A stretch of 40,605 bases of DNA from a virus, in the IMG/VR virus record IMGVR_UViG_3300032213_003470, positions 1 to 40,605 of that record. One strand, 5' to 3'. Made by a program: the position numbers and the translations under genes. Positions 1-40,605 of this stretch are shown here, in pieces. Position 1 is the first letter of the stretch. Each line of letters begins with the position of its first letter. The notes under the pieces are model-generated. The model saw nothing but the letters and a program-made list of their open reading frames with translations, was not told the origin of the DNA and did no database searches.

Positions 1-2049
1 AGATAGATCCTGTTGCAAAGAAACTAAAATCTGATCATTAGAATTTTGCTTAACATATTGCTCGTTTCCACTTGCTGTAGTTAGTTCTTCAGGAAATCCA
101 ATAGTAATTGGAGTTGAAAAATCAGATTCTAATGGATTAGTAGGCCATCCAGCTTCTGAAACCGAAGCAACTTTGACCTCAACTTTTTCCCCTGCTGTTA
201 TAGGAATATCTAATTGGTTGATATTAGGAACGTCAGCATTCTGAACGTCTTCATCTAACCAGTAATATTTTTTGGTTGTACTATTATAACCTTTCTTTCT
301 AATATCTGTTTTGTACTCTACCCAGTTGCTATATGTTGCTCTTCTTTCTGTTCCGTCGTTGTCTTTGAATTTAATTTCATCAGATGCTGTAGAATTTCCT
401 TGCTTAGTCAAATACCTATATCTAACTCTAAATTGAATAACGTCTTGATTACCAGTTTTTCCATCAGTAATTGGAGAAGGTATAGGCCAAAATCCTCTAA
501 CTCTATATTTTGGAGTTTCCGAAATTTCAGGAGAGGTAGAAGATATATTATTTAAATCTTGAATGACAGTTTGTAGCAAAGCAGTTTTTGTCGATTTTTC
601 TCTTGTTAAAGTATCAATCTTAGTAATTAAACTTTCTCTACTAGACGTATTAGAAGTTGTAACAGATGTTGTAACCAATTGGGCAACTTCACTTCTAGCT
701 TGATCAATAGATTTATTAAGAGCATCTATCTCGTTCTGAAGTTTAACTTTTGTTTGTACAGTGTTTGTAAACTTATCAGATGTATTTGTCTGAGTTATTT
801 GCTTATTGATTTGTATGACCTTAAAATTAGCAGAATCTACAGTTGGTGAATTTGGTGTTAATCCATAAACGGAAGGTATTGTTTTCTCTTTAGTGTTAGC
901 TAAGAATTGCGATCCAAAATCTGCTACTTGATTTTTATAAAATTCATCAAGTGTCATTGTTCCTTCCGAGGTATTAATCATCATTTCATTAGAATGAAAA
1001 ACTACGCCTCTGCTATATGATGATCCCGTTACATGTTTCTCATCATTTATTGACTTAATAAAAATAGCTTGTCTCTCATCATGACCTATATTAACATTGA
1101 CTTGAAGAGGAGAAAGCATTTCCGATGCTAAAACAAGTGCATTATTTCCAATAGGAACTGGTTCGTATCCATTAAGTCTTTTTAAAACCACAGTAGATTC
1201 GGAAAGATCTACGTTTGTAATTTCAAATTTACTTCCTCCTACTGTCATTAACACGTCTCCAGTTTTAAGTTGGCGGTCTGCATTTAATGAACTTGAAATT
1301 AGATCTTTATATGTAATTATATCTAATTTATATTTTCTAACGGTTTGATTAATAATTTGACCACTAACAGTTACGGGTAGTGTTGTATCAAAAACTCTAA
1401 GAACCGAAAAAGTTCCGCTGTATCTTATAACTTGTAAAGGTAGATCTTCTGGATTTTCGTCTATTGTATATGTTATTCCCTGATTGTAAAGGGCATTCAT
1501 AAAATCTGAATCTGAAATATCATTTCTTCCCTTTAAGTTAGTATCAAAATAATTTTTCTGAGAATCAGTTGTTGTATTAGCAATAATTCTTTTTATAAAA
1601 ACTCTTTTTGTACCAGCATCAACCTGACCATCCAAACTGAACGATACAAAAAGAAGAGGATTTAAAAAGCTTTCAAAGAAGTGATTGCTTCTAAATTTAA
1701 AATTAGAAGGAACCTGTAAATTACTAGGGGCTACAGGATCTAATAAAGGTTTTGTTTGATAGATTCTGGAAACTGTACCGTCTGCATTTCTAACATTTGC
1801 ATTTCCATCATCTAATCCGCTTAATGTCTTAATGTTAGAATCTAATCTCTTAATCTCGTTTGTAATGTAACCCCAAGAAGGGATCGGGATAATACTTGTG
1901 ACATTATTATCATCAAGAAATTCCACATTAACTGTGTCTTGTTTAGAAGTTGTAGCATTACTTAGCTTATTAATAATCTCCAGAGAATTTTTCTGAAGTC
2001 TCAAAAACTGAGCTAATAAAGAACTTATTGAATTTTTAGTACCTGCCAT
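1..2049 (-). CDS. Virion appendage/fibre-like protein with FN3-like domain (C-terminus cut by window edge)
   Basis: An open frame of 683 codons runs from an ATG at 2049-2047 off the left edge, so the C-terminus is missing. I translated it by hand and saw no stop. It begins MAGTKNSISSLLAQ and has a helical N-terminus, then mixed beta-rich sequence. A long heptad-like helical stretch lies at about residues 410-500 (rich in K, Q, E, S, T). A fibronectin-III-like or Ig-like segment follows at about 515-660, with features such as QFRVRYRYL and VEVKVASVSEAGWP. The start is one base after the stop of the 727-aa gene, with an A-rich leader and no Shine-Dalgarno. FN3-like domains are common in phage tail and surface proteins. 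Its place after two other structural genes makes a tail-appendage or baseplate-periphery role likely, but I do not recognise the family. Confidence 0.7.
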   Translation of the reverse strand, partial: MAGTKNSISSLLAQFLRLQKNSLEIINKLSNATTSKQDTVNVEFLDDNNVTSIIPIPSWGYITNEIKRLDSNIKTLSGLDDGNANVRNADGTVSRIYQTKPLLDPVAPSNLQVPSNFKFRSNHFFESFLNPLLFVSFSLDGQVDAGTKRVFIKRIIANTTTDSQKNYFDTNLKGRNDISDSDFMNALYNQGITYTIDENPEDLPLQVIRYSGTFSVLRVFDTTLPVTVSGQIINQTVRKYKLDIITYKDLISSSLNADRQLKTGDVLMTVGGSKFEITNVDLSESTVVLKRLNGYEPVPIGNNALVLASEMLSPLQVNVNIGHDERQAIFIKSINDEKHVTGSSYSRGVVFHSNEMMINTSEGTMTLDEFYKNQVADFGSQFLANTKEKTIPSVYGLTPNSPTVDSANFKVIQINKQITQTNTSDKFTNTVQTKVKLQNEIDALNKSIDQARSEVAQLVTTSVTTSNTSSRESLITKIDTLTREKSTKTALLQTVIQDLNNISSTSPEISETPKYRVRGFWPIPSPITDGKTGNQDVIQFRVRYRYLTKQGNSTASDEIKFKDNDGTERRATYSNWVEYKTDIRKKGYNSTTKKYYWLDEDVQNADVPNINQLDIPITAGEKVEVKVASVSEAGWPTNPLESDFSTPITIGFPEELTTASGNEQYVKQNSNDQILVSLQQDLS

Positions 2050-2050
2050 T

Positions 2051-4234
2051 TTATCTTATTTGATCTATTTCGAAAGCTAAATTCTTTTCGTCGACACAAA
2101 CTATATCAAATATAGGTTTATTGCCTGCAGAATCAAATATGCTTTGTGTGAAACCCCCAACTAGTTTGCTATAAGCAACCCCCGATGGTGAGCTCAACGG
2201 ATATATTCCTTTTGTATCTGTGTACATAAGAATATTATTACCAGCAAGAACTATTTTGTCATCAAAAACCAATCTGATAGTTTGGCCTTTTTTCCATTGA
2301 CTTTTTGTGTCATCAATTCTTATAATAACATCATTAGTCAATGTGATGGTTAATCCAAAATTGCTATGTTTGTAATAATTGTTAAAAGAATTTAGCACTA
2401 ATGTATTACCACTAGTTTCGTTTATTGTAAAATTATAATTAGTATCTTCAGAAATATTATAATGCTGTACAGTATTATTAAGTATTAGTCTGTTTTGTAC
2501 TGATCTATCAACATTAATACCTTCACCGCTTTTAATAAGATCAAGGTCATAAGAAAGCTTGATATTAGTTCTTCCGTTTAAAAGATCATTAGTCAGAGAA
2601 TAATTTCTTTCTATTAGACCTAAAATATCCTGGGTGTTTTTAAATAATGCCTGATTAGCAACCATAGCATTTTCTAACGAAGTTAATCTTGCACCTATAG
2701 AAGTATTATCATCCATAGTAACAACTAGATCCTCCAAAACTGTTACTCTACTAGCAACATTGATCATTTCAAGTGATTGATCATTAAGTGTTCTAGAAGC
2801 CTCCTGAAGCACATTAGCAGCATCCATAAACATGGAAAGAGAAAATGACGAATAATCATTAACCGCTAGTTCAACGCCAGTGCTGTCTACATCAGTATCA
2901 AATTTAAGATTTATCTTTAAGCCATATGAATTACCATTAAGCTTAGTTATAAGATCCGGTTTGTATTTTTTGAACGTAGGAATTCTTCCAGCAGAATTTG
3001 AGATTGGCTCAATGTCTTCAAGGAATAAAATACCGTAAAGATTTGTTTCTGCATCTGCTGGATTATTAGGATCATATACATCGTAATAAAGAAGTATCGC
3101 ATTAAATTCAAAAGAAGCAGAATCCATTGTTCCGTTAAATTCGTCCATCGTGCTAATAGATGGATTATCAACTATTGGTTTATAGTTATCCGCATTGAAA
3201 TCTAGTTGAATCCCGTCTAATCTATTTCTTTTATATCCAACCTCGTATGTTCCATTTTTTAAATACTTAGTTATCGTATCGGTATCTGAACTGAAAAAAG
3301 AAGAATCTGTATAATATGAATTGGCTACGTTTCTTGGATAATACCATTGAGTAACAAATTCATTTCCAGCTGCGTTAGTTCCGGTTATTCCTGGCTGACC
3401 TATAACATCCTGATCAAAAATTGCAAGGGTAGGAAATCCATTAGGACCATATAATCCTATACTGTGACTTCTTCCCTGTAGATATTCAGTGTCCAGAGGA
3501 TCGTTAGGGGAGTGTGTTAATATTTGTCCAGGATAATAGTTTTCGTCAGCTTTTGTTTTAAACATAACCAACGGAGTATGTCCGTCGCTTGTTGGAACGT
3601 GTATATAAACTTCAGAGTATGAATTATTCTTGTGCTGTACAGAATTAACTATATCACACTCTCCAATATATTTAACAATTCTAGAATATCTTGGTATAGA
3701 GCTTCCGTTTCCTATTGAATAATCATCTTCTTCTGTCCATCTTTTATCTGAATATGGAAATCCTCCAGAAAGACCCGTAAAGTTCTGATCTAATGTTGGA
3801 ATAACTTCGTTTGAATTTGCGGGTCTAAATCTAATAGCACCCATTTCTTTCATCCACTTCCAAAAAACTCTTTCAGAGACATTTCTTTTTAATGTTGGAT
3901 TATAATTCTCGCTAGAAGTCAAAGATGCTTCTAGATTTAAACAATAATTCTGAAATGATATTTCTAAATTAGGACTAAGATTATTAGGGTCTACTATAGT
4001 AAAAGAATCCTCAGCAACATCCAAAAATGAAGAATCTATGGTATTGAATAAAATACTATTTTCACCATACAGAGGCTCTCTAAATTCGGGAATGTTCAAA
4101 AGGACATATTTTGAAAATCTGAATTTATTTACTGTATTATTAAATGTTAATGCAAGATCCTCTGCAGCAGAACTAAATGTGTAAAAAGTTCCACCCTGTA
4201 CTTGTAAGGGCCTAATAAATGGGGTTTTCGCCAT
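2051..4234 (-). CDS. Large virion structural protein, probably tail fibre or baseplate appendage
   Basis: The 727-aa protein starts MAKTPFIRPLQVQGG. I do not recognise a named family. The first ~470 residues look beta-rich and aromatic, with many Asn, Asp, Tyr and Ser, as in phage adsorption proteins. Residues ~478-555 form a helical, coiled-coil-like stretch (ASRVTVLEDLVV, ARLTSLENAMVANQALF) that could trimerise. The C-terminal ~170 residues return to beta-rich sequence, as in a fibre head. The start has an A-rich leader and no Shine-Dalgarno. It sits 21 bases after the stop of the 321-aa fibre-like gene and 1 base before the start of the next, so the three are probably co-transcribed. The globular, coiled-coil, globular order supports an elongated trimeric appendage, but this is inference. 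Confidence 0.65.
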   Translation of the reverse strand: MAKTPFIRPLQVQGGTFYTFSSAAEDLALTFNNTVNKFRFSKYVLLNIPEFREPLYGENSILFNTIDSSFLDVAEDSFTIVDPNNLSPNLEISFQNYCLNLEASLTSSENYNPTLKRNVSERVFWKWMKEMGAIRFRPANSNEVIPTLDQNFTGLSGGFPYSDKRWTEEDDYSIGNGSSIPRYSRIVKYIGECDIVNSVQHKNNSYSEVYIHVPTSDGHTPLVMFKTKADENYYPGQILTHSPNDPLDTEYLQGRSHSIGLYGPNGFPTLAIFDQDVIGQPGITGTNAAGNEFVTQWYYPRNVANSYYTDSSFFSSDTDTITKYLKNGTYEVGYKRNRLDGIQLDFNADNYKPIVDNPSISTMDEFNGTMDSASFEFNAILLYYDVYDPNNPADAETNLYGILFLEDIEPISNSAGRIPTFKKYKPDLITKLNGNSYGLKINLKFDTDVDSTGVELAVNDYSSFSLSMFMDAANVLQEASRTLNDQSLEMINVASRVTVLEDLVVTMDDNTSIGARLTSLENAMVANQALFKNTQDILGLIERNYSLTNDLLNGRTNIKLSYDLDLIKSGEGINVDRSVQNRLILNNTVQHYNISEDTNYNFTINETSGNTLVLNSFNNYYKHSNFGLTITLTNDVIIRIDDTKSQWKKGQTIRLVFDDKIVLAGNNILMYTDTKGIYPLSSPSGVAYSKLVGGFTQSIFDSAGNKPIFDIVCVDEKNLAFEIDQIR

Positions 4235-4255
4235 TCGATTTTATTTTATTAAATA

Positions 4256-5221
4256 TTATGCTCCAGTTCCTGCGCTAAAATCGTTTCCAACGTATCCTGA
4301 AGAAGATATAGCTACCCAAGATCCATTTTGCGATGTGCCACCTTTTCCTATTCTATTTTCCCACTGAAGAGTAACAGAAGTTTTATAAGGAAGTGATGAA
4401 GGCACTGATAATGCTTTAGAAGCCCATGCTCCCCCGTTTGCTAGAGTATTAAATCCTGTATAGTACGTGCTTCCTCCTGGTCCAGTTACCCCTGTAGCTA
4501 TTCTTCCCCCCGCTCCATTGGTATTAATTAACGTTAATCTAAATCCTTGAGGAATAGTAGGTGGGGTTCCTGATGGTGCAGTCCCGGTAGCAACATAAAA
4601 GAAGAATCCAGTATTAGACCCAGAATCTCCTGTAGCAGTGCTAACATAACCAGCATCAATATAAACCACGCTCTCGTTTAAAGTCAGAGCGTACGGATTA
4701 CTAAAGGTACCAGTAATACCACCACCTCCACCACTAACTGGGGAGATAAACGCATTGGTTGAACCCGATGCTCCTGTAGCATTTTTTTCGATATAAGAAC
4801 CAGTTGGGCCGTTGGTAATTGATGAGTTAAAGGTTACTGCTCCATCGTGTCTAGCAGTAGACCCAAAAACCGCTGGGCCTGATGCATTTATTTGATTGAA
4901 TGTACCAGTTGCAGACAGTGTTAATTGTGTTGCTGAAACAGTTCCAGAGAAAGAGGCATTACCTGCACTTGCACCTGTTCCGTAAATATTCACGGTAGGT
5001 GTTCCAGATGCTGGGAAAGCTGCCTGATTTGCATAAACCGTCTTAGCTTTAAACTGCCCGCTAGTTGCCTGGGAGATGTCCATAGCTCCCGTAACCACAT
5101 TTATATTGAAAATGTTCTCTAAATCGTTGATTTCATTCTCAACTAATAGAAAATTTGAATTAATTGTCAGCCTTGAAGCTGCAATTGAATCCGTCCCTAA
5201 GATCTCCTGTATAGTAATCAT
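4256..5221 (-). CDS. Fibre-like structural protein, Gly/Ser/Thr/Ala-rich
   Basis: The 321-aa product has a short helical N-terminus (MITIQEILGTDSIAASRLTI, then a heptad-like NEINDLENIF). Such a segment is often used for attachment or trimerisation. A long low-complexity beta-rich shaft follows, dominated by Gly, Ser, Thr and Ala, with TGASAGNASFSGTVSATQ-type sequence and a GGGGG run near residue 165. The C-terminus (LQWENRIGKGG, GYVGNDFSAGTGA) looks like a compact tip. This composition is typical of phage short fibres and whiskers and is unlike its enzymatic neighbours. It is the first gene of the leftmost minus-strand group and is divergent from phoH across a 119-base spacer, so it may have its own promoter. 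It could be a fibritin-like whisker, a short tail fibre or a capsid decoration protein. Confidence 0.65.
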   Translation of the reverse strand: MITIQEILGTDSIAASRLTINSNFLLVENEINDLENIFNINVVTGAMDISQATSGQFKAKTVYANQAAFPASGTPTVNIYGTGASAGNASFSGTVSATQLTLSATGTFNQINASGPAVFGSTARHDGAVTFNSSITNGPTGSYIEKNATGASGSTNAFISPVSGGGGGITGTFSNPYALTLNESVVYIDAGYVSTATGDSGSNTGFFFYVATGTAPSGTPPTIPQGFRLTLINTNGAGGRIATGVTGPGGSTYYTGFNTLANGGAWASKALSVPSSLPYKTSVTLQWENRIGKGGTSQNGSWVAISSSGYVGNDFSAGTGA

Positions 5222-5235
5222 TTGCTATTTTTTAT

Positions 5236-5255
5236 TCTGAATATATATATCAAAT
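5236..5255. promoter_or_regulatory. Candidate bidirectional promoter element in the phoH divergent spacer
   Basis: The spacer between the 321-aa gene (minus) and phoH (plus) contains a near-palindromic run: TGAATATATATATC on plus, which reads GATATATATATTC on minus. It lies about 18 bases before the minus-strand ATG and about 90 bases before the preferred phoH ATG. Similar AT-alternating motifs precede the minus-strand starts at 31350 and 32529 and the plus-strand start at 33206. It resembles the TATA-like T4 late promoter class only loosely, so this is inference. Confidence 0.3.
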
Positions 5256-5340
5256 AAGCTTGAACGAAGAAATAAATCATTCATGCATAGATCATACACT
5301 AAAACATATATTAGTTTCTATCAAAAAACCCAAAACATTT

Positions 5341-6024
5341 ATGGAAAGAGAATCAAAAGAACAACAGCCTATGAAAGGGAAGGTTAAAGGCCCTATTAAG
5401 TTCCAAATTCAATTAAATGAGGAACAAAAAGAAGCAAAATCACTAATTTTAGAGAATCCAGTCACAGTCATCAGAGGAATGGCAGGATCAGGAAAGACCC
5501 TATTAGCTTGTCAAATTGCTTTAGATTTACTTTTCAACAGGGAAGCTGAAAAAATAATCATTACTAGGCCAACAGTAGCAAAAGAAGATATTGGATTTTT
5601 GCCCGGGGATCTTAAAGAAAAAATGGATCCTTGGTTAGCACCGATCTATTCAAATCTTTATATGCTTTATGACAAAGAAAAAATAGACAAACTGGTAGAA
5701 AATAATGTAATAGAGATACTTCCATTTCCTTTTATGAGAGGTAGAACCTTTCTTAATTCTTGCGTTATTTTGGATGAGGCACAGAATGTGACAAATAATC
5801 AAATGGAAATGGTTTTAGGTAGACTTGGAGTAGCATCAAAGATTATGATATGCGGAGATATTTCTCAAATAGATCTTAAAGCTAAAAAAGATTCAGGCCT
5901 TGATTTTCTTAACACAATTGCTGCTAGAGTACCTGGGGTTCAAATTATTTCTCTTAAGAAAAATCACAGACATCCCATAGTTCCTGAAATCCTTAGTGTT
6001 TACACAGAATACAACGACAGATAA
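5341..6024 (+). CDS. phoH: PhoH-family ATPase
   Basis: PhoH-like P-loop ATPase of 227 aa. Walker A GMAGSGKT is at residues 46-53 and Walker B VILDEAQN is near 141-148. A GDISQIDL segment and a conserved RHP near the C-terminus (KKNHRHPIVPEIL) also match the family. PhoH is widespread in phages, especially marine and freshwater myoviruses; its biochemical role there is unsettled, though it is often linked to RNA or phosphate-stress functions. I chose the ATG at 5341. The frame stays open upstream to a TTG at 5260, but that would add 27 residues unlike the family and would start 8 bases after a TATATATA tract. It is the only plus-strand gene in the left 33 kb, and its TAA directly abuts the stop of the convergent 2658-aa gene. 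Confidence 0.9.
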   Translation: MERESKEQQPMKGKVKGPIKFQIQLNEEQKEAKSLILENPVTVIRGMAGSGKTLLACQIALDLLFNREAEKIIITRPTVAKEDIGFLPGDLKEKMDPWLAPIYSNLYMLYDKEKIDKLVENNVIEILPFPFMRGRTFLNSCVILDEAQNVTNNQMEMVLGRLGVASKIMICGDISQIDLKAKKDSGLDFLNTIAARVPGVQIISLKKNHRHPIVPEILSVYTEYNDR

Positions 6025-9000
6025 TTAGATTAATTGGGGTTTAGATCCTAATTCATAAATGGATCTTCTTCTAAAAGTATCGCTCGTCACGGACAAGACC
6101 AATTCTCCTGGAGGTGGGTTTTTGTGATCTATAACCCTAATGTATCCATTTTTGTCATGAACCGAAACGTTTCCGTTACTGTCTTCGACAGAAGAGTAGA
6201 TAGTATAAAATCCTGGTTGATTGAAAGTCCATATAAATGACTGGGCATCTTTAATGTTTATAATTTCTTCCCCGGATCCATCATATATTAATTTCCATAC
6301 GTGATTTTTCTTTCCAGGAATTAAAGAATCTATCGGATTAAATACCACCGTTGTTCCTATTGGGATTTCAAATTCTTCTTTGAATATTTTGGATTCGCCA
6401 GCTTGCCAAGATCCTGAACCAAACCAAGAAAATACGTTTCCGTTCTTATTTCCTGTTTGATATCTTAAATTAGATATTTTTCCAACAAAAGCATCTTCTC
6501 CCCCGCTAGGTGATGTTATCCAGTTAGAGAATTGGGATTCACCTGAGATATAACCGGTTAAATAAATATTATCATCGTTATCTATTGAAAGGGAAATTCC
6601 TTCATCTTTAGCTATTCCACCCGCATCTACTACATCAAGAAGTGTCCCTATGTTGGAATATTTAAACATTATTAAATCTAGATTACCTTCCGGAGAAGGA
6701 TAATAGTTAGGAGATGATATTTCAGGAGATGCTATTAATTTACCTCCATAAGATCCTAATATGAATATACTTCCTTCGGAATCTATATCAACATCCTGGC
6801 AATAATCAGCAGAAGATGATCCTACGTTTTTAGCCCATAATGTTCTAAATCCATTAAATTTAAATATAGCAATATCAGAATCACCGTTAGAATCTATCGT
6901 ATTACCGTTTGATGATAGAGATCCCGAGAATGTTGCACCTAATGCTATTTCACCGTTTCCTGATACTTTAATTCTAGGTGATGTTGGGGTTACCCCGTAG
7001 TTGGTATTAACTATATCTTTGCTCCATTGAAGCTCAAAGTCATAACTAGAATATCTATTTAAAACTATTTTTTGTGAAGATCCGTCTGTAGTATTAAATG
7101 CTAAATAAAGATCTTCAAATGCGTTTCCGATTTGGATAGAAGGATTCGTTTCATTTCCACCGGTCCCTGCTTTATAAAGCCATTTTATATAACCATCATC
7201 TTCTACTCTAGCAATGAATACCTCGTAATTATTACCGGAAGATGTTATTGAATTTAATCCAGAGGTTAAAGTTCCTTTATAAACTCCTGTTATGTAGGTG
7301 TTACCTACTCTATCAATAGCAAGATCTTTAATAGTATCATCAGCTGTATTACTAGAAGGATCAAAAAGAGTAGATGAAATTAAAGGATGGGCATTAAAAT
7401 CCCATTTCAAGAAAATATTTGTAGGTTTTTCGTTTGTAGTATTATTTCTAGTCTTCGATTTATATCCGATAACTATTACATTTCCTAGGTGATCTACTTT
7501 TATACCTGTAGGGGTATATGAATAATCATTAATAGAATCAGAAGAAGATGTTACAGAATCAGTTCCGCCATATTTTCTTGCCCATTGAACAACACCATAT
7601 TCATTGTACTTAACAACAAATATAGATTGATTGTTTGGTGAAGGAAGGGTTGTATTTGCCCCGGTCGGTAGGTTATTCTTTGCTCCAAAATATGCATTCC
7701 CATTAAAGTAACCAGTTGCATAGACATATCCTTCGCTATCTATAAATATTTTAGTTCCTCTGTCATCAGAAGAATCCCCTATTTTAATTACCCATTCAAA
7801 ACTATCAATCAGATTTCCGGTGTCTCTTGCTGCACTTCTTATAACATTTGAATTTTTCCAATACGTTTCAGTTTTAGCTTTTCCTGAAATAATATCTCTC
7901 AAAGGAGCATCTAAGAATAAATCATCCTTATCAATCCCTGGGTGTGAATCTATAATGTCATTGAAATCATACTTGATCCATTCCGGTAATTTCCAGCTTG
8001 TTCTATCAACATAAGGAAGTTGCGGATCTTTACCTATATTAATTGAGGATGTATATAAAGGACCGATAATTAAGTTAAAGTTAATCTCAACGTCTCCTAA
8101 TCCTTTATTCTTAATATAAATAGGGTCAGCATAAGGTCTAAACGAAAGGTGATAAATAAAATCCCATCCTAACATTCCTGGGGATTTTGAAGAAGCATGA
8201 ACGTAAGGAACTAAATAATTTATTTTTTTTAAGAATACATTATTTCCGTTTGAGAAATATCCAACATATGTTATATCCCAATAAGAAGGATCAACATAGG
8301 GATCTCCACCTCTTAAAGAATCACCTAAATAAAATAAATCGTTAACATATCTTGTGAATTTACCATCAATGAATTTAGTTTTATTTAATACTAAATATAG
8401 ATCTTCATAATCATTATCAGCACCAGATCCAGGTGAAAATCCTTCGGATGTTCCTGGATTATTATCATAGACAATAAAATTGATGCCATTGAAATAAATC
8501 AGTTTATAAAGGCCAGATCCATACTGAAGCATGAAAAAGATTCTTCCGTTTCCTAAATTGATTATATTTCTAGATCTACCTATTGGTAATTCAGGATTTG
8601 ATGCTGGCGTCCAACATCCCCATCTTCCATTATCATAATATGCTATTCCGTTACTTGTTCCGATCCACTTACCGCCAACTTCATCAAATGTTATAGAATA
8701 GATGTCTTTAGAATGAAGTCCCGAATTATCGGTATTAATAGTTTTAATCTTGACTCCATCATAAATTTTAATACCATCATTCGTTGCTATCCAAAGTTCG
8801 GATTCTTTCCCAATATAATGATACTTCATCTGTCTGATATAATAAAGGGTTAAATCAACAACACCTGGATTAGGCTGATAGATTTTTTCCCAGTAATCAG
8901 AATAAGCAGTAGGGTTTCTTTGATGGTTTGTATTTAATAAAGAAAGATATGAATTACCAAGATAACTTACTACACTTCCTTGGTCATATATTTTATTAAC

Positions 9001-12000
9001 ATTCCAAACAGGACCTACTGTTGATATTGTATTAAATTCCTGAGATCCTGCATTATATTCTACTAGTCTAAACACCGAATCTGGTAGAGACACACTATAA
9101 CTTTGGAAGTATTTTATATACATTACAAAATTTTCGCTTAAAGCATCAACAGCCAAAGATATGACTTGAAATTGATCATCAGGAACAGGAACTATAAAAT
9201 TTAAATCCGGTCTAGCAAAATCTGCAATTGGCTGAGAGGTAAATATTCTAGTATTTTCTGGATTTTCTCTATCAAATATTAATAAAGGTATATCAGAATA
9301 ATCCCCATAACACCACCAGTTACTATACTCATCAGTTAACACCTTTCTTGGGGTAGACCCCGGAAATCTTGTTGCAATATCAAAAACGTCTATATCATCT
9401 GGAGATCTAAATAATTTAATAGAGGATTCTCCTCCCATTATAATATCACCATTTCTATCCTGAACTATGGATGTTGGTCCTTCAACAACATAAGGATTTT
9501 CTTGAAGATCATAAGATTCGGTCTCTTCGTTATACGGAATTGCTAAACAAGTTAAAGGTGACGTTTCAGTGCTGCCGTCAATATCAAATTTTCCAGGAAG
9601 TTTAGAGAATCCTCTAACTTCGTAATAAAATTTAGAAATTCCTTTATCCTTAGAAGCATTTAATTGATTACAAGCTTCTCTTAAATCTAAATATCCAGGA
9701 CTATTATCATTAGTATCGTTACCAAGAACTATTCCTTTGGTGCTAGCACCAACCCTTATTTTATCTCCAGCTTGCAGATTATATAAAGAAAATCCTCCTA
9801 GCCAATCATTATGATAATCATAAAACTGCCATGTTTGTGCATATAAATTATCCCATTCTAAAATATCAAATGCATCCCAGTCTAATTTTTTGGTTCCATA
9901 ATATCTTATATTTTCAACAGGAAGATCCCCGTTAAAATTATAATCGACATATTCGCTATACGGATTAACACCTCCGCTTATTTCAACGCTTAACGATTTT
10001 ACCGGATTTTGTCCATCATATAAAAATAGACCACCAGTAGTAATAATATCTAGATATTTACCATTGAAAGAATTTCCTGACCCTATTGGTGCTTTAAATG
10101 TAACATCTTTCCATTCCTGTACTAACGCATTCACAATATCAGAATCATTGAAGATTGTATCGATTGCAAATGCTGGGTCTTTTTTAGAATTATTAAATTT
10201 ACTCATTAGATTACCTAATGTGGTATCTAATCTTCCATTAAAATCAACTTTAGTAAATCTTTTTCCTTCATAATTAATAGTGATTGATCCGATTTCGGTT
10301 AAAGTGAAATCTGAACCATCTACTGCTCCGTCCATTATTAAAGGAATGTAAAATCCATCATCAGTCACAGATGAAATTGTATAATTTCCGGAATAATTTT
10401 GAGATGATACTTCCCATTGATTATATGGACCTATGATCTCTCTTATTTTAACAGAATCACCAACAGAATACCCGGAATTTAAAAATACCGCCACTCCATC
10501 AGTTGCACTGTAATTTGACGGTGAAGTTAATACATTGTTTATTAAAACCTCAACATATCCAACTCTATATGGAAACAGAAAGAAGTTAAATCCTGCTACT
10601 GCTGTAAACGTTTTAGTTCCTCTCCCTGACACCTTTGTTGGTGCTCCAAAAACAAGAATTCCCGTTACTGGATCATATGATACTATCTCACTTATTTGAT
10701 ATTTTCCATAATTGTGGGATATTCTAACTTTTTTTCCTGCTATAAAATCTAATCCAGTATTAACCGTTAATGTTCCGCCTGCTCCCAAGGTAAAAGTGTT
10801 TGTTGAAGAGGATTGTATATGCTGATTATAATTATCTATTAAAAGAACATCATCACCTGCAGAAAAACCATGCGGAAGATATGCTGGATCTATTGTGATA
10901 ATAGCAGGACCTTTACCTCCTCCTGAATAATCACTACTTATAGTATCAATCTGAATAGTTTGTAATCCAAATTCACATGTCCCTGAGCCTATTGTTTCCT
11001 CGTATGATTTTAAAACCTTACATTCTTGACCTTCATTAAATTGATTGCCATATTCAGCAGGATTTAATATCTGATTTGAAATAATACCAGGGTCTTTTCC
11101 ATTCTCCACAGGAAATAACCACATAGAAATATAGTCGTCCCAGTTTTGTCTAGTATTCTCCCAGGTATAAACCTCAGTCTCTCTAAACCTAGCAATATTG
11201 GTTAATTCTATTTCTCTTTTCTTAACCTCTATACAATTTTCATAGTTAACCGTGCAAATATCATTGAAGCCATCCCATACCCTGCATTTAACGGAGTATA
11301 TTCCATCATACGGTAGTATGATTGGTAATTTATAATAGTCGCTTATAGCGCCTCTAAATTCGTAATAGAAGGGTACTTCACCTCTTTTAATTACTGTCCA
11401 TTCTATTTCGTAAAATCCAGCAAATCTCAGGTTATCCCATGAATAGAATCCACCAGGATTAAATGAATAGTCATAATATTCAAAATCTAAAAGATCACTG
11501 AATGTATTAACAAGTTCAACCTTCCATGTATCCATTATTCCATCTCCCTTTGATGAGAGAATCTTTAAAGGGGTTTCCCCAGTTGTTTCGTCATAATATG
11601 TTCCAGGAATTGTCCCGTTCTGTACCTCGCAAAGAAACTGAAAAGAATCATCGTCTGTTGATGTAAACTTTAATTGAACAGATCCAGTACTAGGGCGTAA
11701 GAAACCTAATCCATCAGGTAATGTTACGCTAAATAGTGTACCAAATTCGGTTGCAGTGTCAAAGGTAAAACTTAAAGACGAATCTATTAATCCATCACCA
11801 GTATAACCGGTGTCATCCCAAGAAGCTAATGATGTCGAATACGTTGCAAAATTATTCTCTAACGCATTCCAATGATTACCTACTTCGTCCCAACTTATAT
11901 TAAATGTTGTAACTTCTAAAACAGTTGGAAATCCTGCAGGTACTTCATATCTCTGTCCATCAAATAATTTAAAGTAACCATTATTCTTACTATCTCCGTC

Positions 12001-14001
12001 CCCTAATCTGTGTTTTATTTCCCCGCTGTTTCTTCTTTCATAAAATAGCTTAATAGAATCCGCTAATTTTTTAGATTCAGTTCCGGTGAATATTGGATTT
12101 GCTGCTTTAGGTTCTACATCATTTCCGTATGTAGTGTATTTGTAAAAAGAAGGGTTTTCCCCAACAAAAGGAACAAAAGGAATATATTTATTAGGTCTGA
12201 GATAAAAAGGTCTTAGATCTTCAACGTATCCATAATCTGGGGTAAATGCAAGATCCAGATCTATTCCTTGTTGTAGTTCATCTATTTTTAAATTGTCTAT
12301 CCATAATCTATTTTTATAGATTCCAAAATAAACCCCTTCACCAGTAATATCTATAATTCTAGCATTTAATGGAAGATAGTCTTTCTTAAGTTTTTCCTTT
12401 AATCCAAATAGCTTAATTAAAACTTCATCCGGTGAAAATACATCTGCATTTTCTGTAATAGGATATCCGAATTCATCATAAGCATCATCAACAACAACAT
12501 TAATATCATAGAAAAGTCCAAACAGTGCAGTTTTTTTATAACTAGAAGAAGGGAATAATTCCTCCATTGATGATTTCAATCCGTATGTTCCGTCGGTTTT
12601 CTTTCCGTATATCTCTACTTGTTTATACTTTCCTGCATTCTCGTCATCTAAGAGATTACCTATTAAAGTACTTTGGCTCTGAGTCTTGGATTTTAATTTG
12701 TCCATAAAATCAGAATTCTCTTTAAGAGCAGTGGTTGATGTGTCTGATTTTTTTACATTTAGCCAATACTCTTTAACTCTTAAATCCTGATAGCCAAAAA
12801 ATCTTATTGCATTTATTAATCCTTTGTAAGATCCAAGATATGAAAAGATCTCGTGCCCCTCTAGTAAAAGCTCTTTTCTTTTAGCATTTATTATCTCATA
12901 ATCTGTATATGGTTCTTTAGGATCGCTTGGTCTTAAAATATAAGCATCTTCGGAATTCAATTTTCTTCCAAAATTACTTAATAGGGTTTTATATCTTTCG
13001 TCTTCCCCTATTGTCTCTCCGTGTATTTCAATTCTTGCTATAATCTTAGGATATCCCAAAGAATAATCTTCTATAACAAGTGTTCTTCCAAATATCCCTT
13101 CTTCTGTAGAATTTAAAGCTATATTAATAGTAACACTTGACGAATCAACATAATTACTCGTTCTTATATCATTCTGTACAGATTCTGTCCCATCATATCC
13201 AATTTTGATATATGAATCTTGCAATTTATTTAATACAGGAGCATCTAATGTTTCGTCTTCTAAAACCTCATATTGAAAAATATAATCTGATACATCATTT
13301 TTTTCTTCAACCGGATATACAAATATAGTTGTATTTGTAATATTAACGTTGCAGGTTTTATTCAAATAGATCTTATTTCCGACTATACTTGTTATTCTGG
13401 CATTCTTTGGAATTCCATTACCTAATATAGTTAAATAATCACCACTGATTTTAATTTTAGATAAGTCAGAAGATGTTGTAACATAATCCGTTCCTTCTAT
13501 TATATCGCCATTAAAAGAATCAAAAGCATCAAAGTCTAAAACATTTCTTGTGGTTTCAAAAGATGATTTCCAAAGATTGAATATTAAAGGAATTCCATTT
13601 TCAGTTAAGGCAGATGGATCTTTTAATGTTATTCTATTAAGTGAAGTATCAACAGCCACTATTTCATTTCCTTGCGGAAATTGTGAGGTAAAAACTTTTG
13701 CTCCTATATAATCAACAAGAGGAACTGCATCAGTCTTTACGACATTGGATCCAGCTTTAAAATCCCCATATATTCCAGAGGCTGTTGTAGTCGCTGTTAT
13801 ATCAGGAGTTAAATGGGGATATCCATAAACCGTATTAGCATTAAGATCTAAAAATTTTTCTACAATAAAAAAATGCTCGATTTCAAATAGATCCACCGAA
13901 ACCCTAGGCAGCATTAATCTTGCTTCCCAAAAATCTCCGTTCCAAATTAAATTTGACTGATGACCTGATTTATTAAAAAATATAAGATTTTTATAACTCA
14001 T
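6025..14001 (-). CDS. Giant baseplate wedge-like protein with beta-propeller and PKD-like domains
   Basis: The 2658-aa protein starts one base inside the stop of the 84-aa gene (TAATG), which follows gp6. By position it is a candidate for the gp7-like wedge or a wedge-attached adsorption protein. The N-terminal ~600 residues look like phage structural sequence. Around 660-1370 are aromatic Trp/Asp-rich segments (NHWNALENN, YTWENTRQNWDDY, LDWDAFDILEWDN) and an Ig/PKD-like segment near 890-930. Residues ~1500-1800 carry two-component-regulator-type propeller repeats (LWIATNDGIKIYDG, KWIGTSNGIAYYDNGRW). About 2065-2515 holds roughly seven SBBP-like blades (IFIDSEGYVYATGYFNG, VDIDSEGSIFILGSYGG, LSIDNDDNIYLTGYISG). 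A PKD-like domain closes it at ~2530-2635. Propellers and PKD domains bind glycans or proteins in bacterial surface proteins, so receptor recognition is likely. The wedge assignment is inference. Confidence 0.75.
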   Translation of the reverse strand: MSYKNLIFFNKSGHQSNLIWNGDFWEARLMLPRVSVDLFEIEHFFIVEKFLDLNANTVYGYPHLTPDITATTTASGIYGDFKAGSNVVKTDAVPLVDYIGAKVFTSQFPQGNEIVAVDTSLNRITLKDPSALTENGIPLIFNLWKSSFETTRNVLDFDAFDSFNGDIIEGTDYVTTSSDLSKIKISGDYLTILGNGIPKNARITSIVGNKIYLNKTCNVNITNTTIFVYPVEEKNDVSDYIFQYEVLEDETLDAPVLNKLQDSYIKIGYDGTESVQNDIRTSNYVDSSSVTINIALNSTEEGIFGRTLVIEDYSLGYPKIIARIEIHGETIGEDERYKTLLSNFGRKLNSEDAYILRPSDPKEPYTDYEIINAKRKELLLEGHEIFSYLGSYKGLINAIRFFGYQDLRVKEYWLNVKKSDTSTTALKENSDFMDKLKSKTQSQSTLIGNLLDDENAGKYKQVEIYGKKTDGTYGLKSSMEELFPSSSYKKTALFGLFYDINVVVDDAYDEFGYPITENADVFSPDEVLIKLFGLKEKLKKDYLPLNARIIDITGEGVYFGIYKNRLWIDNLKIDELQQGIDLDLAFTPDYGYVEDLRPFYLRPNKYIPFVPFVGENPSFYKYTTYGNDVEPKAANPIFTGTESKKLADSIKLFYERRNSGEIKHRLGDGDSKNNGYFKLFDGQRYEVPAGFPTVLEVTTFNISWDEVGNHWNALENNFATYSTSLASWDDTGYTGDGLIDSSLSFTFDTATEFGTLFSVTLPDGLGFLRPSTGSVQLKFTSTDDDSFQFLCEVQNGTIPGTYYDETTGETPLKILSSKGDGIMDTWKVELVNTFSDLLDFEYYDYSFNPGGFYSWDNLRFAGFYEIEWTVIKRGEVPFYYEFRGAISDYYKLPIILPYDGIYSVKCRVWDGFNDICTVNYENCIEVKKREIELTNIARFRETEVYTWENTRQNWDDYISMWLFPVENGKDPGIISNQILNPAEYGNQFNEGQECKVLKSYEETIGSGTCEFGLQTIQIDTISSDYSGGGKGPAIITIDPAYLPHGFSAGDDVLLIDNYNQHIQSSSTNTFTLGAGGTLTVNTGLDFIAGKKVRISHNYGKYQISEIVSYDPVTGILVFGAPTKVSGRGTKTFTAVAGFNFFLFPYRVGYVEVLINNVLTSPSNYSATDGVAVFLNSGYSVGDSVKIREIIGPYNQWEVSSQNYSGNYTISSVTDDGFYIPLIMDGAVDGSDFTLTEIGSITINYEGKRFTKVDFNGRLDTTLGNLMSKFNNSKKDPAFAIDTIFNDSDIVNALVQEWKDVTFKAPIGSGNSFNGKYLDIITTGGLFLYDGQNPVKSLSVEISGGVNPYSEYVDYNFNGDLPVENIRYYGTKKLDWDAFDILEWDNLYAQTWQFYDYHNDWLGGFSLYNLQAGDKIRVGASTKGIVLGNDTNDNSPGYLDLREACNQLNASKDKGISKFYYEVRGFSKLPGKFDIDGSTETSPLTCLAIPYNEETESYDLQENPYVVEGPTSIVQDRNGDIIMGGESSIKLFRSPDDIDVFDIATRFPGSTPRKVLTDEYSNWWCYGDYSDIPLLIFDRENPENTRIFTSQPIADFARPDLNFIVPVPDDQFQVISLAVDALSENFVMYIKYFQSYSVSLPDSVFRLVEYNAGSQEFNTISTVGPVWNVNKIYDQGSVVSYLGNSYLSLLNTNHQRNPTAYSDYWEKIYQPNPGVVDLTLYYIRQMKYHYIGKESELWIATNDGIKIYDGVKIKTINTDNSGLHSKDIYSITFDEVGGKWIGTSNGIAYYDNGRWGCWTPASNPELPIGRSRNIINLGNGRIFFMLQYGSGLYKLIYFNGINFIVYDNNPGTSEGFSPGSGADNDYEDLYLVLNKTKFIDGKFTRYVNDLFYLGDSLRGGDPYVDPSYWDITYVGYFSNGNNVFLKKINYLVPYVHASSKSPGMLGWDFIYHLSFRPYADPIYIKNKGLGDVEINFNLIIGPLYTSSINIGKDPQLPYVDRTSWKLPEWIKYDFNDIIDSHPGIDKDDLFLDAPLRDIISGKAKTETYWKNSNVIRSAARDTGNLIDSFEWVIKIGDSSDDRGTKIFIDSEGYVYATGYFNGNAYFGAKNNLPTGANTTLPSPNNQSIFVVKYNEYGVVQWARKYGGTDSVTSSSDSINDYSYTPTGIKVDHLGNVIVIGYKSKTRNNTTNEKPTNIFLKWDFNAHPLISSTLFDPSSNTADDTIKDLAIDRVGNTYITGVYKGTLTSGLNSITSSGNNYEVFIARVEDDGYIKWLYKAGTGGNETNPSIQIGNAFEDLYLAFNTTDGSSQKIVLNRYSSYDFELQWSKDIVNTNYGVTPTSPRIKVSGNGEIALGATFSGSLSSNGNTIDSNGDSDIAIFKFNGFRTLWAKNVGSSSADYCQDVDIDSEGSIFILGSYGGKLIASPEISSPNYYPSPEGNLDLIMFKYSNIGTLLDVVDAGGIAKDEGISLSIDNDDNIYLTGYISGESQFSNWITSPSGGEDAFVGKISNLRYQTGNKNGNVFSWFGSGSWQAGESKIFKEEFEIPIGTTVVFNPIDSLIPGKKNHVWKLIYDGSGEEIINIKDAQSFIWTFNQPGFYTIYSSVEDSNGNVSVHDKNGYIRVIDHKNPPPGELVLSVTSDTFRRRSIYELGSKPQLI

Positions 14002-14255
14002 TATCGAACATACTTATTATTTTTAGGAACTCTATAGTTAACAAAATTTCTAATATTCTTTGTCGTCTCAATTAATCTAAAAACAACTTTCTCGATGGAA
14101 TTTAATATACTTTTTCTGTTATTATCCCCCCCAAGAGTTATAGAAGAAAGGGTTTTTTCAAATATTCTTCCTTCATATTCAAAACCAACGTTTGTTCTTT
14201 TATCCTCTGTTGTTTCAATATATTCGTAATAGCTCTTTCTTTCTGTGTTAAACAT
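14001..14255 (-). CDS. Small unknown protein between gp6 and the giant protein
   Basis: The 84-aa product starts MFNTERKSYYEYIETTED and is basic overall, with a helical C-terminal half (SILNSIEKVVFRLIETTKNI). I do not recognise it. It overlaps the gp6 stop by one base (TAATG) and its own stop overlaps the start of the giant gene in the same way, so the three are probably translationally coupled. This tight placement between two baseplate genes suggests a small wedge component or an assembly factor, but no motif proves it. Confidence 0.6.
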   Translation of the reverse strand: MFNTERKSYYEYIETTEDKRTNVGFEYEGRIFEKTLSSITLGGDNNRKSILNSIEKVVFRLIETTKNIRNFVNYRVPKNNKYVR

Positions 14256-15979
14256 TACTGATTGTTATTTTTTAAGAATGTTTTATTCTTATTATTGATT
14301 TCGGTGTTATATGTTACAGGAACAGTAGATCTGATATCAATATTAATAGAAGAGATTTTATTATAATCTGCTCCCTTGTCATAATAAAGTCCTGCTCTAT
14401 CTCCCCATCCTCCCGTTATAATTGCAATCTCATCTTTGTCAAATATTATATCTCCAAACTCATCTAATCCTAGAACTATTTTTTTCTTAGGATCGTTGTC
14501 AGGAAGTCCATCAACACTTATAGCATATTTTTCATTCTTTTCGCTGACGAAGAATAATGTAACAGAATCAACACCTGCTATAGATTCTAATATAGCAATT
14601 AGATCCGATCTTGGAATTTTATCTCTTCTTCTTATTCCTATAAAATATGAACTTATAGAATCAACAATTTGACCCTTAACAGTATCAGGATCATAACCCT
14701 CAAAAATACTAATTAAAACATTGATCACATATCTTGAAATTTTAGGATCTAATATTTTAACCTCTGTGGTTACTATTTTTTGTCCACTATCATCTATCAC
14801 TTTTAATAATCTTTGCTTTTGATAGTCGGTTAATATAAATTCTGTTTCTTTTATATCAAAATATGTTTCGTTAGTTTTTAGTTTCTGAGTAATGTCTGGT
14901 ACTAATAAAACATAAATAATGTTATCATCGTCTAGATATTGATCATCAAACGTGGAGAATGCTTCTATTATAGAGAATGTACCAAATTTTTCAAAATATG
15001 TAATATATGTTTCTGCATTTGCTAAGACAAAAGACCTCGATGTTTTAGGAGCCAATATTCTGGTAAGTTGTATAGATTCTTTATCAGTACCAAGCTGGGG
15101 AGCAATAACGCATGTTATTTTTAAATAATCTTTTAGAGAAACTGGATTACCGAATGCATCAGTACCATCATCATCAAATTCAAATACTATTTTTCCTGGC
15201 TCTAATGAATTTATGTTTCCCGCAATTCCTATAGTTTCAACATATTGAACTTGTATAGTTGATCCTAGAGGAGGCATTTTTCCAAAATTAACGTTACCAA
15301 AAATAACATCTATTCCGTTATTAATTCCTGTTTTAACTAGACATCCATTGTAGTTAAATGGAATATCATATAAAGAGTCGTAAATTTTCCATTCTTCGCT
15401 ATCGACAAATACCTTAACCTCAAAATTATCAACAGTTGATGTTACTCTATCAGATACATTATAGCTTTGTAAAATTGTTCCGCTTCCTGTAAATGTTGAA
15501 GCCTTTATACTTCCCTCCATTATCTCGCAAGAGATTTTGCTAGAAGGAGTTAAGTTCAGTCTAGCATAATCTTGAGGTAGATTTAAAATATAGCTAACAC
15601 CTCCGTTTTGAAATTTTATAGTGGAGTATTTTGGTATTAAAATTGCACTACCACCAACACTTGTAGAATCCTGTCCATTCCATGTAATATCTATTTGACC
15701 TCTTGCACAACCGCTTCTTGTAGCATTATGTCCGGTTAATGCTGCTAAGCCATACACAGAACTTTCTCTACTTGCTTTTTTAATATCAAGTTCAGTTATA
15801 GAATCCTCTATGAAGAATAATATAAGCTGTGACAGATTCTGAAGAACAAACAGAATTTGTCCCCATGCAGAAGCAACAGTAAATAACTGATTTGCTTGAT
15901 TGTACCTTTTTTGTATTAGCTCAAGAGTATCCTGTAGTAGGTCTTGTATCTTGGCACGATTTTTTTTAAATAAATCCAT
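14255..15979 (-). CDS. gp6: Baseplate wedge protein, gp6 / baseplate J family
   Basis: The 574-aa protein matches the gp6/J family of contractile tails, which forms the inner ring of the baseplate and drives sheath contraction. Supporting segments are the helical N-terminus (residues 1-70) and the barrel-like middle with FEVKVFVDSEEWKIY at 186-200. The conserved run DVIFGNVNFGKMPPLGS (224-240), then IQVQYVETIGIAGN, corresponds to the family's G-x-FG-x-x-P-x-G and Y-x-x-x-x-G-x-x-GN pattern. T4 gp6 is of similar length (about 660 aa). It lies 3 bases after gp25, the order seen in many myophages and R-type tailocins (25 then 6/J). The ATG at 15979 has no clear Shine-Dalgarno. Confidence 0.85.
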   Translation of the reverse strand: MDLFKKNRAKIQDLLQDTLELIQKRYNQANQLFTVASAWGQILFVLQNLSQLILFFIEDSITELDIKKASRESSVYGLAALTGHNATRSGCARGQIDITWNGQDSTSVGGSAILIPKYSTIKFQNGGVSYILNLPQDYARLNLTPSSKISCEIMEGSIKASTFTGSGTILQSYNVSDRVTSTVDNFEVKVFVDSEEWKIYDSLYDIPFNYNGCLVKTGINNGIDVIFGNVNFGKMPPLGSTIQVQYVETIGIAGNINSLEPGKIVFEFDDDGTDAFGNPVSLKDYLKITCVIAPQLGTDKESIQLTRILAPKTSRSFVLANAETYITYFEKFGTFSIIEAFSTFDDQYLDDDNIIYVLLVPDITQKLKTNETYFDIKETEFILTDYQKQRLLKVIDDSGQKIVTTEVKILDPKISRYVINVLISIFEGYDPDTVKGQIVDSISSYFIGIRRRDKIPRSDLIAILESIAGVDSVTLFFVSEKNEKYAISVDGLPDNDPKKKIVLGLDEFGDIIFDKDEIAIITGGWGDRAGLYYDKGADYNKISSINIDIRSTVPVTYNTEINNKNKTFLKNNNQ

Positions 15980-15982
15980 CTT

Positions 15983-16354
15983 TTAAATTACCTTTATTCC
16001 TAGAACTGGGTTACCTTTGATTGCAAACTCTATCATACACGTATCTCTTGTTTCGCCTTCAAAAAATCCCAATTGAAAGTCAATATTTAAAATTCCTCTA
16101 GCAAAAGTACAATAGGTGTATAACTGTAAAGAAATAGCCTCTTCTAATTCGCTTTGAGAAACCTCAAAATCAAATATCATTGATTCCAGATCGATGCCAA
16201 AATAAGGATCACCCAAAACAGTCCCAGGCTTGGTAAGCATGATTTGTTTTATCATACCTACGGTTGATTCAACAACATCATCAGTTTCCAGCTTGTCTGC
16301 CTCATAATGAGGGTCGTCAGGATTTCTTGGGTATATGTCCGAGATTTTGATCAT
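15983..16354 (-). CDS. gp25: Baseplate wedge protein gp25
   Basis: The 123-aa protein is the gp25-like wedge subunit, which contacts gp6 and helps start sheath assembly. The diagnostic core is at residues 36-61: KQIMLTKPGTVLGDPYFGID, then LESMIFDF. This matches the family pattern of a helix, T/K-R/K-PGE-like loop, D-P-x-FG and an L-x-x-x-I/L-F helix. Length is close to T4 gp25 (132 aa). It is followed 3 bases later by gp6, as in other contractile tails. It has one of the few clear Shine-Dalgarno sequences in the window (AAGGGAG), after a 48-base spacer from the upstream gene. Confidence 0.9.
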   Translation of the reverse strand: MIKISDIYPRNPDDPHYEADKLETDDVVESTVGMIKQIMLTKPGTVLGDPYFGIDLESMIFDFEVSQSELEEAISLQLYTYCTFARGILNIDFQLGFFEGETRDTCMIEFAIKGNPVLGIKVI

Positions 16355-16356
16355 AT

Positions 16357-16363
16357 CTCCCTT
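16357..16363 (-). promoter_or_regulatory. Strong Shine-Dalgarno before gp25
   Basis: On the minus strand the sequence AAGGGAG ends two bases before the ATG of gp25. Almost all other genes here lack such a site, so it stands out; the spacing is shorter than usual. An ATATATAA tract sits directly upstream at about 16362-16371, too close to serve as a normal -10 element for this start. Confidence 0.5.
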
Positions 16364-16402
16364 ATATATTTAGAAAATATAGATAGAAGATAATTATGGA
16401 TA

Positions 16403-17173
16403 TTAATTCCACTGTAGGAAGTAACTTGGAGTATTTTCTCCCTTAATCATTTCCATAACTTCTGTTTTTTCTGCTTGTCCAATTCCTTGAATAGCAGCTG
16501 CATTTATGGTCACTCCCCCGGGTAATTGATAGCCAAATGTGCCTAAAAGTCTGCCTATGTTAATTTTTGCCTCAGCTAGGACATATCTAACAAAAAGCTC
16601 GTCTGAATAAAGATTCTCATCAGGAATGGCTATAAATGCTCTTACCCCAACATCTTTACCTCCTACAGTAAGACCTGTTGATGTTGTTCTACTAGGATCA
16701 CGCCCATTTATGGTTAATCTTTTGGTGTTTTTATTGTATCCAAATGCGAAAGTCTCTAAAAGAAAAGCTTTAGCAAGATCAAAAAATGAATATAATACAG
16801 TTCTGTAGACCAAGTTGTCTCCAATAAATGGGCTTAACATAAGCTCTGACCCTAAAAGTTTAGCGTCGCCAAAATCCCTATCAGGGGTACCTATCATTCC
16901 TGCACCACCAACTTCTCTTACGTCCCAAACGCTTATAACGCAGTCTGGTAATTGTACTTGTCTTGTTGTTCTAAATTGTGCATTTGCAAATATCTGGGAA
17001 GGCAATACTAATATCTTATCCTCTACTGCATATTGATAGTTATCATAAAAATAAGCCTTAGCTCTTTTTATGATTCTTTTTATTTCCTGGTCATTTAATG
17101 CATACGGTAATGCGCAAGAATGAGATATGTCGTCCTTTACCTCTTGTATTAGTGCCTCTTCTGATGTAGTCAT
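16403..17173 (-). CDS. Structural protein of unknown family, possible neck/connector-type
   Basis: The 256-aa protein starts MTTSEEALIQEVKDDISHSC. The N-terminal ~55 residues are predicted helices (NDQEIKRIIKRAKAYFYDNY). They are followed by a beta-rich domain (LVLPSQIFANAQFRTTRQVQ, then PDCVISVWDVREVGG) and a C-terminal helical segment with AEAKINIGRLLGTF. I do not recognise the family. A helical N-terminus plus a beta core is a layout seen in head-tail connector and tail-terminator proteins. It is equally compatible with a baseplate adaptor, which its place just upstream of gp25 and gp6 favours. It starts 2 bases after the amidoligase stop. Function is not assigned. Confidence 0.55.
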   Translation of the reverse strand: MTTSEEALIQEVKDDISHSCALPYALNDQEIKRIIKRAKAYFYDNYQYAVEDKILVLPSQIFANAQFRTTRQVQLPDCVISVWDVREVGGAGMIGTPDRDFGDAKLLGSELMLSPFIGDNLVYRTVLYSFFDLAKAFLLETFAFGYNKNTKRLTINGRDPSRTTSTGLTVGGKDVGVRAFIAIPDENLYSDELFVRYVLAEAKINIGRLLGTFGYQLPGGVTINAAAIQGIGQAEKTEVMEMIKGENTPSYFLQWN

Positions 17174-17175
17174 TC

Positions 17176-18636
17176 TTAGTTATTATTTTTATATAGCTTA
17201 TTCACTGAAAAAGCAGGTCTTTTTTTATTAAGATCCTCAAATGGATCAAGCCTTGTAATATCTTCGTGATTTCTGTCAGGAAAAATAGTAGCCTTTATCA
17301 TTTTTCCGCCTTTACCCTTTCCTTTGTCTTTGCCTTTAGCATCTGCGCTATTACTAATGATCTCTGTGGAATCTGAGATTACTGCTAGTTTTGTTATGTA
17401 CCCTGATCTAATAACCCCGCCTTCAACGTCGCAACTAATTTCTCTTTCCTTAGAATCTATATAGGAATTAATGACATTGTTGCTAAAACTTAGGTCACAA
17501 TCAAGAATTTTAGAATCCTTTATATCATTATTCATAACAAATTGTGAGTCTTCTATCTGGCAGCTGTCTAATTTACATCCAAATATTCTACATCTTGCTA
17601 TGTTTCCCTCTATATCACATTCTATTAGATCTAAATCTTTTAACAAATTAGCTGTTTTTGTTCTTCCATCTTTTAATTGATATCTAGCAATTTGTGTGTC
17701 ATAATTTAAAAATCCTTCAGTGATACCATTATCAACAATTAGACTGTAAAGGAAATTTTTTACTTCATTAAAGTATGTTTTAATTATCTGTAGATCTTCT
17801 CTTAAATCAACGGTAACGTGAAGATTTGGATAGTTTCTCATGAAAGATTCAGGATCTATAAAGCTTTCGGTTTCTTTGTAAACCTTAGATATTAATTCGC
17901 TAAGTGTTGATGTCTCTTTCTGTGTTAACGTGTCATTATGTAAAAGACAATTAAATGTATGGGTTATTATATAATCCATAATCTCTTTAATGTCGGTGTA
18001 CTTTTTTTGATAATCAGTACCTCCTAAGTATCTAACCTCCATATACCCATCTTGTAATTTGGTTAGATTGACACCCATATTTTTTTCAGTATAAACAGTG
18101 TAAGAATTTCTGTCTCCTAAAATATCCTTATGTCCTCTTATAAATCTATTAGATGGCGATATTCTTTTAATAGATTTAGCATATAAAGATCCTCTTCTTT
18201 CTGGAAATTTTTTCCATATAAATTCCTCATCAAACCCAAGAACAAACTTTAGCGGATTTAATTGGCTAAAATCTATAAGAGTTGGATATTTTACTCTATC
18301 GAAGCTTAGACCAAATTGTAATGCGCATCTTTCACTGGTATACCCATTTTCGTCTATCCATTTTAGGATTCTAATTAAAACCGGTATTGCCTCAAAATAA
18401 TCCATAGGCCCAGTTATTAATTCAACCATCTTGAGCCCTCCTGAAAAATCTGGCTCTAGTTTAAAAATATCACGAGTTGGGGAAAATTTAGAGTGGTACT
18501 TTCTAAATACCTTTACCTGTTTCCCTAAATCTTCCCCAATTTTTTCAGCTATTTCTTTTCTTGAAAAAGAAGACATGAATTCGAATTCGAATCCGATTTT
18601 AGCTGCATAATAAAAATTTTGATCAAGTATTTTCAA
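17176..18636 (-). CDS. Amidoligase (COOH-NH2 ligase) fused to a beta-helix-like domain
   Basis: The 486-aa protein has hallmarks of the glutamine-synthetase-fold amidoligase family, which joins a carboxylate to an amine using ATP. These are a GFEFEF motif at residues 15-20 (family GxExE, with metal/ATP-binding Glu17 and Glu19), MVELITGPM at 70-78, and GYMEVRYLGGT at 197-207 (family E-x-R core). Residues ~333-428 form a short-period repeat (CDIEGN, CRIFGC, CQIEDSQF, SKILDCDLSFSNN) like a right-handed beta-helix or pentapeptide-repeat stack. A Lys/Gly linker and a 40-residue tail follow. I use the TTG at 18636 because the essential GFEFEF lies upstream of the next Met. It overlaps the S1 gene by 14 bases. 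The substrate is unknown; modification of a virion or host protein or peptide is possible. Confidence 0.75.
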   Translation of the reverse strand: MKILDQNFYYAAKIGFEFEFMSSFSRKEIAEKIGEDLGKQVKVFRKYHSKFSPTRDIFKLEPDFSGGLKMVELITGPMDYFEAIPVLIRILKWIDENGYTSERCALQFGLSFDRVKYPTLIDFSQLNPLKFVLGFDEEFIWKKFPERRGSLYAKSIKRISPSNRFIRGHKDILGDRNSYTVYTEKNMGVNLTKLQDGYMEVRYLGGTDYQKKYTDIKEIMDYIITHTFNCLLHNDTLTQKETSTLSELISKVYKETESFIDPESFMRNYPNLHVTVDLREDLQIIKTYFNEVKNFLYSLIVDNGITEGFLNYDTQIARYQLKDGRTKTANLLKDLDLIECDIEGNIARCRIFGCKLDSCQIEDSQFVMNNDIKDSKILDCDLSFSNNVINSYIDSKEREISCDVEGGVIRSGYITKLAVISDSTEIISNSADAKGKDKGKGKGGKMIKATIFPDRNHEDITRLDPFEDLNKKRPAFSVNKLYKNNN

Positions 18637-19747
18637 TTTTTTGCTTTAGATAGAGTTTTGAACTCTGTAGCTCTACGTCCATAATGGTGCAGGATATTTC
18701 AGATCCTACTTCATAATCTTTTGGATTTCCAGCCAAATAGTCCTTTTCAACAAGGCCAACGATGTTATTTTCAAGTTTTACAAAAACCCCGAAATTCTTC
18801 ACCTTTGTCACTGTCCCTCTATATATTTTATTTTCTTTATCTTCTGATAAAGAAATGTCTCTAAGCTCTTGTAAATCCTTATCTTTACCTTCCGGCGGAT
18901 TTAATCTTAGTACAATTCTGTTCGGATTTCTAAAATCAGAAACATAGAATGATACGCTTCCTCCAGAGCTTAAATCCATTTTAATACCTGCATTGTCAAA
19001 TTCTTCAGCAGGAATTAAACCTGTGTAATACAGATCCCACTCTACAAATACACCAGCATTTGATGCTCCTGTAACTGTTCCCGTGTATTTTTGAGTGAGT
19101 GAAAGTTCTTCAACTTTAGCATTAATAACATGCTTAAGATATTTTTTAAAAGAAACAACAAAAATGTCTCTTCTTTCATCATAAGTCTCAATCATGATAT
19201 TGATTGTTTTCCCAACAAACGATTGGAAATCTATGATTCTATTAGCAGCTGCTAAAGATCCAGGCAAGAAACACTTAATACCAGAAAGATTCACCATAAA
19301 GCCACCTGGGCATGTTGAATCAATTCTTACTGTATATGCTGATTTCTCGTCTTTAATGGAATTTAAAAGATCAGTCTTTAATGAATTTTCGTATCCCGCT
19401 GCTAGGGATCCGTTATACATTCCTGATTTATCTTTGAATATAACAACATCTAATTGTGATCCTTCCTGTACATCAAGTGCAGGGAATCCCAATCTTTTGA
19501 TTGCTTTTTCTTCCTTCATTAAATCTATTGCAACGGATTGACCTACTGAGGTTTCCCCTATTGCACTTGTTCCTCTGATTTGTGTGATCTTTACACTCAG
19601 AACCTGGTTTTCTTCTAGCTCTTTAGAATATGATTGCGCAGGGTTATCTGCGAAGGTTACTCTAAAGTGACCTTCGTAAAGTTCGTCCATAACAGCCCTT
19701 TCTTCCGGAGAATACTCGTCCCTTGTGTATTGTCTTTTCTTAGCCAT
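18623..19747 (-). CDS. Multi-S1-domain RNA-binding protein, ribosomal protein S1-like
   Basis: The 374-aa protein contains four S1-type OB domains at about residues 48-117, 136-203, 218-282 and 308-370. The third and fourth are the clearest: YTGTVTGASNAGVFVEW and YRGTVTKVKNFGVFVKLEN match the G-x-V-x-x-x-x-x-x-G-x-F-V signature. Domains 1 and 2 are more diverged but keep the hydrophobic spacing and the G/S ends. Bacterial S1 (four to six domains) delivers mRNA to the 30S subunit, so a phage copy could favour phage mRNAs, most of which here lack a Shine-Dalgarno. It lies between the 1512-aa structural gene and the amidoligase, overlapping the latter. The ATG has a purely A-rich leader. The protein might also act on phage RNA or as a structural OB protein. 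Confidence 0.85.
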   Translation of the reverse strand: MAKKRQYTRDEYSPEERAVMDELYEGHFRVTFADNPAQSYSKELEENQVLSVKITQIRGTSAIGETSVGQSVAIDLMKEEKAIKRLGFPALDVQEGSQLDVVIFKDKSGMYNGSLAAGYENSLKTDLLNSIKDEKSAYTVRIDSTCPGGFMVNLSGIKCFLPGSLAAANRIIDFQSFVGKTINIMIETYDERRDIFVVSFKKYLKHVINAKVEELSLTQKYTGTVTGASNAGVFVEWDLYYTGLIPAEEFDNAGIKMDLSSGGSVSFYVSDFRNPNRIVLRLNPPEGKDKDLQELRDISLSEDKENKIYRGTVTKVKNFGVFVKLENNIVGLVEKDYLAGNPKDYEVGSEISCTIMDVELQSSKLYLKQKIENT

Positions 19748-19770
19748 TTTTTTTTGTTTTTAAATGATTT

Positions 19771-22700
19771 TTAGTTTATGTTAATTTTAGTACCAAACCC
19801 TAAATTAATTTCAAGAGTTGGGAGGGGATAAAATAATTTTCCCGCTCCTATAAAGAATTTGAATCCTCCTGAGATGTCTGCTGCAGATCTTATGAATTCA
19901 TCAAGAAAAACAACAAAGAATGGATTTTTTAAAGACATCCTATCCCATCTTGGTACATCTTCCCTAGTATAAAGAGGATTTAGTATATTAATAATATTTC
20001 TTCCTAATAAAACTACTATTGGCCAAGGCAGTTTATAAACTATGGCTTTTTGTAGATTTATAAGCTGTTCTATTATATCTGAAGGTATTGGAATTCTAGG
20101 CGGACTTTTATATTTAGTCCATAATAGAGTAAATGCAATATCAGCAAATGGATGAACAGGAAGAAAACTCATAACAAGTTCAACGTAATCCTGTGGTCTT
20201 GCTTCTAAAGGTATACGAGGTAAATTATCTAATGCAGGTATATTAATTTTATCCAAAAAAGAAACTGCTGTATTATTTCCCATTACTTTAATATCATCTG
20301 CAGTAAGATTATCGAATGCAGGTAGGCCACCAGGTATTATTTTAGCAACATCCATTGAATCAATAGCAGAGGATGCTCCTTTAACTATAAAATTTGCAAT
20401 AACAGCTCCTGGTATTATTATAGGAGGTATTCCTCCTGGCCCGATTGGAACTGCAGGGTTACCACTTTTCTTTGGTGGAAATGGGGGTAATTCTAAAGAT
20501 GAAGAAAATTTAGAATATTCCTGAGCAACATCTCCAGCACTAGCAATATTAGGAAAATTAACATTCTTTAAATCAACCGGAAATTTACTTAGTGTTTTAT
20601 CTAAAGAATTTCTAATCATCAATTGAATATCCTTCTCTCTTAATACCTTATTACCCCCTATAGATGTTCTGTCAGCAAGCTTAACTAGATCCTGAACATT
20701 AACATTCAAATTCTTGGAGACAAACCCCTTAACAGAGCTAACAATAGGATTAGGCGTTGATATTATTGCACCAGGTGCAGGAAGACCAGCTCCTGGAATT
20801 CTTGGTATCTTTTTTAATTTGGGTTTAAAAGTCAAAAGAGATTTATTACTTAACGGGGATTTGTCTCCGCTAAATATTTGTCCTATTCCATCAGATATTA
20901 TTCCTTTTAATGATTCTAAATCTTCCGGATTTTTACCAAGTTCGTTTATTGGAGAATTAAAAACTGCTACTATTCTAGATCCTTTTGGAAGATCTTTGTT
21001 AAGATCTGCATACTTAGAAGCCGATTTAAATTCTATATTCTTAACAGAATCTAGAATTCTAGATTTTAAATTAATCTTTCCGCCCTTAGAAGGAACCTGT
21101 GGTATTGCTCCTATTTTTATTTTAGCATTAATGTCTCTTATGATTTTTATAGGAGAAGGTATATCAGCAATTAAATTTTTTGATTGCTTAGGAAATTGTA
21201 CATCAGGAACGGTAATTGCACTTTTTAAATAATCTTTCATTATGGATTTAATTGCTTCGATTTTTTGTGCATCAAATGAAGCTGATAATTCAGATAACTC
21301 TTTTATTTTTTGGCCGGGATCTGACCCATCTAAAGGTGATTTTCTTTTAGCATCCAGAATTTGATTTTCTAATTCTTGTTTCTTTTTAGCTAAATCATCC
21401 TGAACTTTTTGAATCTTTGAGAAATCTACATTTACCTTAGCATTAGCTAATCTTTTTTTAAGACTTGCTAAAATGTCTTTCTTTATTCTTTTAGGATCAT
21501 CAACGTTATCTTTCCCAAGATTTGGGAAAGGAAATAAATAATTTGGTATTCCTAGCGATAGGAATTGCTTTATTCTAACCAAAGGATCTGGTATAACTGG
21601 ATCCGATTTTCTCGGAATGAATCTAAATCCTCTAATACCTAAAAGAAATATTGAATTGCCAGTTAAGAAATCATGGAAAAAAACTAAAGGACTAGGCATA
21701 AATCCCCCAATAAAAGGTATGAATATAACAATAACACCTATAGGTAAAGGTATAACTATAGGAGGTATAACAGTCCATATCATTGGCATTGGTATTCTTA
21801 TAAAAGGAAGACCATCTAATGGATTAACTAAAGGCGGAGGTAAAGGTATGAACGAAGGAGGCAGATAACCTACTGGCCAATACTTTAATCCAATATTAGG
21901 CAAGAAACCTGCAGGATTTTCTATTGGTGGTAATCCATTTGGTATAGGAAGAAATCCAACAGTCGTAGCTTTTTTGGCAAACTCTTTCCAATAACACGTA
22001 GTAAAAAGATTAGGACAATCAGGGGAGTTTAATCCTTCTATTATATTTCCTCCAGAAAATGCTTGACCCGATGCCCCACAACAATCTGGAGGACACGCAA
22101 CTTTTAGAGTGTCACTATTTGTGGGCTTGGAATTTCCGTTAGCATCAAGTCCTAAAGAAATCCCGGTGGAAGTGGATCCGCCAGATCCTGCTCCTTCTCC
22201 ATTATCTCCTGAGCCAAAGCAATCTATAGACTCAGCCCTTGATTGTAAAACCTCAGGAGAATTTTGATTATCGATCTCCTGTATTTTTTGTGCTACCTCT
22301 AATAAAAGGGTTTCGATGTATTCAACATTCTTATCCATTTTATCAGATACATCTTTTAACATTTTACTGTTGTCTGATGTAGAGCTCATATTGACAGTAA
22401 AATAATAATCAGCTAGAATATCAACAAATTTATCTGATAGGGATTTTATTGAATTTATTTTATCTTCTACTAGCTTTTTTCTTGCGTTGTATTTTAAATC
22501 ATAAGATTTTTTAAAGCTACCCCAGAAATCACTAAAAGATTGATTTGGTTCTCCGTCCTGATTTGTACTTTGTGGTTTAATATCAGCTGATTTTCTTGCA
22601 TCGTTATCGCCTCTTTCATCTGCACTAAAAAATAACCAAGGACTAGCAGATATTTCTATAAGAGTTGAATATAAAAATCCATGTGATTTTTCGATGTCTT

Positions 22701-24309
22701 TTATAATTGCATCTTTTGGTTTATTTGATCCTTCTATATCTTGTACAAAGTTATAAAACTGAGGAGACAGATCTGGATTTTTGTCCTGGAAGGATATGAA
22801 ATCTTCATACGATTTAAGAAATGAAGAATTTCCTGATCCTAAAATACCCTTTTTAGAAAATTCCATTCCCAGTTGTAATTTGGTAATATCAACTCTTTCG
22901 TAATCAGTAGACAAAAGATCTGAGGTAGCTTCTGGTTTAACTGTTTCATATGGTATTTCTTTTCCTAATCCATTCGGAAATGCTATATCAAATTTAATAC
23001 CTACGTATCCTTTCTTTCCAGAAGATGTTAATTTTTTGGTATCCTTAAATCTGCCCGAGAAATCTTTAACAGCATCTAAGAATTTATTAGCTTCAGATCT
23101 TGCTAAAACAATAGCAAGTATTAAGGTTAAAGGATTTCCTTTTTTTCCAGCTTTTGCCTTTGCTTCAAAAGATTTGGAAAGACCGTTATAATAATTTTTA
23201 ACTATCTTATAATGATAAAGAATTTCTTCTAGATCCCTTTCAGCCTTTTCGTATCTAGATCTAAGCTCATTATTTTCTCTTATGTCTTTAAAAATATCCT
23301 TTGCCTGACTTAAACATTGATTTATTTTTTCACTAACATCTTCTATATCACCCTCTGGTAAAACCTCTGGTATAGCAGATTCATCCTCAGGTAAACATAT
23401 TTCTTCTATGAATGATTTAAGATTCTCCTTAGTAAATAAGGGTTCTCCCGTTTCCGGATTAATTGGAAAATCTGGTTCGCAAAAAACCTGATCAACTATA
23501 TCCGATACATCAAATGCATTATTAGCATCTCTTTCGGATGATTCTCTGTCTAATATATTATCTAGAAGGGAAGCAAGATTTTCAGGATCTATATTATTAG
23601 ATCCAAATCCAGAATCTGACCCAGCTTCTGAACCACTGCCATCCCCAAAATCATCATTTGTAGATGTTGCGGGTCCTGCGCCAGATCCGTATTTGTTATA
23701 GATATCATCTGAGCACTTTTTTGGTTTACCCTTTTTGCTTTTCTTTTTTAGCTGGTCTCTTATAAATTGAAGAGACATCTTTTTAGGAGCAACATGAAAA
23801 AACAGAGGAATTCCCTTATGTGTTATAACGTGTATTTCAAATCCAAACGGACCTATTTTAAATTTTCTAATTTTTTTGTTAGACCCCGTAAATTTTATTC
23901 CTAATAGATCAAGATCTAAACTATCAGACACCATTTCTTTAGCGCTGAGAAGTTGTTCAGAAAGATTGTTATCGTTCATAAATTTATCAAAAAATCTATT
24001 TCTTGAAAAATCGGGTCTTTCTGATATTTTATCTAGATAATTTTGCTTTCTTAATATCTCCCAGAAAATTCTATTAGCAAGTTCTTCACCTTCGTATGCA
24101 CAGATAAAATCATTAATCTCATCATCAGTTAATATCATAGGAACCGGACCTATAGACTTTTCTAATTCCTCCGCATTATTAATTATTTCTTCATCACTAG
24201 GAAGATTGTCGGTAAATCCACCGAATTCATTTAGAACGTCTTCCGGTTTGAGTTCACCGCTAGAGATTCTATCGCTTATATCTTGAAGTTTATTAAAATT
24301 AAAATCCAT
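19771..24309 (-). CDS. Large structural protein with Pro-rich hydrophobic segments; tape-measure or ejected-protein candidate
   Basis: The 1512-aa protein is unrecognised. It starts MDFNFNKLQDISDRISSGEL. Residues ~1-340 are charged with a Gly/Ser linker near 230. About 340-700 is mostly helical. A Cys cluster lies at ~737-773 (CPPDCC, then SPDCPNLFTTC). About 780-905 is very hydrophobic and proline-rich (IPMPMIWTVIPPIVIPLPI, then GVIVIFIPFIGGF). About 960-1030 is helical and heptad-like (DDLAKKKQELENQILDAKRK), and the C-terminal ~230 residues are again hydrophobic and Pro-rich. Length, coiled coils and membrane-like segments fit a tape-measure or membrane-inserting ejected protein, and the gene directly follows the spike. 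However, most of it is not continuous helix, so another baseplate role is possible. A weak AAGG precedes the ATG. Confidence 0.6.
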   Translation of the reverse strand: MDFNFNKLQDISDRISSGELKPEDVLNEFGGFTDNLPSDEEIINNAEELEKSIGPVPMILTDDEINDFICAYEGEELANRIFWEILRKQNYLDKISERPDFSRNRFFDKFMNDNNLSEQLLSAKEMVSDSLDLDLLGIKFTGSNKKIRKFKIGPFGFEIHVITHKGIPLFFHVAPKKMSLQFIRDQLKKKSKKGKPKKCSDDIYNKYGSGAGPATSTNDDFGDGSGSEAGSDSGFGSNNIDPENLASLLDNILDRESSERDANNAFDVSDIVDQVFCEPDFPINPETGEPLFTKENLKSFIEEICLPEDESAIPEVLPEGDIEDVSEKINQCLSQAKDIFKDIRENNELRSRYEKAERDLEEILYHYKIVKNYYNGLSKSFEAKAKAGKKGNPLTLILAIVLARSEANKFLDAVKDFSGRFKDTKKLTSSGKKGYVGIKFDIAFPNGLGKEIPYETVKPEATSDLLSTDYERVDITKLQLGMEFSKKGILGSGNSSFLKSYEDFISFQDKNPDLSPQFYNFVQDIEGSNKPKDAIIKDIEKSHGFLYSTLIEISASPWLFFSADERGDNDARKSADIKPQSTNQDGEPNQSFSDFWGSFKKSYDLKYNARKKLVEDKINSIKSLSDKFVDILADYYFTVNMSSTSDNSKMLKDVSDKMDKNVEYIETLLLEVAQKIQEIDNQNSPEVLQSRAESIDCFGSGDNGEGAGSGGSTSTGISLGLDANGNSKPTNSDTLKVACPPDCCGASGQAFSGGNIIEGLNSPDCPNLFTTCYWKEFAKKATTVGFLPIPNGLPPIENPAGFLPNIGLKYWPVGYLPPSFIPLPPPLVNPLDGLPFIRIPMPMIWTVIPPIVIPLPIGVIVIFIPFIGGFMPSPLVFFHDFLTGNSIFLLGIRGFRFIPRKSDPVIPDPLVRIKQFLSLGIPNYLFPFPNLGKDNVDDPKRIKKDILASLKKRLANAKVNVDFSKIQKVQDDLAKKKQELENQILDAKRKSPLDGSDPGQKIKELSELSASFDAQKIEAIKSIMKDYLKSAITVPDVQFPKQSKNLIADIPSPIKIIRDINAKIKIGAIPQVPSKGGKINLKSRILDSVKNIEFKSASKYADLNKDLPKGSRIVAVFNSPINELGKNPEDLESLKGIISDGIGQIFSGDKSPLSNKSLLTFKPKLKKIPRIPGAGLPAPGAIISTPNPIVSSVKGFVSKNLNVNVQDLVKLADRTSIGGNKVLREKDIQLMIRNSLDKTLSKFPVDLKNVNFPNIASAGDVAQEYSKFSSSLELPPFPPKKSGNPAVPIGPGGIPPIIIPGAVIANFIVKGASSAIDSMDVAKIIPGGLPAFDNLTADDIKVMGNNTAVSFLDKINIPALDNLPRIPLEARPQDYVELVMSFLPVHPFADIAFTLLWTKYKSPPRIPIPSDIIEQLINLQKAIVYKLPWPIVVLLGRNIINILNPLYTREDVPRWDRMSLKNPFFVVFLDEFIRSAADISGGFKFFIGAGKLFYPLPTLEINLGFGTKININ

Positions 24310-24314
24310 TTACC

Positions 24315-25094
24315 TTAATTAGACTTTGTTACTTTAACCACATCTGATGTCGAAAGTTGTTCGTAGCTTTCAGCTAGGCTTGTCATTGTTCCTGGCGTTG
24401 ATGGAAGTTTAGCATCTACCGCAGCTGCAAGTTGTTTTAAAAACATCCATAAAGGCTCAGCAAGAATTGCAGAGTATACCGGAGCATGTCCAAGTTTTGT
24501 TGTTTTTCCATCTACCCACACTTCATTACTACTTTGTTTAATTCTGGTTGTAGCTGTACTTTCAATTTCAGAATTAGCAAATTCTGTTATTTTTCCTCCT
24601 CTAAACTCTAAGGTTGATGTTTGACCTGCATGTGTTATTGTTATAGAATTATCATTTGAAATAACAACAGTTGATTCTTTTAAATCTATAACTAATCCTT
24701 TAGCAACTGTGTAATATATTTTTAGTTTTTCTATCCCATCATATATTAAAGAATGGGCACCTTCATACGATGCACTGATCTCTTCAATTAAATCTTTAGA
24801 AAGTTCTTGTACTGCTTTGTATTCAGGCGAATAATAATTTCCATTATTAAATTGCACATGTACTATACACCCAAGCTTTGGTATACTAACCCTTCCTGAT
24901 CCTCCATTATCCCCGAATGAAATATCAAATCTTTGAAATGCCCAAGGTAAATCTTCGTCTTTGACATCATCAAAAACACCAAAAACCCTAACTTTACACC
25001 TTGCTTTAAATTCTGGATCTTTGTTATCCACAACAACACCTAAGAAGTGTTGGGATCTTTCTATATTAGATTCTTGTAAATTTTGTGAAGACAT
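24315..25094 (-). CDS. gp5: Baseplate central spike, gp5-like OB-fold protein without lysozyme domain
   Basis: The 259-aa protein begins with a gp5-type OB domain at residues ~15-100. Its features are GVVVDNKDPEFKARCKVRV, DEDLPWAFQRF, and IPKLGCIVHVQFNNGNYYSP. These match the N-terminal domain of T4 gp5 and phage-type spike proteins that sits on the gp27 hub. Residues ~105-200 are short beta-strands (LVIDLKESTVVISNDNSITI, then HAGQTSTLEFRGG) forming a brief spike helix or prism, and the C-terminus is helical. T4 gp5 is 575 aa with an internal lysozyme domain, which is absent here, so the membrane tip or PAAR cap and any muralytic activity must come from another protein. It lies 33 bases after the 730-aa gene and two genes after the gp27-like hub. 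Confidence 0.85.
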   Translation of the reverse strand: MSSQNLQESNIERSQHFLGVVVDNKDPEFKARCKVRVFGVFDDVKDEDLPWAFQRFDISFGDNGGSGRVSIPKLGCIVHVQFNNGNYYSPEYKAVQELSKDLIEEISASYEGAHSLIYDGIEKLKIYYTVAKGLVIDLKESTVVISNDNSITITHAGQTSTLEFRGGKITEFANSEIESTATTRIKQSSNEVWVDGKTTKLGHAPVYSAILAEPLWMFLKQLAAAVDAKLPSTPGTMTSLAESYEQLSTSDVVKVTKSN

Positions 25095-25127
25095 ACAAAC
25101 AGGATTTTCTCTTATCTATCCTTGTTT

Positions 25128-27320
25128 TTAAGATCCCTTTTTATAGGCATTCTCTTTAATCTCAGGATATAACCTTTTTGGTAATCCAAGGTCTTTCCCT
25201 GGACTTTCATTATAGATGTCTTGATTGGAAAGGTTTTCGGTATTTGGCTGATCCTTAGCGTATACAGTTTCTTTAATAGATCCATATTCAACTTCGGAAT
25301 TTGGATAAACATCATCCTTTAATTCAGAATCTATTCTTTGATCTGGTGTATAAACTTTTTCTTTTATATCAGGGTATTTAATATCGCTATTCTTATAAAC
25401 ATCGTCTTTAATTGATGTATATTTTCTATCAGGAACCCCAAGATCTTTCCCAGGGGTTTGAGAATATAAATCATCCTTTATTGTATTATAGATTCTTCTA
25501 GGTAAGCCCAAATCTTCACCCGGAGTTTTAGGATAGATGTCTTCTTTTATAGCAGGATAAACTCTATCGGGAACTCCAAGTTCAGTGTTATCAGTATCTC
25601 CTCCAACACGTCTGTACTCATCATCCTTTATAACAGGATAAGCCCTAGCAGGCAATCCTAAATCTTTTCCTGGACTATTTAAATAAACATCATCAGAAAT
25701 TGCAGAACCAGAAATACTGGTCGGTGGGGTACTAGGAAAAACGTTTCCCTGTGCAGATCCTATTGCATTATTTGGATTGTTGTTAGGATAAACATCATCT
25801 TTCACCGTTGGGTATTGTCTTTCGTTAGGTCCTCCAAGACCTCTTGACTGAGGTCTATAATCACCAAAAGGATCCTTAACTTCTTTTATGCCACTAACAA
25901 GATCTTGCACTGAATTTAAAGATCTAATAGCATCGCTTAATCTAAATCCATAGGCATTTCCTAGTAATTGTTTTGTAACTATAGGTGATACCTGTTGCTG
26001 AACAACAGAAGCAACAGAATTTGTTATAAAATTGCTAGCTAGTTTTTTAAATACATTTAAATTATTATTTATTCCACCGCCAGATTGTAACATATGTGAT
26101 CCTACTAAATTCCAACTATCCTGAATTAATATAGGAGAAAAAGTAGATTCATTCTTTATAAGATCAGAAAGAATATTATATTGAAGCTTATATTCTTTTG
26201 CTGCTCCTACGTGGATCTTAAATGTGTTTTTGACTGGTGCTGCTCCTGGACCAACTGAATTATTAAGAGTTGTAAATGGATACGATTGATCAAAGTTAAA
26301 CTCGCATAGATCTAATTGATAAATCAAGATATAAGGTTCCATTCTTTCAAACGACTTTACAAATGATTCTAAATCAGTTTTTGGATTTTTAGATTCAGGA
26401 GAAGCTGTTTTTAAAATACCAGCAGATTGAGCAATATCTCTAATAGAATCAACAGCATTTCTAACACCAGGAAAATTAAACGGATTAAGTACATCAGCAA
26501 GATTCTTTTGAAGATCTATTTGTCTAATCTCTGTTACTATAATATACATTCTAAATTTGCGAAGATTATCAGGAATTAGCTGTCTATGATATTGATAATC
26601 ATATGTTGCTTTTCTGTATAACTCAGCCATTGCATTGATTCTAAGATCTATAGAATCCATACATTCAAACGTTAAAGTTCCAGATCTTTGTTCTCTCCCT
26701 TTAGTTCCGTCTATTTGTCTCTGTTGATCTACACTAAGTACTTTATCTAATCCAGAAATTGATTGGATAAACCATGGGCTTTTTTCATTTATACTAGTAA
26801 GTAAATTTCTAAAAGATGATAATGCAGCAGCTCTGTGTGAAATACCAGATTGAAATCTGTCAGAATCTCCTCCTGTTATTACTCTTCCTGTATTATCTAC
26901 ACTTCCTCCATATTCTCCATTTTCACTAGCACTTCTTCTTTCTCTTAAAAATCCTTCAGCAGTCATATAGTGCATGGCTTCGGTGTAATTAGGGTATTCC
27001 CCTATATTCATCTTCTGTCTAGAAAGATGGAAAAAATCGGTAGCACCATCATTCTTCATTGTTTTTCCATCACCGAATTTTCCTTTAGAAAGTAAAGGAC
27101 TAATTGGAAGAAATGTTGAAGGATCAACTAGACCACCATATCCAAAATCAAACATAATTCTAAAACCAGTATAGGTAGGATCTTCTTTTTGCCCAGATGA
27201 CGTAGATTTTAGTCCCTTTAAAAAAGCAGTTCTTTGCTTATCCACACCTGCATTTAATATCTGATTTTTATCAGTTATGCTACTAAAATTATCCTTAATT
27301 TCATTTAAAAAATTTGCCAT
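25128..27320 (-). CDS. Tail hub/tube-associated structural protein with C-terminal tandem repeats
   Basis: The 730-aa protein starts MANFLNEIKDNFSSITDK. Residues ~210-265 (TLTFECMDSIDLRINAMAEL, then PDNLRKFRMYIIVTEIRQ) resemble the core of tail-tube-fold proteins (gp19/gp48/gp54 class) as I remember them, which suggests a tube-initiator role; this is inference. Residues ~497-730 are at least nine degenerate repeats of about 20-24 residues built on YPxIKDDxY plus PGxDLGLPxR. The first 490 residues are ordinary globular sequence. The gene sits between the gp27-like hub (2-base gap) and the gp5-like spike, a position expected for central baseplate or tube proteins. The leader is A-rich (ATAAAA before ATG). 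Confidence 0.6.
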   Translation of the reverse strand: MANFLNEIKDNFSSITDKNQILNAGVDKQRTAFLKGLKSTSSGQKEDPTYTGFRIMFDFGYGGLVDPSTFLPISPLLSKGKFGDGKTMKNDGATDFFHLSRQKMNIGEYPNYTEAMHYMTAEGFLRERRSASENGEYGGSVDNTGRVITGGDSDRFQSGISHRAAALSSFRNLLTSINEKSPWFIQSISGLDKVLSVDQQRQIDGTKGREQRSGTLTFECMDSIDLRINAMAELYRKATYDYQYHRQLIPDNLRKFRMYIIVTEIRQIDLQKNLADVLNPFNFPGVRNAVDSIRDIAQSAGILKTASPESKNPKTDLESFVKSFERMEPYILIYQLDLCEFNFDQSYPFTTLNNSVGPGAAPVKNTFKIHVGAAKEYKLQYNILSDLIKNESTFSPILIQDSWNLVGSHMLQSGGGINNNLNVFKKLASNFITNSVASVVQQQVSPIVTKQLLGNAYGFRLSDAIRSLNSVQDLVSGIKEVKDPFGDYRPQSRGLGGPNERQYPTVKDDVYPNNNPNNAIGSAQGNVFPSTPPTSISGSAISDDVYLNSPGKDLGLPARAYPVIKDDEYRRVGGDTDNTELGVPDRVYPAIKEDIYPKTPGEDLGLPRRIYNTIKDDLYSQTPGKDLGVPDRKYTSIKDDVYKNSDIKYPDIKEKVYTPDQRIDSELKDDVYPNSEVEYGSIKETVYAKDQPNTENLSNQDIYNESPGKDLGLPKRLYPEIKENAYKKGS
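25131..25830 (-). repeat. Protein-level tandem repeats in the 730-aa gene
   Basis: About nine to eleven units of 20-24 residues at the C-terminus share a core (I/V)K(D/E)(D/E)xY, most preceded by YP or YT. In the fuller units a linker PGxDLGxPxR follows. Recognisable cores are TVKDDVY, VIKDDEY, AIKEDIY, TIKDDLY, SIKDDVY, DIKEKVY, ELKDDVY, SIKETVY and EIKENAY. The DNA copies have diverged, so this is an old or selected repeat rather than a recent duplication. Confidence 0.8.
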
Positions 27321-27322
27321 TT

Positions 27323-28846
27323 TTATCTAGTTACTGCTGGCTCAGGATCAGATCCTCTACCATCATTAATTAACCATTCTCTTTTACCAAGCAGGAATGA
27401 TTGCTTTATTTTACCATCTATATACTCAACATAAGATCCCATGATCATATAAACGCCACTTAAAAATTTATTGTCTACTTTTTTTCCTATTTCGTGTTGC
27501 TCGTTGTCTATTGGGGGTTGTTTGTTGCTCTCTTGCGAGTTTACCCTAGCTTGTGTTGCTCCAGCATGAACTATTCTTGTTGGAACTGTTTGACCTCTAT
27601 AAACCCAAGGAACAAACGAATGCATCTGAGCTTCTAAATAGACTTTAAAATTTTCATACTTATTTAATTTATTCTGAATTAACGCTTGTTGAAAATTTTT
27701 GTGCTGGTTTTCACCATATTGTGTTCCTACCCAAGTTTTTTTAGTCTCCTTTTTATAAACATCCTCGTTTGCCCTACCTTTAAATAATATACTACTATAA
27801 TCTAGATTTTTTTGAGTGACATACTCTACTTTATATTTTACAAACTTATTAAGAGGCTTATCGCTAACTAATTTAGTATCATAAAATTGAAGATCTCTAG
27901 AATATCCAAAATTGTTTGCTATGTAGCCAGATGAGTTTTTAACAGAGTACGCATTTATAAAAAATGGATACTTTTTATAGAAATAATCATTAGTAAAGAA
28001 TAGGGGTAATTTTACCTCAGCAGGTTTAACGCTTCCGTCCAATCCTCCCGAAAGATCATTCTCTGTACCTATTGCCTGAAGAACCCTAGTTTCGTCTTTA
28101 CTCTTCTCAAGTAATTGCTTTTTTAAATTAACAAAATTTAAAACATAATATTGATCAATCCACCAATCAAAAAAATCTTCCTCCCCTTTCCATGATGATT
28201 CACAGACATCGTTTATAAATTTATAAAGGGTTTTGGAAGGGCAAAGCCAATTCATTTTATCATCAGTGTTTTTTTCGTTAGAAGCAAAACCTAGACCAAG
28301 ATCTTTTGAAATTTGCCTTAATACCTCAAATGCTGTTTTGTCATTAAATGATTTAGACACGTGTTGAAATATTCCCGGAATTCTCATTTGAGATTTAATA
28401 GTAAACGAAGTGTTATTTCCATTAGCCCTATTCTCTTCACCCATGTATTTTTCTTCCAACATGGTGAATTGACTTAAAACCTCGGTAACTAATAGGTCAA
28501 TTCTAATTGGTTTATAAAGTTCTGAAGTAGATCTAATATACAAAGAAACTAAATCTCCATCTTTAGGATAAGAAGTGTATAGAAAAGATTCATCCTGAGG
28601 TGTAAACCTAAATATTAATTGAGGTATTTTATCAGTTAGATCTAAACGAAAAAAACTAAGGTCCCTAACAAGATAATTATTAATCATAATCATAGGAATT
28701 CCGAATCCAGTTTCAATTTCGGTTTTACTTCCTATTCTTTCTACCTTCTGTTTATCTTTATGATTAATCTCATCTATAATAGAAAGCTCATCAAGAACTA
28801 TCGTTTCTTTATCTAACTGAAGAATTGTTTTTTTACTGTCTATCAT
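27323..28846 (-). CDS. gp27: Baseplate hub protein, gp27 / late control D-like
   Basis: The 507-aa protein fits the trimeric hub family (T4 gp27, P2 gpD) that holds the spike. The N-terminal barrel region contains DLSFFRLDLTDKIPQLIFRF and GDLVSLYIRS. The middle has the hallmark sequence MRIPGIFQHVSKSFNDKTAF, EVLRQISKDLGLGFASN, and then WLCPSKTLYKFINDVCESSW. This combines a short-helix domain with the conserved W-x-x-P/Y and F-I-x-x-V pattern of these hubs. A WWIDQYYVLNFVNL strand follows, and the C-terminal part is another barrel. It overlaps the LysM/gp53-like gene by four bases (ATGA) and is followed by the tube-associated and spike genes, the expected order for a central hub. T4 gp27 is 391 aa, so this version is longer. 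Confidence 0.75.
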   Translation of the reverse strand: MIDSKKTILQLDKETIVLDELSIIDEINHKDKQKVERIGSKTEIETGFGIPMIMINNYLVRDLSFFRLDLTDKIPQLIFRFTPQDESFLYTSYPKDGDLVSLYIRSTSELYKPIRIDLLVTEVLSQFTMLEEKYMGEENRANGNNTSFTIKSQMRIPGIFQHVSKSFNDKTAFEVLRQISKDLGLGFASNEKNTDDKMNWLCPSKTLYKFINDVCESSWKGEEDFFDWWIDQYYVLNFVNLKKQLLEKSKDETRVLQAIGTENDLSGGLDGSVKPAEVKLPLFFTNDYFYKKYPFFINAYSVKNSSGYIANNFGYSRDLQFYDTKLVSDKPLNKFVKYKVEYVTQKNLDYSSILFKGRANEDVYKKETKKTWVGTQYGENQHKNFQQALIQNKLNKYENFKVYLEAQMHSFVPWVYRGQTVPTRIVHAGATQARVNSQESNKQPPIDNEQHEIGKKVDNKFLSGVYMIMGSYVEYIDGKIKQSFLLGKREWLINDGRGSDPEPAVTR

Positions 28847-29475
28847 GATTCAAAAATTTGTCTCTGAGCAAATCTTGATTTAATTGTTGCTAATGATTTA
28901 TTCTGTTGAATTCTTGTCCTACATACACCTATATCAGATCCGAATATTAACTTGCCGTCTTCAACTCTGAATTGCTCTGATCCATCTTGTGTAACATTAG
29001 GAGGAAGAGGATTTTGTGTGGCAGAAGATGAACCTTGCGGGGTTCCTCCTGCTGCAGCAGCCTCACTTATGCTAACAGCATTTAAGTATTCTTTTCTTGT
29101 TTCAGATATTTTAGATATTCTATCCTGTAACTCTTTTCTGAAGGATTTCCTAATATCTTGAGGTTCTTCCCCCTGTGGTCTTCTACTTAGCTTATTAATA
29201 GTCTCTGTATCTGGGATGAATAAAAATTCATTAACATCAAGAGAAAAAGGATTACCTATTGAGTTTAATTTTAATAAAGTTCCTATCCTATTATGACTGC
29301 CACAAAGCATATGAGCAGCAAGATCAGCTCTCATTACCATTTCTTCATTGGTAAAAATAAATTTAGAAAATCCAGGAATAACATCAGGATCCACCGATCT
29401 AGCGGTTATGTCCATAATAGTCTGCCCATTAATAATAACCTCCGGTTTGTTTTCTAAAACATCTATATCAATCAT
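28843..29475 (-). CDS. LysM-like baseplate protein, possible gp53 counterpart
   Basis: The 210-aa protein has an N-terminal beta segment, then a LysM-like stretch at about residues 45-90: MRADLAAHMLCGSHNRIGTL, followed by LKLNSIGNPFSLDVNEFLFI and PD. The N-P-x-x-L/I, G/E-x-x-L-x-I-P ending is typical of LysM-type tail proteins; T4 gp53 has such a fold. A helical segment (DIRKSFRKELQDRISKISE) and an Ala/Gly/Ser/Pro/Gln linker near 140-165 follow. The C-terminal ~45 residues (FRVEDGKLIFGSDIGVCRTR) may dock onto the neighbouring hub. It overlaps the gp27-like gene (ATGA). In T4, gp53 clamps wedges together. Similar short LysM proteins next to hub genes in other tails join spike to tube, so the exact role is unsure. 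Confidence 0.6.
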   Translation of the reverse strand: MIDIDVLENKPEVIINGQTIMDITARSVDPDVIPGFSKFIFTNEEMVMRADLAAHMLCGSHNRIGTLLKLNSIGNPFSLDVNEFLFIPDTETINKLSRRPQGEEPQDIRKSFRKELQDRISKISETRKEYLNAVSISEAAAAGGTPQGSSSATQNPLPPNVTQDGSEQFRVEDGKLIFGSDIGVCRTRIQQNKSLATIKSRFAQRQIFES

Positions 29476-29484
29476 ATTCTATTT

Positions 29485-31350
29485 TTATAATCCTAATTGT
29501 GTTCCAAAGTTTCCGGCAAGTGCCTGAGCCCCGTCTCTTACGTCTTTACCAATAGTACCCTGTGTATCAATACCAGTTGATGCACCAACCTGAGCATTCT
29601 TAGATGCATCTGAAATTGGAAATTTACCAAGATAAAGCCTACCATTACCTCTGTTAAACATACTTTCAAAGTCACCTCTATGTTTTGTTCTTGCTGCTTT
29701 CATTGAAAAAACTGCTGTCATTTCCGTTGGAAAATCATCAGGGCCTAATGTATTATTAAAGTTAATTTTAACTTTCTCGCAAATTAAATTACCCATCATT
29801 GCTATAGGATTTAAAGGATTTCCTACCACAACGTGCCATTCCCCTGTTGGATATCCAGAAAGCATAATAGGTTCATAATATAAATTGTTAAGCATCTCAC
29901 TAGTTAGCATAACAGTAAGAGTTTTGTAAAGCTGTCCATTTTTAGAAAGAGGCTTTCCGTTACTTAACCCAGAAAGTTCAGTCTGAGCTTTTGATAATGT
30001 TCCTTCTAATCCTTTTATTTTTTTCTTTACTTCTTCCCCGAATTTAAGCTTCATCATATCATTTAAAAACTCAACAGGATTTGTTAAATGTTTAACATAT
30101 CCTTTTGATCCCCCAGGAAATCCTATTCCTTGTCTATTTGAATTAACTAAAAGTTGTGGTGCTAAAAATTTACCATAATCACTTCCTATTGCTAATAAAT
30201 TAGCAAAGAGATCAATAAACATCATTCGGCTGTTTACCTCTCCAACACTAGTTAAACTATACGTAAATTTTAGACTAAAGGTTTGTTCTCCACCCGTAAA
30301 TCCTACTCCTCTTACGTACATGCTATTAACAGTGTTAACGTCAACAAAAATTCTCTGACTTAAAGGACCATCACCGGTTGTTAGTTTTTCTAAAAGGGTT
30401 CTTCTTATTTTAAGTTCATTATTATCAGGATCTGTTATTACACCAACACCATTACTTATTTTATTTAGACTACCAAAAGCCTCACTACCTACTATTGCCT
30501 CCAGGTATTTGCCATAAGTACTTCCTAAAAAACCTTTATCATTACCTTCCGCTGACATTTTGGTTTTTTGTCCCTTTGGTTCCCATTTTAATCCGGTTTC
30601 AACGTTTAATATGGAATCTAGGGTATTTCCTGTGTCTCCACCAAAATATGTAACAGCTTGGGCAATCGGAAGAGCTGCGCCATCTTTGATCATTTGTTCG
30701 CTGGTAAGCCCGCCATTATCAACAAAATTTCCTTTTATTTCATCGCCTTGTTGTGATGGTTCAATTCTGGGTGCATTCGTAGGCACTCTTAAATTGTCCA
30801 TAACGGGCGTGGGAAATCTTCTTAGTGTTATCATCCTATTATTAGGAATAACACCGTAGTGCTTGCAAAAAATGAAGTCTTTGACGTTATAAGGCTGGGA
30901 AACATATGGGCTGTTAGGCTTTAGATACGCCCCACTAGATGTGGTTGTTTTAATTATAGCTTGAGCAGTTGGGTTTCTACTTACCTCCGGTGTTACTCTT
31001 TGGTTATTAGCATAAGTCTCAGACTTAATATAGCTCATTTTTCCCCCACCGCCCTCACCAGACTTTAAATCTCCTATAACATGATAATTGAATAAGCCTA
31101 ATCTGCCATCTTCAGAGGATTGGGCCTCATAAAATAAAGATGAGGGTAATCTAGTAACAGCATCACTCTGATTTTCAAAAACACCATATTCTTTATCAGA
31201 GTCAAAGCTATAAATGTTCTTCTTAACTGCCTCTGATCTATCCACAAGATCGTCCTTAAAAGTCCCAGTATTAGAAATAACATTAGTTACTGACGTAGCT
31301 CTTATGACTGCCTCGTTTCGAACATTAAAAACAAAATCAAATAATCCCAC
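29485..31350 (-). CDS. Virion structural protein, tail/baseplate, unknown family
   Basis: The 621-aa protein starts at a GTG (MGLFDFVFNVRNEAVIRA). I do not recognise a named family. Segments such as DFIFCKHYGVIPNNRMITLR, RFPTPVMDNLRVPT and GFTGGEQTFSLKFTYSLTSV look like tail/baseplate sequence. So does the C-terminal block GEWHVVVGNPLNPIAMMGNL, NFNNTLGPDDFPTEMTAVFS and SMFNRGNGRLYLGKFP. The last ~120 residues suggest a tube-like beta domain, with conserved-looking GNP, LGPDDFPTE and MFNRGNGR. It is the first large gene of the hub group, 10 bases before the LysM-like gene, and has a 52-base spacer upstream containing an ATATATAA motif. A tube-terminal or baseplate-tube junction role is plausible but unproven. 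Confidence 0.6.
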   Translation of the reverse strand: MGLFDFVFNVRNEAVIRATSVTNVISNTGTFKDDLVDRSEAVKKNIYSFDSDKEYGVFENQSDAVTRLPSSLFYEAQSSEDGRLGLFNYHVIGDLKSGEGGGGKMSYIKSETYANNQRVTPEVSRNPTAQAIIKTTTSSGAYLKPNSPYVSQPYNVKDFIFCKHYGVIPNNRMITLRRFPTPVMDNLRVPTNAPRIEPSQQGDEIKGNFVDNGGLTSEQMIKDGAALPIAQAVTYFGGDTGNTLDSILNVETGLKWEPKGQKTKMSAEGNDKGFLGSTYGKYLEAIVGSEAFGSLNKISNGVGVITDPDNNELKIRRTLLEKLTTGDGPLSQRIFVDVNTVNSMYVRGVGFTGGEQTFSLKFTYSLTSVGEVNSRMMFIDLFANLLAIGSDYGKFLAPQLLVNSNRQGIGFPGGSKGYVKHLTNPVEFLNDMMKLKFGEEVKKKIKGLEGTLSKAQTELSGLSNGKPLSKNGQLYKTLTVMLTSEMLNNLYYEPIMLSGYPTGEWHVVVGNPLNPIAMMGNLICEKVKINFNNTLGPDDFPTEMTAVFSMKAARTKHRGDFESMFNRGNGRLYLGKFPISDASKNAQVGASTGIDTQGTIGKDVRDGAQALAGNFGTQLGL

Positions 31351-31370
31351 GGCTTATAATTACTATTTAA

Positions 31371-31385
31371 GTTATATATTCCTAA
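31371..31385 (-). promoter_or_regulatory. Candidate promoter-like TATATA motif before the 621-aa gene
   Basis: In the 52-base gap before the GTG at 31350 the minus strand reads TTAGGAATATATAAC, ending 20 bases before the start. It shares AGGA(A)TATATA with the motifs before 32529 (minus) and 33206 (plus). Distance to the start is suitable for a late-type -10 element. No -35 partner was found by eye. Confidence 0.35.
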
Positions 31386-31402
31386 AATGGGATACTCTTA
31401 AA

Positions 31403-31741
31403 TTAAATGCTGTATATCTCTATTTGGGCAGGGCCTAGTTTAAACTCTAGGAGAAGATCCTTAAAGGATTTAATTGAATTTTTGGAGGGTTCTTTGATAG
31501 TTATAAAGATTTTTGAAGGATTAGTGGTCTTAAAGGACTCTATTTTCTTAACTATCATTTGGTTTAATATCCAATATTGAATATCACTAAGATCTTTATC
31601 GCCGAAGCTTTCAGAGATAATCTTAGTTACATCTATATAGGACACTTTCTCGTTATCTGGCAGTGACTTTTTAATTTCACGGTAGCTAAGAGAAGTAAGA
31701 TGTATTTTTACTAGGGGTTTCTTATTCTGGATTTTCTCCAC
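31403..31741 (-). CDS. Small unknown protein upstream of the hub genes
   Basis: The 112-aa protein starts at a GTG (MEKIQNKKPLVKIHLTSLSY) inside the 3' end of the 93-aa gene, overlapping by 20 bases. No good later start exists, so the overlap is likely real. The sequence alternates helices and strands (DIQYWILNQMIVKKIESF, then SKIFITIKEP) and looks like a compact alpha/beta domain. No family was recognised. Its place ahead of hub genes suits an assembly chaperone, which T4 also encodes near its hub genes (gp26, gp51), but there is no motif to support that. Confidence 0.6.
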   Translation of the reverse strand: MEKIQNKKPLVKIHLTSLSYREIKKSLPDNEKVSYIDVTKIISESFGDKDLSDIQYWILNQMIVKKIESFKTTNPSKIFITIKEPSKNSIKSFKDLLLEFKLGPAQIEIYSI

Positions 31742-32003
31742 TTATAATTTGTTGTTTGAAGTCTTCTAACCCCCAATCTGGAGAATTAGTTGGTGCCAAG
31801 GGCTGGGTTTCTTCTAAGTCTTCGATTTTTTCTGAATTAATTCTATTATTTTCTAAATTCTGCAAATGCTGTAGATGTATCATTTTTCCAAATTCGCTAG
31901 ATCTTTTAAATCTTTCTGACATTTGAACCAGGGTTTCTTTTTTCTTCATTAAACCCATTGCCTTGACCATGGAGCGTCTTTCTCTTCTTGAAGGAAAATT
32001 CAT
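31722..32003 (-). CDS. Small basic/helical unknown protein
   Basis: The 93-aa protein has a very basic N-terminus (MNFPSRRERRSMVKAMGLMK), a helical middle (QMSERFKRSSEFGKMIHLQH) and an acidic C-terminus with a Pro-rich turn (EETQPLAPTNSPDWGLEDF). Such charge polarity occurs in small phage assembly or scaffolding factors, but no family was recognised. It lies 7 bases after the Nudix gene and overlaps the next gene by 20 bases, so it is part of the same operon. The ATG has a TTAAAC-type AT-rich leader. Confidence 0.6.
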   Translation of the reverse strand: MNFPSRRERRSMVKAMGLMKKKETLVQMSERFKRSSEFGKMIHLQHLQNLENNRINSEKIEDLEETQPLAPTNSPDWGLEDFKQQIISGENPE

Positions 32004-32010
32004 ATAATGT

Positions 32011-32529
32011 TTAAATTAGTTTGTTTTGAAATATTTTTAAAAATAGGCAAGATATTAGGGCATCGTCTATGTTTAGAGCATCATTTAAAGAAACAAGTGA
32101 AAATTTACTATTTTTTTCACTTTCTGAGCCATCCCCTAGTTTATCCTCTCTTTCGAGACCGGTAACATCAACGCCAAATGCTGGATTACCGTTCACTACC
32201 AATTTGGATGATTGTATATTACCTAAAAAATCCCATTTTTCGGTGTCCTCAACGACATAGCCTGATTCTTCAGTCAATTCTCTTTTTGCTGTCGCTAGAA
32301 TATCAACATCAGATTTTTCAGGCGATCCTGTTATAACAGTTTTAATCATTCTCTCCTCCTTTATATCAGAGGGTTCGGAAATAAGTCCTATCGATTTAGG
32401 ATTTCCGTTCTCGTCTATGGTATAGGGGAGAATCATTACTGATGGGTTTTTTTGTTTAATTCCAACCCTTCCTTTGTTTTCTATCACCTGGATATAATTA
32501 TTCTGGAATAGAATCTTGGGATCTGACAT
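32011..32529 (-). CDS. Nudix hydrolase
   Basis: The 172-aa protein carries a Nudix box ending in RELTEESGY at residues 83-91, which fits RE-U-x-EE-x-G-U exactly and supplies the metal-binding Glu84, Glu87 and Glu88. The first half is irregular: the Gly is one residue farther away than usual and the position normally Glu is Val or Asp. Nudix enzymes cleave nucleoside diphosphates linked to another group (NDP-sugars, NADH, caps, oxidised dNTPs); the substrate cannot be read from the sequence. The N-terminal beta-strands (FQNNYIQVIENKGRVGIKQK) are as in ADP-ribose-type family members. The start overlaps the upstream gene by 32 bases. It is the only clear nucleotide enzyme in the structural operon. 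Confidence 0.85.
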   Translation of the reverse strand: MSDPKILFQNNYIQVIENKGRVGIKQKNPSVMILPYTIDENGNPKSIGLISEPSDIKEERMIKTVITGSPEKSDVDILATAKRELTEESGYVVEDTEKWDFLGNIQSSKLVVNGNPAFGVDVTGLEREDKLGDGSESEKNSKFSLVSLNDALNIDDALISCLFLKIFQNKLI

Positions 32530-33088
32530 TTTTTTGAGATGTAATTGTTTTTTGCTTTTTATATATATCCTTTATAGATTCCCTCAGAGATTGGCGTACT
32601 ACCTCTATATCAAGGTCTTTAGTAACATACTCTAAAATATCCCTTTCAGCTTCATCAAATGAGCCCATTAAAACGTCCCATAAACTTCTAGGAGGTAGAT
32701 TGATGCTGAGCTTTAGATCAACATCTACCCAGTTTTCTTTTTGCTTTGCTAAAAGAGCAAAAATAGGATTTCCCTCTACTGCTTGAGTTTTAATTTCCTG
32801 GGCATCTCTCTTTTTTACCCCCTTGTTTTGGGAAAGATCTGTTTGGGATACTAGCTTAACATCGGACGTTGGAATTATTTCTTCAAACCCCCTTTCAACC
32901 TTAATCATATACTCATCTAATAGATCTAATGCTATTCTAGATTTATCCGAAAATAAGATGTATTTTCTTCCACCTTCCTCTATTAAATCTTCAAAATGTT
33001 GAGTTTGTGAAATATTATCCCCTTTTATCCACTGATACGAAAAAACGGAATATTCTTCCCTCAATTCGGAAATATCCTTATCTGTCAT
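32498..33088 (-). CDS. Unknown protein at the head of the tail operon
   Basis: The product is 196 aa from the ATG at 33088 (MTDKDISELREEYSVFSYQW), or 207 aa from an in-frame ATG at 33121. I prefer the inner start because the extra MFKKLKKIIQI adds only a basic patch. Residues ~105-180 look like a compact domain: GNPIFALLAKQKENWVDVDL, LSINLPPRSLWDVLMGSFDE and RDILEYVTKDLDIEVVRQSL. The ending is Lys/Gln-rich and probably flexible. The P-x-x-LL, SLNLPP and SFDE features recall small phage proteins near tail genes, but I cannot name a family. It is divergent from the plus-strand DUF5824 gene over ~117 bases and overlaps the Nudix gene by 32 bases. It is the first gene of the 33-kb to 6-kb minus-strand run. 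Confidence 0.65.
   Translation of the reverse strand: MTDKDISELREEYSVFSYQWIKGDNISQTQHFEDLIEEGGRKYILFSDKSRIALDLLDEYMIKVERGFEEIIPTSDVKLVSQTDLSQNKGVKKRDAQEIKTQAVEGNPIFALLAKQKENWVDVDLKLSINLPPRSLWDVLMGSFDEAERDILEYVTKDLDIEVVRQSLRESIKDIYKKQKTITSQKNVRSQDSIPE
32556..32575 (-). promoter_or_regulatory. Candidate promoter-like TATATA motif before the Nudix gene
   Basis: Within the 3' end of the upstream gene the minus strand reads AAAGGATATATATAAAAA, ending 27 bases before the Nudix ATG. It is almost the same as AGGATATATAAAAA before the plus-strand gene at 33206. An internal promoter for the Nudix gene and genes downstream is possible; this is pattern-based only. Confidence 0.3.
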
Positions 33089-33186
33089 AATTTGTATTAT
33101 TTTCTTGAGTTTTTTGAACATGCGGCCATGAAGGCTTTTATTTTCTTTCTTCCAGTTTATTATAGAAGATTAAAAGCATTTATTTC

Positions 33187-33200
33187 AGGATATATAAAAA
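33187..33200 (+). promoter_or_regulatory. Candidate TATATA motif before the DUF5824 gene
   Basis: The plus strand reads AGGATATATAAAAA, ending 5 bases before the ATG at 33206. The match with the minus-strand motif at 32556-32575 is striking. The short distance to the start would make a transcript from here leaderless or nearly so. Alternatively it could be part of an A-rich translation start region, with AGGA too far from the ATG to be a normal Shine-Dalgarno. Confidence 0.25.
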
Positions 33201-33205
33201 CAATT

Positions 33206-33784
33206 ATGAAAGTACCTAAGAAATATCTCACCAAAAATCCCCGAATAATGAAAAGGGAGATTAAAGATAATAAGGATAAGGCTGATAATGATCCCTCAGC
33301 ATACACTGAATGGGATGCAGATTATAAATCAGGAAAGGCAGGCAAAGGTAAAAAAGTTGGCACAAAAACTAGCCAATACACAAATAAATACAAGAAAATG
33401 TTTGGAGAAAATAAAAACAGCAAAATATTAGGTTTTGAAGGATTCAATGAAGCAGTAGAGATTGCAACCTGGGAGGTTTTTAATGAACTAAAAGAGGAGC
33501 ATAACCTGGACAATCTTAATGAGGGTGTAGATTCTGTTTCTAGCCCAGTAAATAAAGCACTTAAAAAGAAATCCGAAAAAACTAGATTCCCATTAGGTAT
33601 TTTAAAAAAAGTGTGGAAAAGAGGATATGCTGCTTGGAAAATAGGACATATACCAGGAACTAATCCTCAACAATGGGCAATGGCTAGGGTTAACTCGTTT
33701 GTTACAGGGGGTAAGACATCTAAAATGGGAGATAAGGCACTTTACAAGCAGGCAAAAGCTAACTTAAGAAAGAAAAAGAAATAA
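33206..33784 (+). CDS. DUF5824-type phage protein
   Basis: The product is 192 aa from the ATG at 33206 (MKVPKKYLTKNPRIMKREIK). The frame is open upstream to a TTG at 33092 and an ATG at 33128, but the extra part is aromatic and unlike the rest. Residues ~115-185 hold the diagnostic block: NKALKKKSEKTRFPLGILKK, VWKRGYAAWKIGHIPGTNPQ, then QWAMARVNSFVTGGK. It matches a domain common in T4-like phages (annotated DUF5824), of unknown function. Residues 30-70 (SAYTEWDADYKSGKAGKGKK, then a short TSQYTNKYKKMFGE) are a second small conserved-looking unit. The protein is very basic, so it may bind DNA or RNA. It overlaps the next small gene by one base (TAATG). Confidence 0.7.
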   Translation: MKVPKKYLTKNPRIMKREIKDNKDKADNDPSAYTEWDADYKSGKAGKGKKVGTKTSQYTNKYKKMFGENKNSKILGFEGFNEAVEIATWEVFNELKEEHNLDNLNEGVDSVSSPVNKALKKKSEKTRFPLGILKKVWKRGYAAWKIGHIPGTNPQQWAMARVNSFVTGGKTSKMGDKALYKQAKANLRKKKK

Positions 33785-34017
33785 TGGAAAAATACGGATA
33801 TAAAAATATTTCATCTAGGGATGAGTTTGAACAGGCGTCTTCGAAAGAAGGACATCACGATTTTTCTTATAATTCAGGAAATCATATCACACATCAAGGA
33901 TTTATTAATTGGGGTGAACAAAAAGATTGGGGTGTACCTGGACAATCAATATACACTGTTAAAACAGTAGAAGATCTTTTAAAAGCCAATGAAATCGTAT
34001 CAAACACTAATCACTAA
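33784..34017 (+). CDS. Small unknown protein coupled to the DUF5824 gene
   Basis: The 77-aa product (MEKYGYKNISSRDEFEQASS) is His- and Gly-containing, with HHDFSYNSGNHITHQGFINW near the middle and a short C-terminal helix (TVEDLLKANEIV). I do not recognise it. It starts within the stop codon of the DUF5824 gene (TAATG), so the two are probably translated together. Its own stop overlaps the stop of the convergent gmd gene, inside a short inverted repeat. The clustered histidines could bind a metal, but this is speculative. Confidence 0.55.
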   Translation: MEKYGYKNISSRDEFEQASSKEGHHDFSYNSGNHITHQGFINWGEQKDWGVPGQSIYTVKTVEDLLKANEIVSNTNH

Positions 34018-34030
34018 TCCTTTAGTGATT
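34009..34030. terminator. Inverted repeat at the convergent stop codons; possible bidirectional terminator
   Basis: AATCACTAA (34009-34017) and TTAGTGATT (34022-34030) form a perfect 9-bp stem with a 4-base loop (TCCT). Both stop codons, TAA of the plus-strand gene and TAG of gmd, lie in the left arm. The stem has only two G-C pairs and there is no T-run on either side. It is therefore a weak candidate for intrinsic termination and might instead affect RNA stability. Confidence 0.4.
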
Positions 34031-35021
34031 CTGCTATCATCTCATCAAATATTTCTGACAGAGATAGTTTTGGTTCCCATCCTAATACTTTTTTAGCTTT
34101 AGATGCATTACCCTGTAGAAGTTCAACTTCTGCTGGTCTATAATATTTAGGATCTATTCCTATAATAATTCTTCCAGATAATTTATCAATTGCAATTTCT
34201 CTTTCTCCCCCATCTTTCCAATCTATATCTATATCTAGTTTTTGACAAACCATGTCGACCATTTCTTTAATAGAGTAGGTCTTACCTGTCGCTAGTACAA
34301 AATCTTCTGGAGATTCTAGTTGAAGCATTCCCCACATACCCTCAACGTATTCTTTTGCGTGTCCTATATCTCTTCTAGCAGAAAGATTACCTAATGTTAG
34401 TATATCAACCTTTCCTTTTTTAATCTGACATAAGGAATCTATAATTTTCTTCTCCACAAAGTTTTCGCCTCTTCTTGGAGATGTGTGGTTAAAAAGAATT
34501 CCATTACATGCAAATAAATTATAAGATTCCCTATAGTTTTTAACAATCCAATATCCATATAGTTTTGCAACTCCGTATGGAGATCTTGGATAAAATGGGG
34601 TATTTTCAGTTTGTGGGGTTTCCTGGACTTTCCCATAAAGCTCAGATGTTGATGCTTGGTATAATTTAGAATTTGGTGAATGAACCCTAATTGCTTCTAG
34701 AACGTTTAATGTACCCATAGCATCTACTTGTCCGGTATAGTTTGGAATTTCAAAAGAAATTTTTACATGACTCTGAGCAGCTAAATTATAAATCTCATCA
34801 GGCTTTAATTCAGAAATTACATGAGATACACTTCCAGGATCAGTTAGATCCATATAGTGTCTCTTGAAATTTGAATGTTCTCTAAAGTGTTCTATTCTTC
34901 CAGAATTAAAAGAAGAAGATCTTCTAATTGTTCCATGAACCATATACCCCTTTTCTAAAAGAAGTTCTGCTAAATAAGATCCATCTTGTCCGTTTACTCC
35001 GGTAATTAATGCTGTTTTCAT
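34014..35021 (-). CDS. gmd: GDP-mannose 4,6-dehydratase
   Basis: The 335-aa extended-SDR enzyme converts GDP-D-mannose to GDP-4-keto-6-deoxymannose, the first step to GDP-L-fucose. NAD(P)-binding GVNGQDG is at residues 8-14. It is followed by the family-typical GTIRRSSSFNSGRIEHF. The active-site region includes STSELYG (124-130) and YGVAK with Tyr149 and Lys153. FNHTSPRRGENFVEKKI is also characteristic, so substrate identity is firm. It overlaps fcl by four bases (ATGA), so both are made from one message. It is the last gene of the cassette and converges on the plus-strand pair. Length is near the bacterial norm (about 345-370 aa). Confidence 0.95.
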   Translation of the reverse strand: MKTALITGVNGQDGSYLAELLLEKGYMVHGTIRRSSSFNSGRIEHFREHSNFKRHYMDLTDPGSVSHVISELKPDEIYNLAAQSHVKISFEIPNYTGQVDAMGTLNVLEAIRVHSPNSKLYQASTSELYGKVQETPQTENTPFYPRSPYGVAKLYGYWIVKNYRESYNLFACNGILFNHTSPRRGENFVEKKIIDSLCQIKKGKVDILTLGNLSARRDIGHAKEYVEGMWGMLQLESPEDFVLATGKTYSIKEMVDMVCQKLDIDIDWKDGGEREIAIDKLSGRIIIGIDPKYYRPAEVELLQGNASKAKKVLGWEPKLSLSEIFDEMIAESLKD

Positions 35022-35953
35022 TTTCTAACTTTATCTTTATTGTCCCAATACCATTTTACGGTTTCTGCTATTCCCTTTTCTATTGTCATTTTAGGTTTCC
35101 ATCCTAAAGATTCAATTTTAGAATTGTCCATTACCTTTCTGGGTGTTCCGTCTAATCCCTCAGTATCAAAAAGAATATCTCCTTTATAGTCTATAGCATG
35201 AGCAACTATATTTGCTAATTCTTTTATTGAAATCTCTGATCCACTTCCCACGTTAATTAAGCCATCATTTCCTTTATAATTTTCTAGCATGAATATTACA
35301 GCTTCTGCTAGATCTTCCACATAAAGAAATTCTCTAAGGGGTCTTCCTGTTCCGAGTAGTTTAAGCGTTGGTTGATTGTTGTCTCTAGCGCTTTCAATTT
35401 TTCTAATCATTCCCGGAATAACATGGGAAGCTTCTAGATCAAAATTATCACCCGGACCATAAAGATTACACGGCATTAAAGAATAGTAATTCTTTCCATA
35501 TTGTTCTTTGATCGAATCACATAATTGAATCCCAGCAATCTTTGCCAAGGCATATGATTTATTTGTCTTCTCCAAAGGACCAGTTAAAAGATATTCTTCC
35601 TTAATTGGTTGTGGACATTCTCTCGGATAAATGCAAGAAGATCCTAGAAATATAAGATTTTTGACATCACTCTTTAAAGCAGACATTATAATATTATTCT
35701 GAATTGTGAGATTCTCGTGCAAGAATTCTGTAGGGTATGTTGAATTAGCAACTATTCCTCCAACTCTAGCAGCTGCAATGATTACATATTCCATTTTATT
35801 TTCAAAGAACCAATCTAGGACCTTTTCCTGATCAAAAAGATCTAGCTCCTTTCTCGAAGGAGCATAAACCTTATATTTTTCGGCGTCTATTTTTTTAAGA
35901 ATGTTAGAACCAACTAATCCTGTTGATCCAAATATTGCAATATTTTTTTTCAT
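35018..35953 (-). CDS. fcl: GDP-L-fucose synthase
   Basis: The 311-aa epimerase-reductase turns GDP-4-keto-6-deoxymannose, the Gmd product, into GDP-L-fucose using NADPH. It has the GSTGLVG nucleotide motif at residues 9-15 and AAARVGGIVANSTYP (60-74), characteristic of the family. SSCIYP lies at 105-110 and the catalytic pair Tyr134/Lys138 sits in KSYALAK. MPCNLYGPGDNF and ASHVIPGMIRK also match GDP-fucose synthases closely. It overlaps gmd by four bases and follows a glycosyltransferase gene by 10 bases. GATATATGA sits just at its start but overlaps the ATG. The full two-step pathway from GDP-mannose is thus encoded here. Confidence 0.95.
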   Translation of the reverse strand: MKKNIAIFGSTGLVGSNILKKIDAEKYKVYAPSRKELDLFDQEKVLDWFFENKMEYVIIAAARVGGIVANSTYPTEFLHENLTIQNNIIMSALKSDVKNLIFLGSSCIYPRECPQPIKEEYLLTGPLEKTNKSYALAKIAGIQLCDSIKEQYGKNYYSLMPCNLYGPGDNFDLEASHVIPGMIRKIESARDNNQPTLKLLGTGRPLREFLYVEDLAEAVIFMLENYKGNDGLINVGSGSEISIKELANIVAHAIDYKGDILFDTEGLDGTPRKVMDNSKIESLGWKPKMTIEKGIAETVKWYWDNKDKVRK

Positions 35954-35963
35954 ATATCATTGA

Positions 35964-36593
35964 TTATTCTCTTTCTGGTTTTTCTCCCCTATTTTCTCCT
36001 GCTCTTTGAAAATGATATGCAAAAGAATTAACAACAGCAAATGTTGATCCTGCTGCTATACACTTCTCTCTAAACTCAGAATCATTCGGGTGAGGAAATG
36101 TCTTCGAGAAGTCAAAACCACCCATTTTAATGTACCATTCTTTCTTCCAAACTGAAGGAGAGTACCAGCAAAATCCTTCTCTTATTGATGGGCGATCTTT
36201 AGAATATTCTTCCACCCATTTTTCAAATTCTGATCTATTGAAAGAATTTGCGGTTCTTCCAAAATCTTGATGGATGTTAGTTGCAGCCACTCCTATGGCT
36301 CCACATTCAATTAATTCGAGTCCTAACCAATCTGCATCATCTTTGTGTTTGATAATATTATCCATGAATTTTGGAGCATATGTTATATCTGAATTATCCC
36401 ATAGAACCAGGTCATATTTAGCTCTTCTCATCATCCAATCCCATGATTCATAAACTAAATCAGGTCTTCCTGTGTTGGATAAAACCATAACCTCATAGGG
36501 GTAAGTGGAATTCTCTTCTAACATTTTTAATTTCAATTGGAGAACCGCATCATTCTCTTTGTTCATAGCGTGGGGAAAAACTATACTAATCAT
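35964..36593 (-). CDS. Family 2-like glycosyltransferase
   Basis: The 209-aa protein is a compact GT-A type transferase. It starts with MISIVFPHAMNKENDAVLQL in place of the usual strand-loop-helix. Middle features are YPYEVMVLSNTG and YDLVLWDNSDITYAPKFMDN, where DNSD (66-69) may serve as the DxD-like metal and NDP-sugar site. Later it has MGGFDFSKTFPHPNDSEFRE, with Asp171 in the place of the typical ED general base. It ends in an aromatic and charged tail (FAYHFQRAGENRGEKPERE). It lacks membrane segments. It overlaps the epimerase gene by four bases and precedes fcl, so it may use GDP-fucose or the product of the neighbouring epimerase. The acceptor is unknown. Confidence 0.75.
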   Translation of the reverse strand: MISIVFPHAMNKENDAVLQLKLKMLEENSTYPYEVMVLSNTGRPDLVYESWDWMMRRAKYDLVLWDNSDITYAPKFMDNIIKHKDDADWLGLELIECGAIGVAATNIHQDFGRTANSFNRSEFEKWVEEYSKDRPSIREGFCWYSPSVWKKEWYIKMGGFDFSKTFPHPNDSEFREKCIAAGSTFAVVNSFAYHFQRAGENRGEKPERE

Positions 36594-37624
36594 ATCATTT
36601 CTTTTATTATTTTTCTTAGGTCATATTTTTGAATCCAATTTGGATAATCATTTCTAAATTTTGTCTTATCACTAATATACCAAATATGGTCGCCTTCTCT
36701 TGGGGTTTCAAGTAATTCATAGTCTACTCTTTTACCTGATATTTCATGAATTAATTCAATAGCTTCTAGAATTGAGCAGTTTGAAAGATTTCCTCCTCCT
36801 ATATTATAGACTTCACCGGGATTAGGATTTTTATAAAATTCATAAAAGGCGGAGACAACATCACTAGAGTGTATGTTATCTCTAACTTGTTTTCCTTTGT
36901 ATCCATTAATGTAATATTTTTCTCCTGTCATTGCACATTTTACTAGATAAGATAAAAATCCATGAGCCTTAACACCTGAATGATTTTGTCCAGTTAAGCA
37001 TCCACCTCTGAATGTGCCAGTTTTTAATCCAAAGTATTTTCCATATTCCTGTGTTATTAAATCCCCGTAAGCTTTTGATACACCAAATAAAGAATGCTTA
37101 CATTGATCTATTGATAGGTTTTCGTTAATTCCTTTTTCTATAAAATCAGAATTAACCGGATTAAATCTAGAATTAGATTCTGTGTATTCTGTTATAGTAT
37201 TAGGTAAATCTCCATAAACTTTATTGGTAGAAGTAAAGATAAAAACTACCTCTGGAAAATAATTTCTTGTTATTTCTAGCATGTTTAAGGTACCAAGTGC
37301 ATTTGCATTAAAATCTGCAAACGGATTTGTTGCTGCCCAATCATGAGAAGGTTGAGCAGCTGTATGAATAATCATCTTTAAATCTTTAATGCTGGATAAA
37401 CTAGTCTGTAGATCTTGATAAGATGAAATATTAATTGAAAGATGCTGGTAATTTTTAAGTTCTTTTAATTGAGAAAGCATCCCATTTGTACTTGCTTCTT
37501 TTCCAAAAAATTTAGCTCGAGAATCATCATCAATTCCAATTATTTTAAATCCTTGTGTATGAAAGAATTTAACAGCTTCACTTCCAATTAATCCACAGGA
37601 TCCGGTTATAATTACAGTTTCCAT
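36590..37624 (-). CDS. NAD-dependent sugar epimerase, CDP-paratose 2-epimerase-like
   Basis: The 344-aa extended SDR has GSCGLIG at residues 8-14 for NAD binding. Its sequence follows the CDP-paratose (CDP-tyvelose) 2-epimerase-like group: HTAAQPSHDWAATNPFADFN (87-106), STNKVYGDLPN, FRGGCLTGQNHSGVKAHGFL, and GYKGKQVRDNIHSSDV. The YxxxK active-site position reads FGVSK with Phe180 and Lys184, so the usual catalytic Tyr is Phe. As I remember it, this Phe form also occurs in related proteins, so it may be typical of the subgroup. Substrate is thus uncertain, and it need not be a CDP-sugar. It overlaps the GT2-like gene downstream (ATGA) and starts 2 bases after the methyltransferase stop. Confidence 0.8.
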   Translation of the reverse strand: METVIITGSCGLIGSEAVKFFHTQGFKIIGIDDDSRAKFFGKEASTNGMLSQLKELKNYQHLSINISSYQDLQTSLSSIKDLKMIIHTAAQPSHDWAATNPFADFNANALGTLNMLEITRNYFPEVVFIFTSTNKVYGDLPNTITEYTESNSRFNPVNSDFIEKGINENLSIDQCKHSLFGVSKAYGDLITQEYGKYFGLKTGTFRGGCLTGQNHSGVKAHGFLSYLVKCAMTGEKYYINGYKGKQVRDNIHSSDVVSAFYEFYKNPNPGEVYNIGGGNLSNCSILEAIELIHEISGKRVDYELLETPREGDHIWYISDKTKFRNDYPNWIQKYDLRKIIKEMI

Positions 37625-37626
37625 TT

Positions 37627-38154
37627 TTATATTATTTTAATAATTCCGATTCCACTAGCTATATCCCTATTAGGATCTATAAATTCTATAAATTCATATT
37701 CATTTCTTATTTCATTCCAAAATTGGGAAACCCCTTCACAGTCTCTTTGTCCTAATATGTCGTGAAATGCCATGTATTTACAAAGACCTTTATAATTCAA
37801 ATAATCAGATTTAACTCCTAAATAAGAATGATCTCCGTCTATGAAATAAAGATCACACGGCTTTGCAGTTTTTATTATTTCAGGATCTCTAGAACTTCCG
37901 TGTATTATGGGTAGATCTTTATGAGTATCCCTTGGTTCTAAAGTAATTCCCGTTGTATCAAGTTCAAATTCATCCCTCATAAATCTTAGGAGCTGTCCAG
38001 CAGCACACCCTATCTCTGTGTAGGTTTTAATATTTTTTTCCTTTATAAATTCACAAAGCTTTTCAAGTTCATAAGCATTTTGTTCCAGTCCTCCGTTCGC
38101 ATCATTTCCACCTAAAGCCCAATGGAGAGAATATTTTTTTATTTTATCTTTCAT
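37627..38154 (-). CDS. Class I SAM-dependent methyltransferase
   Basis: The 175-aa protein has motif I TEIGCAAGQ at residues 46-54 (SAM binding) and an acidic loop DLYFIDGDHSYLGVKSDY (101-118), with Asp106, Asp108 and His109 as metal- or substrate-binding candidates. AFHDILGQRDCEG follows at 129-141. This pattern is that of the cephalosporin-hydroxylase/CmcI-like and Methyltransf_24 group, which methylates small molecules or sugars. Placement between a glycosyltransferase and an epimerase in a sugar cassette suggests O-methylation of a glycan residue. It lies 10 bases after the GT-B gene and 2 bases before the epimerase start. The N-terminal GGNDANGGLEQNAYELE is typical of sugar-cluster methyltransferases. 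Confidence 0.75.
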   Translation of the reverse strand: MKDKIKKYSLHWALGGNDANGGLEQNAYELEKLCEFIKEKNIKTYTEIGCAAGQLLRFMRDEFELDTTGITLEPRDTHKDLPIIHGSSRDPEIIKTAKPCDLYFIDGDHSYLGVKSDYLNYKGLCKYMAFHDILGQRDCEGVSQFWNEIRNEYEFIEFIDPNRDIASGIGIIKII

Positions 38155-38164
38155 GATTTAGCTT

Positions 38165-39079
38165 TTATATTTTATTTAAAATTTCATTATACTTATAGGC
38201 AAAATTAGCATTTAGATAATTTTCCCTAACATATGTATTTCCGCTTTTAGCAATTTTATTTCTTATGTCTGGGTTTCTTTTTAAAAATTCAATTACATCC
38301 AATAATTCATAATTTGTTTTATAATAAACGCAATGCTCCCAATTAATAAAGAATTCCTCTATACCAGGAAAATATTTCATCAATACACATGAGCCTGATG
38401 CTAGCGCTATTAAGTTACGGTGAGTAAAATACCCATCTATATCATTTCTATTATTATGTGCAATAGTTAAATATGATGAATTATATAAGTCTGGAACATT
38501 TGAGAAATCTATTCCCCCCTTTGCTGAATTACTCTCATATGGGAATGATCCATAATACTCTAATTCAGGAGTATATTTCCCAATAAATTTTACGAGAGAT
38601 ATTCTTTCTTCACCCCCTGGAAAATGCTCATAAACATTGCCAACAAATACTATTCTTCCAGAAGATATCTCCTTTACATCTCTAATCTGCCTATCATCAA
38701 ATACCTCAAAAAGATATTCACAAGGTGTATTAAGGATTCGAGAAAAAGATTTTAATTGTTCTCCTTTAAATGGAAATAAATAGAGATTTGCAACATCAAT
38801 CATGCTCATTGCCTCGGGTAAAGGTGCATATCTAACGTCACCTACCCATATGGTAAAAAAAGCATTAGTTGATTTTTTAAGCAAATGACATTCTTCAATC
38901 GAAATGGCATTACCGTGCATATAAACAAGGTCCGGATTAAATAAAGTAGATTCCTCCATATTTTTAAAAACACGAGCTTCAAATTGGGTATTAAATCCAG
39001 ATAACATGGAGTTAAATATTGAATCACTCTCAGCATGTCTACAATAATCTAAAGGAATGTATAAAAGCTTTTTTCTCAT
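38165..39079 (-). CDS. GT-B-type glycosyltransferase (CgeB/group 1-like)
   Basis: The 304-aa protein appears to be a GT-B glycosyltransferase. The N-terminal half (KLLYIPLDYCRHAESDS, LVYMHGNAISIEECHLL, FFTIWVGDVRYAPLPE) is a Rossmann-like domain. The C-terminal half has the CgeB/YkvP-like signature: RIVFVGNVYEHFPGGEERIS, YNSSYLTIAHNNRNDIDGYF, THRNLIALASGSCVLMKYFP and NPDIRNKIAKSGNTYVRENY. The last two correspond to the nucleotide-sugar binding E/G-x-x-A-x-G and the terminal repeat-like region of group 1 transferases. It has no membrane segment. It overlaps the upstream transferase by four bases (ATGA). Substrate and linkage cannot be told from the sequence. Confidence 0.8.
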   Translation of the reverse strand: MRKKLLYIPLDYCRHAESDSIFNSMLSGFNTQFEARVFKNMEESTLFNPDLVYMHGNAISIEECHLLKKSTNAFFTIWVGDVRYAPLPEAMSMIDVANLYLFPFKGEQLKSFSRILNTPCEYLFEVFDDRQIRDVKEISSGRIVFVGNVYEHFPGGEERISLVKFIGKYTPELEYYGSFPYESNSAKGGIDFSNVPDLYNSSYLTIAHNNRNDIDGYFTHRNLIALASGSCVLMKYFPGIEEFFINWEHCVYYKTNYELLDVIEFLKRNPDIRNKIAKSGNTYVRENYLNANFAYKYNEILNKI

Positions 39080-39804
39080 GAAATTATTTCTTTATTAAAA
39101 TTTGGATGTGATTTTAGAATATCAGGAAGAGTGTTTTTATCAAAGTGTTTAGCTTCTGGCCAAACGCCACATGTGGGATGTAAATCTAATTTTCCAGGTT
39201 CCCATGCATAATACGTATTTTCTAACCATCCTTCTTTAAGTTCATTCTTGTGTCCGTGAATATCAAATTTGTAATCCATTATTTTTTTAGATTGAGCATA
39301 TCCGAAATGGTAAATCGTGCCATTAATAGGAACCTCCAGGTTGTTTTTGCTTTTTAGATTGAAGATCCTAGCAGGTTCGAAGCCATCTTGACATGCCCAA
39401 TTAAATGATTTCCAAAAATGGACAAAGCCAGAAATATTTCTTCTCCAAGCTTCCCCGTCATAAGTTTCTTTAATACATTTTTCTAAAGAAGTAGGCTCCC
39501 AAACTTCATCTGTGTCTAGAGTTAGCATGATATCATACTCAGATGCATTGGTGAATGCCAAAGATCTGTGATTTCCTTCATTACCAGCATCTACAGTCAC
39601 CCATTCTATTTTATCCGAAGATCCAAATGCTATCTCTTTTAATTCATCTTCAGTCTCCGGGCATTGCTTTTCTGTACCGTGGCCATAACTGGGTTTAGGC
39701 GTATAAAGAATTAAGATTTTATCAACCTGTTCATCTATTGATTTAATAGATGCATTAAAATACTCAGCTCCATAGTGAACTGGATAATATGCCATTACTT
39801 TCAT
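39076..39804 (-). CDS. Glycosyltransferase, GT2-like, with DxD motif
   Basis: The 242-aa protein starts MKVMAYYPVHYGAEYFNASI and has NASIKSIDEQVDKILILYTP, the opening strand-helix-strand of GT-A transferases. LTLDTDEVWEP at residues 94-104 holds the DxD motif (Asp97, Asp99) for Mn/NDP-sugar. AWRRNISGFVHFWKSFNWAC and FEPARIFNLKSKNNL are typical of GT2-like enzymes that glycosylate small acceptors. There is no C-terminal membrane segment, unlike host lipid-linked sugar transferases. It overlaps the next and previous genes by four bases (ATGA on both sides), so it is part of a coupled group of transferases. Confidence 0.75.
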   Translation of the reverse strand: MKVMAYYPVHYGAEYFNASIKSIDEQVDKILILYTPKPSYGHGTEKQCPETEDELKEIAFGSSDKIEWVTVDAGNEGNHRSLAFTNASEYDIMLTLDTDEVWEPTSLEKCIKETYDGEAWRRNISGFVHFWKSFNWACQDGFEPARIFNLKSKNNLEVPINGTIYHFGYAQSKKIMDYKFDIHGHKNELKEGWLENTYYAWEPGKLDLHPTCGVWPEAKHFDKNTLPDILKSHPNFNKEIIS

Positions 39805-40451
39805 TGTTGTATCATTTTTATTGCATCATCTAATAAATGCTTGGCATGAAATCCAAAGCATGTATCTAAACGATGTTCACTGTCTAAATTATTCTCAATC
39901 GAAAAAAGTCGAGCAATTTCTAGGGGAGCAATTTTTAATCCTTCATCTTCTATATCTTTTCTTTTAGCAGAAATTATATAGGTGTCTTCATTCTCGGTGG
40001 TATGCCCGGTAAATGTTTTAGTAAATTCTAAAAGTCTTTTACTTCTTAAAGAAAAGCCACCATTTCCTACTTGTTGCCCCTCTACCGGCCAACCCATAGA
40101 AAGAGGCCATGGAGATCCTATATAATCATATTCATAAAAAGAATCATTCCATAAACTAGGATTAAGAATAAATCCATCATCTTGAAAAATAAGACAAAAT
40201 TCAGAATTAACCCAATCTGATAAATGATGTAAACAGAATCTTGAATAATCAGATATTCCAAATTCTTTTATTCTTGTATGAGAAACCCCTTTAATCCCTG
40301 GATTATATGTGGATATCATTTGTATAGATGCAAATTCCACATTTGCCAGAAAGAAATTAAGAATAACACTATACCTCTCATACCTTTCTTTATCATGGGG
40401 TCTTCCGTCTATACAAACTGCAGTTATTTTTTTTAAATCTATTTTACTCAT
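39801..40451 (-). CDS. Glycosyltransferase-like protein, DUF5672 family
   Basis: The 216-aa protein matches the DUF5672 type, found in sugar clusters and thought to be glycosyltransferases. Key parts are LIFQDDGFILNPSLWND (88-104), with the acidic pair Asp91-Asp92, and YDYIGSPWPL (109-118). VGNGGFSLRS (128-137) is the most diagnostic block. After these, TENEDTYIISAKRKDIEDEG resembles the acidic ED loop used as base in GT-A enzymes. The final part is FGFHAKHLLDDAIKMI. It is short and soluble. It overlaps the upstream gene by three bases (ATGA type) and the downstream transferase by four. Confidence 0.8.
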   Translation of the reverse strand: MSKIDLKKITAVCIDGRPHDKERYERYSVILNFFLANVEFASIQMISTYNPGIKGVSHTRIKEFGISDYSRFCLHHLSDWVNSEFCLIFQDDGFILNPSLWNDSFYEYDYIGSPWPLSMGWPVEGQQVGNGGFSLRSKRLLEFTKTFTGHTTENEDTYIISAKRKDIEDEGLKIAPLEIARLFSIENNLDSEHRLDTCFGFHAKHLLDDAIKMIQQ

Positions 40452-40605
40452 TCTTCTGTGTTTATAAAAAGATAAGGTCCAGGAATTCTATCTTCTTCCT
40501 TATATGTCCTATGCTTAGATGCGTGATAATGATAGGATTTTACAGACTTAGATGGATTCTTAACCACATATCCAGCCTCTTGAAGCTCATAAGCTATTTT
40601 GTTAT
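40448..40605 (-). CDS. C-terminal fragment of a glycosyltransferase-like protein (cut by window edge)
   Basis: A partial frame of 51 codons enters from the right edge and ends at a TGA that overlaps the start of the DUF5672 gene. It ends GYVVKNPSKSVKSYHYHASK, then EDRIPGPYLFINTEE. The NPS...H.HAS...R.Y...PGPYL pattern resembles the C-terminus of glycosyltransferase-like proteins in sugar clusters. The catalytic part lies outside the window, so the assignment rests on this tail and the neighbours. Confidence 0.55.
   Translation of the reverse strand, partial: NKIAYELQEAGYVVKNPSKSVKSYHYHASKHRTYKEEDRIPGPYLFINTEE

Follow-up and report, generated by a model that had tools for sequence, protein, structure and literature searches.

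In the phages LUZ24, SCYZ1, LAh_9, Paul, RIO-1 and KZY1 the amidoligase gene lies beside genes for a COOH-NH2 ligase, a glutamine amidotransferase or an ATP-grasp protein, and a passage in PMC10580990, citing Iyer 2009, relates the proposal that amidoligases of this phiEco32/LUZ24 type change the cell wall against superinfection. That huge phages carry S1-domain proteins, and that these are linked to missing Shine-Dalgarno (SD) sites, has already been published (Al-Shayeb 2020, PMC7162821); the same work places all of the largest phage genomes in the Mahaphage clade and predicts Bacteroidetes hosts for the five genomes of more than 634 kb. Within the literature on huge-phage S1 proteins we found no operon link between S1 and an amidoligase. 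Here we describe such a pair in a 40.6-kb virus contig from IMG/VR, the whole of which is referred to as the window. The named records with relatives of the window protein are the metagenomic genomes LR756500-504 and LR745206, of 462-735 kb, from which we infer that the window derives from a huge, Mahaphage-like phage.

All of the structural genes discussed lie on the minus strand (Table 1), and the order of transcription is gp5/VgrG-like OB protein, 1512-aa protein, S1, amidoligase, gp13-like protein, gp25 and gp6, with the gp13, gp25, gp6 and gp5 homologues of a T4-type neck/baseplate module surrounding the S1-amidoligase pair. The original prediction had set the pair between the 1512-aa gene and the gp25/gp6 wedge genes, and these flanks stand, though the gp13-like gene in that interval had gone unnamed. 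The order S1, amidoligase, gp13, gp25, gp6 is found again in dozens of independent contigs and is therefore not a product of chance. Pfam and PHROG searches with the 1512-aa frame returned no convincing match; its gene is syntenic through most of the S1-linked branch described below. Five relatives (L056, L058, L071, L096 and L017) have about 1.2-1.7 kb between gp13 and gp25, perhaps an inserted gene, which is absent in some other relatives. Elsewhere in the window, a nucleotide-sugar and glycan module occupies 34014-40451 (minus strand), with a GDP-mannose 4,6-dehydratase (4.9e-137), two more epimerases, a glycosyltransferase, a possible methyltransferase and a DUF5672 protein, and a NUDIX-domain protein lies beside the structural genes at 32011-32529 (minus strand).

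Table 1. Positions in the window of the S1-amidoligase pair, its domains and motifs, and the neighboring structural genes
Feature	Position	Strand	Remarks
gp6-like baseplate wedge protein	14255..15979	-	PHROG 219 E=4.9e-22
gp25-like baseplate wedge protein	15983..16354	-	PHROG 261 E=0.0027, PHROG 43 E=0.038 (both baseplate wedge subunit)
T4 gp13-like neck protein, 256 aa	16403..17173	-	directly downstream of amidoligase; profile vs PDB gp13 E=6.5e-7
Amidoligase-like gene, 486 aa, TTG start	17176..18636	-	GS-fold ligase, helical region, beta-helix and Lys/Gly-rich tail (predicted)
Disordered lysine-rich C-terminal tail (KGKDKGKGKGGK)	17179..17352	-	pLDDT mostly <50
Pentapeptide-like right-handed beta-helix, residues 306-428	17353..17721	-	strand pattern in model
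GS-like catalytic domain, residues 12-232	17941..18603	-	AF2 model, Foldseek
E200-x-R202 motif, then Y203	18031..18039	-	invariant 57/57; aligns with E-F-R of LUZ24-type family
G15-F-E17-F-E19 motif	18580..18594	-	G, E, E invariant 57/57
Overlap of S1 stop and amidoligase TTG start, 14 nt	18623..18636	-	TTG kept in close relatives
S1 protein gene, 374 aa, ATG start	18623..19747	-	bS1-like; N-terminal helix (residues 14-32) and four OB/S1 domains
S1 domain 2, residues 138-199, FLPGSL signature	19151..19336	-	PGSLAAAN invariant in 22 phage S1 proteins
1512-aa protein, function unassigned	19771..24309	-	immediately upstream of S1
gp5/VgrG-like hub-spike OB protein	24315..25094	-	PHROG 430 E=2.7e-13; profile vs T4-type gp5 E=1.7e-7

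Our findings suggest that the second open reading frame of the pair encodes a phage-specific and presumably catalytic amide ligase with a glutamine-synthetase (GS) fold. By the Pfam rule alone it would go unnamed, because its match to PF12224 (Amidoligase_2; E=0.0026, residues 13-66 only) scores 18.1 bits and the curated cut-off of the family is 22 bits; the anticipated match to an amidoligase profile thus exists, but below threshold. Of ten relatives, four match PF12224 with E values of 1 or less, the best being 0.0012. The identification as an amidoligase is instead supported by the fold model and the active-site residues. The AlphaFold model (pLDDT 85, pTM 0.77) begins with a GS-like alpha/beta domain and continues through a helical region and a beta-helix to a disordered tail. 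In a Foldseek search of viral models the top match is a single protein with the whole of this architecture (9.7e-44), and the next matches, at E of 4e-14 and weaker, mostly carry the name amidoligase, so that the confidence of the model and the top named viral matches together point to a GS-like ligase fold. Against the PDB, Foldseek gave no match at E<0.001, and the nearest structures, type III glutamine synthetase (1.4e-3) and gamma-glutamylcysteine synthetase (gamma-GCS, 3.5e-3), are suggestive only.

Conservation of the site was followed in a 57-member alignment spanning 28-80% identity to the window protein, in which G15, E17, E19, D63, S65, E72, E137, R147, Y152, K185, G188, N190, E200, R202 and Y203 are invariant in all 57 sequences. 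The GxExE site, whose retention in homologues had been expected, is therefore kept throughout, and the full set G-x-E-x-E, D-x-S, E, R and E-x-R runs in the same order as in the reference family. Judged from these residues the amidoligase active site is intact, and their invariance disfavors the reading of the domain as a dead scaffold. The H-x-H site (S-T-H-x-H in the references) is altered, to H-x-N in several relatives and to Q-F-G in the window. Comparison with the LUZ24/phiEco32-type family by hhalign gives a weak alignment (probability 1.9, E=0.025) that keeps register between the CSTH region and E-x-R, passing through E..R and K-Y..N. The window ligase thus lies outside curated PF12224 by score and is amidoligase-like by predicted fold and site.

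The fusion of the ligase to a beta-helix, also part of the original prediction, is borne out by the model, in which strands recur about every five residues between residues 318 and 414, and by Pentapeptide_4, which matches five of ten relatives (best 5.6e-6). Beta-helix-only matches fall inside other large open reading frames of 692-2190 aa (in G006, G007, LR745206 and LR756501), and a similar repeat is therefore present in other phage proteins. A role of the beta-helix as a DNA mimic was dropped, its net charge being only about -5. Past residue 428 the tails have, across relatives, a median lysine content of 17%, against 7-10% in the body of the protein, which makes a basic C-terminal end a trait of the family.

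Two alignment scans of IMG/VR gave 532 and 446 relatives, two sets that presumably overlap; the best 80 from each scan were fetched, so that the fetched set is not a random sample. The locus survey comprised 186 loci in 87 clusters at 90% identity. A homologue of a neck, tail or baseplate-region gene of the window lies within 8 kb of the ligase in 76 of the 87 clusters, where some neighbors, such as w29485 and w27323, owe their assignment to the neck/tail/baseplate region to synteny rather than to a known function; in the remaining 11 clusters, three of which have short flanks, none of the listed tail genes lies within 8 kb. Where the original prediction saw an unexpected insertion in a baseplate operon, this distribution makes the ligase a regular member of the neighborhood. 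Adjacency to S1 is another matter. S1 lies within 2 kb of the ligase in 27 clusters, all of which fall in one branch, and the ligase locus of 54 clusters contains no S1. The S1-linked branch also contains LR756500 and the contig L210, in which S1 is not adjacent, and long branches leave the base of this group unsure. In the phages of 634-735 kb, S1 is encoded elsewhere in the genome, away from the ligase, and in four of ten large contigs, which may be incomplete, S1 of this kind was not found. The gp13 gene directly follows the ligase in two branches, the S1-linked one and a separate deep one (L182 and L184, at 4 bp), and lies within about 1.5-4 kb of it in several others. With gp13 following across branches and S1 adjacency restricted to one, the wider association is that of the ligase with neck/tail genes. 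The adjacency to S1 anticipated in related phages thus recurs beyond this genome but is lineage-specific, and an obligate pair is ruled out by the same distribution. Lak phage was rejected as a carrier of the ligase, as it has S1 and no amidoligase.

The family appears to be confined to phages. A search of plasmids gave no ligase orthologue, and the only cellular match is L210 (CAIWBA010000291.1, 254 kb), a contig of a Bacteroidetes MAG on which the neck gene gp13 and an S1 of phage type are also encoded; it is probably a huge-phage contig binned with a bacterium. A cellular or plasmid origin or spread of the family was rejected on these grounds, which argue for a phage-specific role, and PADLOC gave no match that would mark the ligase as a defense gene. 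Farther afield, the 440-kb Salicola phage SCTP-2, from a different host, has two adjoining distant relatives of the ligase, gp125 and gp124 (L026, 10924-14684; E 8.4e-12 and 2.1e-13), and in Agrobacterium phage Atu_ph07 an Amidoligase_2 gene annotated as hypothetical (L228, 9930-11432) is found some 2.7 kb away from the portal gene, a further case of a jumbo-phage amidoligase near a virion gene.

Within the S1-linked branch, the two frames are closely tied. The predicted overlap of 14 bases is present as described, and its TTG start is the same in 15 of 15 close relatives and is apparently used also in a subclade of about 50% identity; in a group at 45% identity the start appears to be an ATG, within a short overlap. 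Overlapping or closely spaced frames (within 150 bp) occur in 24 clusters. The retention of a rare TTG over such a distance at the S1 stop would fit coupled, low-level translation, and the overlap and the kept start codon suggest that S1 and amidoligase are probably translationally coupled in the branch of the window.

The protein encoded by the first frame has the four S1 domains originally assigned to it (Pfam S1, E=1.4e-16). Its family profile matches residues 58-344 of E. coli bS1 (E=2.4e-36), its AF2 model shows four OB domains preceded by an N-terminal helix, Foldseek returns 30S-bound bS1 structures first (best 1.3e-23), and domain 2 carries the signature FLPGSL, which we take to be shared with domain 2 of bS1. 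Together these features indicate derivation from bS1 itself and not from any S1-domain protein. By similarity the layout follows bS1, with the ribosome-anchoring N-terminal helix and domains 1-2 followed by RNA-binding S1 domains, and the phage protein probably docks on the ribosome; bS1 domains 5-6 are missing, and the score against the rpsA equivalog is 83.1 bits for a cut-off of 577. With starts taken mechanically as the first ATG, SD sites precede 4% of the starts in the window against 8.5% expected, compared with 3.7% against 5.9% and 6.8% against 6.3% in two contigs of the same branch (G001 and G002) and 67% against 12% in LUZ24 as a control. An SD signal is absent in the window. It had been proposed that S1 steers translation toward phage mRNAs lacking SD sites, and the lack of such sites stands. 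A passage in PMC9976891 states, however, that Bacteroidota ribosomes do not use SD sites; if Bacteroidota are the hosts, S1 need not separate phage from host mRNAs, and a phage without SD sites may simply match its Bacteroidota-type host. The Bacteroidota promoter motif, examined as a test of the host, showed no enrichment, a result that speaks neither for nor against such hosts.

Taken together, the reading that we favor, with a probability of roughly 0.4, is that the ligase is a late enzyme for the ATP-dependent amide modification of a virion protein. Expressed together with the late morphogenesis genes, it would couple a carboxylate to an amine at the expense of ATP, its target being a neck, tail or baseplate protein of the virion to which the beta-helix and the basic tail would hold it. 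The bS1-type protein would dock on the host 30S subunit and help to load A-rich, SD-less late mRNAs, while coupling would keep the TTG-start ligase at a low, S1-linked dose; S1 and ligase need not act on each other. The position in a late operon may reflect the timing of expression only. More tentatively, and as a possibility to which we assign less weight, the largest known phages may carry a dedicated, beta-helix-docked amide ligase for virion proteins that adds or cross-links amide bonds in the neck/tail, with the lysine-rich tail possibly serving as the amine donor. Few cases of enzymatic chemistry on phage particles are known to us, and in the open-licence literature we found no phage paper tying an amidoligase to the virion proteome, or isopeptide chemistry to the neck.

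Other roles have to be weighed against a late virion-modifying enzyme. S1 and ligase could form a single unit for the takeover of translation, in which S1 would deliver the ligase to the ribosome and the ligase would modify either S1 itself or one of the host's ribosomal proteins, much as RimK adds glutamate to bS6. The close spacing in 24 clusters, a TTG start kept in two subclades and an S1 of the ribosome-docking type by similarity are consistent with such a unit, but the 54 clusters without S1 in the locus, and the large genomes and contigs in which S1 lies elsewhere or was not found, make it unlikely, as the ligase stays with structural genes instead. We also consider it improbable that the enzyme works like the phiEco32/LUZ24-type amidoligases in helping to build a small peptide or a surface or DNA modification. 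Although this has a proposal in the literature (the passage in PMC10580990, citing Iyer 2009) as well as the same fold and motif set in its favor, the window ligase is located in a late structural operon, and the partners of that pathway are missing: a COOH-NH2 ligase was found in none of ten ligase-family genomes or large contigs and GATase_6 in none of the five complete genomes of 462-735 kb, both being found in the LUZ24 control. With both absent from five complete relatives, the window ligase does not appear to be part of that pathway, even though two contigs from the branch of the window have a weak GATase_6 match in a 476-483 aa frame, at a distance of about 30 kb from the S1-ligase pair (G001:170837-171169 and G002:137594-137926). 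Finally, the protein may have retained the fold while acting mainly by binding, as a component of the virion with a structural or chaperone-like role. The constant structural neighborhood, the fused beta-helix and the change of the family H-x-H to H-x-N or, in the window, Q-x-G would suit such a component, yet the invariance of the other predicted site residues over deep divergence renders it distinctly improbable.

Modification of a virion protein by a late amide ligase thus remains the reading we prefer. A widespread ligase with a conserved site, encoded among neck/tail genes in phages of up to 735 kb, suggests that covalent modification may take part in making large particles or in their working. 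Our findings also allow several hundred uncharacterized phage proteins to be annotated under one family name, and the S1 part supplies an operon context for the already published idea on S1 and missing SD sites.

In comparison with known systems, the window ligase shares with LUZ24 gp18 and the enzyme of the phiEco32-like phage Paul (PF12224) a GS-like fold, a phage-encoded origin and the motif order G-x-E-x-E, D-x-S, E, R, K, E-x-R; unlike them, it falls below the Pfam cut-off, has an altered H-x-H, is fused to a beta-helix, and is found with neck/tail genes and without the GATase and COOH-NH2 ligase partners. Type III glutamine synthetase and gamma-GCS are its nearest solved folds but are metabolic enzymes, at about 10% identity and E >1e-3. 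The beta-helix is of the same quadrilateral kind as in the pentapeptide-repeat proteins MfpA and Qnr, though similarity to these is only weak and of the repeat type. The phage S1 shares with bS1 its domains 1-4, and with the huge-phage S1 proteins the SD-less phage mRNAs and carriage by huge phages, and differs from bS1 in lacking domains 5-6 and in its score of 83 bits, a long way short of the rpsA equivalog cut-offs (577 bits). The whole architecture of the ligase, including the beta-helix, is shared with an uncharacterized protein of an uncultured Caudovirales phage (BFVD A0A6J5PQ40; TM 0.80/0.88, 28% identity).
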